Of a stretch of 64,000 nt of DNA, positions 1 through 64,000 are shown one piece after another. Position 1 is the first letter of the stretch, and every line of letters starts with the position of its first letter. The stretch is taken from positions 10,378,183-10,442,182 of the forward strand of contig NC_133117.1 of assembly GCF_022965805.1 (NCBI RefSeq). Reading direction: 5' to 3'. A program made the translations under genes and the position numbers. The notes below the pieces were generated by a model. The model searched no databases and was not told the origin of the DNA. It saw nothing but the letters and a program-made list of their open reading frames with translations. The stretch is from Primulina eburnea. Taxonomy: Eukaryota > Streptophyta > Magnoliopsida > Lamiales > Gesneriaceae.

Positions 1-949
1 ACGTCAGAACTCAAGTCTGATAGTACCCAACCAATCATGTTAAACGCCTAGCAGCATCGCTTACATGATTCCCTAGGTATCAAATGATAGTGCCTGCAAG
101 AACCATTCAATTATGGTTAGCGTACAGTACGGTCCCTTCAACTCATATATCCCGACCGATTCGACAACCATTGGTTTATCGAGAGTTGTCAATGAATCGA
201 TACTATGTGTCATGTCGTAGTTGCATCGATGGTGTAATCTATGAAACCCCTTTCATAATTACCACCATACTCTGATCAGAGATTTTAACCTACATACACA
301 TGATAACACATAGGATATCTATACCCGAAGGTAAGCGGTGAATCCCCGACTACAATGCATCGACTCCTATATGTTTCGACAGAACACCCAACCTTGCCAC
401 CTGATGACCCCATGAGAGTCGGTAAACAAGTCAAAGGTTAATTCTAGCACATAGAGTTTCAACGTTGTCCCGGGTCATAAGGACTAATGGTGTACAACCA
501 TAAAACAGGACGTTTCCACTCGATAAGTGAGAACAACTTGGAAAGTCCTTTTATGGAGAGTTGTTCAGTGCACTCTACCAGGAGCACCTATCTGCATGCT
601 CGGACATCACAATGTCCCCTACCAATGAAACATGGTACTCACATCGCAGATACTAGTCTCGAACTCTAGCGGCCTATATCCTTCTTAGTGGCGGCTGAAT
701 CGACTAGGAACGGTTTAGAATATACAGTATTCCAAATATGAGTTTCATGATACTCATCATATGAGCATCTCATATTCTTTCTACTATTTGTATATTCAAG
801 GGCTTTATCTATGCAACTAGCATGGGTATACAGATAAAGATGTGCCAAAATAATAATTTCAAATATTATTAAAATAAAGATTGCTTATACATAGAGTTTC
901 ATTGTGAACACTCGTCCAACACTTGGCTCGACGGGCACCTACTTTAACA
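1..949 (-). repeat. 3' LTR of copia element A (partial)
   Basis: This segment matches 7200-8147 with few differences. In element orientation it starts TGTTAAAGTAGG at 949 directly after the polypurine tract, and it continues past the left window edge. About 1.2 kb of the LTR is outside the window. The short ORFs seen here occur in both LTR copies and carry no recognisable protein. Confidence 0.9.
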
Positions 950-3360
950 ATCTCCCACTTGCACCAGAGCCAACTACCCATATGCTTCAAACCTATTGAT
1001 TCGCGATGCATCTTGAATAATGGTCCAGGTAAAGGCTTAGCTAGTGGATCAGCAATATTATCTGCAGAGCCAACTATGTCAATCGACACTTCTTCCTCTT
1101 TCCACAATCTCTCCGAGGATGTGGTACTTTCTCAATACATGTTTGGACTTCTGATGAGACCTTGTCTTCTTTGCTTGAGCTAAAGCTCCCGTGTTGTCAC
1201 ACAACACCGGGACAGGAGCAACTCCATTAGGAATGACGTCCAACTCTTAGACGAAATTCCTTATCCAACAGCCTCCCTTGCTGCATCTGATGCAGCAATG
1301 TATTCGGCCTCTGTGCTGGAATCAGCAGTATTGTCTTGCTTGGAACTCTTCCAAGTGACAGCAGCACCATTGAGCATGAATACAAACCAGAGGTTGACTT
1401 CGAGTCATCGATATCGTTTTGGAAGCTAGAGTCGATATAGCCTTCCAATTTCAGTTCTCCACCCCATAGACCAAGAACAATTTATTGGTCCTTCTCAACT
1501 ACTTGAGCATGTCTTTCACAGCTTTCAGTGTGGAAGACCAGGGTTCGATTAATATCTACTCACTAAACTTAGTGCGAAAGCCACGTCAGGACGTGTAGAT
1601 ATCATCCAATACATGATACTACCAATTGCCGAAGCATACAGAATGCGTGTCATCGCCGCTATCTCTGCATCAGTCTTGGGAGACATTGACTTGGATAGGG
1701 ACACGCCATGACACATTGGTAGATGTCTTCTCTTGGACTCATCCATCGAGAACCGCTTCACGATGGTATCAATGTATGTGGACTGGGTAAGACAAAGCAA
1801 TCTTCTTGATCTATCTCTATAGATCTGTATTCCCAATACAAAAGATGCTTCACCCAAGTCCTGTATCGAGAACTCACTTGCTAACCATATTTTAGTTGAT
1901 TGCAACATTCCTACATCATTCCCAATGAGTAGAATGTCATCAACATAAAACACCAGGAATGTCACAACACTCCCACTGACCTTCTTATACACACAGGGTT
2001 CCACAGGATTCTTATCAAAACCAAACTCCTTGATTGTACTATCGAATCTGAGGTTCCAACTCCTAGATGCCTGTTTTAGACCATAAACAGATATCTGAAG
2101 TTTGCATACCATATGCTCACTTCCGACAGAAGTAAACCCTTCAGGTTTGAGACATGTAAATCTCTTCCTTAATATCCCCATTAAGAAAGGCTGTCTTAAC
2201 ATCCATCCGCCTCTCATAGTCATACCATGCAGCTATGGCTAGCAAAATCCTTATGGACTTGAACATTGCGACTGGGGAAAAGGATTCCTCAAAGTCAACT
2301 CCTTGTCTTTGAGTATATCATTTTGCCACCAATCGCACCTTGAAGGTCAATACCTTCCCATCTGCCCCAAGTTTCCTCTTGTAAATTCATTTACACCCTA
2401 TGGGAACAATTCCCTCAGGTGGATCCATGAGATTCCACACTTGGTTCGAATGCATGGAATTCATCTCAGATTCCATCGCTTCAAGCCACTTGGATGAATC
2501 GACATCAGATAACGCTTCCTTGAAGGTCCTTGGATCACATCCATGGTTAGGCTCATCATGGCCCTCTTCAAGAAGCAGACCATACCTCATAGGTGGTCTC
2601 GAGACTCTCTCGGATCTTCTAGGAGCTTGTATCTCCTCTCTTGGCTCTTCGGGTGTGGGTTCTATAATTGTGGGTGTCTTTCAAACCTCTTCGAGTTCTA
2701 TCATCTCCCCTTTTCTATCCAATAGAAATTCTTTTTCCAAAAAGGTTGCATTCCTAGAAACAAACACCTTTGTTTCTTGGGGATGATAGAAATGATATCC
2801 AACTGAATTCCTTGGATATCCCACAAAGTAACATAAAATGGATCGACTATCCAATTTATCTGCCACTACCTGCTTCACATAAGCAGGGCTCCCCATATTC
2901 TAAGACAAGAATATTTGGGAGGCTTACCTATCCATATCTCATATGGTGTCTGCCTTTGAATGGACATTTAGTGGAATATCTTTCAATTTTAAGTTTTAGA
3001 GATCGTTTTCAAGTTCTCCAGTACCAATTAAACATTCATTCTTGTAAATGTTGCAAACACCTTTGCTAAATAGACAAGAACATCCATCTTTATCACAATA
3101 GAAATGGAAACAATGTTTTTCACCAAAAAGGTACAAACAAAACATCTCTTAAAAATTAACTTAAAATCATTGTTCAACAATAAGTAAACATTTCTTAAGG
3201 TCTTGGCAGCAACTCTTGCTCCATTGCCTATCCTCAATAAGGTCTCACCTTCCCTTAGTCTCCTACTTCTTCCCATCACTTGCAGCACATTACAGAGATG
3301 TGATCCACATCCGGTATCCAATACCCAAGAAGTAGAGTTAATTGAAATGTTTACTTCAAT
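859..3360 (-). pseudogene. Copia pol remnant (protease, integrase C-terminus, RT, RNase H)
   Basis: Reading leftwards: the retropepsin active site appears as DTGCGSHLC near 3300; the integrase C-terminal part (TPYEIW near 2950, CYFVGYPRNSVGYHFY near 2820) follows; RT starts near 2590 (SKWLEAMESEMNSM), with SVYGLKQASRSWN near 2080 and YVDDILLIGND near 1940; RNase H appears as KSTSGLYSC near 1400 and ADPLAKPLPG near 1045. The reading frame runs into the 3' LTR and stops at 859. The pre-integrase HHCC motif and the DDE core are absent: the protease linker joins almost directly to the integrase tail near 2960-3000, a loss of roughly 300 codons. Several frameshifts break the rest. It cannot encode a working polyprotein. 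Confidence 0.88.
950..960 (-). other. Polypurine tract of copia element A
   Basis: On the minus strand the sequence is AAGTGGGAGAT, immediately before the 3' LTR start TGTTAAAG. This is the usual copia plus-strand priming tract and it fixes the LTR boundary at 949. Confidence 0.8.
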
Positions 3361-4221
3361 TTAGAACATACCGTTTCCAGAACTCTTCTGGGCCAGATAT
3401 TCCTTGCAATTTCGCCTCCAATGTCCAGGCTTCTTGCAGTGATGACAAACATCACTAGTCTTGTCAGCCTTCACTGGTGTGGCTGCCACAACGGGATTCC
3501 GAGATTGCCTCATCAAGGGCACGTTCTTCTTGGGGAGTTGGAAAGAACGCTTCTTTCCCTTCCCATGTGGATCAATCTTCGTACCAGATGAAGAACCCAC
3601 ATAAAGAACCAACTTCTCTTTCTTGATGGTTGATTCAAACGTAACAAGCATATTCACCAAATCCTCAAGGGTCGGCTCCATCTTGTTCATGTTGAAGTTC
3701 ACCACAAAAGGATCAAATGAGCTAGGCAATGATAACAGCAACACGTCGGTGGTCAACTCCGAAGGCAAGATCAGATCCATGCCAACGAGCTTTTCCAAGA
3801 GCCCAATCAACTCCAGGCCATGCTCATGGACCGAGGCCCCATCTCGCATGCGCAAAGTGATCAGCTCCTTGACGGTAGCATGCCTAAGAGGCCGTGTTTG
3901 CTCACCAAAGAGTTCCTTGAGATGCAAATGAATGTCAGCAGCACACTTTGCATCCTCAAAACGCCTCTGCAGCTCATCATTCATAGAAGTCAGCATATAA
4001 CACCTGGCTATCAAGTCATGGTCACACCATTCCTTGTAAGCCTGCAATTCCTCAGGAGTGCAGTCAGTCGGAGCCTCAACAGGGGGCGACTCAGTCAGTG
4101 TATATGCTACCCTTTCCGAATTCAAGACGATTTTCAGGTTTCTTAGCCAAGTGAGGTAATTAGGTCCAGTTAATATGTGTTTGTCGAGTATTGCAGATAT
4201 CGGATTGCGAATCGAAGACAT
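3361..4221 (-). pseudogene. Copia gag (nearly intact ORF of a decayed element)
   Basis: About 286 codons from the ATG at 4221 (MSSIRNPISAILD). A TTG six bases upstream is also open, but the ATG is the likelier start. The N-terminal half is the copia gag fold (LTGPNYLTWLRNLKIVL, then a helical UBN2-type region with RRFEDAKCAADIHLHLKELF). Near the C-terminus is a CCHC zinc knuckle, CHHCKKPGHWRRNC (C-x2-C-x4-H-x4-C), which binds genomic RNA in the virus-like particle. The ORF ends at 3361 and the protease follows in a nearby frame. The ORF is open throughout, but it belongs to an element whose pol is dead, so I list it as part of a decayed locus. Confidence 0.85.
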
Positions 4222-4414
4222 TGTCAATTTGTACTGAAAAGTAAAAACAGATAAATGTTGATGACTATTTTAAAATATTTACTAAGATATGAAGTTTGGA
4301 CTTTTACTTCTTAAATATTTGCTCCCACTGTTTTGACATCTTTCACTACCCTCTAGTGAAAACGGGAAACAACTTTCCTCAGTAGGTACGTAAGGTCCAA
4401 TTAGCGAATTATGA

Positions 4415-4696
4415 TCCCGAATAATATCAGCCAATCACAATTCCTAAAAGGTAGTTTCCAATTGCATCACAATGCAACCCTCTACGTAAACTTTTGTCTC
4501 ACGTTTGATTAGGACCCAATAATATGACGTCGTTCATCTTCACGTGTCAAGCCTTACCCATCGATATTGAACCTTAATGGACGGTCGCCATGAGTTCCCC
4601 CAATAATATGAGCTCATGGGAGTTCCACGTAGTTCACATCCCCATGTCAATGGATGTCACAGCTTTCCGGCACCCAAGCCTCCCCCAATAATATGA
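4415..4696 (-). repeat. Four spaced copies of CCCAATAATATGA in the element A leader
   Basis: The motif (C)CCMAATAATATGA occurs at about 4415 (degenerate), 4514, 4597 and 4682, spaced roughly 100, 82 and 85 bases. Each is followed by a CG- or CT-rich tail. They lie in the long untranslated leader between the primer site and gag. The sequence shows a regular spaced repeat; its role is unknown. Confidence 0.6.
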
Positions 4697-5784
4697 GCCG
4701 AGCCTCGAGTACGGGTAGCGTTCATCATGCACCTATTGTCGATGGAAGACATGGAAATTATAAACAAATTTATAATTTCCCTTTTCGGGCTTGATATTAA
4801 TTTTGAATCTTATTCAAAATGAGGGTTTTTTAATTTTGAAAGGTCTCATCATTAATTTTATTTTAAAAGCTCGCCATGTTTGATCGTATGTTTGCCGGAT
4901 TCATGCAACTTTGTTATTATCATAATAATAACGCACATACTCATTATTTATAACATATCATGCATGTATTATAAACAGTAAACAAACAAGGATGATCAAT
5001 CGCCCCAAAACTAACGGACCGTGTGAGCTAAACACGGGCCTAGGTCCAATCCTAGGGAAATGCACGGGATGCAAATGCAACTATTACATAAGCTTCTAAT
5101 ATTTACATGTCTTCGATCTTCATAATCATCATGGCCACCATCTTCCAATCTTGATCATCCACTATACTAATATTTACAAATAAATATCCATGGCAAATAG
5201 GGATACATCTCATGGGGTGGGAACGGGCCATAAACCAAGCCCACTTTATAAATTGATAATTATTACAATCATTCAACACAAAATATCCTAGCATACACCT
5301 AGCAAATTGGGCTTGGGCTTTTGATCATCCTTCATGCACATTATCACATATCATACACCATCAATTAATTATCACAATAATTAATTGATCCAATATTATA
5401 TATCTTGATCCAATCACTAACCGCCACGATTATAAACTAAATTAACAAAGTATACAAACACCTTTGTCTACTTTCAAATTAATTTATTTATAACCGAATT
5501 TCTTGTAAATCACCATTTACTATAAATATTTAAAGTCCAACTTAAAATATTTATTTCATGAGAAAATGTTTGCAACTTTTGTAATTTTAAACTTAAGGGC
5601 CCAAAGACTCATTTTTCACCAAAATCATTTTGGCCCATTTAAAATTCACAAATATGTTAGCCATTCAATGGCCCAACAACTCAAGGCCCATGACACTTTG
5701 ATATTCCAAAACACTTTTGGAAACCCTAGTCGTCATCGCCGTCGCCGGATTCCGGCAACAAATTTTTTTTATTATTATTAAAAA

Positions 5785-5892
5785 TAGGGGGGCTGTTCGG
5801 GCAGCCCAAGGGGCTGCCCTTGCTGCCCGTTTCGGGCAGCCCAAGATGCCCGAAATGGGCAGCAATTTCTGCCCAAAAGCCGCCCCAAATCC
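5785..5892 (-). other. GC-rich GGGCAGC/GCTGCCC palindrome cluster in the leader (possible packaging structure)
   Basis: Within about 105 bases the words GGGCAGC and GCTGCCC alternate in direct and inverted orientation (near 5800, 5812, 5820, 5834 and 5858), ending in GCCGCCCC. Surrounding DNA is AT-rich, so this is a sharp local GC island that can fold into stacked stems. It begins about 90 bases inside the transcript from the primer site, where retroelement packaging and dimerisation signals usually lie. The function is inferred from position and foldability only. Confidence 0.45.
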
Positions 5893-5983
5893 GGCCTTGA
5901 ATCGTTGCAAAACTTCACCTCATGCGGTTAGAAATCGATCTCAACATAATATCTTGTAATTGCTACACAAAATCGTAACCATA

Positions 5984-5995
5984 GCTCGGATACCA
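5984..5995 (-). other. Primer-binding site, initiator Met-tRNA type
   Basis: On the minus strand the sequence is TGGTATCCGAGC, one base off the standard TGGTATCAGAGC. It lies two bases inside the 5' LTR end at 5998, which fixes that boundary and the element's orientation. Confidence 0.8.
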
Positions 5996-5997
5996 CT

Positions 5998-8147
5998 TGA
6001 AAGGGGATCGGTTACGGTGACCGGAAGCGCAACGAAAGTCAAAAATTTTGGATTTATTGCAAGAATTTTCGGCCACCATGACTTTGTGTGTAGCAAATAC
6101 AATAAAACACAAAAATGACATTCATAGTGTGTTTAAAAATTTACCTATCAACCTCTTGAGGTTGATGATGGCTCCAACCAAGTTGTAAACAACTTGACTC
6201 TTCAAGGATGACAAATCTACAAGCTTCCTTTGAGCACTCCTTGCCCAACTATTAAGCCCACCACCAACTAGGTAGATCCCCTCATATTTTGCACTAGAAA
6301 AATATGAGGATTTTTCAAAGAGGAGTGAAGTGTTTCCTCAACAAATTGAAGAACAAAATTTTAGAGAAAAAATGGGAGAGGAGAGAATGAATTTTTTCGT
6401 GCATCTCATGGTCAAGGAGAAAAGTTGGAGCATTTTCTTGGTTGTAGAAAAAGTTGTGTCCAACTTTTGCATGCCATGCCTTGGAGACACAAAAAGTAGT
6501 CTCCCAACCCTTCACCTCCCATGCATGATATATTATATGGTTTTTTAACAAATTAAAAACCATGGACTAAATTTAATTATCTCAAACATATTTGAGACTA
6601 ATTAAACATTACTTGAATTTACCCAAGTCCCACTAGTTAAATAATTAATTTATATTGAGCTCTACAACACTCAATATAATTTAATTAATTCAACACTTGA
6701 ATTAATTTAATTATTTGGACTCTACTAGGTCCACTAGTGTTTAATTAATTCAACACTTGAATTAATTTAATTTAGTCCATAATAATGTTTATGAAAATCA
6801 CAATTTTCAAATACATTATTCACTTGTCCAAATTTTAATTTAGGAACACATTCATAAATTAAAATTTACATTTCTTTCATAGAAGTCATACTTCTATTTT
6901 TCTTTACGCTTATAAACTCATTTATAAGCCGCTCAACACATTGAACTATTTTTCTCCTTTATAGAAGTCATACTTCTAATTTTCCCTACGCTTATAAACT
7001 CCTTTATAAGCCGTTCAACACATTGAACTATTTTTACTTCTCAACGGGATCTAGAAAGCTAGTTATTGTGTGACCCTCAATGGTTCATTGATACAACTAG
7101 CCGTGGGTTCACATCTCCATGTGATTCGGACTAAACATGTCCTTATATGAGCATACCCCAATTGCTCCATTCTTACTTATCAACACATTGATAACAAGAA
7201 CGTCAGAACTCAAGTCTGATAGTACCCAACCAATCATGTTAAACGCCTAGCAGCATCGCTTACATGATTCCCTAGGTATCAAATGATAGTGCCTGCAAGA
7301 ACCATTCAATTATGGTTAGCGTACAGTACGGTCCCTTCAACTCATATATCCCGACCGATTCGACAACCATTGGTTTATCGAGAGTTGTCAATGAATCGTA
7401 CTATGTGTCATGTCGTAGTTGCATCGATGGTGTAATATATGAAACCCCTTTCATAATTACCACCATACTCTGATCAGATATTTCAACCTACATACACATG
7501 ATAACACATAGGATATCCATACCCGAAGGTAAGCGGTGAATCCCCGACTACAATGCATCGACTCCTATATGTTTCGACAGAACACCCAACCTTGCCACCT
7601 GATGACCCCATGAGAGTCGGTAAACAAGTCAAAGTGTAATTCTAGCACATAGAGTTTCAACGTTGTCCCGGGTCATAAGGACTAATGGTGTACAACCATA
7701 AAACAGGACGTTTCCACTCGATAAGTGAGAACCACTTGGAAAGTCCTTTTATGGAGGGTTGTTCTATGCACTCTACCAGGAGCACCAATCTGCATGCTCG
7801 GACATCACAATGTCCCCTACCAATGAAACATGGTACTCACATCGCAGATACTAGTCTCGAACTCTAGCTGCCTATATCCTTCTTAGTGGCGGCTGAATCG
7901 ACTAGGAACGGTTTAGAATATACAGTATTCCAAATATGAGTTTCATGATACTCATCATATGAGCATCTCATATTCTTTCTACTATTTGTATATTCAAGGG
8001 CTTTATCTATGCAACTAACATGTGTATACAGATAAAGATGTGCCAAAATAATAATTTCAAATATTATTAAAATAAAGATTGCTTATACATAGAGTTTCAT
8101 TGTGAACACTCGACCAACACTTGGCTCGACAGACACCTACTCTAACA
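5998..8147 (-). repeat. 5' LTR of copia element A, 2150 bp
   Basis: In element orientation it runs from TGTTAGAGTAGG (at 8147) to CCGATCCCCTTTCA (at 5998), with TG...CA ends, and its start-proximal 948 bases match 1-949. At 2.15 kb it is unusually long for copia. It contains an 82-bp tandem duplication (6879-7034) and a doubled AATTAATTCAACACTTGAATT block near 6686 and 6741. The part 7040-8147 is shared with the LTR relics at 9027-10990 and 62649-63978. Confidence 0.88.
6879..7034. repeat. 82-bp tandem duplication inside the LTR
   Basis: Two adjacent copies of a unit that begins ATAGAAGTCATACTTCTA (itself nearly palindromic) and ends CACATTGAACTATTTTT, at 6879-6960 and 6961-7034. Confidence 0.8.
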
Positions 8148-9026
8148 GATGCTATAACCAAGCAAATGAATATGGATAAGTTTGAGTAGTATTGATCCTC
8201 AAATGGCCCAGAGGAAATGTAAGCAACATGAATGTCCAGATTGAAAAGATGTGTGGAGATGAAGGATATGTGAAGATATGTTTGATTCTAAAAAAATCTC
8301 CAAGTGATGAAAGTAGGAAATTTGTGAAAATCTGAAATTCATTAAATACATTTCATATACATCATTTAAAATGGTTGGTGGTGTGAACATGTAAATGTTG
8401 TAGAAATTTCATATGCAATTCAATGTTCACACCTTGAAGTTCGATTATAAATAGAGGCACATTCGATCATTTCATTTTTCGTTTTTTCTCTCATCTCATA
8501 GCATTTGAGTTCTTAATTCTATAATATTTGTGATATGATTGTTTTTTGTATTAACAGAGTGTGTGTTCTCTTTGAAAATACAGTGAGTAATTGTACACCA
8601 TAAAATATTATAGTTGAATTCTTTTCATCTTTCTCATGATATTTACCCTTATGATTTTTAGGGCTTTTTCACGTAAATCTCGGTGTCAAGTTTTATACTT
8701 TATTTTCATATTTTTATTTCAAGATGAAGTACCTGAGACCAACACAAGAATTTATTTTATTAACGAAACTATCCAATTTGACAACAAAGTAATCCATTCA
8801 TATATTTTTTAAAAAAAAACTACAAGAGACTTTGTATTTTCTAAGTAGCTATTGAATGTCTTATAAAATATTAAAAAAATGTAGAAAGAAATTTTTAAAA
8901 ATTATCATTTATTGGACATAATTCAAAACAAACATAATGAAAGTTTTCGGACAAAAAATTCATTGAGGAATTCTCCATATCAAATTTTAATAATTAAAAA
9001 AATTATGATGTTTAATCACTGTTTAT
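8148..9026. other. AT-rich noncoding stretch, possibly an old LTR piece
   Basis: No coding region is recognisable. A TATA-like ATTATAAATAGAGGC at about 8450, followed by a T/C-rich leader and GTGTGTTCTCTTTGA near 8560, resembles the promoter-to-R part of a plant copia LTR, but no ends or partner copy are visible. The rest is AT-rich filler. Confidence 0.3.
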
Positions 9027-10990
9027 TGTGAATCATGCTTACACTAGAAATCGCAAGCGATTTTTGCGTTGAGACTTTAGCCTCCGAATTTCCAAAATTC
9101 GGAGTCAGTGCAGCGTCAGAGGGACACAACGGCGGAAGGAAGCTAATGGCTGAAATTTCTTCCCAAAAAATTGTGATGGCCGAAAGTTGGAATGAGGGAA
9201 GGAAGATTGTTATGTGAAGTTTTTACAAAATTATGTTATATCATGCCCATTAATGGTGTATTTATAGAGTGTGACTCCTGATCTCATCAGGAGTTCCTCT
9301 CCCACAAGGATTCCTAATCCTTGTCCCACCAAACTCTATTATTTCATTATATTTAATTCTCATATTATTATCATATCATGTAATTGTCAACTTTGGATAA
9401 TGCATGATATATTAATAATACATATACACACACACACATTTTATATCTTCATATAAAGTATGTGTGTGTATAAACATTAGTACATTATACATAAACATAT
9501 TAATTAAATTAAATAATCATTATTTAATTTATTTAATTAACTCACTAGTCAATTAATTTTAGATCCCTCTAAAACGTTTTATGAGAATTTGTATATTTTT
9601 GGAGTCACCATTACTAGTACTAGCATTTAATTAGTAAATTCCAAATTCACTAAATAAATGATTTCGAACTCATTATAACCTCGATCGACGATCCAAGAGC
9701 GTCGATGTATCAAGGATACATGTATTATTCATCTAATGAAAATTGAAATTTTTGAAGATCAAAATTTTCACTTACCCTATTGAGCAGTTGCAATTTTATT
9801 GACATCCTTCACTAAAGCTGGCAATTTCACTCTCCTTCCTTAATAGCAACTAATTTAACTTAATTTTTTTTACATTATATGGAATCAGCTTCTAAACTCT
9901 TTTATAAGTATCATGTTTGATTTCCATCAAACAATAGTGGCAAAATTCAACTCCTTGAACTTTGACTTTTCCAACGGGAACACAGAATATGATACTTGTG
10001 TGACCCTCAATGGTTCAGGGATATAGCTAGTCGTGGGTTCACATCTCCATGTGATTCAGAATAACATTTATTTTTATTCGGGCTTACCTTAGTTAGCCCC
10101 ATTCATTTCATCAACTTCTTGATCAAGAATGTCAGAACTAATTTCTAATTGCACCCATCGGATCATGATAAGAGCGTCTAGTAGCATCACCTCATGATCC
10201 CATACGTATCACTGATACTTCCTGTAAGAACCTTAAGTCATGGTTAGTTGTACCTTCAACTCAAATATCCCGATCGAATCTACAACCATTTGTATATCGA
10301 GAGTTGCATATGAATTCGACAACAATGTAATTTATCTTTGAATAATAGTGTCATGGTATATGCGACTGAGGAAACACCTTTCCAAACTGGACATATCTTA
10401 CTGACTAGAGATTTCTTGCACTATTAACTCATCAGACCTCATAGGACATATTTAACCCAAGGCAAACGATGAATCCCCGAATACAATGCATTTGCTCCTA
10501 TGTATTTCAAAACTACATCCAACCTCGTCACCTGATGACCCTCAATAGAGTTGGTAAACATATCAAAGTGCATGCTAGTACGTATAGCCCCTACATTGTC
10601 TCGCGTCAAAGGACTAATGGTGTACAACCCATCTGTATGAATGTACATCTCCATATCCTTGTCAATGAAATATGGCGTTTACATCACAGATGCTAGTCTC
10701 AAACTCAAGCGATCTTTATCCTTATTTTAGGCTGTTGATTCGAATAGGAACACATTTAGAATATACTGTACGATTTCTAATGAGTTCATTATCTTGCATT
10801 AAGAGACAGATCTCATGTTACCAATTGTATATTCGATGACTTTATTTATACAGCTTACGTAGGTATACAGATAAAATATAATGTCATAATTGAATAAAAT
10901 CGTAAAATATTATTAAAATAAAAATTATTTTACATTAGAATCAATAAAATCAGAAGTCATGAGTTGATTTGATGGACACTTATTCTAGAG
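9027..10990 (-). repeat. Diverged LTR relic related to the LTRs at 5998 and 62649
   Basis: The stretch shares a colinear core with the other two LTRs: TGTGACCCTCAATGGTTCA at about 10000, CATCTCCATGTGATTC at about 10045, then the CTGATGACC and GACTAATGGTGTACAACC blocks near 10530-10630, and a diverged outer end near 10981 (TATTCTAGAG where TATTCTAACA is expected). The left end is placed at TGTGAATCATG (9027) by its TG and is uncertain. No internal region or primer site adjoins it and no 5-bp duplication was found. It is probably an old solo LTR on the minus strand. Confidence 0.55.
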
Positions 10991-11433
10991 TTCTGAGTAT
11001 GTATTAAAAGCACCAATATGCATAGTAAAATTTTTGGGTCTTCTTTTAGGTATGGGCCCTAAGTAAACCGATTCATGAGACTTACATCAGGTACGAGCCG
11101 ACTCAAGGGAAAAAATGCATATTTTTCAAAACTTAGTTCATAGAAACATATCAATAAAAAAACAAGAAAAATAGTTACTAAATGTAGTATTAAATGTAAA
11201 AATTGAAATATAATTTTTGGAGAAACCAAAAAGAAGACTATATATTATAAAATATGCTTTATTACCCATAAGTTTCGACTTTATTTTTTTTTATTATATA
11301 TAATTTTTTTTCTTTTTAAAATAATTATTATTATATATGTGTGTGTATTATTTAATTCTGATATTGTGAAGATTTTTTTTTTTATCTCACTCCAGCAACG
11401 AAAAGAGGACAACATGCAAATTTTTAATACAAA

Positions 11434-11588
11434 AATTTGTGTGAAACGGTCTCACGGGTCGTATTTTTAGACGAATCTCTTATTTGTGTAATTCATGAAA
11501 AATTATTACTTTTTATTGTGAATATCGATAGGATTGATCTGTCTCATAGATTAGAATCCGTGAAACAATCTCACGTAATACCCACTTA
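11434..11588 (+). mobile_element. MITE, GTGAGAC family, copy 1
   Basis: It starts AAAAATTTGTGTGAAACGG and contains TCTCACGGGTCGTATTT, ATTACTTTTTATTGTGAAT and, at the far end, CGTGAAACAATCTCACG. The ends are imperfect inverted repeats built on GTGAGACGGTCTCAC. Two more copies lie at 59698-59880 and 61268-61395 on the opposite strand. No ORF is present. This copy is 250-320 bases upstream of the PPR start codon. Confidence 0.75.
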
Positions 11589-11906
11589 ATTTTTAAATAT
11601 CTGACATATAGATAAGAGTGAGTTATTCTAAAACTTCAAAAATAATTATGAATAAAATCTGACGTTAGATATATGGATATGTATCTCTCTCTCTGTCGTC
11701 TCCATTAATGGAAGATGGACGCATCCATTCTTCACCGGCGATGTCCTCAGTCCCCGGGTTATTTACTCACACGATCCTTCCAAACTTTTCTTCTGTATTT
11801 GTTTACGAGTTTGCATTTTTTCTTACTGTGATGAAACTCATTGCCAAACAATTGAAGTGTTTTTTTGTGGGAAAAAGATATTTAATCAACTTTCAAGTAT
11901 CTGCAT

Positions 11907-13781
11907 ATGGCTTTAGCATGTGTTCTTCCACCACCCACATCTATATCTTCCACATACTCAGCCGTGTCTGTGCCGTTGAAGAGTCTACATTCGTGTTCAA
12001 CCATGGAGGAGCTCAAACAATGTCAAGCCCAGTTAATCAAACTGGGTCGTTCTTCCGACAATGATGCCATGGGCCGTGTCATCAAATTCTGTGCTTTATT
12101 AAAATCAGGGGACTTGAAACATGCACTCAAGGTGTTCGCTATGTTGCCATTCCCAGATGTTTATGTTTATAACATTACGCTGAGGGGTTTTTTGGGAGCA
12201 AATTTGTGCAGAAATGGTATTCTTTTCTACTCTCGTATGTTGGAAAGGTTCGTCGTGCCGAATGAATTTACGTTCCCTCCCGTTATACGTGCGTGTAGCA
12301 TAGACAATGCGGTTGAAGAAGGGAAGCAGGTGCATGGCCAGGTGATCAAACTTGGGTTTGGCCAGGATTCATTTTGTCAGAACAATTTAATTCACATGTA
12401 TGTGAAATTTAATTCTTTGGATGAAGCTAGAAGAGTGTTTGACAAGTTGGATGTGAAAGATGATGTTTCTTGGACTACCTTGATAAGTGGTTATTCCGAG
12501 CTGGGCTGCGTTGATGAAGTGCTTCATGTTCTTGAGTTGATGTCTGTCAAAAGATCCGCTGTGTGGAATGCCTTGATCGCAGCTTATGTGCAGAATAATC
12601 GGTTCCATAAAGCGTTTTCCGCGTTCGATTGGATGCTAAAAGAAAATGTGGTGATGGACAATTTTGTGGCTGCTAGTTTGCTGTCTGCTTGTACAGGAGT
12701 GGGTGCACTGGAACGAGGTGATCGGATATACGAATACATTAGAAGTAGTGGGATTCAAGTGGATCCCAAGTTGGCGACAACAATTATTGATATGTACTGC
12801 AAATGTGGACACCTGGAGAAGGCACTCGAGGTGTTTAAGGGATTACCAAGTAAAGGGATCTCATCTTGGAATTGTATGATTGGGGGATTAGGTATGCATG
12901 GTCAAGGAAAGGCTGCCGTTGAGCTTTTGAAAGAAATGGAGCAGAGTGCAGTGCAACCTGATTATGTTACATTCGTGAATCTGCTCAGTGCTTGTGCACA
13001 TTCAGGACTAGTAAAAGAAGGGAAGCATTATTTTCGTTACATGACTGAAATGTATGGCATTTCTCCAAGAATGGAGCATTATGGATGTTTTGTGGATTTG
13101 TTGGGTAGAGCTGGATTACTCGAGGAAGCGAGGAAAGTTATTCATGATATGCCTATGAAAGCTGATGCGAGTGTTTTAGGTGCTCTTCTTGGAGCTTGTA
13201 ACATCTATGGGAATGTGGATATGGGAGATGAGATCGGGAGGGAAGTGATCGACCTAGAGCCAGACAACAGTGGGCGCTATGTTTTGTTGGCTAATCTATA
13301 TACCAAAATTGGTAGATATGAAAATGTTGCTAACATCAGGAAGTTGATGAATGACAGAGGAGTTAAAAAGGAAGCTGGAATTTCGACGATTGAATTTCAA
13401 GGTATAGTTAGCGAGTTCATTGCTGGAGGAATTACTCATCCACAAGCTGAAGAAATATATTGTAAAATGGAAGAAATTTTTGTACGTATTAGAGATGTAG
13501 GCTATGTGCCAGACACTGATGAAATTTTGTTTGATATCTCTGATGAGGAAAGAGACAATCTATCTCACTGCCATAGTGAGAAACTGGCTATTGCTTTTGG
13601 ATTGTTGAAAACTAAACCTGGGGAACTTATCCGTGTTACCAAGAACTTGCGTGTCTGTAAAGATTGCCATGAGGTGAGTAAGTTGATATCAAAGGTTTAT
13701 GATCGTGAAATAATTGTGAGGGATCGGAATCGGTTTCACCATTTCAAAGGAGGATTATGTTCGTGTAAAGAATACTGGTGA
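11907..13781 (+). CDS. Pentatricopeptide repeat protein, PLS class with E/E+ and DYW-like domain
   Basis: A single-exon ORF of 624 residues. Residues about 1-30 are Ser/Thr-rich with few acidic residues, like an organelle targeting peptide. From about residue 60 to 440 it has tandem PLS-type PPR motifs (for example DDVSWTTLISGYSELG, DYVTFVNLLSACAHSG). E and E+ motifs follow (PDNSGRYVLLANLYTKIGRY, HPQAEEIYCKMEEI). The C-terminal deaminase-like domain has the HxE signature in CHSEKLAIAFGLL and a CxxC in CKDCHEVSKLI, and it ends CKEYW where the family usually ends DYW. Such proteins bind organellar transcripts and direct C-to-U editing. The ATG at 11907 gives a targeting peptide; the next one at 12003 (MEELKQ) would remove it. 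Nothing breaks the frame, so it is probably functional. The RNA target cannot be read from sequence. Confidence 0.93.
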   Translation: MALACVLPPPTSISSTYSAVSVPLKSLHSCSTMEELKQCQAQLIKLGRSSDNDAMGRVIKFCALLKSGDLKHALKVFAMLPFPDVYVYNITLRGFLGANLCRNGILFYSRMLERFVVPNEFTFPPVIRACSIDNAVEEGKQVHGQVIKLGFGQDSFCQNNLIHMYVKFNSLDEARRVFDKLDVKDDVSWTTLISGYSELGCVDEVLHVLELMSVKRSAVWNALIAAYVQNNRFHKAFSAFDWMLKENVVMDNFVAASLLSACTGVGALERGDRIYEYIRSSGIQVDPKLATTIIDMYCKCGHLEKALEVFKGLPSKGISSWNCMIGGLGMHGQGKAAVELLKEMEQSAVQPDYVTFVNLLSACAHSGLVKEGKHYFRYMTEMYGISPRMEHYGCFVDLLGRAGLLEEARKVIHDMPMKADASVLGALLGACNIYGNVDMGDEIGREVIDLEPDNSGRYVLLANLYTKIGRYENVANIRKLMNDRGVKKEAGISTIEFQGIVSEFIAGGITHPQAEEIYCKMEEIFVRIRDVGYVPDTDEILFDISDEERDNLSHCHSEKLAIAFGLLKTKPGELIRVTKNLRVCKDCHEVSKLISKVYDREIIVRDRNRFHHFKGGLCSCKEYW

Positions 13782-16091
13782 AGAAAAAAATGGGTGGCGA
13801 CATGATCCCTCAGCTTGAGAACATTTGGTAGGACCCTTGTGGATAATTGTCTATTTTGACAATCTATGGCATATTCTTGGATGCAAGAAATTAATGCCGA
13901 ATAAGATCTTTTAGACCTTTGTTTGGGAGTAAGGAATATGTCTCGAGAGTTATCAAGTTCGAACCAGATGGAAAATCTGTCAGACACGAGTAGCTTGTTC
14001 AAGCACATTTCCCTGGGTAAGTCCCAGGTATCCTACTTAGTTTATTAATTACATATTGTTCCTTTTTTGCTTTTGTAATGTTTCATGTATGAAAGAGTGT
14101 ATATCAAATAAAGAAACCATTGATCTTCCATCTTCAAGAAGTAACGAAAAAATCAATCAATACCTATATAGAATTGTGAATAAAAGGGTAAGCATTCTTG
14201 GCTTTGGTCAGAATCATTAGGATTTTTGCTTTGTGGTTTCTACATAATGTACATACCTTCTGGAAACAAGAACTGAGCAGATGGATTATTTAAGGTATTG
14301 GATGCTTAATTTTTCTTAAAAATGCAAGTTTCTATTCCAAATACATTTAGTCATCCATCTGCTCAGTTATTGATTCACCCTGGATTATGAGTTTTATTCA
14401 ACTGTGTCTCATTATATAATCTTTTCATTTATTTACTATGGTAAAGATCAAAATGCTGCTGTCAAGTTTAGCAATGAGAGAGATCCGAGCCCAAAAAAAC
14501 AAATTGGTAAATGAGTTGATGCAGAGATGAGATTAATAATGAGCTCTCTTTGATTCATGGATATTTCATGCATGAGCTTGTGATTTTTCTTGTTCTTTCT
14601 TGGCTTTGACAATAATTTTTTATTTTTGCTTAGGGTTGTTGGATAACGGTTACTTGATATTTATTTTTCTTGAATCCCTTCCTGTCAAAAAGCTGTCAAA
14701 AATGTAAATATATTAATGAAATGTCAAACTAATATTGTTGATAGATTTGCTCGAGTAAGCCTTTTGAGGTTCCATGCCGCACTTTATTGTTAGCACTGCC
14801 CTACATATAGCATGATATTGTTTGTTATGTTGCACTCAAACCAGTTGTGATTTTGGTTAGATCGACACATGCATATGTTGTCTCCTCTGTTCATATATCG
14901 ACAATGTGTGACTTGTCTGCTGTGTACATGGTTGAACTGGGCTCGAGGTACAAATTTTCACATCCTGGATTATTTAAACTTTTTTTGAGATCCAGTAAAG
15001 ATTGCCATTCCCCTTTGTGCTCTGTTTCATTCTTCTTTTTAGTCTAGCAGCTGATTTGGGAAAAAAGGACCCCTTAAACAAGCACCTTATGCTAAGATCT
15101 GCCCCAGTTTTGATTGGCTTTGAGTTTAATAGTATCAAGGACTTCCAATATTAGAAGTGCCAATGCAACACCCAACTTCGAGGAGCTGAGCTAGAGAAGT
15201 TTAGTGAACTTTTGTTCCATTGCAACAAAAATCTAGGACATGGCCCTGGTGCTCTTTCTTGATGCTGCATCAAACAACCTATACAGTCAATTTATCCTCT
15301 GATTATGTATAAACCAAATATTATTCAGGAATATACGTAAAGTTACCAATAGAGGCAGGGGTATAATCTATTAGCTATTATCTTGCCTTCGATGTTCATT
15401 CATAAGAGTGCGAAAGTAGACATAGACATTTTTGTAAAACAAGATAACTGGGGGCAGAAACGGGAATTGCAGATGGTTTGAGCAAATGAATGGATGTTAC
15501 GATACAAAAGTCTTTGCAATTTCTTGTTCTTGGTAAATTTTTGCTTTTATATTTCATGTGGGCGTCGACTTTGCAGGATCATCTGTTAATAACTTGGTTC
15601 TGTTTTTCTGCAAAAGATAATTACAATGCTTTCCATATTGGAGGCAATCTGGAAAACAGGATGCTCGAATTCCATCATGAATCTGTCAGATCGCTTCTCG
15701 CACTCAGCTCGAAGTTATATCAGTTTAGTCCTGTTTTGAACTGCAAATAGAGTAGTGAAGTCACATGGGATCTCACAAGGGAAAAAAGGATAATTGGAAT
15801 CTCACAAGGGCAAAAAAGGCACGGGAAATTATTGATGGTGATGTCGTAGTTGGATAAAAAAAAAAGTAGCTTATTTTGATTGTAAATTGACGAACGAACA
15901 AGCCATAAACCCAATATGCATGAACATAATATCTATATCATAATATGCACGTAATTTGAATTTATATATGCACATGCTGAAATCATGACTTGTTGTTTAC
16001 TACATGAAATAATTTAAAACTTACAGATTTGAGGTGTGACTTCGTGAGCTTCTCGCAACTGACAGTAGGCATAACCTTTAACAAGAACACT
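13782..16091. other. PPR 3' flank and intergenic DNA
   Basis: No coding region is recognisable. An AATAAA-like signal (TCAAATAAAGAAACC) near 14105 could end the PPR transcript. A 27-bp near-duplicate (GGATCTCACAAGGG and GGAATCTCACAAGGG) lies at 15768-15820. The last about 100 bases before 16092 are probably leader sequence of the gypsy element whose LTR follows. The short ORFs here show no family features. Confidence 0.5.
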
Positions 16092-18709
16092 GCTCTGATA
16101 CCAACTGTAACGTATCGTACTTTTAAATTATTTTAAAATTTGCGGAAAAATAAAAATTTTCTTAAGTAGATAGTAATCATTCAAATTGCAATAAAAATAA
16201 ATTGTTCGGCAAAAATATTTGCAAGAAAAAGGTTACAAATAAAGTTTTCTAGAAAAATAACTTGTTCCAACAACATGAAGCAATCTCGTAAAAATCAGAG
16301 TATTAAAATCGTCATGCATAAAATCTTGAAACATTGGCAGTCCTCGGGTTTAGCCTCCCGCGCAATCCAACTCGGCTCACTGGTCCCCACTCCTCGTCTC
16401 CTCATACTCGTCATCACCTGCATCGATCAAATTTAATTAGTCTAAAGATTCATTATGTATAAACTGGATATAACAAGTAGTACATAATAAAACCACATAC
16501 ATCTTTAAAGTAGAATGTACATACTTGAAACTTGAACGTAATAACATAAACATAGACGTGTCATCATCATAAAACTTTTCGTAAACATACTTACATCATA
16601 CATACTTGAACATGTATAACTTCATCATTTTGCGTAAAGATATGTTTCAAAGCATATGACCTATACATAAATTTTTCTGATCAGACTAAACCACAGTACT
16701 GGGCTGGCAGGAAAAATCTACTACCACATACATGAGATCCCCGGTAATGCTTTACTTGATGGATTGGTCTATGATCATGCTTTACCTCTTTTCAATCCCG
16801 ATCTAAACCCGGTCACGCTTTACCGGGGTGGAGAGGTCCTCGGCCACGTTCACCGACTTCCAAACCCGTTCATAATTTGGTCACAAGACATTTAGCATAC
16901 CTCGAAAAAATAAAATATTTTCTTTTGCACGTCGAACATACTTACATGGCGTTGAGGGATTCATTGGATCTCGCTTGGTGCCACTGCTGCACATACTAAC
17001 ATGAGTTCAAACACTTATCTTTCATAACTTAGACGTTTTAGTCATGCTCACACCCAAAAATGAAAAATTTCCTTATGACCTTCTAAATCTCTCGGGACTC
17101 AACCTCGTTTAATCATCGTACTAAATCATGACATCAAGCCCAAAAACAATCCTTAAAAAATAATTTTTTTTAGGAGTACACGAACCTCGTGTAATGGTCT
17201 GGTTAGGGGTCCGGGTAAATGCTGGAATTTCGAATTTCGAAAGAAACAAGGGCACGGACCCTGTGTAAGGGTCCAGCTGAGGGTCCGTGTACCTACTGAA
17301 ATCGTAAACTAACGGAGAAACACTACACTTATGGCTTATTACTCCTAACTCGATCATACCGTGAACTAACAACTCGAGACCCATCCTAGGATGCTATGGC
17401 ATTAACTCAAACCTATACAAATGTCCCAAACGACGAAGCACCCCAAACAACGCAACACAACTCGTAAACACGCCATTTTGACACCAAAACGCATCCTACG
17501 ACTTCTAATGCAATCAAGTGGCTATCGACGCAAACCGACGCACCAAAAACCATCCCAACATCATACTAAACATACTTAAACACAGCAGCGATCACCCGTC
17601 GATCCCCAACGAAGCCTGCAACAATAAAACTACAAGAACACATCAAGAACGCATTTTCAGAAAATCGCAGTTTGAGTAGTCCCACCAAAACGATCATAAC
17701 TCACTCATTTCTTATCCAAATATTTCGAATTTACTATCAAATCAAAGGCATCGAAAATTTATACGTTGCATATGTTGAAAGTTTATCAAGAAAATCGATC
17801 GAAAAATTTCAGTATTTAAAATGACAGCAAATTTCAAGTTTTTAGATCCAAAAGCGTTTCAAAACCGATCCAACAAGTTTTTGCACAAACGTTTCACAAC
17901 TTACATGGATTTTTATGCATAATAAACATAAGAACATATAATATAACAAGATCGATGCAGAAACAAAAGATCATACATGCCTTTTGATATATAAAATACC
18001 GAAACGACGATACCGAAGCGGGGAGGATGCGAGGGTTGATTCGGAACGATTTGTAGCTCGATTTTCTTGAAGAAAAGCGACAAAAACTTGTTGGAAAACT
18101 GAAGGGAAAGGAGACGGCTGCTCTTGCTTTCAAGAACCCTAAGTTTTCTTTTAAAAAACTGAATTGAAGGGTAGTGAATTGTGTGTGTGTGTGTGTTAAA
18201 CACAAGTGTGTGTGTGTGTGTGTAAATGTGGGTGTGTGCGTGAGTTTTGAGGTAATTAGGGAATAAAAATTGTTTAATTAGATAATTAACAACTAATTAA
18301 AATACTAACCTTCCTCTAACTTTAAATAAAATCTCTTAATTTAAAATAAAATCTACAAGTGACAAATTTTTAAAAACTTTACAGTCATAAAATCACCTAA
18401 TAATTAAATTAGTCTTTAAAATGTTAAAATTAAATAAAATTTTAAAATGCCTCAAACATAACTTAAAATAAAATACCACACTTTGAAAATTGCAAAATCG
18501 TCGTCGATCTCTTTTCCTCGACCTCGCATCGAATAATCGTCTGAAATATGAAACTCAAGAAAATATTTTAACGTGCATCACATATACATAAATAATTTAA
18601 AATTATGCAATTAAATAAATCATGCATCGCTATAAATCATTTTAAATTTAAATAAACAATTTAACAATATAAATACATGGTTTTACGTGTACTGAATTTG
18701 GGCTCTACA
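16092..18709 (-). mobile_element. Ty3/gypsy 5' LTR (2.6 kb) with primer-binding site, rest of element missing
   Basis: The LTR spans 16106-18709: on the minus strand it begins TGTAGAGCCCAAATTCAG and ends CGATACGTTACA. Next to it at 16092-16103 is TGGTATCAGAGC (minus strand), the Met-tRNA primer site, two bases from the LTR end. The conserved block around 16330-16440 (TTTAGACTAATT...GATGCAGGTGA on the minus strand) matches a block at 39508-39560 in the solo LTR at 37349-51848, so the two LTRs belong to related families. No gag or pol lies to the left, so the element is truncated. The long LTR and TGTA start suggest a chromovirus such as Tekay/Del, but this is not certain. Confidence 0.72.
18181..18221. 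repeat. (TG)n microsatellite inside the gypsy LTR
   Basis: Two runs of TG/GT dinucleotides separated by TTAAACACAAG. The apparent ORFs across it on the minus strand are by-products of the repeat. Confidence 0.9.
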
Positions 18710-18731
18710 CATATCCTTTCTAAAGTTGTCA

Positions 18732-19325
18732 TCAGATTAATTTCTTTTCTGAGACTGTTTTGATCAGATTGATCATCTTTTCTTTTTCAGTTAAAGGTTT
18801 GTGCATCACTTTGGCCTTCCTTCTTTGATGTAATAAGGGTTCAGTACCAAATGATGGTGATAACATTCCTGCTGAAGATCTTTTACTAGAACTTGGTTGT
18901 TGTTCTAGGTTTTGAATTCTTGTTCGAATATTCATTAATATCCCAAGAATTTATTCCTGGTTTTTCAGGATTTTCTCCACATTCTGTGGTACATAATATA
19001 GCTTATTGCCATAATTTTGTATCATCTTTTGAATTTCTCTAAGATCTCCAGAGAGTTTAGAGGAATCTGATACTATTTCTAAGAACCTATTATTTTGAAT
19101 CATAAGTTTACATTAGTCCCCTGATAGGTTCTTTCTTGATATCTAACCTTGGTTAGATCTTCTTGTTGCAAATTTTTCGGAGTTCTGGAATAAATCTTGT
19201 AACAATTTAATCTCGAACCTGGATTCGGATTCATGTTAATTGAAAAAAATTTCCTCCTCAAACATTTAATTACTTTTATAATAATAAATTTGTATGTTTG
19301 AAATAATTTTACCTAAGCTCTAATA
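18732..19325 (-). pseudogene. Coiled-coil ORF remnant, possibly from an endogenous pararetrovirus
   Basis: Reading leftwards from about 19230 the minus strand gives a short basic leader peptide (MNPNPGSRLNCYKIYSR), then, after stops and a frame change, a heptad-rich stretch (RFLEIVSDSSKLSGDLREI) and a Ser-rich, basic tail (SPSFGTEPLLHQRR) that ends at 18732. About 70 bases upstream of the first ATG is TGATATTAGAGCTTAGG, close to the Met-tRNA primer motif that plant pararetroviruses carry ahead of their first gene. Layout and tail remind me of a small caulimovirid ORF, but I cannot confirm it and no RT, movement or coat region is present. The reading frames are broken and not functional. Confidence 0.3.
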
Positions 19326-20555
19326 TCATTTATCCTAGGAAAATCAATCAATTTAATATAAGGTGTTTTTGTCAATTTTTTGATTTTAGGGAGTTTGGGT
19401 AAAGTTTTTTGAGGGGTAGGGAGTTAGGATAAAGTTGAGTTTGGGTTTGGTAATTTATTTCTAATTTTACCAAAAACCAATACTAATAATAATCACACAT
19501 ATTTAAAATATGAATAAATAGATAAATAGAAATATTTAAAAGCAAACAATTAAAAAGAAGACAAATAAAAATTCACATATATATAAAGTCACATATTTAT
19601 ATAGATAATAGATACGAGTATCAAAAGTTAATTTTTCGATTGAATAAAATCACATAGAATGTTCTCATTATTTTCGAGATTTTCATAGAATTTCTGTATG
19701 AATGAAAAAACAGCAAAATCGAATCGAAAATTGAAACATAGCATCTGAGGATTTCATATAGACATTTATGGCCCTGGCCCGCGAAAAAGTGATTTGATTG
19801 ATGGGATTTGGTATGAGATCGATGATATCCTGAATATCCCGATTCAACGCTAAAGAATTTCCTGCCCCAATATTTCGTTTTTGTGCTGCCCGCGATGGTA
19901 GAGCCGTTGATAAAGGAAAGAAATGACTGGTTTTCAAAATTAATCCTGCGGAATACGACCCTAATCGAAATGCATACATTTGTGATACTTCGCTTGATTC
20001 TTCCCATCTCATGGAAAACCCTTTTCGCTCCGCTAAATAGGTTACCATTGTTGCTATATGCTTTCTTCATCAATAATTAATTTATTCAAAGCTTTTAACT
20101 AAATTCTAATCTACAGTGCGTATAAAAATCCAGATGACTGGGTGAAATGCATAATAAAAAAGAATCTAACTTTAGAAAGATGTGAAAAAATCAACAGCAT
20201 CTCATTCCCTTTTACAAATGTCTTGCCATCAAATAAAAAGAACATGTCGAACAGCAGATTAAAGTGAATAAACATACTTGGTACAAAATCCTGAAGGGTT
20301 CTGTACTGAAATTATGCCTGCAGTGATGCAAAGTAAACTGATTGGGGAAGGTAATTATTTCTAAATGTCACCAAGCTCAAAGGCCCTTCCAAAACTAACT
20401 AAACGAACACCTTCAAAATTATATCAAGATGAGTAACATTCATTTTTCTCAATCTAACTGCATCAGGCATCAAAATTCCACCTGCTCGATGGAGAAAAGG
20501 AGATAACTAATGCATGCAAAAGCTTTGTTTGATCGAGAATTTAACGAGACTAGCT
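19326..20555. other. Noncoding stretch with an unrecognised coding-like remnant at 19621-20073 (-)
   Basis: The segment 19326-19620 is AT-rich with nothing recognisable. Between 19621 and 20073 two overlapping minus-strand frames both give protein-like composition (one contains RDIQDIIDLIPNPINQITF), and base composition is less AT-rich than on either side. It could be a frameshifted gene piece or inserted organelle DNA. I do not recognise the family. The segment 20080-20555 is the 3' flank of the P5CR pseudogene. Confidence 0.3.
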
Positions 20556-21266
20556 CTAAGAAAGTTCTCGGCTGCGCTTTGAGGCAGCAACAACAGCATT
20601 CATCAAAATTCCACGAAAACTGGCCTTCTCCAATTCATGAATTCCATCTATGGTTGTGCCACCGGGCGATGCAACATCATCTTTCAGCTGACCATGATAC
20701 TTCCCCATGTCAGCTACCATCGACACGGCTCCTAAAACAGGGTACTGAAAATGGAGCATGTAATTCAGGTATAGCGTCAAGACATGTTTTAATCAAAATA
20801 TCTCGTTAAGCTAATAGAGTTTCAAGCAAAGGTGTAAGATGAAGTGTTTCCTGCTGTTTCAAAATTAGTTGATGGGAATGGCAAAACTCAAATCTTTAAA
20901 ATTTTATACCAGCCAAAAACCTAGGTTTTGATCACCATGTTGCACAAGCAACCAGCCGGAAATAGTAGGTTGGATTGTTAAGAGGAAATTTTCAAGAACA
21001 AAACTTCATGCATGCAATAACTCACAGTTTGTGAAGCTATACCGAGTGCAAGTTCTCGAGGCAGACCAGCAGCTACACCACCATCAGCTAAAGCTTCTAT
21101 TGCTAAATATATGTATGCCGATCCACTACCACTGTTCGTAAACAGAAAATATTAGGTAAAAAAATCAAGAATTAGACTTTCATTCTCAACAAAAAACTAT
21201 AGAACGGTTTTTTCTGAGACCTTAGCCCAGTGATTGCATCGAACAGTTTCTCATCCGCAGCCCACA

Positions 21267-21923
21267 TGATAAGATCTCGTTGAAATGGATGAACCGGGTA
21301 CGGGGCTCCAACGGACCAAACCAATAATTTATAGTATTTAGGAATTTGAGTGAAGATAATGGCTTAGAACAACACCTGCAAACAACAGAGTAACTCGTGA
21401 ATGGGCGCCAGAGGGATGTCCGGCGTGGCCACTCCGATGCTTAAGTCAGCAGGCTTTTTTAGATGAACACAAGCAATATTGGAGGGAAAATATGTAAAAT
21501 GCCCTTAGTTCCAAGATTTCAGAATCATTAAATGAGATTAATACCTGCTATTTATAGTGGAAGAGTGGGTAGTTACCTCGATTATCACGCCACCTACTAA
21601 GTCGGTTTACCATACTAGCTTCTGATGACTTCTCGGACACTTCAAACCCAAGTTGTTCTGACAGATTGGACTGCCTGCATCAATTATACTCGAGTGGGGT
21701 TCATATCTCGAGGTGGTGCAGTTCTCGAGGTTGTCCAAGTGGTAATGTAATCCGGGAATCCTGCCCGGGAAGCTGAGAAACGCCCGGATGGTTCCATGAG
21801 GGCGCGGGCTGTTGGTAAAAGAGCTCGGGTAAAGCCATGATTTTCTACCCGGGTGATCTTGATCTCGGCTATCCAAGTAACAAATTGGGTCAATGCTGAC
21901 CCGAATCATAAATGAGGGTATCA
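21267..21923 (-). repeat. 3' LTR of the Tat element
   Basis: In element orientation it runs from TGATACCCTCATTTATG (at 21923) to CGAGATCTTATCA (at 21267). It matches 33128-33784 along its whole length. The TG...CA ends agree with the CCACA duplication immediately outside. Confidence 0.92.
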
Positions 21924-21942
21924 CCACCCATCCCTAAAATAG
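21924..21942 (-). other. Polypurine tract of the Tat element
   Basis: On the minus strand the bases before the 3' LTR read TTTTAGGGATGGGTGG, a purine-rich tract in the position of the plus-strand primer. Confidence 0.65.
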
Positions 21943-22291
21943 TCGGGCTAGAGTTTTACTCGCTGTCCCGATTATTCATACTGGTTTTTCTCAAAAAGTA
22001 CTCCAAACTAAATAAGGTCTCGGGGTCTCTAACGACTGTACGTGTTAGACTCCCACATATCCCCGATTTGTGAATATTTGGCGCTTAATATTCTCAGGAA
22101 GTCCAAGTAGTGTCATTATGATACATGCATTGGTGTTCTCCACCGCTGAAAATGGTTCGTCTTCCGAGGTAATAATGAATATGTTTCCTTGATATGCGTG
22201 CACGTCTTTTCATCTGCCTGCTCAATTTCCTAGATTTCTTTTTGATCGTTCGATCAAATTCGGATATACGGTGGAATTTTATCCCCTTGTG

Positions 22292-22300
22292 TATATATAG
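22292..22300 (+). promoter_or_regulatory. TATA box of antisense ORF A
   Basis: TATATATAG lies 50 bases before the ATG of ORF A (22351), in AT-poor surroundings, and is antisense to the element. Confidence 0.55.
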
Positions 22301-22350
22301 CGACCTGCTTACTTTTCTTTATTCCACCAATTCAGTATCTAGGAAGCGCA

Positions 22351-22773
22351 ATGGCAGGTTCCAATGGTTCAAAAGCTCTCGACATGGCGGCCGAGTTCAT
22401 GCAGGCAGCTTTTGAGAGGCGAAAAGCTGAATTGGAAGACGAAGTCTTCCAGAAGATCCTTCACTACTGGGAAGAGCTGCAAGGACTTGAGCTTCTTCAT
22501 GAGTGGGAGGAGGCTACCACTCCTCAGCTGGTAGCAAAGCCTGCAAAATATCGGGAACGCCTGCAACTTTCCGATATGGTGAACCTCTTTGAGGACAATT
22601 ATGTCCTCCAATTAATGCTTCACAAAGAGAGGCGAATACTGCAGAAGATAGCCCATTCTGATAGCATTACGAAAGCGTTCACTGGTAGCTCTGTAAAGAG
22701 TTTAATAATTAAATGGATAGCCTCTGTAGAAAAGGAATTTTTCAATGTAACGGGTAAAGAATTTCCGAAATAA
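22351..22773 (+). CDS. Antisense accessory ORF A of the Tat element
   Basis: 140 residues, intact, antisense to gag-pol, in the region between pol and the 3' LTR. It has no known domain that I recognise. The protein is charged and mostly helical: RRKAELEDEVFQKILHYWEE, then LELLHEWEEATTPQLV, a central LSDMVNLFEDNYVLQLMLHKE and IAHSDSITKAF near residues 100-110. It matches ORF A' of the copia element (46831-47229) at colinear blocks: RKAE-EDEVF, LHYWE-LQ-LELL, EATTP-LV, LML-KE, IL--IAHS. It also resembles ORF B at a lower level (a W or Y in helix 1, a V-DL/V-LF step, then ML-KE). The TATA box is 50 bases upstream. Its role is unknown; antisense transcription or a small protein acting on the host or the element are both possible. 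Confidence 0.75.
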   Translation: MAGSNGSKALDMAAEFMQAAFERRKAELEDEVFQKILHYWEELQGLELLHEWEEATTPQLVAKPAKYRERLQLSDMVNLFEDNYVLQLMLHKERRILQKIAHSDSITKAFTGSSVKSLIIKWIASVEKEFFNVTGKEFPK

Positions 22774-22917
22774 TAAAAAAATGATTATCTAGCTTTACTC
22801 TCATTGCCTGTATATCATTGTCATCGCATGATATATATATCACAAACTGAATCGGAATAAATATCCAAAACTAATAAGTGCCCGACTGAAAAAAGAAAAT
22901 GGGCCCTAGAATTCCCC

Positions 22918-23045
22918 GTGCTCAAAACGAAGTACCAGGGCCTCAACTCCTCTCGGGATCTGCATGAAAAAACTAAGGCTTCATCTATCCCGGCCCATAG
23001 TACACGACACCGGGGCCTAAGACCTCCCAGTCTACGATGCGGTAG
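22918..23045 (+). repeat. Degenerate copies of the GGGGCCTCAAACCTCC unit
   Basis: After ORF A there are three spaced degenerate copies (ACCAGGGCCTCAACTCCTC near 22932, CCCGGCCCATAG near 22990, CACCGGGGCCTAAGACCTCC near 23008) of the unit that forms a proper tandem array after ORF B at 23850-24005. The same 3'-flank repeat following both antisense ORFs supports an origin of A and B by duplication. Confidence 0.55.
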
Positions 23046-23295
23046 CACAAATAATACATGCATCAGCATTAAATTCCCGCTTATAAACATTCCGTCTTCC
23101 AAGGTAAAGATGGTTTCGTGCCATCGGTGCTTGTGCACGCCCCTTCGACTGCTAAGAAAATTCACGAAGCGCATCATGATCGTCCACGTGCGCTCAAACT
23201 AATAATCACGATTTAACTTTTTTCATGGGTAAATGGGAAAACGTTCCGACTGGCCAGAAACCTTCCGACTTCTCCTTCATTAAATGCCATTTGCC

Positions 23296-23303
23296 TATAA
23301 ATA
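23296..23303 (+). promoter_or_regulatory. TATA box of antisense ORF B
   Basis: TATAAATA lies 36 bases before the ATG at 23340, in the context GCCTATAAATAAGATAGTAA. The same context (CCTATAAATAAGATGATAGT) occurs before ORF B' of the copia element at 46569-46576 on the minus strand. Confidence 0.7.
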
Positions 23304-23339
23304 AGATAGTAAAAAAGGAGAAGTGTTTGTTAATTCAAC

Positions 23340-23723
23340 ATGTCAAGTTCAAGTGAATTCAGCGACTGCAGGAGCACAGTTTCCTCCATTGGTGCACACA
23401 GTCAAACACCAGCCGAGCTACGTCCTTATGTGGCAACTCTTAAAAGAACGATTGAAGAGTATATTGAGGTAAAGGTTATGTCCACTTGGTACAAGATCCA
23501 AGATATTGGTATTGCGTACCAGAATGGCTTGGCCCTCAACCGCGCACAAAGGGCAGTGGCAAGGAAGTATAGGCGAGATCTAAGAGTAGCTCACGTTGCA
23601 GACCTCGCCACTGACCAAGTTCTGATGCACGCGATGCTGTGGAAGGAATCAACTGAACAAGCTATCGCTATCCGAGTCTTTTTCCAATCTTCTCGTCCCA
23701 AAAATAACAGATTGGATAGTTGA
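23340..23723 (+). CDS. Antisense accessory ORF B of the Tat element
   Basis: 127 residues, with a Ser-rich N-terminus (MSSSSEFSDCRSTVSS) followed by helices: LKRTIEEYIEVKVMSTWYKI, then LNRAQRAVARKYRRDLRVAH, VADLATDQVLMHAMLWKES. Blocks shared with ORF B' of the copia element (46095-46517) are KVMSTW-KI, RAQ, a KY pair, V-HV-DL--D and AMLWKE. The C-terminus is shorter than B' and may be truncated by a frame change near 23690: another frame there continues ITDWIVEWKDYVASRLAQM, like the W-rich tail of B'. It has its own TATA box. No domain assignment or function can be given. Confidence 0.72.
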   Translation: MSSSSEFSDCRSTVSSIGAHSQTPAELRPYVATLKRTIEEYIEVKVMSTWYKIQDIGIAYQNGLALNRAQRAVARKYRRDLRVAHVADLATDQVLMHAMLWKESTEQAIAIRVFFQSSRPKNNRLDS

Positions 23724-23849
23724 ATGGAAAGATTATGTGGCCTCCAGATTGGCACAAATGTAATACCATAGTTAATATCTTTCTTTAACAAAAAATATAC
23801 TTGGTTTATCTCCGTTTTTACTTTATTACCAGCGTTCAGACTATAGATA

Positions 23850-24005
23850 AAGTGCCGGGGTCTCAAACATCACGGGCTAAAAATGAGATACCGGAGCCTC
23901 AAACCTCCCGGACTGTAAATAAGATGCCGGGGCCTCAAACCTCCGGGGCTGTAAATAAGATGTGGGGGCCTCAAACCTCCCGAGCTGTAAATAAGATGCC
24001 GGGTA
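23850..24005 (+). repeat. 38-39 bp tandem repeat array, about four copies
   Basis: The unit is about GATGCCGGGGCCTCAAACC followed by TCCCGGGCTGTAAATAA, repeated at 23851, 23890, 23928 and 23966 with small changes, then a partial copy. It sits directly after ORF B. The apparent ORF across it is a by-product of a unit length that is near a multiple of three. Confidence 0.8.
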
Positions 24006-24194
24006 GTCCAAGGGGTGTCACAAGAACGCGTGTCCTCTCCTAAGACGGTCAGAAACGTTTCATTTTTTGAGGAGTTGATAAGTCTGACAACTTAATCATT
24101 GCATGCGTCCTTTCACCTATCCGCACACTTTCCGAGGTTCAGCTCTACCGTTCTATTTGATTCATATTAACGGTGTAGATTAGATTTCCTCTTC

Positions 24195-24202
24195 TATAAA
24201 TT
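24195..24202 (+). promoter_or_regulatory. Putative TATA box of the third antisense gene
   Basis: TATAAATT in the context TTCTATAAATTTTGGG lies about 180 bases before the ATG at 24384, allowing a leader of about 150 bases. Confidence 0.5.
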
Positions 24203-24383
24203 TTGGGCGCTCCAATTCCAGAAATTAATTTCGAATTCGAAACTCCGGCGAAGCCCTTGCAAAAAATTTTCTGGAAGCTCTTCTGTGCCAACTCCTCCCT
24301 CTCTGGTGAATCTCCGCTACTACGACCACCTACGACCACTTCTTTTTAAATCGTAAGTCTTTGTTCTTTTGTTTTCCCAAAAT

Positions 24384-26652
24384 ATGTCTAATTCTACTAC
24401 TTCCACATCAGGGGCCAATGCGCAAGGCTCGCCTAGCGTTGAGTCCGCCGCGCTGCGCACTGACTCCCCTCCATCTCCCCCTCGCCGCTCTATCACCCAG
24501 CCTTCTTCTAAAAAACCCTCAACCCACCAAACCAAACTGATTTCTTCGAAACCCTCTACTTCGAGCCCTTCCCGGGCTCAGGCTCTTACCATAAAGAGAG
24601 GTAAGGGTAAATCCCGGGCTCCGAGCCCTCCTCCTACTGAGGCTCCGGGAGTTCATTGGTTTTTTTCCCTGAGTAGCACCCTGCACTCGAGATCAGATGA
24701 GGAACTTAGGGTTTTGGGCAATATTCCTTCGACCTCCTCTATCTTAATACCTGGGTCTTTCGACAGAGCCAATAACCCTCCTCCCGGATACACAACTTTC
24801 TTTCGGGACCAGGTTAGGAATGGTCTCCGATTTCCTGTCCACTCCTTTTATATCGCGGTTGCCAAATTTTTCGGCGTACCCGTTAACCAATTTCATCCTA
24901 ATTACTTCAGGATCATGGCTGCCACCTACGTTCTCTTCCAGATGAACAATTTTCTCATCGACCCCTTCATCCTTCACTACTATTTCTCTTGTCGGTTCGG
25001 GGAAAATGCATTTTCCCTGACTGCCGGACAAAATTCCCGCTTCCTTGATGACATACCTTCTTCTCAGAAAGGGTGGAAAGGAAGATACTTCTTTATTGAA
25101 CTCCCGGGACCTCTTCCTTGCAAAACAGGCTTCCTTTCTTCCCTTCCCCCACAACCTTCACTTCCCGGTACTTACAAGTTCGAAGAGCCCTTCCTTGTAA
25201 GCCAAGATCTGGTGGAAGGGCGTAAATATTCCTCCTCTACTCTTATTTCGGACGAAAATTTAGTGACTTACGGGTTGAGTCCTCGGGCTGAGGATCCCAT
25301 GGACCGGGTAATAGATGAGGTGGCAGGCTCGGGCTCTCAACCCGGTAATTCTCCTCTCTGCCTCGTCTAATTATTCCTTAGTTTGCTCCGTTTATCTATA
25401 ACCTTATTTCTTCTTCTCTCTTTTTTTTTTGCAGATAATTCCGAGATGCAGGCAGCCTTCGCCAAGAGACGGGCAGCCGAGAAGGCGGCAAGAGAAAAAG
25501 AAATCGCAACTCGTCGAGCGGTTGTCGAAGAGGAGAGACAAAGAGCTGCAGAGGAGACATCCAGAAGAGCTGAAGCTGCTCGGGAAGACCCTCCCCAGGA
25601 TGATACTTCCCGGGCGATGACTGAGACCTCGGAGGAAGCTGAAGATCTTGTTCCTCTTAGTCAGAGGAAACGTAAGGCTGCAGAGCTGGTCATTCTTGAA
25701 GACCTTCCCGAGGGTGGCCAAGGCACCTCTCGTTCTATCCACTCTTCTCTTCCTCGACAATAGTCCAATGAGGAACCTGGCCCCGAGCTCCCTTCCACTG
25801 ACCAGCCTCCCCTGGCAAACATCTTTTTTGAGGGAGCTACTGCCAGTGGTGCTAAGCGTTTTAAGCAGATGCTTAGCCCTGCTGAGGCGACATTTTTGAA
25901 AAGTGTCCCTGCAACTGGCAGGTTCCTGGAGGGATCAAACCGACTCCTCTCTGTAGGTTTCCTTTGTTCCCTATTTCTTGCATATGTAAATATTTACATG
26001 TATAATTCTGACCTTTATTAATGTTTAGTCTGCTCAATTGATAATCTCGGCCTTTGAGGAAGTGGCGGCAGCAGCTACGAGACAAAGTAGGCAGGTCAAG
26101 GTCAATCAGGATCTCTTTGGAAAAATGCAAGGAGAACTAGCCCAGGCTACCCGAGCTTTCCAAGAGAAAACTGGAGAGCTTCAGGCCTCTTTGGAAGTGG
26201 CCAATCAGCACCTGGCTTCCTCAAACACTGCCCGGGAAGAAGGTCTAGTCCGAGAAGAGGCCCTTCGAAAACAAATTTCCTTTCTTGAGGGCCGGGCTCG
26301 CTTTCTTGAGGATGAAGCTAACACACAACAACATCGGGCCGTTATGGCTGGAGATAATCTCAGGTTGCTGCAGCTTTCTCAAGAAGAATGGCGAACCGTC
26401 TTCCTTCAATCCTCTGAGTTCCAAGCCACCGTTGAAGATAAGTCTTATAAGTACTTCTCGGTAGGCTTTGAAAAATTCCGAGAGCAATTCGAGGAAGAGG
26501 GTCTGATCCCGGCCGATAAAGAGGGATTTCCGGATATGGACAAAGCCATTGATTCCCTCCCCAAGGATAATGCGGCTGATGAGGAGGCCAAGAAGGTTCC
26601 TGAAGAGACAGGGGAGAAACCCACTACTGCCCTAGATCTAGATCTAGAGTAG
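24384..26652 (+). pseudogene. Antisense spliced gene of the Tat element ('putative gypsy-type transposon' domain plus coiled coil)
   Basis: Three exons fit GT/AG rules: 24384-25344, 25435-25952 and 26029-26652, about 700 codons. Exon phases agree (1 then 0). Exon 1 has a Ser/Pro-rich basic start and a conserved region (PPPGYTTFFRDQVRNGLRFP, NQFHPNYFRIMAATYVLF) like the plant domain called Transposase_28 / putative gypsy type transposon. Exons 2 and 3 are Ala/Glu/Arg-rich coiled coil (AFAKRRAAEKAAREKE) and end in an acidic tail. One TAG at 25761 interrupts exon 2, about codon 429; the frame continues in the same style afterwards, so it is a single lesion. The start is the ATG; an upstream in-frame TTG at 24369 is unlikely. 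Such antisense genes are known from Tat relatives, with no established function. Confidence 0.78.
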
Positions 26653-26890
26653 AGTAGGATTGTTAATTTTGTATTTCTTCTTTTTTTTTGTAATGTTTGG
26701 CCTCCGAGCTGTCTTTAATGAAAACTTCCCCATTCCTTTTTAACAATGTCTTGAGCTTCTCGTTTATTCTTTGAAAATCGAATAATACCATTGGTTTTAT
26801 GAAAACAACCACAAAATATTCTAAGTATTGAGATCTAACCGGGAATCTTGATAAGTGATCGGGATGATAAACTTTTAAATCAGGAGTTAT

Positions 26891-27764
26891 GAATGGTTAA
26901 GCGCGCTCCCCAAGCCAGGGTGTAGTGCCCTGGGCTTTTTAAGAACCAAGGTGCGGAGCCTTGGGCCGGGAAGCATGTCCCGAGACTTGTGAATGGTCGA
27001 GATACGGAGCCCCGAGCTAGGGCGTAGTGCCCTGGGCTTTTTAAGAACCAAGGTGCGGAGCCTTGGGCCGGGGAGCATGTCCCGGGACTTGTGAATGGTC
27101 GAGGTACGGAGCCCCGAGCCAGGGTGTAGTGCCCTGGGCTTTTTAAGAACCAAGGTGCGGAGCCTTGGGCCGGGGAGCATGTCCCGGGACTTGTGAATGG
27201 CCGAGGTACGGAGCGCCGAGTCAGGGTGTAGTGCCCTGGGCTTTTTAAGAACCAAGGTGCGGAGCCTTGGGCCGGGGAGCATGTCCCGAGACTTGTGAAT
27301 GGTCGAGGTACGGAGCCCCGAGCCAGGGTGTAGTGCCCTGGGCTTTTTAAGAACCAAGGTGCGGAGCCTTGGGCCGCGGAGCATGTCCCGGGACTTGTGA
27401 ATGGTCGAGGTACGGAGCCCTGAGCCAGGGTGTAGTGCCCTGGGCTATTTAAGAACCAAGGTGAGGAGCCTTGGGCCGGAGAGCATGTCCCCGGGACTTG
27501 TGAATGGTCGAGGTCTGGAGCCCCGAGCCAGGGTGTAGTGCCCTGGGCTTTTTAAGAACCGAGGTACGGAGCCTTGGGCCGGGGAGCATGTCCCGGGACT
27601 TGTGAATGGTCGAGGTACGGAGCCCCGAGCCAGGGTGTAATGCCCTGGGCTTTTTAAGAACCAAGGTGCGGAGCCTTGGGCCGGGGAGCATGTCCCGGGA
27701 CTTGTGAATGGTCGAGGTACGGAGCCCCGAGCCAAGGTGTAATGCCCTGGGCTTTTTAAGAACC
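26891..27764. repeat. 102-bp tandem repeat array, about 8.7 copies
   Basis: Unit starts occur near 26891, 26991, 27093, 27195, 27297, 27399, 27502, 27604 and 27706. The unit contains GAATGGTCGAGGTACGGAG, CCCTGGGCTTTTTAAGAACC, GGAGCCTTGGGCCGGGGAGC and ATGTCCCGGGACTTGT, with about 95% similarity between copies by eye. It lies between the end of pol (27861) and the end of the antisense gene (26652). Because 102 is a multiple of three, long minus-strand frames stay open with a 34-residue repeat, but this is probably incidental. Tandem arrays in this position are typical of Tat/Ogre elements. Confidence 0.93.
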
Positions 27765-27860
27765 GTTTTTCCTCAATTTTAAGATACGAGAGATAATATA
27801 ACACTTCTTCTTCGAGAAAAATAGATCTTTTATTATATCTTCACCAAATGATTACATCTG

Positions 27861-29147
27861 TCATGAGTAATACTTCTTTAAATTAAATACATTCCAAGGC
27901 CTTTTGAGATAATGTCCTTGGGCATCTTCTAAGTAAAAGGATCCCTAACTAACTCTCCGGGTAATTTTATAGGGTCCTTCCCATCGAGCCTCTAATTTTC
28001 CTACATCTCATGCCGAGTTAACTTTCTTCATAACCAGATCTCCTACTTGGAAATCTCGGACCCGGACTCTCCGGTTATAAGATTTCATAACCTTGTTCCT
28101 ATATGCTTCCATCCGAATGGTTTCCTGGTCTCTCTTTTCTTCTACCAGATCCAATTCCATGGCCCGGCTTTGATCGTTCTGACTTGGGTAAGATTCTACC
28201 CGGGAGGAAACTTTCCCAATTTCGACTGGGAGGACCGCTTCAGAACCATATATTAAGCTGAAAGGAGTTTCTTGAGTAGGTTCCCGGGGAGTAGTTCTGT
28301 AAGCCCATAGAACACTAGGTAACTCCTCCACCCAATCTTTTCCTTTACCTTGAAGTCTTGCTTTTAATGCTTGCACAATTATTCTGTTGGCAACTTCTGT
28401 TTGACCATTCGCTTGAGGATATGCGACAGAGGTAAAAGATTGAGTGATTTTCATCTCCTGGCATCATGATGTAATTCTTTTGCCCTGGAACTGTCTTCCA
28501 TTATCCGAGATTAATCTTCTGGGCACACCGAACCGGCACACAATGCTCTTCCACAAGAACTTCAATACTTCCTGCTCGGTGATTTTTGCTAAAGGCTCAG
28601 CTTCAACCCATTTAGAAAAGTAGTCAACAGCTACTAATAAGAATTTCTTCTGAGCCTGAGCAACTGGAAAAGGACCCACAATATCTATGCCCTATTGATC
28701 AAAAGGGCAGGAAGCCCAGATAGGCTTCATGAGAGTGGTCGGGCTGTGGGTGAAATTTGAATTATGCTGACAGCCTTCGCAAGTCTGGACCAACCGAGCA
28801 GAATCTCGTTTTAAGGTTGGCCACCAAAATCCAGCAAGGATCATTTTTCGAGCTAAAGGCATTCCTCCGAGGTTCTCGGCACAACACCCCTCATGAATCT
28901 CTCGGAGAACATAATCCACCTCTTTCTCAATTAGACATTTAAGAAGCGGTCCTTGGAATGATCTCCTGTACAAAATTTTATTTAAGAGGACAAACCTGGG
29001 AGCTTGTCTCTTGATCTTTTGAGCTCGGGCTTTATCCTCGGGGAGCTCATTGTTTGTAATATACGTGATCAGTGGTGTCATCCATGAGTCCTCCGGCACG
29101 GGTGATGCTTCTTCCTCCATGGAGAGGACCAAACGAGTAATGTGCAG
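27861..29147 (-). pseudogene. Tat integrase (with three internal stops)
   Basis: The N-terminal HHCC zinc region appears as CLIEKEVDYVLREIHEGCC and CEGCQHNS; the core has D in VDYFSKWVEAEPLAK and D in LISDNGRQF; the E region is YPQANGQTEVANR; the C-terminus ends WNVFNLKKYYS and TGA at 27861. Stops interrupt at 28689, 28461 and 28005, all in one frame. The integrase inserts cDNA into the genome. Confidence 0.88.
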
Positions 29148-29907
29148 TACTTATCGGGTATTAACTTCTGATAAAGAAGCAGCCATTTTAGCCAAAGAGT
29201 CTGCCTCACTGTTCTCTACCCGAGGTATTTGTTCAATACTCCAATCCATGAAACTTTCTGCTTGGGCTCTAATGAGCTGTAAATATTTAAGCATTCTGTC
29301 ATCCTTAGCCTCATAAATTCCTTTTATTTGTTGAGTGATGAGCTGTGAATCGGAATATAGAATAATTCGGGAAGCTCCAACTTCCCGGGCAGCTCGAATA
29401 CCTACAAGGATAGCCTCATACTCAGCTTCATTGTTGGTTACCCGGGCATCAATTCTTAATGCTAATTTGATCTTTTCTCCCAGGGGCGATACCAACACCA
29501 CCCCTACTCGACACCCCACCAGGCTAGATGCCCCATCAACCAACACTCTCCATACCTCCTCCTCGCTGGGTTGGATCATTTCTGATAAGAAATCTGACAA
29601 AGCTTGCGCTTTAATGGCCACTCGGGGTTTATACTCGATGTCATATTCTCCCAACTCTACTGACCATTTTATCATTCGCCCGGATATTTCAGAGTGAGTC
29701 ATGATCCTACCCAGAGGACTATTGGTAAGAACAATAACCTGATGCGACAAAAAGTAAGGTCTTAGTTTCCGGGCGGTCATGACCAGGGCCAAAGCAATTT
29801 TCTCCACTTCGCTATACCGGAGTTCAAGCCCCCTCAGAGCGTGACTGACATAATAGATAGGTTTTTGGTCAGTCTTTGCCTCTCTTATTAGAACCGAGCT
29901 GACAACA
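29148..29907 (-). pseudogene. Tat RNase H region with second (archaeal-like) RNase H
   Basis: After the RT connection (VEKIALALVMTARKLRPYFL) comes a complete extra RNase H: D in VLVDGASSLVGCRVGVVLVS, E in NNEAEYEAILVGIRAA, D in ILYSDSQLITQQIKG, and the final acidic residue in PRVENSEADSLAKMA. A dual RNase H is a hallmark of the Tat lineage. Stops at 29907 and 29148 bound this piece; the frame is continuous with RT and integrase. Confidence 0.85.
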
Positions 29908-29909
29908 TA

Positions 29910-32048
29910 CTATGTAGTAGATAGGTAGACATATAATTTTTCTCCGGGTTTTGGTACTAACACAGGGAGCCCTGCAAGATGAATTTTCAAGTCCTGGAAA
30001 GCCTGTTCACATTTCTCATCCCATCCGAATTGCTGGGCCTTCCTTAAGACTTGAAAGAAAGGATAGCTCCGGTGTACTGATCGGGAAATAAATCTGGAAA
30101 GGGAAGCAATTCTCCCGGTTAGCTTTTGTACCTCTTTGACAGATCGGGGAGATGGCATGCTCAGCACAGATTGGACTTTCTCTTGATTCACCTCAATTCC
30201 CCGGTCTGTCACGATGAATCCCAAGAACTTGCCACTTTTCACGCCAAAAATACATTTGGCCGGATTAAGCTTGATTCCATAATGCATGAGAGTGGCAAAA
30301 GTTTCTTCTAGATCATTAATAAAGCTGGCGCCCTCCCTGGATTTAGAAAGAATATCATCCACATAGACTTCCACGTTCCGTCCCAATTGTTTCTCAAAGA
30401 CTTTGTTCATTAGATGCTGGTAAGTTGCCCCTGCATTCTTCAACCCGAAAGGCATTACAATATAACAAAATGTACCTCCCGAGGTGATGAAGCTGGCTTT
30501 ATCTTGATCACACTTGGCCAAGGGGATTTGATGATACCCCTGGGACGCGTCCATGAAGCTTAACAACTCGAAACCTGATGTGGAATCCACCAATTGATCA
30601 ATGCGGGGTAGGGGATAATGGTCCTTGGGACAGGCCTTGTTAAGATCGCGGAAGTCTACGCACATGCGTCACATTCCGGTGGATTTGGGCACCAAGACCA
30701 CATTCGAAAGCCATGTAGGGAATTGAATTTCCCGAATGTGGCCAGCTTTCAGAAGCTCACTTACTTGCACATCACTCACTTTGTCCTTTTCAGGGCCAAA
30801 GTGCCTCTTTTTTTGTTTTACCGGGCGATATCCTGGGAGGAAGTTCAATTGGTGTTCCGCTATCAAGGGAAAAATCCCTGTCAACTCCTGTTGAGACCAG
30901 GAAAACACACGAATATTAGTTTTTAAACAGTTAATCAGACTAACCCGGGTGGATATATCGAGATCTCGGGCCACCCGGATTTGCTGGCCTGGTCCAACTT
31001 CTATTGCTTCTTGCTCTTCTTCCGCCACAAAATGCACCTCTCCTCTCCCGATCATTCTTTCTCCTTCCCCGTCCACCCTTGCCTTTTTCTCCTCCCTCCT
31101 ATTCTTGCTCCGATCTGCCTTAACCACCTCCACATAGCACTTCCGAGAATATGGCTGATCTCCCCGAACTTCTCCTACTCGGGTTCCCACGGGGAACTTT
31201 ATTTTCTGATGGTAGGTGGATGCCACGGATCTCAGCTCGTTCATGGCCGGTCTCCCCAGAATGATATTGTACGATGATGGGGAGTCCACCACGGTGAATG
31301 AGGTCATCACCGTCTTTTTGAAATCATGGGAACCCAGGGTTAATGGCAAAACGATCTCCCCTTCTGGGTACACCACATGGCCAGCAAAACCGAAAAGGGC
31401 CGTTTCCACAGCCTCCAAATGATAGCCCTGCAAATCCATCTGCATAAAAGCGTCTTTAAAAATTACATTCACAGATCTGCCCGAGTCCACTAAGACTCGG
31501 AGTATATCATAATTTGCCACTCGGGCTTGGATCACCAGGGCATCGTTGTGGAGCAGATTCACCCCTCTCAAATCTTCGGGGCCAAAACTGATGACCGCCT
31601 CATTCCTTCTTGCTCCTTCCACCTCCAAACACTCCCTCCTACTTCTCGACTTCATCGCCCAGTTGGAATCTCCATCAGTGGAGCCTCCAGATATCATTTT
31701 AATGAACCCCGTAGCAGGGGGCGAGTTCTTCTTTCTCTCGGGCTCAGGCTCCCTTCTTCTAGCGGGCTCAATCCTCGGGAAATTCCTCACACTTCCTCCC
31801 CGGGCGCCGGATCCTGGTGGCCGAGATGTCCAAGGTGGCATTCTTGGCCTCTGGCTATTGTTACTGGGTCCCGGGATGGAAGGTGAGACATAATTCCCCT
31901 TCAGTGCCTTGCAATTTTCAGTGTTATGGTGGCACACTTTGTGAAAAGAGCAAAATCCGCTCTTTTCTGGCCGAGATAACTGATGATCCGGGGCCAAATC
32001 TCTGCTGCACTCCTGCACTTCCCTCTCTCGAGCAATTTTCAGAGGCAC
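29910..32048 (-). pseudogene. Tat gag C-terminus, protease and reverse transcriptase
   Basis: On the minus strand: a zinc-knuckle-like CSFHKVCHHNTENCKALK near 31940, the aspartic protease LVDSGRSVNVIF near 31480 (DSG active site), the RT N-terminus (LKAGHIREIQFPTWLSNVVL) near 30730, then RT core with FMDASQGYHQIPL and EVYVDDILSKSREG near 30350. A TGA at 30666 replaces the Trp expected before RMCVDFRDLNK. The frame is the same as gag and integrase. Confidence 0.9.
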
Positions 32049-32075
32049 GTGGTGAGAAAAGTGCCCTGTATTGCC

Positions 32076-33086
32076 TCACTTCTGTCCCCTCTCCTCGGGT
32101 TTAGACACCCGGTCTCCTTTTTCCTTTCTCACAGCCTCCCTCTTCTGCTTCTGGGCCTCCTCCATATTGATATATTTTTCTGCTCGTGACAATAGATCCT
32201 CGAAATCTCCCGGCACCTTCTTAGTAAGTGATTTGAAGAACTCGCCCTCTCTCAAACCCTGGGTGAATGCAGTAGTCTTGGTTTCAGTGGCACAAGTAGG
32301 AACGTCTAGGGCCACTTTGTTGAATCTTCTGATATAGGCCCTTAAACTTTCTTCCGAGCTCTGTTTAACTTCAAAAAGACTAAAAGCAGTCTTTTTGTAC
32401 TTTTTACTGCTGCTAAAATGGTGTAAAAAAACCTTCTGGAAATCTCCAAAGGAACTGATACTTTGGGAAGTCAAGCCCTCGAACCACCTCTGAGCTGAAT
32501 CTACCAGTGTTGTTAGGAACACCTTGCACTTGATTCTATCAGTGTAACAGTGCAACATGACCATATTTTCAAACCTGGCCAGGTGTTCCTCCGGGTCTGC
32601 ATTGCCATCATAGTCTTTTACCTTCACAGATTTGAAATTTCCAGGAAGAGGTTCCCGGACAATGATATCAGTAAACGGGCATCCTTTCGGGACTGCCCGG
32701 GAATCGCTCGGATTTTCCAACTGTCCTTCCAGGACCTTCATCTTCTGCCTTAATTCAAACAATTCCTCTGCCACGGTAGGAGATTTGGACCCGGCGCTGG
32801 ATTCCTCATCTTCTCCTGCCATCTCATTCTCCTTTCTCCCCTGCTCCTGCTCCTGCTCAAACCCCTGTTCATGTCCCTGTTTATCACCGGGTGGTGTAAC
32901 AGGATGGGAGACCTCCTTCTTGGTCATAGCTTGCACGATGGCATCAGCCATCATTTTCTTTAACTCTTCAGGGGTCAGGGTAATGAGGTTTGGTCCGGTG
33001 TTATTAGCACCAGTTTGTCTCGAAGTCTGTCCACCATCACCCTGGGCGTGCGAATTATCCTGGTTGGTTCTTCTCGTACGAGCCAT
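32076..33086 (-). pseudogene. Tat gag
   Basis: 336 residues from ATG at 33086, only 24 bases from the primer site. The N-terminus is polar with Glu/Gln-rich stretches; the retrotransposon gag domain spans about residues 150-300 (KVFLTTLVDSAQRWFEGL, SSFGDFQKVFLHHFSSSK, SLRAYIRRFNKVAL). A TAG/TGA-type stop at 32073 separates it from the rest of gag-pol, which continues in the same frame with GNTGHFSHHVPLK. The single frame suggests a gag-pol fusion of about 1,740 codons before the mutations. Confidence 0.88.
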
Positions 33087-33110
33087 ATCAACGTCTCGAA
33101 CTCAGATATT

Positions 33111-33127
33111 CCCACAGACGGCGCCAA
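33111..33127 (-). other. Primer-binding site of the Tat element
   Basis: On the minus strand TTGGCGCCGTCTGTGGG directly abuts the 5' LTR end at 33128. This is the usual primer site of Tat/Retand-type elements. Confidence 0.75.
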
Positions 33128-33784
33128 TTATAAGATCTCGTTGAAATGGATGAACCGGGTACGGGGCTCCAACGGACCAAATCAATAATTTATAGTATTT
33201 GGGAATTTGAGTGAAGATAATGGCTTAGAACAACACCTGCAAAAAAGAGAGTAACTCGTGAATGGGCGCCGGAGGGATGTCCGGCGTGGCCATTCCGATG
33301 CTTAAGTCAGCGGGCTTTTTTAGATGAACACAAGCAATATTGGAGGGAAAATATGTAAAATGCCCTTAGTTCCAAGATTTCAGAATCATTAAATGAGATT
33401 AATACCTGCTATTTATAGTGGAAGAGTGGGTAGTTACCTCGATTATCACACCACCTACTAAGTCGGTTTACCATACTAGCTTCTGATGACTTCTCGGACA
33501 CTTCAAACCCAAGTTGTTCTGACAGATTGGACTGACTGCATAGATTATACTCGAGTGGGGTTCATATCTCGAGGTGGTGCAGTTCTCGAGGTTGTCCAAG
33601 TGGTAATGTAATCCGGGAATCCTGCCCGGGAAGCTGAGAAACGCCCGGATGGTTCCATGAGGGCGCTGGCTGTTGGTAAAAGAGCTCGGGTAAAGCCATG
33701 ATTTTCTACCCGGGTGATCTTGATCTCGGCTATCTAAGTAACAAATTGGGTCAATGCTGACTCGAATCATAAATGGGGGTATCA
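33128..33784 (-). repeat. 5' LTR of the Tat element
   Basis: Same length as the left copy, 657 bp. The second base of the window-left end is changed (TTATAAG against TGATAAG). The right end GGGTATCA is followed by the target duplication CCACA and then P5CR exon sequence. Confidence 0.92.
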
Positions 33785-35526
33785 CCACACTTTGCCAACT
33801 GTTCCAAACAGCTTCCCAATTACTTCTCCATCATTCTTTGTTGCCATGGAACCAAGGCTTATAACTGCACAACTAAGTAGAATGTCTCTCAACATAGGCA
33901 GACACCAAGCCCTAAGCTAACAATGTTCATTCATCACATGTGCATACCAATATACTGGTATGCAAGGCATAAAATGTGATCCTCTTTTTTGATATTAGCA
34001 TTCCCAAGATGATCGAAAAGATAATAAGGAAAACTAAAAGTGATACACGGATGATGATACCTGATGCCGCCAAACCAACAACAGCTGGAGTGTTTGGCAT
34101 TACTCAGATAAACCGACTGTGACAAGCCCATTCCTGGATATCCATGGACCAGTAAGAATATTCAAAACACTGTGAGCTAAAATCAATTATTAGAACCATG
34201 GAGATTTGGAATAGAACTAGATAGTGCACATATATGATGTATAACCATATTCGTAGAAGCATTAAGAGTTTAGATTGTACTGTACATTACAACCTGAAGA
34301 TCTTTTAGCTTAACTCCAGCAACAACGGATACCAAGAGCCGCTTCTCCGAAAGAAATGGCCTTAACTGCAGCATCACATCTTTAACTACAGAATCAACAT
34401 AACAACAGAGCTGTCAATGCATTGCCATAATATATATATATATTTTTGATATGTTGCACACCCATGGTGCACACTTACTTGAGAACCAAATGAGGTGACA
34501 TTCACCTATTGTACGTACAATATTTCTATGTTTCATCACATCCAATAAGGGAGTGACACACCATCGATGGTGAGCATGGTGGTGTGCAATAGATCAAAAC
34601 TGAATATATATATATATATATACCAAACTAGATACCAAAAAACCAGCTAAAGCTCGTAGATACATCATCAATTGAGTAGCAAAGTAAACACTAAATACAA
34701 AAAATTGGAGAAACACCAGGAATGGATCACACCAACTTTGAGGTTTAACATATAATATGATTACATCACTGACTTCTACAACCAACCTCCGAGACAAGCA
34801 ATTTAAACGAAAAAATATCAAGAGTCATGACTAATTATTAATTAAAAAGTTTAGCAAAATTTTGTGCCTCAGCGTAATGTTGTGAAAAGGTCAATTTACA
34901 TAATCAGTTCACTGAAAGGGAACGGCAGTGCCATGTATTTATAAAATACCTATGCATTCAATATAGAAAACTATTAAAATGCAAGAATAAAGAGTGAATT
35001 TCATGGCATCAGTTTATAACCTTCCAATATATAAAAAAAAATCAAACCACTTGAGGTAGCTTGTCACGACAACACACTCTACATGACTATTGAGATATGA
35101 AATTCTTTTCTTCTACATGACCATTGAGATATGAAATTATTTTCTGTATTCAATATTTCGTTTATGTCCTTGACTTGACAGAATGCAATGCAAGAGTAGA
35201 AGACTAGAATAAAAGACATTCCAAATAAAAAAAACAACTAAAATCGAGAGTTGTACTAGAAAAGGAGGAATCAAGAACAAAAGTGAGTTGAATATTGCAA
35301 AATGTGTTCTTTCCGCAGATATCACATCCATAGGCCCCATCAATAAAGCTGGACATACACGCACATATGCGAGGAGAGAAAGAGAGAGTTGGTCCAGCAA
35401 TAGGATGTACCTGCTTGTTATGATCAAGTATTTTGACGCCAAAAGATTCAAATGCAGTATGGCGAATCAAGGCATGATAGGCAATTTGAATCTGGAACCA
35501 GCCAACAATCCTGATTACTACACCTC

Positions 35527-35619
35527 TGGCAATGCTCTCAGCCAATTTTCCAGCTCCATTAAAACCAAGCTTTGGCAATGCTCTCAGCCATTTTTCCAGC
35601 TCCATTAAAACCAAGATTG
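35527..35619 (-). repeat. 46-bp tandem duplication in P5CR exon 1
   Basis: The unit encoding LGFNGAGKMAESIA (the Rossmann nucleotide-binding loop) occurs twice, starting at 35528 and 35574, with a Met/Leu difference. A 46-bp unit shifts the reading frame, so it alone would inactivate the gene. Confidence 0.88.
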
Positions 35620-35742
35620 TACGAGTCAGTTGGAATTGGTAGAATGTTTGCCATTCTAGTGATGCTCTAGGCAAAGAAAATAGCATAATAAGAATTTGGT
35701 AAAATTTTAGCAGAAACTAAATCAAATGCACGGTTACCTTAT

Positions 35743-37348
35743 TACTCGGAATTTCTTCAAGATCTATAGGCTCGATTATGCTACAGAGCCTGTAGATGTA
35801 CCAGAGGGAGGAGTCTTTGGCTCCAGACACTTTGCCTGTAAGTCTGAGATTGTTCTGAGTGATTTGGAGGCAAAGATGAGTGTTCAAGTGCAGAATGAGA
35901 CTGGTGTAGATGTGGGAGAAGTTAAAGATGGATAGTCTTTACTTCTGTTATTTTGTGTTCGGTGTGGGGACTAAGAAAAACGAATAAGATGATTTGGATA
36001 TGTTTAATAGCTATTCGTGGGGTAGAGTAGCCTTTCGTGATGCAGTCTGATGTTTGAAGAAGGACATTTTATGTTGATATGATTACCTCACTGAGGCACA
36101 GGTCGGAAAGAAGTTGATGGCAGTTTCCTTGTCGGTGGTTTTGTGATGCCTCTGTAGGTATATTATTTTTTGAATGTTAAAAGTAGATTTGTTATCTTTA
36201 TTTCTACTAATAACATTGTTTGAAATTTATGTTACAGATCCTCGCTTATGAATATTATCTGAGCATGGCACAAAAGTTTGCGAAGAGAAGAGATGTGGAC
36301 GGTTTGATGTTGCCCAGGATGTTTCATTGGGTGACTAACACGTGACCGTCAAACCGTGCCCCAACTACTGTTGATGTCACTGCAGCCTTTGGTGACTATG
36401 TTGTAGATGTAAGTAATATGAATTGATTTGATATAATAATTGTGGACTTAATTTTTAATTAATCTGATACGTTATTAATTAAACGTAGGATTGTCTTGGA
36501 GGTTTGAATCTTACTCCTGAGGAGCTCGTTTCACCGTATTATACTACCGGGGTTTTTGTTGATTCTGCGCCTGATGCGGTCACCACTCGGGTACTCGAGA
36601 TCTGGAGGCAAGGTCAGACAGTCATATATAGCGAGCACCATCTGGAGTCTCTCTCAGTCCAGCACACGCCTTCTGCACATTCATCTCCTAATGTTTCCGG
36701 CACCCGTTCTGGTGATGTCAGTAGATCGAGCTCTAGCACCAGTGCTCTCATGCATAGGGGTCCTAGAGTCCACTTTGGACTCAATCCTTCCCGCCTCCCA
36801 TCACCCTTTGAGCGTCGTTTCGAGAGGCGGTTGACGGAATTGGAGGATACTGTTACGTCTATGCGTCTTCAAATGATATGATTTATTGAAACCAGAGAGT
36901 CTACAGGAATATAAATCTGGCTATCGATGATTTGAAATCGAGTATGAATCTTGGTCTCGATGAGTTGAGATCGAGTTTGACTGAGCAGATTAGAGCTGGT
37001 TTTCCTGAGATGAGATCTCACATGCTAGTGCATCAGGAGAGAGATTATAGCATAGTCTATAGCAGAGGACAGAAGAGGAAATCATCCGAGGCAGATTTCT
37101 GTAAGTTAATTTTATTAATAATATTTATGTTTACGTAATAGATTGATGTATTAGAATTGTCATTCTAATTTTAATTTGTTTGATATATGATGTTAGGTGT
37201 GGATGATGATATGGCTAGAGAAATTGGCAGTAGTAGTAACCAAGCACTGGAACAACCGAGATTTGAGCCTAGGCTTCCAGTCATAATAGAGGAATCTTCC
37301 AAAGGCAAGTATATTACTCAATGCACTTTTTTGATTATATATTTATGT
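35743..37348 (+). pseudogene. Left part of an Ulp1/DUF1985-type gene of a MULE-like locus
   Basis: Exon-like pieces with GT/AG boundaries appear on the plus strand: 35743-35935 (DYATEPVDVPEGGVFGSRHF), 36240-36410 (ILAYEYYLSMAQKFAKRRDV), 36489-36881 (LNLTPEELVSPYYTTGVFVD, then a Ser-rich linker) and 37197-37304. Probable introns are 36411-36488 and 37098-37196. Stops and frame changes break it. The protein pieces resemble the N-terminal regions of plant Ulp1-like proteins carried by MULEs. The gene is cut at 37348 by the solo LTR and resumes at 51854. Identification of this half rests mainly on continuity with the right half. Confidence 0.5.
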
Positions 37349-39776
37349 TGTAACGCCCCAAAAAATTTAAAGGTCAACGCGAACCACATGCATTTGAATT
37401 ATTAAATTATCCTGTATTTTAATTAAATGTTTTAATTGCATTAATTAATTATGTTGTGCATATTTTCATGTTTAAAATACATTATTCTCCATTGTTGCAT
37501 TAAAATATATTTTGAAAAGTTATTCCAGTTGCGATCGAGGAACGGGGACATTTGAGGGCTGAATGGTTGTATGGGATGGAAGGCTAGGCTTGGGGTTGGT
37601 GGGGACCAGGACCTAACTAAGACCATAGGTGAGGCAGGAGAAGGGTCCAAGCCATGTTAGGACGCGAGCTTAGATGGCTGGGAGGAGTCCCATCCATCGA
37701 GGACTCCTACCCGAGAAAGGAATCAGATGTGCGCAGGGTTCAACGCTTGAGTAGGGCTAAGGGGATCGGTCTGGGGTCTTCGGGCTGGGCTAGGGTGCGA
37801 CCTTAGGGTCCTAAGAGAGTGCTTAAGGGTTGGGATAGGGGCTGGTATGGGTTGGTTCAGGCAGTCGAGAAAACACACGACAGCGTGAGGGGAGCTCCTA
37901 CGCGAGGTTGTTGTTTGGTTCAGTTAGGTGGCTGCTCGCGTTCAGGGGCTCGGGGTTGGTTGGTCAGGATCTGGGCGAGGTCCAGGGGTGTTCAGGGTCG
38001 GCTGGGCTCGAGTGTGGCTCGGCTGGAGGTGACCTAGGTTGACTAGGAAATTACTAGCGTGAGTTAGAAAGGGGTGCAGTTTTTGGTCTCAGTTTCAGAA
38101 GTGTCTTGGGCGTACAGGGCTGGTTTTTTGGGCTGGGCTTGCATAGTAGGGTCCCTAGATGGGTTGGCTAGGTTTTGGCTCAAGGTGGCTCGGGCGTGGC
38201 TCGAGTAAATTGGGAGATGGCTCGGTGGGTTCGTTAGGGTGTCAAAAACGAAAATTAAAAGGCTAAAAAATGAATCCATGGGTCCACGGGGGTGGCTCAT
38301 GACTTGAAAAGGTAGAATAAATCATAAAAAGGTTATGTTTAAAATTTGGAATCAAAATAACGAGTTTTGGAATTATTCGAGATTTAATCGCCGCACGAAA
38401 TGCTAATTAACGAGTTAATTGAAACGCCTAGTTTTAAGCTTAAAAAAATTATGAAAAATTAGGTTTAAGATTAAATAATTATTAGAAGCCTAATTTTTTA
38501 ATTTAGGAGTTTTATATTAAAGTTTGGGATTTTTCGGGATTAAAACACCATCAAAACAATTAATTAAAGATAAATGAAAAAGTCTAAGTTGTAGGCTAAA
38601 TAAAATTATGGAAAAATTTATGTAAGCTTAAATAATTATTTGGGACATGTTAGGGTCATGAAAGCAAGAAAAAAGTCGAATTCGTAAAATGTCGAGTCTA
38701 GGGGTAAAACGGTCTTTTTACACCTAGAAATTAGTAAAGGTCATGGCAGTGCCCTAAAGACTGTTCTTATGAAAATATGATTATTTTTAAATGTTTATGA
38801 ATTTCTCATGATTAAATTATGATTTTTTAAATGTCTAAGGAATTTTTATGATTTAAAGAAGACATTTAAAATACATGTTGCATGCTTGGTTTCAAAAATA
38901 GAAAATGTAAATATTATTCATGATTTTTCTAAGTGATGTGAATGAAAAAAAAATTTGAAGGATGTGAAGTGATTGTGACTAATTCGTTAATGTTGGCGAC
39001 GTCGTGAGGGTTATGGTCCCAGTGAGAGCCCGACGATCGTGTTTCCATCATTGCGAATATGTGGTAACAGATATGTGGTAACGGTTTTGTGGTAACGGAA
39101 GAATGGGAATATCGTGAGGGGAAAAGGCCCCAGAGGGAGCCCATTTATTGGAAAAAGCCCCAGAGGGAGCCCCGACGATCGTATTTCTATTCGAATCTTG
39201 ATAGGCCAGGGCCCAGTTGACCGGTGAGAGTGTTGCTGGTGTCCCCCGCCGCCCAGTACTATGGTTATACATAGATGGATCCATCGACCCTCATGATCAT
39301 GATCAGGAAAGTCACAATTAACGATCTGAATTCAACAAAAGGAAAAGGAAAAGGAAAATTTTTATGATCATGTTAAAAATGTTTTATGTTATGATAAGGA
39401 AAAAGATCAAGGATATTTATGCATGTCATGAAATGTTATTTTTACCTAAAACTATTTTCACTGTTGCATGTGGTTTTATACGTATTATTTGTTATAAAGA
39501 TTATGGTGTGTTGAGTCTTTAGACTCACTAGGTGTGATGGATGCAGGTGAGTTTGGTGGAGGTCTTGATGGTTGACCTGATTGGACTGAAGGTGCACACA
39601 ACCCGAGGACCAGCGCTACTATTTTCGCATTACGCTTTATGATTACTGATTTAAGTTAAAGATTTTTAAGATTATTTCATTATGCTTTTGAGAGATTTTT
39701 GAGAGGTTTAGTATGGACTTTACTTTTCAAAATATTGCTTTTTAGGTTTGGTAAAACAGTAGACGATTTTACATTA

Positions 39777-40750
39777 TGTTGGAAACTAGATTCTGGAGTT
39801 TGACAAAACATGAATCAATCGATTAACAAAATATGAATCAACTGATACGCGCAAGCAAATTCGGCAACGGAACTAATCAACTGAAATCAGCTGATACAAT
39901 GATACAAAGTAAACTGATCAGTTGGAACTAATCAGTTAAAACATTCAGCCGAATGCCTAAAAAGTCTCTCAACTGAAGATGTCTCGGGAAAGAACAAAGA
40001 AGACATAACAGATTACAAGAGCGCCGCACAACAACCAAGACTACTTAAAACAATGCATTCCGGACAAAGCAATCAAGACACCGAATTAAAATAAATGAAG
40101 CAAACAATGTCGAAGGAATAATCAAGTGGAAACCAACGGATACAAAGATTCAAATTTATCTCAATATTACCGTTGGAAAAGAAGAGTATAAATATGGCAG
40201 AAGAAAAAGAAGAAATAACGATCACTCAATCTTAAACTTGATGTTACTCTGTCAAAATCTTAGCTCACTCTCATTTGAATTATTCGTAGTAATCAAGGCT
40301 ACAATCTGAACTTATTAGCACTCTGTAAAAGTTGTTAGATTCAATTGTGCTAATATCAGTTACGCACTGAGAATATTGTGCAGAACTAAGAGTTTCAGTT
40401 TTGGCAGTAGTAAGTCCAAACTGAAGTGGGTTTGCACAAGTATTGTACTTGATCAAAGTCTTTTAGTGAATGTCCTATCCTTGTGATAGAAGGGGTGACG
40501 TAGGAGTAATTAAATTCTCCGAACATCCAGAAACAACTCTTGCATATTTCTTTCAGTTTCGTATTCTATCTTTCAGTCAGTTAATTTCCGCAACTACTCT
40601 AGTTTAACTGATTGTTATTGACCAACAAGATTCCAAGATTCAGTTTGTCACCAAACTGAACTCAAATATTATTAAAAAACAATTTTAATTGTAAGTGTTT
40701 ATTCAACCCCCCCTTTCTAAACACTCTTGTTACGACAACCGATCCTATCA
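39777..40750 (+). repeat. 5' LTR of the Sirevirus-like element
   Basis: It begins TGTTGGAAACTAG and ends CGATCCTATCA. Fourteen copies of TCAGTT or its complement AACTGA occur in 974 bases. A TATA-like AGTATAAATATGGCAG is at about 40185. Confidence 0.93.
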
Positions 40751-40752
40751 AG

Positions 40753-40764
40753 TGGTATCAGAGC
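40753..40764 (+). other. Primer-binding site (initiator Met-tRNA)
   Basis: Exact TGGTATCAGAGC two bases after the LTR end at 40750. Confidence 0.92.
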
Positions 40765-40810
40765 GGTTGAATCTTGTTCTTGAATACTTCTGATCTATAA
40801 ATCTGCTAGC

Positions 40811-42775
40811 ATGACTTCATTCAATAAAATTCCTATGTTCTCAAGAGAAGATTTCGATGACTGAAAAATCAGAATGCAGGCTCACTTAGCTGCACAAGAT
40901 GATGACATGTGGTATGTCATAACAGACGGACCCATGAAGATTCTAAAAGCAAACACAACAATTGCCATAACTGAAGGAGCACCACAGAGAATTCAAAAGC
41001 CCAGAGAATAGTGGACAACTGAGGACAAAAGAAAAGCCAATCTTGACAATGTGGCCAAAGATACTCTGTACAAAACACTGGACAAAGCAACATTCAACAA
41101 AATAAAGATGTGCAAAACAGCAAAAGAAATTTGGGAAAAGTTGATTCATTTATATGAAGGAAATGACCAAACAAAAGAAAATAAACTCTCTTTTGTTGTT
41201 CAGAAATTTGACAATATCAAAATGAAGGTTGGAGAATCAATGAATGAGTATGATGAAAGGGTGAGCAGTATTTTCAATGAATTAAATGCACTTGGAAAAG
41301 TGTATACAAACAAAGAAGTTGCACTGAAAGTTATGAGAGGCCTTCCAAAGGAATGAGATGTCAAAACTATGGCCATGAGAGAGTGTAAAGACTTAAACCA
41401 GATCGAACTTCATGATCTATTCGCTGATTTAAAAGCTTATGACTTTGAATTGCAGAACAGAGAAAGAGAACCATCTACTCCTACTCCTACAACTGCTTTA
41501 GCAGCTGTCAGAACTGAACCAACCAGTTCAGCCAAGAAATCTGCTGATCAGTTAAGCAATGATGCTATGTCTTTATTCATCAAAAAGTTTGGGAGGTTCA
41601 TGAGAAAGAACCAAGGAAACTTTCAGAAGCAATACCAGAGAAATAATTCCAAAGAAGAAACAAATGCTTGCTACAATTGTGGCAAAACAGGTCATTACAT
41701 TGCTGACTGTCCTAAACCTAAAAAGGACAGTCAAGGATCAACTGACAGAAGAAAGAAATCACATGAGCATAAGAGAAGACCCAGAGATGGTAAGAAAATC
41801 TACAGAAAGAAACATGAGGTTCTATTAGCTGAAGAGAACAAATCCAAATGGGCAGAAACTGATAGTGACGAATCAGAACCAGAAAGCTCATATAGCTCAA
41901 GTGATGAAGAGGAAGTCAAATGTCTAATGGCCAATGATACAGAAGCAGAATCTACAAGTCAACAGGTATTTGATTTTAGTTCAACTGATTTTACACGAGA
42001 AGTTTTCATTTTAACATTGCATGAAATGGTAAATGAGTACCAAAAACTTGCATCATCATTTGAGGAAATAAAGTCAAAGCAAAATGATCCCATGGACAAT
42101 AAAACCAAAACTGATGAATCAGTTGATGGGCTGAGTCTAAAAAGAGAAATTTCTGAGTTAAAAGCAGAGAGAAAGAAAGATCAGTCACTGATCCAGAAAT
42201 TGATCCTTGAAAATTCAAAACAGACTGAACTCATTCAATCTTGGAATAAATCGTCTACTGCACTGAATGAGTTGCAGAATTCACAAAAATCAGTTTCTGA
42301 TAAAACTGGTTTAGAGTTCCGTAATCAAGGAGAAACGTTTTCAAATTATACTCAACCAAAGCTGACAATGAACAAAGGGAAGTACATTCACTTTGTCAAA
42401 TCAGCAGTGGTACAAGAACAAATTGAGCCCAGTAAACTGATTGAACAACCTACTGAGAAGTTGAACAAGGCTAGAAGATATGAGATTGGCTATAGTCAAA
42501 AGCTTTCAACTAATTCACAAAGCGGGTCATCAAAAAGATTTCACAAAAACTATTCGAATGGCTATATCAATTACTATAACTGCAAGCCAGTTCAGAAGAG
42601 ATACAGATTGAACAATCAGTTGAATAAGACTAAAACACATACTTTATCATCTGTACAATACTCACCAAGCACACAAAAGCCGAGAAAAACCATTTGGAAT
42701 ACAGCTACTGGAAAGTCAGTTAAACTAATCCAAGTATGGGTTCCAAAGGGACTAATAAGTTTTGGACCCAAATAG
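40811..42775 (+). pseudogene. Sirevirus-like gag with three stops
   Basis: Start ATG at 40811 (MTSFNKIPMFSREDFDD). The copia gag region (WEKLIHLYEGNDQTKENKLS) is followed by a Lys-rich zone with the CCHC knuckle CYNCGKTGHYIADC near 41670, an acidic Ser-rich stretch, a coiled-coil zone near residues 430-480 and a basic tail ending GLISFGPK. In-frame stops are at 40862 (TGA, Trp expected before KIRMQAH), 41009 (TAG) and 41354 (TGA, Trp expected before DVKTMAMRE). At about 655 codons it is long for copia gag, as in sireviruses. Pol lies in the next frame. Confidence 0.88.
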
Positions 42776-45700
42776 ATATGGGTACCAAATCATATTATGT
42801 GTGTGCTTGCAGGTAACAGGTACAAATAAAAATTCAATATGGTATTTGGACAGCGGTTGCTCACGACATATGACAGGAGATGCAAGTATGCTATCTCAAC
42901 TGACCAAATATAGTGGTCCAAACATCAGTTTCAGAGATAATTCCAAAGGTAAAACCGTGGGTAAGGGTAAGCTTATCCCTGGTAACTTTACTATTAAAGA
43001 TGTTTTATTAGTAGATAATCTGAAGTATAACTTGATTAGCATCAGTCAGTTATGCGACAATGGATTCTCGGTACAATTTGATAAAATCTCATGCTCAGTT
43101 AAAGCATCAACTGATGAAATCATACTAACTGGCAAACGATGTGGAAACACATATAAAGTCAGTTGGAATGAACAGCCTCATTCACCAGTATGCTTTATTG
43201 CTTCAAAATCATCTCAAAACTGGTTGTGGCATAAAAGGTTAAATCATCTAAACTTTAAATCCATTGCCTATCTGAGTAATCATGAACTTGTAACTGGTTT
43301 GCCCAAAATAAATTTTTCAAAAGAAAAACTTTGCTCAGCATGTCAGTATGGAAAACAAGTACAATCTTCTTTCAAAAACAAGGGCTGTAAATCTTCGTCC
43401 CGATGCTTAGAACTATTGCACATGGATCTCTTCGGTCCAATACCAGTCATGAGCTTAGGGGGAATGAAATACACCTTGGTGGTCGTAGATGATTTTTCAA
43501 GATTTACCTGGGTTATCTTTCTCAAATCCAAAGAACATACGGCTGCACAACTGATCAAACTCTTTAAAAGACTTTTAAATGAAAAATCAGTTGGGATTGA
43601 TCGAACAAAATCTGATCGAGGAACTGAATTCATAAATCAAACACTTTCAAGCTTTCTAGAAAATGCTGGAATCAGGCATGAGCTCTCAGCAGCAAGAACT
43701 CCTTAGCAAAACGGTGTAGCTGAGAGAAGAAATCGAACCCTTAAAGAAGCTGCTAAAACAATGCTTGCTGATTCTCGTATTTCTCAAAGATTTTGGGCAG
43801 AAGCAGTAAACACTGCATGTTATACTCAGAACAGATCAATGATTAATAAAAATCATATGAAAACACCATATGAGATCTGGCATGGAAGAAAAAGTATAAT
43901 CACTTATTTCAAAATATTCGGCTGTAGATGTTTTATTCATGTTAATGGTAAAAATTACTTAAAAGCATTCGATGCCAAATCTGCAGAAGGAATATTCCTT
44001 GGATATTCATCAGTTAGTATAGCTTATAGAGTCTTTAATAAGAAAACTTTAAATGTTGAAGAATCTGCGCATGTTGATTTTGATGAAACTGTACTAACTG
44101 ATGAGCCAACTGATCAAGTTGAGCTAGCTGATCGATTTACAGATATCAGTTTGGAAGATGATGACAAAGATGGAAGTCATAATGATCAAAACATCTTTCA
44201 AACACCAGAACCAGAGATATTAGATCAATTAAATGAGCAGGAAGTCAATGCTGACAATCAGTTATTAAATCAAACTGATAACATTCAAATACCAGCTGAC
44301 AAGGCATCAACTGAAGCTGAAAACTGCATTCAGTTACCAACTGAAGAAGTTGCTGATGCAACAAATGCAGAGTACAGATGGAGAAAATCACATCCACCAC
44401 AACTGGTAATAGGAAATCCATCTGACCCAGTAAGAACTCGCAATCAAATGTTAAATTTATTTATTCATTCAGCCTTTGTCTCACAAATGGAACCAAAGAA
44501 AACTGATGAAGCTCTTGCTGATCCTAACTGGGTAAATACTATGCAAGAAGAGCTGAATCAGTACACTCACAATAACGTCTGGAACTTAGTTCCAAGACCA
44601 ACTTCAAAAACCATTGTAGGTACAAAATGGGTGTACAGGAATAAACTTAACGAGGACGGTTCAGTTATACGCAACAAAGCAAGACTAGTAGCACAAGGAT
44701 ATAGGCAAGAAGAAGGAATTGACTACGATGAGACGTATGCTCCAGTTGCAAGATTGGAAGCAATCAGAATATTTCTTGCTTATGCATCTCACAAAAACTT
44801 CAAAGTTTACCAGATGGATGTGAAGAGTGCATTCCTAAATGGTCAGTTACAAGAAGAAGTATATGTTGAACAACCTCCAGGTTTTGTAAATCACAAACTT
44901 CCTGATCATGTATACTATTTGAACAAAGCATTATATGGTCTTAAACAAGCTCCCAGGGCTTGGTACGAAACTCTTTCAAAATTCCTAACTGATCATGACT
45001 TTACAGTCGGATCAGTTGATAAGATCTTGTTCAAATTTACTAAAAATAATCATATTCTATTAGTTCAAATTTATGTTGATGACATAATATTTGGGTCAAC
45101 TAACCCCAAATTGTGCGAAAAATTAGCTAAGTTAATGCAGGACAAATTCGAAATGAGTATGATGGGTGAACTGACATTTTTTCTTGGACTGCAAGTGAAG
45201 CAACTGGAAACTGGTATATTCATTAGTCAAACAAAATATACAAAGGAGTTGCTAAAGAAATTTGGTATGGAATCATGCTCAGCTGCAACTACTCCCATGA
45301 GCTCATCAGTTAAACTAGATACTGACGAAGGGGAAATATCAGTAGAGGTGACATTATATAGAGGATTAATAGGTTCATTGTTGTACCTAACAGGCAGTCG
45401 ACCTGATATTGTTTTTGCTGTCTGTATGTGTGCCAGATTTCAAGCAAATCCTAAGCAATCACATTTCTCAGCTGCTAAAAAAATTCTGAGATATCTTAAG
45501 GACACGCAAAATGTTGGGCTATGGTATTCCAAAGACTCCACCTTCAATTTAGTTGTATATTCAGACGCAGATTATGCAGGATGTAAGCTTGATTGCAAAA
45601 GTACAAGTGGATCTTGTCAGTTCTTAGGAGACAGACTGATCTCTTGGTTCAGCAAGAAGCAGACATCCATAGCTACCTCAACAACAGAAGCAGAATATCT

Positions 45701-45980
45701 TCCTGCTGGTAGTTGTTGTGCACAACTGATCTGGATTCAGCAACAACTGAAGGATTATGGAGTAACGTCAACTGAATCGCCCATATTTTGTGATAATACC
45801 AGCACAATTGCCATCACTTATAATCCAGTTCTTCACTCAAGGACCAAGCATATAGATGTCAGGCATCACTTCATTAGGGATCATGCGTTAAAGAAGGATA
45901 TTCGACTAGAATATATTTCAACTGAACAGCAAGCAGCTGACATCTTCACAAAACCATTACCCGAGGCTAAGTTTTCTTAA
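42762..45980 (+). pseudogene. Sirevirus-like pol with one stop
   Basis: About 1,070 codons in one frame. Protease: WYLDSGCSRHMTG near 42845. Pre-integrase: LWHKRLNHLNFKS and CSACQYGK. Integrase: HMDLFGPIPV and KSDRGTEF (the family usually has SDHGTEF) and [37 protein letters not shown] and [10 protein letters not shown]. RNase [38 protein letters not shown] and [16 protein letters not shown] at 43707 replaces the Gln of the integrase motif TPQQNGVAER (CAG to TAG). Otherwise the reading frame is open. It overlaps the end of gag by 14 bases in the +1 frame. Confidence 0.93.
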
Positions 45981-46094
45981 TTTCGAAATATTCTTGGTTT
46001 AATTGATTTATCTTAGAAATTATTAGTAATATTGCTTCACTAACAGAATTATATGCAGAAAATAAGAACACAACAAATTGAAAATAACACTTCA

Positions 46095-46517
46095 TTAAGA
46101 ATACCAACGTTCCCATTTTACAGAAGATATCATGGAATCAACTGAATCTAGACACGCCCTAACCCAATCATTTAACTCATAAATTCGAACTCTTGAAAAT
46201 GCCCTAGATTTCGAAATCTTATCAACAACATGCCACTCCTTCCATAGCATCGCCTCCAAAAGACATTTGTCTTCAACCAAATCCCTAACATGTCTAACTT
46301 CAAAACGTTCAAGGTATTTCAGTGCTCTTGCCTCCTGAGCACGAGTAGGAATAGCACCACTGTCACTCACCCTCTTCAACTCATGAATCTTTTCCCATGT
46401 TGACATCACCTTCTGAAAAACATATATCTCCATATTTCTCTTGATATTTTTTAAACGAGGGGTTGACTGCTCAGTAATATGAACATGAGTGCTGCTGCAT
46501 GCATCAGAATCAGACAT
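46095..46517 (-). CDS. Antisense accessory ORF B' of the copia element
   Basis: 140 residues, intact, on the strand opposite to pol and 115 bases beyond its end. Sequence features: MSDSDACSSTHVHITEQ start, then RNMEIYVFQKVMSTWEKIHEL, RAQEARALKYLERFEVRHVR, DLVEDKCLLEAMLWKEWHVV and a W-containing tail LNDWVRACLDSVDSM. KVMSTW-KI, RAQ, V-HV-DL--D and AMLWKE are shared with ORF B of the Tat element. TATAAATA is 52 bases upstream (46569-46576) in nearly the same context as in the Tat copy. The frame is free of stops although gag, pol and the 3' sense gene of the same element are not. Function unknown. Confidence 0.78.
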   Translation of the reverse strand: MSDSDACSSTHVHITEQSTPRLKNIKRNMEIYVFQKVMSTWEKIHELKRVSDSGAIPTRAQEARALKYLERFEVRHVRDLVEDKCLLEAMLWKEWHVVDKISKSRAFSRVRIYELNDWVRACLDSVDSMISSVKWERWYS

Positions 46518-46568
46518 ATTGAAATATTTTTGAACTGATATTGCATCACATTTTTATCACTATCATCT

Positions 46569-46576
46569 TATTTATA
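46569..46576 (-). promoter_or_regulatory. TATA box of ORF B'
   Basis: Minus-strand TATAAATA in CCTATAAATAAGATGATAGT, upstream of the ATG at 46517. CTCTTCAGCTTCTCC lies just upstream, and a similar GACTCTTCAGCTTTCT lies upstream of the A' TATA box. Confidence 0.7.
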
Positions 46577-46830
46577 GGAAAATGACGTTGGAGAAGCTGA
46601 AGAGTCTCAAGTCAATTAATGCGTCTTTCACATTTACCAAGGACTTTAAGTTATCAGTTGTTCATTGTCAACTGACACTTGTTTGAATTCTGTTAATAGT
46701 TGTTTAAATAGTCCCAGTTCATGATCAACATATGACAGTTAGTTTCTCATCATATAATTTGTTTACATATCACAACTGATGAAATATATTATTTGCAAAA
46801 AAACAGAGTTAAAATCAGATAAATATTTCA

Positions 46831-47229
46831 TTACTTATAAATGTTGGTCTGGATTACATCATCATACTTCTTCTCCACAACAATTATCCAAATTTTCAAC
46901 CAAACAGATAGAGAAGAAGGAGCAGTCATGCGAAAGCTATGAGAATGAGCTATGCACCTCAGGATCTTCAATTCCTTGCGGAGCATCAGCTGATACATGT
47001 GATCGTCCTTGAAGACGTCCACCCACACAGCAATATTCAAGTGCTTTCGCACTTGATTCAGTTCTACCACCAATTCAGGAGTGGTGGCCTCTCCAGAGTT
47101 GTATAAGAGCTCAAGCTCCTGTAATCGCTCCCAGTAATGCAGACTTTCATAGAAGACTTCGTCTTCTATCTCGGCCTTCCTGGCCTCCACAGAAAAGCGA
47201 GAAAGACTTGAGTCACCTGTATCAGACAT
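46831..47229 (-). CDS. Antisense accessory ORF A' of the copia element
   Basis: 132 residues, intact, antisense to the element, upstream of B' in its own direction. It starts MSDTGDSSLSRFSVEARKAE and continues IEDEVFYESLHYWERLQELE, LLYNSGEATTPELVVEL, VFKDDHMYQLMLRKELKILR and CIAHSHSFR. It aligns over its length with ORF A of the Tat element (22351-22773) with the same spacing of conserved blocks. The first three residues MSD are shared with B', which fits a common ancestor. TATAAATA lies 47 bases upstream. No recognisable domain; function unknown. Confidence 0.78.
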   Translation of the reverse strand: MSDTGDSSLSRFSVEARKAEIEDEVFYESLHYWERLQELELLYNSGEATTPELVVELNQVRKHLNIAVWVDVFKDDHMYQLMLRKELKILRCIAHSHSFRMTAPSSLSVWLKIWIIVVEKKYDDVIQTNIYK

Positions 47230-47275
47230 TTTTTAATGTTTTGGAAGATATGTCTTAAACTAGTTGAGCCATTTC

Positions 47276-47283
47276 TATTTATA
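47276..47283 (-). promoter_or_regulatory. TATA box of ORF A'
   Basis: Minus-strand TATAAATA in GCTATAAATAGAAATGG, 47 bases before the ATG at 47229. Confidence 0.68.
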
Positions 47284-47603
47284 GCATAATATCAAGAAAG
47301 CTGAAGAGTCATCAACGTTTCAGCAAAACCAATAACCTCTATGACTCTTAAAATTATTTTGTAGCACTACTTTAATTATTATATGCACCAATCTAGGGGG
47401 AATGTCAGTTTTTAAAGAAGTTAACTGGGAAGACAATCGTTTGTGAATTCTCAACTGACTTGAATCAGTTTCCCAACTGATCGTTCAGTTTGAAAATTTT
47501 ACAAATCTTCTCACATAAGTTAACCAATTAAAAACTTATTATATTCCAAATCAAATGACGTGACTAAATTTTTATGACGTGGCATATTTTAAAACCGCTC
47601 ATT

Positions 47604-47676
47604 ATTATATACACACGATTACAGCACACGTGCACACATTTTTATTCAAAAAATATCCCGGGCTGACACGTGTCCA
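47604..47676 (+). promoter_or_regulatory. Putative promoter of the 3' sense gene, with G-boxes
   Basis: TTATATACACACG at about 47606 is TATA-like; CACACGTGCAC (about 47624) and GACACGTGTCC (about 47664) carry the CACGTG core bound by plant bZIP/bHLH factors. It lies in the divergent gap between A' and the sense gene at 47814. Function inferred from motifs only. Confidence 0.35.
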
Positions 47677-47813
47677 GAATTTGAACAGTCACGAACAAAA
47701 GCATTTTGCCCGCTTCATTTCAGTTTTATTCTTCAAAATTACAATCAGTTTCTAAGAGTATACAAATTTCAGAACTTATTCTCTTCAATTTGCAGATCAC
47801 TACACTTTCCGAA

Positions 47814-50545
47814 ATGGCAAACCAGATCCCAGCCCATATTTTGAATGCGATGGTCATCGATTTTAACTCGGTTCTATCGATTCAAGAAGCAGAAATTAAG
47901 AATGTATTCCTAAAGCTTGAGTCGGCAGGTCTCAGGATGTTATTAGGACAATCTTCTCAGAAGATATACCTCAAGGAGGTCAATGAATTCTATCGGAAGG
48001 GATTTATCACTGCTAATGACACTATCTCTGTTACTATTAAAGATCAGTTGCTACTCCTTTCTGAAGAAGCTTTCGGAGAAATCTTCTCTCTGCCAACTGA
48101 TGGTTATGTCAGCTTTTCTGAAGTAAAAACTCAGGATATTGAAGAAATGCAGTCTTGATTATCTGTTGATGGACGGAAAATCAAGGTTTCCGATCCAAAG
48201 AAGGAACTGAAACCAGAAATTCAGTTGTTAGCTGATATCGTGGCAAAGGGAATATTAGCAAAAGCCGGTTCTTATGCTGGTCTTACACTCGAAAATTTCC
48301 AGGTAATGACCATAATCATGGGTGAAAAGAAAGCAAATTGGAGATATATTCTTTTTAACATCTTGAAGAATATGCTCAAGTCATCCAAACAGTCATGTGG
48401 CTTTGCCATCCAAATCAGTTATCTGTTAAAACTGAAGGGTTTGGTAGCTGAAAATGCTGAAACATCATCAAAATTCAAGGTCTTTACTGCCAAAAACACC
48501 TTGCCATCAAAAACGAAACCAGAGGTTGAGCCATCACCAGTCAAGAAGGCCAAAACAACAAAAAGGAAACTGATTCTCAGTGAATCAGATTCAGAGAAAA
48601 CTCCTTCCCCTAAGCTTGTCAAGAGACCAAGGACTCAAAGAACCAAACCAATAACAACAGTGGAAGACATTCCACCTGAGAAAATTATTCAATCAGCTGC
48701 TCAACAGCCCATTCAAGCTATCCCCTTGCAAGTAGTCTCACCTGATGATTCAGTTACCAAAGCTAAGACACCAGCTAAGGTAAGAGCTCCCTTGACTCTT
48801 GTAAATCGCCCTACCATCCTGCCTAGAGCCAGATCTAAAGGAGTAATATTAAGGGAACCAGTGCACTCCACACATTCTGGAATGGATCTTCCTCACATTC
48901 TCTCAACTGACAAAGGAAAAGGCAAGCTGGTTGAAGAATCCCGGCCATCCAATGTCATTCAAACACACATTGACCTAGTTTGGGAACAGGTCAATACATT
49001 TGCCACATCACAATTAAAATCTTTCGATTGTTTGGAAAAGCTTCAGAACAGAAATCTTTGCCAAAGAACTGAAGCATAGATCTCAACTGAAAAAGTTCAT
49101 CAAGCTAGAAGCGATTGTGATGAAAGTAGTCAAAGCTGCTACAATTCCACAGGCATTAGAAAGGCAGAAATATTTCTTTGATCAGATTCGCGTCAAAAAT
49201 CTAACAAGAATGGTAGCAAAGCTGAAGTCCAACTACAATCCAACAAGTCCAACTGCATACAATGATAGAGCTGTGTTCACTCAATTGGACACGGATCTTA
49301 GTAGTCTGCTGAGTGAAATCAGATTTTGGGAAAAAGATCAGGAACTAGTTCTTCAAGACAAACCCCCCAACTCAAATACTGAAAAAGATTTATCCTCCTC
49401 TCCACAAAAAGAACCATCTCCACAACAGGCAACTGAAAATCCAGTTCAGGGAACGCCTCATTCCTCTCAGACAGAACATCAGCTATATTTTGAAGCAGAA
49501 CTATCCTTGGCAAACATTGATGAAATCATTCAAGCTGTTACCTTGGAAGCTCAGCTAGAGGGAATACATTATGACTCAGTTACCCATTTAGCTGAACAAC
49601 CAGAGCAAGACATTAAGAAATCATCTGAAGCACCAGCTGAGTCACTTATTGCTGAAAAACTTATATCTGCTCAAACTGAAGATCAAACTGAAGTGCCAAA
49701 CCAAACTTCAGAAAAAAAATAACTGAATCGGAAAAAGCTCAAACTGAAGCACCAGTTCAGCCAGAAAGTTCTGCTGAACAAGACATTCAAACTGATGAAC
49801 AATCAAAACCCTCAGAACAAGAAACTGCTGAACATGTATAAGGTCAGTTGCTCACCGAATCAAAGGAGCAAGAACAATGTTCAGTTAATTCTCCACAGGA
49901 GGCCCCTATGTATGAACCATCCATCTCCATCATTAAGCCAGACAGTCCATTTCTTGATCAAAGCCAACGTTCATCATCTCAAATTCAAGAAAACATTCCA
50001 GCTCAGCCTATCAGCCTATGGCTGGAACAATGGAAACTAATCAAGTATTAGTTCTTTTTGGACAAACATCGAAGCATTCAGAAACGACAAGTCAGCGCCC
50101 TCCAATTCAATCCACAGAAATGGATGTTGTGCTTGAAGAAATCCAGAACATACAGTACAATATGCAGCAGATGCTCGCTGAAATCAAGAAAATTCAATTA
50201 GAACAACTGTCTCATACTGTCAAATTAGATTCTTCGACTGAATTTGACTCGGCAAAACTAAACGCTCTTCAAGCCAACATGAATTCTCTTAGCAGAACTG
50301 TGCGTGAAATAAAGAAGGGGCTAGCTAACTCACTCTTTATAACTCAGGATGTAATCAGTCAGAGAGTTGAGCGACTGGAAACCTCTGTCTCAAATAAAAT
50401 AGAATTGCTGCAGACCTCCCTCACAACTGTTGCCACAAGTATCTCATCAGATGTAAAACTTCTTTCCATTGACGCTCGAAAGTTATCAGATAAAATGGAG
50501 TTGTTTGACAAAAATGGGGAAGAACAGCAGCTGAAGAAGAATTAA
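47814..50545 (+). pseudogene. Sense gene in the env position of the copia element (N-terminal globular, low-complexity middle, coiled-coil C-terminus)
   Basis: Start ATG at 47814 (MANQIPAHILNAMVID). Residues 1-200 form a compact region (VLSIQEAEIKNVFLKLESAG, EEAFGEIFSLPTDGY) that I associate with unnamed proteins abundant in Lamiales genomes; that link is from memory. It is followed by a Lys/Pro/Ser-rich stretch (KKAKTTKRKLILSESDSE), a Glu/Gln/Thr-rich low-complexity zone and a C-terminal coiled coil (LNALQANMNSLSRTVREIKK, RVERLETSVSNKIELL) ending at 50545. A TGA at 48156 and frameshifts near 49050, 49715 and 50010 break it. I see no signal peptide or membrane span, so 'env-like' would be a statement of position only. 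Confidence 0.6.
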
Positions 50546-50712
50546 TGCAGCAGAAGAAGAATTAATCAGATTATTAGAATCAACTGATATTATATTCTCA
50601 GATTTTATGTTATCTACAAGGAATCCAGTTATTTTATGATTCAGTTGCGTAATCTATTATCAACAAAGAGCTCAGTTATTTGATCTTAAACCACTTGGTT
50701 TTGTCAAACACC

Positions 50713-50726
50713 ATAAAGGGGGAAAT
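50713..50726 (+). other. Polypurine tract of the Sirevirus-like element
   Basis: ATAAAGGGGGAAAT lies directly before the 3' LTR. Confidence 0.8.
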
Positions 50727-51698
50727 TTTTGGAAACTAGATTCAAGAGTTTGACAAAACATGAATCAATCGATTAACAAAATATGAATCAACTGATACGC
50801 GCAAGAAAATTCGGCAACTGAACTTATCAAATGAAATCAGCTGATACAATGATACAAAGTAAACTGATCAGTTGGAACTGATCAGTTAAAACATTCAGCC
50901 GAATGCCTTAAAAGTCTCTCAACTGAAGATGTCTCGGGAAAGATCAAAGAAGACATAACAGATTACAAGAGCGCCGCACAACAACCAAGACTACTTAAAA
51001 CAACGCATTCCGGACAAAGCAATCAAGACGCCGAATTACAATAAATGAAGCAAACAATATCGAAGGAATAATCAAGTGGAAACCAACGGATACAAAGATT
51101 CAAATTTATCTCAAGATTACCGTTGGAAAAGAAGAGTATAAATATGGCAGAAGAAAAAGAAGAAATAACGATCACTCAATCTTAAACTTGTTGTTACTCT
51201 GTCAAAATCTTAGCTCACTCTCATTTGAATTATTCGTAGCAATCAAGGCTACAATCTGAGCTTATTAGCACTCTGTAAAAGTTGTTAGATTCAATTGTGC
51301 TAATATCAGTTACGCACTGAGAATATTGTGCAGAACTAAGAGTTTCAGTTTTGGCAGTAGTAAGTCCAAACTGAAGTGGGTCTGTACAAGTGTTGTACTT
51401 GATCAAAGTCTTTTAGTGAATATCCTATCCTTGTGATAGAAGGGGTGACGTAGGAGTAATTAAATTCTCCGAACATCCAGAAACAACTCTTGCATATTTC
51501 TTTCAGTTTCGTATTATATCTTTCAGTCAGTTGATTTCCGCAACTACTCTAGTTTAACTGATTGTTATTGACCAACAAGATTCCAAGATTCAGTTTGTCA
51601 ACAAACTGAACTCAAATATTATTAAAGAACAATTTTAATTGTAAGTGTTTATTCAACCCCCCTTCTGAACACTCTTGTTACGACAACCGATCCTATCA
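50727..51698 (+). repeat. 3' LTR of the Sirevirus-like element
   Basis: Begins TTTTGGAAAC (the TG start changed to TT) and ends CGATCCTATCA, followed by the target duplication CATTA. Confidence 0.93.
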
Positions 51699-51853
51699 CA
51701 TTATGACTATTTCACTTGAATTTTTAAATGCTAGTTGGTTGAGGTTTTATTTTAAAAGGGCAAAATATTTTATAAAAACATTTTATTAGATTGGCCGGAA
51801 AAAAAAATTCTAGTACTTTTAAAGCAATAAAAAAGGGCAGACATTTCATATGT

Positions 51854-52900
51854 ATAGTATATTACTCAATAAAATTTTTGTTTTAGATATCCAGGTAACT
51901 CGTGATGCGGCTATGGCAGTTGGCAAGGCGAGCAGGTCGAGAAGTTAGTTCACGACATTTTATCTATTCCTATTAGCATTAAAGTTGTAATAATTATCAA
52001 TTTACACAGCTAACCGTCTGTTTGGGGCATTTATAGATGACGGTGTGAGGCCACTTGCAGAGAGCGTGACTTTGAAGGTAAACATCTCGATGGCGCGAGT
52101 TAGGGCCTCGATACTCGTGAGTTCGCCAAGTAAGATTAAAGGCTTTTACGACAAATACGAGAAGACGTTCTACGGTCCCGTGGTGATCGCAAACTCGCTT
52201 GTCACTAGCTTTGTAAGCATTTACAACTCATTTATATCAGCATTCATACTTATCTTTAAACTTTGAAAACCTATTCTTTTGTCAAATGCAGCTCATGGTC
52301 GAAGCTCTTCGGGGATTGCTTGAGATGCAGCTCCGACATCCTGAAGTGATGTCTCCAGATGTGTCTTTGATGGGTGGGCATTTCTACACTTGGATGTCGT
52401 TATTGGCTCAAGATGAAGACAAATTTGTCAACGGAAATCTGGTGGATATAGTCAAAGGTATTGATCCAAAATGGCCTTGCCTCTCGTGGGAAAAGCCACG
52501 AAGAATTCTCATCCCTGTCTACAGACATGGGTACTGGTTTTTGTTAAAACTCGTGAAAGGGGTGAATAAGTGCAGTATATTTGACTTGCAGCGGAGGCAC
52601 GACCCCAACGTCAAAGCTCTGAATGAGGACATAGATCCTATGCTTATAAACACTGCTCGTCTGCTATCCATTGTTGGGAACAACCCACACTCTGAGAGGG
52701 CATGGTACATAAAGCTACATGATGAATTTAGATCGAAGATTAAACAGTAAGTTGTCATCTTTCTATTTAAAATATAATAACTTCATTATTATTTTTATTA
52801 TTTGTACGTAAATAATAACTTCTTTTTTTATTTTCTTTTTTCACAATGAAGATTCTTGAGCATTTTTGTATTAGCGGTTGTTGGATACTCTTTGCCGAGG
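51854..52900 (+). pseudogene. Right part of the Ulp1-like (C48) protease gene of the MULE-like locus
   Basis: Exon pieces: 52036-52211 (LAESVTLKVNISMARVRASI) and 52292-52749 (HFYTWMSLLAQDEDKFVNG, RRILIPVYRHGYWFLLKLV, CSIFDLQRR), with the intron ending CAAATGCAG at 52291. The His of RHGYW and the Asp of IFDLQ occupy the positions of the Ulp1 catalytic His and Asp; the usual downstream Gln and Cys motif is not visible, so the peptidase would be inactive or incomplete. Ulp1-like genes of this sort are known cargo of plant MULEs (Kaonashi type). The gene runs towards the transposase on the other strand. Confidence 0.6.
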
Positions 52901-53081
52901 AAGAGTGAGCAAGTAGTACTAACTTTAGATGATAGAATATTATCTGAGTTTAGATATTTTTTAGCTTGTAATATGTTCGATAATGATTGGACATTGTTAT
53001 GATGTATTGGAAAATTATATGTAGTTATTGGACATTGTTTTTGTTCTATTGTTGGTTTGGGTCGAATTTACTTGTGTTTTG

Positions 53082-53442
53082 TGTCGACCATGTTGATTGT
53101 GAGTCGATATGCCTAACTTTGTCGACTCTATTGATTTTTGGTCGAACTTGTTGATTTCTGGGTCGACCATGGTGCTTTTGGCTGTGGTTTTGGTCGACCC
53201 TTGTTGATATTTGGGTCGACCAAAAATCTTTTGGCTCGAACAAAAATCTTTTTGGTCGACCAGATTTTTGTTCGACCACTGTGGTTTTGGTCGACCCTTG
53301 TTGATATTTGGGTCGACCATGGTGCTTTTGGTTCGTTTTGGTCGACCACTCTGCTTTTGATTCAACCCACACTGCGCTTTTGGGTCGACCCATGTTCATA
53401 TCTGGGTCAACCCCTCTTCATATCTGGGTCGACCCATGTTGC
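53082..53442. repeat. GGGTCGACCC-rich repeat block 1
   Basis: Eleven GTCGAC hexamers in about 360 bases, mostly as GGGTCGACC(C/A), interspersed with variants of TTGTTGATATTTG and ATGGTGCTTTTGG. The palindrome makes both strands look coding in several frames. It lies between the Ulp1-like gene and the transposase. Confidence 0.85.
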
Positions 53443-53443
53443 T

Positions 53444-53476
53444 TTGGGGTTTAGGGTTTAGGGTTTTAGGGTTTCA
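53444..53476 (+). repeat. Short interstitial telomere-like repeat
   Basis: GGGTTTAGGGTTTAGGG followed by TTTTAGGGTTT: about four copies of the plant telomere unit TTTAGGG at the edge of the GTCGAC block. Confidence 0.8.
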
Positions 53477-53880
53477 CAAACATGTTATATGTTTTAACAT
53501 GTGAATCACGAAATCAAAGTTATGTTACATTTTAAAAAATATGAATCGTTATTTCACTGTTTTAACATGTGAATCACGAAATCAGAGTTATGTTACTTTT
53601 TAAAAAATATGAATCGTAATTTCACAATCATGTTTTATGTTTTAACATGTGAATAACAATCTCACAATTATGTTACATTTTAAAAAATATGAATCGTTAT
53701 TTCACAAACATATTATATGAATCGTAATTTCATAATCAGAGTTATGTTACATATTAAAAAATATGAATCGTTATTTCACAAACATGTTAAATGTTTTAAC
53801 ATGTGAATCACGAAATCAGAGTTATGTTACATATGAATCACAGAATCACAATTTACATTTATGTTACATTTTTTCGACAA
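53477..53880. repeat. AT-rich tandem repeats of about 70-90 bp
   Basis: Five or so degenerate units made of TTTTAACATGTGAATCACG, AAATCAGAGTTATGTTAC and TTTTAAAAAATATGAATCG. ACATGT is palindromic. No coding signal. Confidence 0.8.
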
Positions 53881-53979
53881 TTTGAATATCAATTAAAAAA
53901 AATTATGCACGTACTAGCAATTTGGGCCGGAAGTTTAAGATCGACACAAAAACAAAATTTATGTACCAAAGGCCGTAAC

Positions 53980-54225
53980 TTTGGGTCGACCCTTGCTTGC
54001 TTTTGGGTCGACCCAAAGGTGGAACTTTGGGTCGACCCACAAGCTTGCATGGGTCGACCCACAAGCAAGCAAGGGTCGACCCAAAGCTCCATCCTTTGGG
54101 TCGACCCTAAAAAAATGGTCGACCGAAGTTCAACCTTTGGGTCGGCCCACAAGTTACAAGTTGACCCAAACTTTCCAGCCTTTGGGTCGACCCATGGTGC
54201 TTTTGGGTCGACCCAAACTTCCAGC
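53980..54225. repeat. GGGTCGACCC-rich repeat block 2
   Basis: Nine more GTCGAC copies within about 245 bases, in TTTGGGTCGACCCA contexts with ACAAGCTTGC spacers. The transposase reading frame on the minus strand runs into it just past its conserved C-terminus. Confidence 0.85.
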
Positions 54226-54239
54226 CTATGCTTCTATAT

Positions 54240-56064
54240 TTTGCTGAATTCACCGATTGAAGGAATTCTATTTTGTTTTCTTCTGCCAACTCTCTTCTCT
54301 AACAAAAGAGGCAACTCCAATGGAAAATTAATTTTGCGTGGCCATTCATTTTCTTCCGGAACAGGGTAAACAGTCTCTGAGTAAGCCATGCACCATGACA
54401 TTGTAGAATAGTACTCTGAACACAGATCATATATATCAATCTTTGCTAACCAACTGGCTGCAATGTCATGAGCATATGGGATTCTATCAATATCAAAAAC
54501 TCGACATGTGCATCTTTTTTATTCCAGGTCCACTATGGCCGAATGTCCACGGCTCCTAACATCGAACTCCAGACTTCCTAATTCAAAAACTTGCATTCCC
54601 TAGGCATCATTGAACCTGCTACGAAGAATCCCCTCGATGGTAGGGGTCAAATTAGTGTTACTTACAATTGATGCGTGGCGATATCGGGCAAACCAAGATG
54701 AGTTCAGTTTCTGCAAAGAATCTAAAAGTGTAATGATTGGCAGCTTCCTTTCTTCAAGTAGTCTAGCATTGATCGACTCAACCCCATTTGTCGTCATAAT
54801 ATTGTAATGGGTCATTAGACAATAAGCTCGAGTTCATTTATCAAGTGAATCTCTCTCGTCCAAAAATTGCGCTGCCTCAGGATAATTATTCCTAAATTCA
54901 TTGTATGCGTTATAAAACTCGAAAGGCTTATAAATTTTTGCAATGTGCAACAACTTTTCGGTTTCACCCTTCTTTTTGAATCTAGTTTTCATGTTTTGGG
55001 ATAAATGCCACGTATAATGACTTATATACAGTAGAAACCGCATTAATTATTCTTTTATGTCTGTCTGAAATTATCACCAATTCATCCTCGTCTTGTACTA
55101 CTTCTAACAACTTAGTTAAAAACCAACTCCACGAAGAAGTACACTCGACATCTACGATTCCCCAAGCCAAAGGATATTGATGATAATTTCCATCTTGTGC
55201 CGATGCCACCAGTAAAACACCATTACACTTGCCCTTCAACCACGTACCATCAATCGATACAACTTTCCGCATACTTCGATATCCTCTGACGCATGCACCA
55301 AAGGCAAGAAACATATACTTGAATCGATTTTCCTCGTCGACAAATATGTCTTTTATGCTTCCTCGATTCATCTGTTCAACCATGTGCAAATAACAATTCA
55401 ATAGAGTGAAACTCTTCGTAGGATCACCTTTCAACATATTGTTTGCTATTTCTTTCCATTTCCAAGCCTTGTAGTATGATATATCAGCATTCATACTATT
55501 GCGCATTATTGCTATCACCGCTTTTGGTACAATTGGCACTGGATGACCTTAGAAATTATCCACCAACATATCTCGAACAACAGCAGAACTCGCTCCACAG
55601 ATTCTTTTTCGTCTCCCAGTCAAACCACATGTGTGTGTATTGCAATATGTATGAACAGAGAATGCATGTTAATCATTCCTAATCTTTGAGGTCCGGATTC
55701 TCCACTTACAATCAGACACTACATATTTTACGGCGTACACTTTTTGACTACTTTAAACCGTCTCAAATTCAAAGCAAGCTTCCAAACTTATTCTAATTAG
55801 CTCTTTTTTCACAGCTTCTCGGTTTGGAAATTCTTGACCAACAAACAAGTTTGAACCATCCGTGAATGAAAATGTGTCATTATCAATATCCACATCCGCA
55901 ACCAAATTTGCATCAGCATTTGCAACCACATTTGTCTCGACCTCATTTGCGTCATTACATGTTTCATCATGTAACTCGTCTGTGTTACTACGATCCACAT
56001 GCATGGCATCCACATTATGTGCATTCGTCGAAAATGGAGAAAACTTACTGTGTTTTTTCTTCAA
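54240..56064 (-). pseudogene. MULE (Mutator-like) transposase, decayed
   Basis: Reading leftwards: N-terminal MuDR region (LFVGQEFPNREAVKKELIRI) near 55830, a DNA-binding zinc part (YCNTHTCGLTGRRKRICGAS) near 55620, the catalytic domain (VVSIDGTWLKGKCNGVLLVA, HQYPLAWGIVDVE and LVIISDRHKRIINAV) at about 55270-55050, TTNGVESINARLL near 54790, the SWIM finger CTCRVFDIDRIPYAH near 54520 in which the third Cys is Tyr, and the basic tail VGRRKQNRIPSIGE near 54270. Stops (near 55755, 55665, 55550, 54832, 54600, 54525) and a frameshift near 54985 inactivate it. Terminal inverted repeats were not found. Confidence 0.88.
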
Positions 56065-56379
56065 ATGCAGCCGAATTGGTCTTCAAATACAGAAAATCTG
56101 GCAATAGAAGTAGATTTACATCTAGATATGAGGTATGAACAACAACAGTCAATTTCTATTTAATGTAATGCGGCAGCCGTAGATGTGGTAGATGAGGTTT
56201 TTACATTTGGGCAGCTGGTAACCCAAATTTCCATTTTTTAATTGGGGAGGAAGAAGAAGTGGGTCGACTGAGAAGAAAGAGAAAAAAATAAGAGAACAAT
56301 TAATTTATTAAGTTAATAGTTTAATGAAGGTTTAATATAATAATCAAGAGTCAATTCCATACCGGAGAAGTTTCGACAT

Positions 56380-57440
56380 CGGAAGCTAATTAGCGCGTAA
56401 GCAGCGCTGCGCCGTCCCAGAACTCAATGATAATCGGACGGTGATCCTCGTCATCATCATCATTACGAGGGACTTGGATCACATCTTTTGTTCTTTCCAC
56501 TGCTTGAAGTGATTGTTACGACCACGAAGAAACGAAAAATCCCGGAAACCACTGCATTACATCCAGCCCGAAAGATTGAATCAAGTCCATCTTTGATGAT
56601 CACATCCCACTAAGGCTACGAGGGGTTCAAAAACCTTGAGTCTGGCTTCCTTCTTTTTCCTTCAAGGGGCTCGAATGACTAGCTGCTAAACGTCTTACTT
56701 CGAGTACTGGATTTACTTTCTACACCTATTGCTTGATCGCTCGCCAGTTGCGATCTAGTAGATGCCCGCCCGAAAGAATCGCTCACTAGCTATCCTTTCT
56801 TATTTGATTCCTGGTCCTAAACTTGGAATTACTTCTTTACATTCTCGTAAGCACAACCACACTATTCCCTCTAGCAACTTTTGATTCTGCAATATTTTCT
56901 TCATTAATCACTCCAGATTCTTTCATTTCCTTGTAAAGATCATTTCCTGTAGCAAGAGCGCGAAAAATTGAGCGTTCTTATCACAACCCTTTTTTGTAAA
57001 ATAAAATACACTAGAATAAGGTAAGGACTCATCATTCAAAAATGACATGTCGAGTGGCGTTAAAGAGGACTGGGGAGCCTCTCGAAGTCTCCAATCTCAC
57101 ATATTTATTCCGGCCTGCAGGTTAAAGAAGCTCGACTGGACCTTCTTTCTTCATTTTTCCCACTAAAAAAGGAAACCGCAAACACTGACATTGCCACAAG
57201 CGGGAAGTTCTTTTGGGCTCCACTTGACTTTTGTCAGTTCTGGCAATTCCACCCAGAAGGTAATGGGTTACTCCTACAGCACGTCCTTGTACAATGCTCA
57301 AGACATTTGCCGCTCACCTGTTCTGCCATTGCTCCTCCCGCCTTTTCTGTACAAGCCGTGTCTTTAGTAAATTTCTCACATGTTCTGCCATTGCTCCTCC
57401 CGCCTTTTCTGGCAAATGATATGTTCAACTATGCCCACCC
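56380..57440. other. Probable mitochondrial DNA insertion (NUMT)
   Basis: About 1 kb with clearly higher GC than both flanks and a texture typical of plant mitochondrial spacers: CTTCAAGGGGCTCGAATGAC, CTCGCCAGTTGCGATC, GCCCGCCCGAAAGAATC. No repeats or coding region are recognisable. A 31-bp duplicate (TGTTCTGCCATTGCTCCTCC...) lies at 57319 and 57381. The assignment rests on composition and style and could be wrong. Confidence 0.4.
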
Positions 57441-58855
57441 AATGTAAGAAAATTCTTTTTTTAAAAAAAGTCAGAGTCTTTCTTTTTTAAATCTTTTATG
57501 TATTAATCCCATTTTTTTAATTGGCCCCCTTAAATCCGCAAACTCAAATTCAATTTATTCGAAGATAGATTTGAAGATTGAAAATTTTAATTTTTTTTAT
57601 TTAAATTAGAGCGAGTTCGAATTTCACCCCGAAGGATCCAAATATATTGGCGAGTAGGTCTAACTATTCGGATCGAAAAATATTTATTTAATATATAATT
57701 ATATAACATCAATAAATTATTAAAAATTACATCACATACTATCAAATAGAAAAATTAAGGCTCGATTTTGGTCGGAAAAAAAACGTTTGAAAATGGTAAA
57801 GGAGAATCAAATATTTTTTGAATAAGTTGCATTCGTTTACGCTTTCAAACATAAAAACTCTTATGAAAACGTCAATTTTGTAACATAGATATACAGATCG
57901 ACATGACCAATGAATTTTTTTTAATTTTTATGCAAAAAAAATATTAATTTTCACTCTAAATATAGATCAGATCGATCTGTAAACAAACAAAATCAATAAG
58001 AACGTCTCCCAAAAAAATTATTTCCTTAGGAAATGACTCAAGAGAATTACAAGTAAGTGCGGTTAAGTTTTAAATTTATTTTTAATCTAAGACAAATTAT
58101 CTCCATTCTTCTCAAAGCGACAGGAGAATTGAGTTACCCTAGGATTGGGTGTTTTTTTCCTTTTAGATCAAGATGTGTAGATGAAATGAGTCATTTTTGG
58201 GGAGACGATACGAAAAATATTGGATTCATATTTGAGTTTATCGAATTTGAGCTGAACTCGAACACGTTCGAACTTTCTTGAGCTCAATTTATTTAATTTT
58301 ATTCGATAGTTAGTGAGGCGCTTACATACCTTAATATTTTATTAATATAATATAATTACATATTAAATGAATAAATTTTGAGGCGTACGAGAGTACTTAT
58401 TTTTTAGAAATAGTTAACGAACATGTTCGAATCTTTCGAGCCGAACTCGAATTCGAGCTTTAATTCAAATCAAATCTGAGCCATATATTTTAAAATTTCG
58501 AACTTCAAATCAAGATCAAACTCGAGGATTAATTTTTTTTGTTATATTCGGTTTGTTTGTAGCCCTTCATATACCCGAAAAAACCAGAGTGGGCCGGTTA
58601 AATTTTTTTAAAAAAAACCCAGGTCCAAGTTGAAATTCGATGCTCGGGCTACATATTAAATTATATAATTTCCCACCACACTCTGCTTTAATTAAATTAG
58701 CTCCCTTGTGTTAATGCATATAATTTTTCTCCTTTTTTGACTCTCCATTTTCATTCCAACTCCCCCACACGTCAAACAAGTTTAAAATAGCTTAATGGTT
58801 TATTTGAAGTGAAACCTAAAGCTGCTACAACAAGATAATTTTATAATATTATATT
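57441..58855. other. AT-rich intergenic DNA
   Basis: No gene, LTR or transposon end is recognisable. There are many poly-A/T runs and short ORFs without family features. Confidence 0.5.
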
Positions 58856-59639
58856 CAGAGCCGATTCTAACGATATTTGGACCTGAGTCTAATTTTTAAA
58901 AAGAGACCTCTGAATCATAATGTGTGTTCATATTTTTTTTAGTTCCACAGAAATTTTTCAAATTAAATCAATACGTCAAAAACAATATAAAAAACTAAAA
59001 AAATAAAAATATCAAACATGTCCAAAATGATCACTAAAAAACAAACCGTCTAACAGTTTTAGAGCTACAAATACTAATCCGTCCGTCTAATCAAGTTGTT
59101 CAGTAATTTCTTTCTCAATCGATAACATAGTCAATCCATTCAATCTTTCTCGTGACATGATTAATCGGAGAAAAGTTTTGATAAGATTTATCTTTGAGAA
59201 ACTTCGCTCTACACTTGCTACTGTGACCGGGACAGTCAACAAGATTTTATAAACAATATGAGCATTTGAAAGCCGGATAAGCATTACATCCACCAAAATT
59301 TCAGTCAAAAAGCATAGATTATAGATACCATATAAAGTCCCGAAGAAAGTAAAAAATTACAATAAAAAATTAGAAGCCCGAACAAAGCAAATACAATAAA
59401 ATAGACTTACAGCTCCTCACGGGTGTTTCAATCAAACCTAGAGACAACGCAGAATATTGGAGAAGATTGAGGAATAAATTGATAACATGCTAAACAAGTT
59501 TCATTTAATAAATATTTGGTTTTGGGCAATCTAGTAACTAGTATTATATATAATAATTTTTTTAAAAAAAATTTGAGCTCCAAGAAAGAGATGAGCCTGA
59601 GTCATTTGACTCATTTGCCTCTTAATAGGCACGGCCATG
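58856..59639 (-). mobile_element. Internally deleted hAT transposon with exact 8-bp TSD
   Basis: ATTATATT flanks both sides (58848-58855 and 59640-59647), the size expected for hAT. Ends are CAGAGCCGATTC and, inverted, CATGGCCGTGCC. Inside, 59087-59308 on the minus strand encodes the hAT C-terminal dimerisation region: TVPVTVASVERSFSKINLIK, LRLIMSRERLNGLTMLSIE. This fits the TTF-type/MYM-type zinc finger hAT families of plants. The rest of the transposase is missing, so the copy is non-autonomous. Confidence 0.85.
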
Positions 59640-59666
59640 ATTATATTATATATATAGGTGTGTGTG

Positions 59667-59699
59667 TGGATAGATTAATAATAATAATAATAATAATAA
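59667..59699. repeat. (TAA/ATA)n microsatellite
   Basis: About ten ATA/TAA trinucleotides next to the MITE. Confidence 0.9.
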
Positions 59700-59880
59700 G
59701 AGTGAGTCTCATGTGAGACCGTCTCACGGATCTTAATCTGTGAGACGAGTCAACCCTACCCATATTCACAATAAAAATTAATACTCTTAGCATAAAAAGT
59801 AATATTTTTTCATGGATGACCCAAATAAGAGATTTGTCTCACGAATACGACCCATGAGACTATTTCACACCAATTTTTGA
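59698..59880 (-). mobile_element. MITE, GTGAGAC family, copy 2
   Basis: On the minus strand it starts CAAAAATTGGTGTGAAATAG and ends TCACATGAGACTCACTC. It matches copy 1 along its length and carries an extra TATGCTAAGAGTATTAATT part. It is the longest copy here. Confidence 0.8.
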
Positions 59881-60998
59881 CTAATAATAATAATCAATCT
59901 TTCTAAAAGCGTGTCGACGGTTACATAGAGAATAAAGCATTAAAACACAAAGTTTACGTTGACTAAAGCATAATATATGGTGGCCTCAAGATTCTTTCAA
60001 GTTTGACATCAATATATTTCTAAATTTAATTTTATGAAGATTTTGTATAAAATTAAATTAAAGATATTGTTATCATGATAATAATTCCGGAAAAGACATC
60101 TTGTTAACAAATTCATGTAGTCTAATAATATTTATAAAAACAGAGTTTTGCATATTTGAAAAAAATTGTGAAAATGTATTTCTTAAAAACGAAAATAATT
60201 ATACTATTATCATGTAAATATATATGAAATATATTAAATATTAGCAATTAAACATGTAATTAAATGTTAAGTTTTTAAATTTTATTTTTAAAAATTAAGT
60301 TTTGAATATAATTTTATTTGAAAATATAAACTATGTTTCAATGTCTGTTTTTTTATATCATTTAATTTAATTTTGGTTATGATTTTAGATTTTGTGTTAA
60401 TTTTATATATTTAATTATATATATTCTCTAAAATAATAAATAAAATATAAATTTTATATGATATTACATTTTCCAACTTTTTAATGAATCTTGAATTTTG
60501 ATATATTTATTTTCTCTAAATTGATATTATTATTATTATTATTATTATTATTAGAACTTGATATAAATATTTTAAAATGTTTTAAAAAATAATAATTATT
60601 TTTTATTATAAATGAAAAAAAAATTAATTTTTTGAAAAATACTTATTTATCATTTCAAATTTGATAGACAAAATAAAATATGATTTTTAAATATATTTTT
60701 ATTAATAATTGTTGTTCTAAACCAATATTTCGATGATAATAGTAAATAAATCAATTTAACTGCATAAGATTGTTATCCATATTTGAAGGTTATTTCAAAT
60801 GGTATAATCATTTTAGATATAAAAGTGATTGCTAATTTTAATAATTAATTACACTGAACAAAATTAAATACTAGTTAATTACAAACAAGAACATTGAATT
60901 GACTTCCCTATCCTCCGAATTCTTTAAATATAGCCTTTATCACTAAAATTATATGAAACACTTACTTTTTTTTGAGACGATTATCCGACAAAACCCAA
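59881..60998. other. Very AT-rich intergenic DNA
   Basis: Nothing recognisable except an (ATT)n run at 60522-60553. Confidence 0.55.
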
Positions 60999-61016
60999 AA
61001 CAGAGAAAAAATATAT

Positions 61017-61119
61017 ATATTTTTTTTTATTACAACTCACGCAGGGGAGGGGGATCGAACCCGGGGAGGGAGGCCAACTAATCCGGCGGGTGAGACCATT
61101 GGGCTACAAGCCCGGTCTC
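61017..61119 (-). mobile_element. tRNA-derived SINE with target-site duplication
   Basis: On the minus strand from 61119 it has a pol III box A-like TTGTAGCCCAATGG, box B GGTTCGATCCC about 35 bases later and an A-rich tail (AATAAAAAAAAATATAT). The word AACAGAGAAAATATAT occurs on both sides (about 60999-61016 and 61120-61135), a duplication of about 16 bases as left by LINE-driven insertion. It does not fold into a full tRNA. Confidence 0.8.
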
Positions 61120-61267
61120 AACAGAGAAAATATATTAAGTGTTCACTTATACATTGCGGATCAACCCTTCTCCCGATAGTTTCTTCTTTCACACTCTCGA
61201 TACTCTGTTTCATTGTTTGGTGCTTGAAAACAGAGCTCATCCAATCTTACACATAAGAAACAATCTA

Positions 61268-61395
61268 GGTTGGGTCTCATGTGAGATCGTCTCACGGATC
61301 TTAATTTGTGACAGTCAATCCTATCCATATTCACAACCCAAATAAGAAATCCATCTCACATATACAATCCGTGATCACACAAGTTTTTGCAAACA
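61268..61395 (-). mobile_element. MITE, GTGAGAC family, copy 3 (shortened)
   Basis: It contains GTCTCATGTGAGATCGTCTCACGG at its right end in element terms, CCTATCCATATTCACAA, and AATAAGAAATCCATCTCAC. The central part of copy 2 is missing. Confidence 0.72.
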
Positions 61396-61876
61396 ATCTA
61401 AACGCATAGATCATAATATATAGATCTTTAAATTTAACTACCAATAATTTCATACTCGAAACCATGCATAAATAAATTCCTTACAAAAAAGAGTACAAGT
61501 GAAATGACTTCCATATCCTTAAATTTAAAAAATTTAGCTTCAGAACCACAGTCGCCGCCCTCACCGCTTCCCAGGACCGGCGGCCCAACATCCCATCGCC
61601 ACCGCATCCACCAAAAAATCATCCAAACCGCCGCGGAGACCACTATTTTCTCCAGTGAACTGGGAAATCTGCCGGACAAGACACAACTGGAGCACAACAA
61701 ACTCTTTTTATTTCCATATAGTAAAACCAGAGCACACACAACACACTCGCGAACTGTCCATATCAAACAAGCTTACACAAAGATACGAAACAGAATCACA
61801 CATAAACACGAAGAATTTTATTGAAAAAACAAGCAAGAGTCTTAGCTTCTCGTCTCGTCGCCGCCTATCGAACACG

Positions 61877-62194
61877 TCAGTACCCTCTCAAGAAGCGCGC
61901 AGAGAACTCGAAAGCATACTCCAACATTCTAAACAGGCTTGAGAAGATTCGGCGCTTCACGGCCCCGCGGACGGGGATGGGAGGAAAAAATGTGCTGCGG
62001 CTCAATTTGATGATTTTGGGATCGTCCGAAAATGCAAACGCCTTCTTCTTCATTGAACTAGAATCGAAGATTTTGTTGATTTGTGCCATTACTGTAGGTA
62101 AAGGAAGCAGATTCTGTGGGGAGTTTGGGCTGTTGGAAGAAACGAGTAGAGCGCAATAGAGAGAACTGAGGTTTCTATGTAAGCGTGTTGCCAC
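61877..62194 (-). CDS. Hypothetical small ORF
   Basis: 105 codons in a locally GC-richer stretch. The C-terminal half is basic and aromatic (PVRGAVKRRIFSSLFRMLEY). An alternative start at 62092 gives MAQINKIFDSS. I do not recognise it. A further ORF at 61434-61766 (-) in another frame has no recognised features. It may be a small host gene or an artefact. Confidence 0.25.
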   Translation of the reverse strand: MATRLHRNLSSLYCALLVSSNSPNSPQNLLPLPTVMAQINKIFDSSSMKKKAFAFSDDPKIIKLSRSTFFPPIPVRGAVKRRIFSSLFRMLEYAFEFSARFLRGY

Positions 62195-62310
62195 TTGCCA
62201 AGGGTTTTTTTAAAAATATTATAAATTAATAAAATAATTGTAAAACTAAAACTATAACGTGTCGGGTTATAACAATCCGGGACTTGCTGTTATCGGCATT
62301 TGATTATATT

Positions 62311-62362
62311 AATAGGACAAATTTACCATCCCATTTAATAGGACAAATTTACCATCCCATTT
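62311..62362. repeat. 26-bp tandem duplication
   Basis: Two exact copies of a unit starting AATAGGACAAATTTACCATC. Confidence 0.9.
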
Positions 62363-62648
62363 AATTTTTAATTAAATAACTTTATTCATTTTATATTTTT
62401 ATTACACAAAAACTCTATTTCTTTATGTTAATTTTACAAATTTTGACCTGTGACATTGGTTATGAAAAATTATTTTTTGAGTCGAAAACATTATTTTTTT
62501 TAAAATATAAATAATAAAATAGTCTTACATATAATCTAATTTTCATATAAATATGATTTTCCATATGAAGATATTAAAACTACAACCAAAATATCACGTG
62601 AAAAAATTACAAATATTAAAAGTGTGAAGCCGAGGACGACGATATAGA

Positions 62649-63978
62649 TGTTAGAATAGATGTCTAGCGAATTAATTTATGGCTTCAACTTTATCGAATT
62701 TAATATAAAAACAATATTTATTTTAATGATATTTTACGATTTTATCCAATTATGGTAATTTTTATCTGTATACTCATACAAGCTGCATTGAATAAGTCCT
62801 TGAATATTAATAGATATCATGAGATTTTTCTCTCACTGTAAGATCGTTGAACTAATTAAGAAGTATGCAATATATTCTAAACAGATTTCTAGTCGACTCA
62901 AAGATACAACACATCTTTATCGAATTCATATGCAACTCCCGATATAAAAATGGTTGCTAATTTGATCGGCATATCTGAATTGAAGGGACCGTACTCAGGG
63001 TCGTACCTCTTGTGAGGCGAGAGAGGCCATCGCCTCGGGGCCTCGCTCTCACAAGGGCCCAAAAAATAATCAGGACCGTAACTTAAGGTTCTTGCATGCA
63101 CCATGATCCATAGAAGCTCTTACCATGATCCGATGTGTGTAATCAGACTTGAGTTCTAACATTCTTATAAGGATTTATGAAAATAATTGGGCTAATTAGA
63201 GTAAACCCAAATAAGAATAAATCTTATTTTGAATCACAAGAATGTGTGAAATCATGGCTAGCTGTATCTCTGAACCATTGAGGGTCACATAAGTATCGGA
63301 TTCTGTGTCCTCGTTCAGATATTCAAGTTCCAAGAATTGAGTTTGGTAACTGTAGTTTGATGGAGATAAAATAAAATACTTATAAAGGAGTTTATAAGTT
63401 TATTCAATAGAATGAAAGACATAAAAGTTAGCGTAAGTGCTAACTGAGCAAAGAGAGTGGAACTACATGTTTTGTGAAGAAGTTCACAAAACTGGCAACT
63501 GCAAAAAATTGATCAGTAGAAATTTTGATCTTCAAAATTTTCAATTTTCATTATATGAACAAAATTTATATCCTTGATACATTGGTGTTGTCATATCGTC
63601 GATAGGGGTTATAATAAGTTCACAATTATTTATTTAATGAATTTAAAATTTGCTAATTAAATAATAGTATGAGTAGTAATGACTACTAATATGTACAAAA
63701 TTATCATAAAAGATTCTAGAGAGGTCACAAAGTTTCCGATCGGGGACTTACTTTGATGATCAAAAGAGGGAGATCCGTTCGAAATGATTTACAAGGGCGA
63801 CTACCTTCGCTTGAAATGCAGAATAGTTTAGAGCTGACATTGAATACGAAAAGGTAACAATTATAAATACCCTATGGACGTTTAAATAAATACGACACAC
63901 CAGAAGTGTTTCGAACATCGAAACAAAAATTGGAAAACTTCAACTGTGTCTTAGATGCGAGAAAACAGTACTCCAACA
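62649..63978 (+). repeat. 5' LTR of a further copia element running off the right edge
   Basis: It starts TGTTAGAATAGATGTC and ends AGTACTCCAACA, 1330 bp. It is related to the LTRs at 5998-8147 and 9027-10990 (shared words TCTGTATAC, TATATTCTAAAC and GAACCATTGAGGGTCACA). Only the LTR and primer site are inside the window, so the gene content is unknown. Confidence 0.82.
62994..63072. mobile_element. 79-bp insertion inside the copia LTR, hAT-like
   Basis: The sequence is absent from the other two related LTRs and is flanked by GGACCGTA on both sides (62986-62993 and 63073-63080). It starts (CT)CAGGGTCGTACC and contains the inverted words CTTGTGAGGCGAG and CTCGCTCTCACAAG. An 8-bp duplication and CAGGG start fit a tiny hAT derivative. 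Confidence 0.5.
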
Positions 63979-63979
63979 G

Positions 63980-63992
63980 TGTTATCAGAGCC
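63980..63992 (+). other. Primer-binding site of the right-edge copia element
   Basis: TGTTATCAGAGCC, one change from TGGTATCAGAGC, one base after the LTR end. Confidence 0.78.
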
Positions 63993-64000
63993 AATTTCTC

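Follow-up and report, generated by a model that had tools for sequence, protein, structure and literature searches.

Small antisense genes of one protein family in Retand-type Ty3/gypsy elements and Sireviruses, with apparent changes of host element

We found that two small genes, A and B, lying antisense downstream of pol, belong to a protein family that is present both in Retand-type Ty3/gypsy elements and in Sireviruses (Ty1/copia), in a 64,000-nucleotide stretch of Primulina eburnea DNA (the window) as well as elsewhere in the source genome. As judged from the sequence trees, the family shows at least two changes of host on the A tree and one on the B tree. The Ty1/copia and Ty3/gypsy superfamilies parted very long ago. 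We consider it reasonably probable that A and B are members of one small-protein family, serving both superfamilies as exchanged accessory genes with a trans-acting role directed at the host, namely at its silencing.

The first host element lies at 39777..51698 (forward strand) and has LTRs at 39777-40750 and 50727-51698 (97.1% identical) and the target-site duplication (TSD) CATTA; the exact LTR ends and TSDs of this element and of the second one were set by eye from the sequence. Copia gag, integrase (rve) and RVT_2 domains were identified with Pfam. According to the accessible text of PMC2829016, Sireviruses carry the junction motif CA-A[TG]TGG-TATCAGAGC and the polypurine tract (PPT) AGGGGGAG, located 10 bp upstream of the 3′ LTR, ending in A in ToRTL1 and Tnd-1, and present in several copies in the linker (3–5 per linker in its table). 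The 5′ LTR/PBS junction of the window element reads CA-AGTGG-TATCAGAGC (40749-40764), and AGGGGGAA, a PPT of the ToRTL1 type, occurs at 50717, that is, 10 bp upstream of the 3′ LTR (50727), within an inverted repeat read by eye (GTTTTGTCAAAC / GTTTGACAAAAC). The linker contains two PPT copies only (50717 and 47395), and a third is found inside pol. Judged by its domains, its 5′ junction and the inverted repeat around the terminal PPT, this host is a structurally complete Sirevirus with its own LTRs and TSD. It also contains a sense extra ORF in the env-like position (47685..50545, forward strand) that is broken by stops in the window copy; the available part of the REXdb paper (Neumann 2019, PMC6317226) gives such an ORF, eORF-3′F, for 74% of SIRE elements. 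The dN/dS of this ORF was 0.12–0.20 against the five divergent copies that have it in view (0.13–0.20 for the four of them among L009–L013), and a sequence comparison revealed no similarity between it and TRP28.

The second host element (21267..33784, reverse strand) is flanked by LTRs at 33128-33784 and 21267-21923 (97.6% identical) and by the TSD CCACA. Its gypsy RVT_1 domain is followed in the next frame by RT_RNaseH (residues 3–89) and RVT_3 (residues 134–243; Pfam), so that the RH-then-aRH order of Retand/Tat elements is found. The integrase (INT) was recognised by eye in the frames after RNase H; a Pfam scan covering one INT frame returned no match. Downstream of B, an antisense ORF (24357..25370, forward strand) weakly matches Transposase_28 (TRP28, PF04195; E 1e-4, 22.9 bits against a cut-off of 26.2), and the element contains a 102-bp tandem array. 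An antisense TRP28 ORF and nearby tandem repeats have been described for Retand (accessible text of PMC11963269), and the window element, with its weakly matching TRP28-like ORF, resembles those Retand elements that carry antisense ORFs (aORFs). By its structure, the host of A and B is a Retand-type Ty3/gypsy element that is complete and has LTRs and a TSD of its own.

A (22351..22773, 140 aa) and B (23340..23723, 127 aa) lie on the forward strand of the Tat element, the pol of which is on the reverse strand, whereas A′ (46831..47229, 132 aa) and B′ (46095..46517, 140 aa; 114 bp past the pol stop) lie on the reverse strand of the Sirevirus, the pol of which is on the forward strand. All four have an ATG start and a frame open to the stop at these coordinates. 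The preliminary description had paired A with A′ and B with B′, proposed a comparison with shuffled sequences, and noted the same gene order, antisense and downstream of pol, in both elements; the order and position are as it described. Smith–Waterman alignment (BLOSUM62) gave scores of 246 for A/A′ (z 36.7; best of 1000 shuffles, 65) and 164 for B/B′ (z 24.8; best of 1000 shuffles, 73), each thus exceeding every shuffle. A and A′ are 51% identical (110 codons; non-synonymous difference 0.32, synonymous difference 0.81, saturated), and B and B′ are 42% identical (93 codons; 0.41 and 0.74, respectively). The A and B sides also resemble each other (A/B′ z 15.8, A′/B′ z 9.2, A/B z 8.5, B/A′ z 8.4; each score reached by 0/1000 shuffles), and are therefore paralogs. 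In a tree of seven sequences, the two sides part with a support of 100 and each includes one window copy from the copia element and one from the Tat element, which places the duplication before the sharing. The recognition of two paired genes and of their coordinates and open frames thus held, while three points had been overlooked: the paralogy of A and B, the sharing of the B promoter, and a further, separate host change of A. In addition, B of the Tat copy seems to be disrupted near its C terminus: a weak match to B′ goes on in a different frame (23653-23760; tblastn E 0.046), and the database relative P0003 has the full C end.

We compared the regions upstream of the four genes, each of which is preceded by a TATA box. 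The B promoter region (23219..23339, forward strand) contains TATAAAT 44 nt before the ATG and a GGTAAATGGGAAAACG box, and the B′ promoter region (46518..46660, reverse strand) contains TATAAAT 59 nt before the ATG and a GGTAAATGTGAAAGACG box. About 100 nt are alike between these two regions, comprising the block CCTATAAATAAGAT and a GGTAAATG-GAAA-ACG box (score 64; 0/2000 dinucleotide shuffles reached it, maximum 42). In the A′ promoter region (47230..47320, reverse strand), TATAAAT lies 54 nt before the ATG and a GACTCTTCAGCTT block is shared with the B′ promoter (A′/B′ score 43; 2/2000 dinucleotide shuffles as high). The A promoter region of the Tat element (22285..22350, forward strand; TATATAT 59 nt before the ATG) showed no similarity to that of A′ (1972/2000 dinucleotide shuffles as high). 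It is accordingly the promoter of B, and not that of A, that both superfamilies have in common. When the upstream regions of B from two Sirevirus and eight Tat loci were compared, 0/500 simple shuffles were as high in 13 of the 16 pairs, and 27, 43 and 131 were as high in the other three. The TATA box of B′ is kept in the six divergent Sirevirus copies L009–L014. Furthermore, a TATA-like box precedes the start by 42–68 nt in 21/21 A genes compared and occurs before B in 16/17 B genes (it is absent from L039); in four of the 17 rows (L010, L012, L013 and L020) the B start point is not an ATG, and the upstream windows are shifted there.

We then surveyed the source assembly (812 Mb), which yielded approximately 4600 first-look candidates per query, the best 150 of which were scored; 116 of the best 150 A′ matches, counted by eye, have no internal stop. 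Seven divergent Sirevirus stretches (L009–L015) were chosen for low A′ identity, and pol, B′ and A′ occur in the window's order in six of them; the seventh, L015, has A′ and the extra ORF, and neither B′ nor Sirevirus pol. Other loci were picked to span identity classes, and the cassette orders are not to be read as frequencies: A then B (L017, L018, L020–L023, L026–L028, L036, L039–L041), B then A (L030, L031, L033, L034), A-B-B (L035, L037, L038), A without B in view (L019, L024) and B followed by the end of a Tat INT (L032). In the Sireviruses L025 and L029, A lies 247–263 nt from pol with no B between them. L016 is the window copy itself. For L019, L024, L026–L028, L032, L036 and L038–L041, the Tat host was seen from pol, INT, TRP28 or ORF26029 in the locus itself, and a Sirevirus host was seen from its pol for L002, L009–L014, L025 and L029 and from the extra ORF for L015, whereas the Tat label of L017, L018, L020–L023, L030, L031, L033–L035 and L037 comes from A or B closeness alone. 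All hosts are from one genome.

Two groups of loci combine an A gene of one type with a host of the other. L025 and L029 have Sirevirus gag-pol (pol pieces 60–86% identical to the window Sirevirus) and an A gene that is 55–57% identical to Tat A, compared with 47% to A′. Conversely, L040 has an A gene 58% identical to Sirevirus A′ and 41% identical to Tat A, together with a Tat-type B, and the contiguous L042 contains Tat gag (75%), PR (53%), RT (78%), RH/aRH (68%) and INT pieces (61 and 72%); by its pol, L040 is a Tat element. L041 is like L040, but its host is known from TRP28 and ORF26029 only, and another copia element is nearby. L040 and L041 had been selected on B class, with their A genes still unseen. 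In the A tree (32 rows), L040 and L041 fall inside the Sirevirus A′ clade (100/100) and L025 and L029 on the Tat side (85/84), so that the host label requires two changes, and forcing the Tat A genes together was rejected (dlnL 56.6, AU test, P = 9.8e-6), with many of the Tat labels resting on similarity alone. Two changes were likewise obtained, and the same constraint rejected, with only host-seen rows without L041 (19 rows, dlnL 55.1, P = 5.0e-6), with 17 host-seen rows without the long rows L036 and L039 (P = 1.25e-5), and with 14 rows in which Tat was represented by the window, L026, L027 and L040 only (P = 5.7e-5). These AU tests were made after the loci had been seen; before L030–L041 were added, single clades of A could not be rejected (P = 0.176 and 0.059), and the later rejection leans on L040 and L041. 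The B tree (35 rows) has one split by host (100/99) and needs one change. Of L001–L008 only L002 was included in the trees, the broken A genes of L035, L037 and L038 stand outside the A tree, and the 'B' rows of L015, L024, L025 and L029 were dropped, being the A gene picked twice. A single Tat/Sirevirus split of A is rejected, and A appears to have changed host family more than once. The position of the Sirevirus rows in two places among the Tat rows suggests the direction from Tat to Sirevirus, although the A tree is unrooted and change counts do not prove direction.

The same rows could also arise if an ancestral cassette held several A and B genes, was shared once, and different copies were kept in different lineages, a possibility that we regard as rather unlikely. 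Multi-gene cassettes do exist (the A-B-B and B-A loci above), and no sharp breakpoint of an A swap was visible in the copies compared, which are too diverged; both of these observations fit such a history. However, none of the opened loci contains both A types together, and the region upstream of A appears, with exceptions, to follow the host rather than the A type. For L040, the A upstream region matched three of four ordinary Tat ones at 0/500 shuffles (the fourth, 28/500), and for L041 all four were matched, whereas the comparisons of L040 and L041 with five Sirevirus ones were chance-like (81–452 of 500 shuffles). For L025 and L029, 4/4 ordinary Sirevirus upstream regions were matched at 0/500 shuffles, compared with 4–375 of 500 in the ten comparisons with five Tat ones, three of which were low (4, 7 and 8). 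The identities in these upstream regions are low (65–74%, against a chance mean of 62% and a 95th percentile of 72%). This tendency suggests that the reading frame was swapped under a resident promoter.

The Sirevirus of the window is rich in the hexamer TCAGTT/AACTGA, with 108 sites in 11.9 kb (9.1 per kb), compared with 25.8 expected from its own trinucleotide make-up; the enrichment ends at the element borders (39777-51698) and is about tenfold above the flanks (0.3–1.1 per kb; Tat element, 0.5). The sites are spread over the LTRs, gag, pol and the extra ORF on both strands, gag-pol contains 42 against 11.5 in synonymous shuffles (0/1000 as high), and pol sites are kept in 123/168 comparisons with six divergent copies, compared with 53% for hexamers of like composition. 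Across these copies, the A′ and B′ ORFs contain 13 sites in 4.7 kb against 36 expected from gag, pol and the extra ORF (P = 8e-6, only a guide because the copies are related), which fits a late arrival of these ORFs, and the A′-B′ spacer is densest (14.7 per kb). The idea that A and B are VANC-like readers of TCAGTT found no support: the window Tat element, which carries A and B, is not enriched, and L025 and L029, with a different A and no B between A and pol, have the same density as the window Sirevirus (9.2–9.5 per kb). Among the matches listed in our literature search, no paper contained this motif together with Sireviruses. The whole Tat element is more weakly enriched in a different motif, C[CT]CGGG/CCCG[AG]G: its gag-pol contains 20 sites, compared with 6.9 after synonymous shuffling (0/1000 as high), and GC content may contribute. 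Elsewhere in the window, we observed another copia element at 1-7700 on the reverse strand (direct repeats 1-500 / 7200-7698, 98–100% identical; gag 3361-4269), an open PPR frame with E and DYW domains (11886-13781), an array rich in GTCGAC/GGTCGA repeats in which several frames are open (53015-54400; GGTCGA, 44 against 4.7 expected in 51699-64000) and a MULE transposase fragment (54982-55548; PF10551, E 7.8e-15).

With regard to function, the preferred reading is that A and B are two branches of one small-protein family that arose by an ancient duplication, and that plant LTR retrotransposons carry them as accessory genes between pol and the 3′ LTR, antisense and with their own promoter elements. 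In this reading the pair was shared together with the B promoter, and A changed host again; the genes would have been moved by recombination between elements that are expressed or packaged together. The proteins would be made from antisense transcripts, and their own promoters would make their output independent of the LTR promoter. They would act in trans on a target that both superfamilies face, not on the gag-pol of one element, and this common target is most likely the host silencing machinery; a function as host-directed accessory proteins of the anti-silencing type seems the most likely one. A is predicted to be acidic and B basic (pI: A 5.8, A′ 5.5, P0001 4.8; B, first 103 aa, 9.2, B′ 8.8, P0002 7.9, P0003 8.8), and the two may pair where both occur. 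Since some elements carry only A, this protein may not need B in order to function. The main rival holds that A and B regulate the transcription or nuclear import of their own element, as has been proposed for gene23 of maize Grande and similar antisense ORFs (accessible text of PMC7264820). It draws on the genes' own promoters, on the block common to the A′ and B′ promoters and on the nuclear localisation reported for the Grande protein (same text), and we consider it a serious but minority possibility: a regulator specific to one element would hardly be expected in a family that serves two superfamilies whose LTRs and gag-pol are unrelated, and the element-wide TCAGTT is not tied to the A/B type.

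Of the two origins offered by the preliminary description, capture or exchange between elements is supported by the complete hosts with TSDs and by the rejection of one split in the A tree. The other, independent capture of one host gene pair, would account for the same pair in two superfamilies, but the order and the B promoter are the same in both, and no relative known as a host gene was found in protein databases or among the best 150 plant-genome matches per query, some of which were opened; this origin is disfavoured and, in our estimation, improbable. A search of 5.8 billion proteins recovered only three relatives, P0001, P0002 and P0003, on short contigs (534, 722 and 1548 bases) beyond which the context is not visible, and with Tat A as the query, none of 14 candidates reached E 1. 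Neither Pfam nor the PDB nor viral folds yielded a clear relative of the family: across seven members, Pfam gave only chance-level matches to BEN (E 0.073) and DCD_N (E 0.1), in one member each and none above the cut-off, and PF04195 matched none of A, B, A′ and B′ at E 1. The better predicted structure, that of P0003, is all-helical (main helices 12–20, 22–55, 62–75, 86–106 and 116–141; pLDDT 84.7, pTM 0.73) and had no clear fold match.

We computed dN/dS by the simple NG86 method between copies, so that the time spent as dead copies is included. For A′ of the window, the ratio was 0.14–0.18 against L009–L013 (dS 0.91–1.15), 0.34 against L014 and 0.41 against L015, compared with 0.13–0.35 for gag and pol pieces of the Sirevirus against L009–L013; by this measure, A′ is constrained like gag-pol in five of the seven divergent copies. 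B′ gave 0.35–0.46 against L009–L013 and 0.19 against L014. The seven close copies L002–L008, at very low divergence, gave 0.21–0.53 for A′ and 0.54–1.02 for B′ (6/7). Within the window's Tat subfamily, A gave 0.05–0.20 (five pairs; dS >1.8, saturated, in two), and other A comparisons gave 0.17 (L040/L041), 0.15 (L031/L033), 0.15 (Sireviruses L025/L029) and 0.47 (L026/L027, dS 0.16), while B gave 0.04–0.24 in six pairs (dS 2.8 in one). As estimated between copies, these ratios show purifying selection on both A and B. That the antisense RNA matters rather than the protein, through siRNA or dsRNA control, is in keeping with an orientation antisense over the element transcript; this explanation is disfavoured by the codon-level constraint (A′ ratios of 0.14–0.18 at dS near 1, and a non-synonymous A/A′ difference of 0.32 at saturated synonymous sites), and we regard it as highly improbable. 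Nested insertion is common in plants, and the preliminary description had named it as a case that would refute its reading. That a fragment of either element simply landed in the other is hardly credible, however, and is refuted as a recent event: each host has its own LTRs and TSD, the nucleotide likeness between the two cassette regions consists of short patches (blastn; best, 99 nt at 70%), the position is kept in six of the seven divergent Sirevirus stretches, and the synonymous sites of A/A′ are saturated.

Several known systems resemble A and B in part; the statements that follow refer to the accessible text of each paper. The TRP28 (PF04195) aORFs of Retand (Vicient 2025, PMC11963269) are likewise antisense, between pol and the 3′ LTR, with tandem repeats nearby; that text mentions no copia homolog of them. 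The additional ORFs discussed by Vicient and Casacuberta (2020, PMC7264820) share with A and B an antisense promoter of their own (Grande gene23) and a proposed accessory role, whereas no pair, paralogy or sharing between superfamilies is described for them there. Retroelement groups of bdelloid rotifers that are unrelated to each other likewise share an extra gene, ORF3 (PMC5408684); it differs from A and B in belonging to animals and to known enzyme types, whereas A and B are a predicted helical pair, antisense and with a shared B promoter. VANC of VANDAL elements (PMC5735166) offers a model of an element-coded, trans-acting anti-silencing factor, but it belongs to DNA transposons and has DUF1985 and DUF287 domains, both absent from the Pfam scan of seven A/B family members, which gave no sequence relation to VANC domains. 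In the literature searched, in which subscription papers mostly fell outside the scope, we found neither A nor B described, nor any antisense gene pair common to copia and gypsy elements.

Antisense extra genes in plant retrotransposons are thus already known, and the accessible texts of PMC11963269 and PMC7264820 give no established function for them. A and B fall below the size limits of the surveys, as far as these are described in the accessible texts: PMC11963269 covers ORFs of at least 600 bp (plus shorter TRP28 ones) and REXdb (PMC6317226) only eORFs of at least 250 codons, whereas A and B, at approximately 380–420 bp (127–140 aa) and with no TRP28 match, are excluded by both. A protein family that crosses superfamily borders would be of use to both superfamilies, and its function may thereby be narrowed to a problem that they share, such as host silencing. 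These results suggest that individual genes pass between superfamilies of plant LTR retrotransposons, and that the trees of accessory genes and of RT need not agree.
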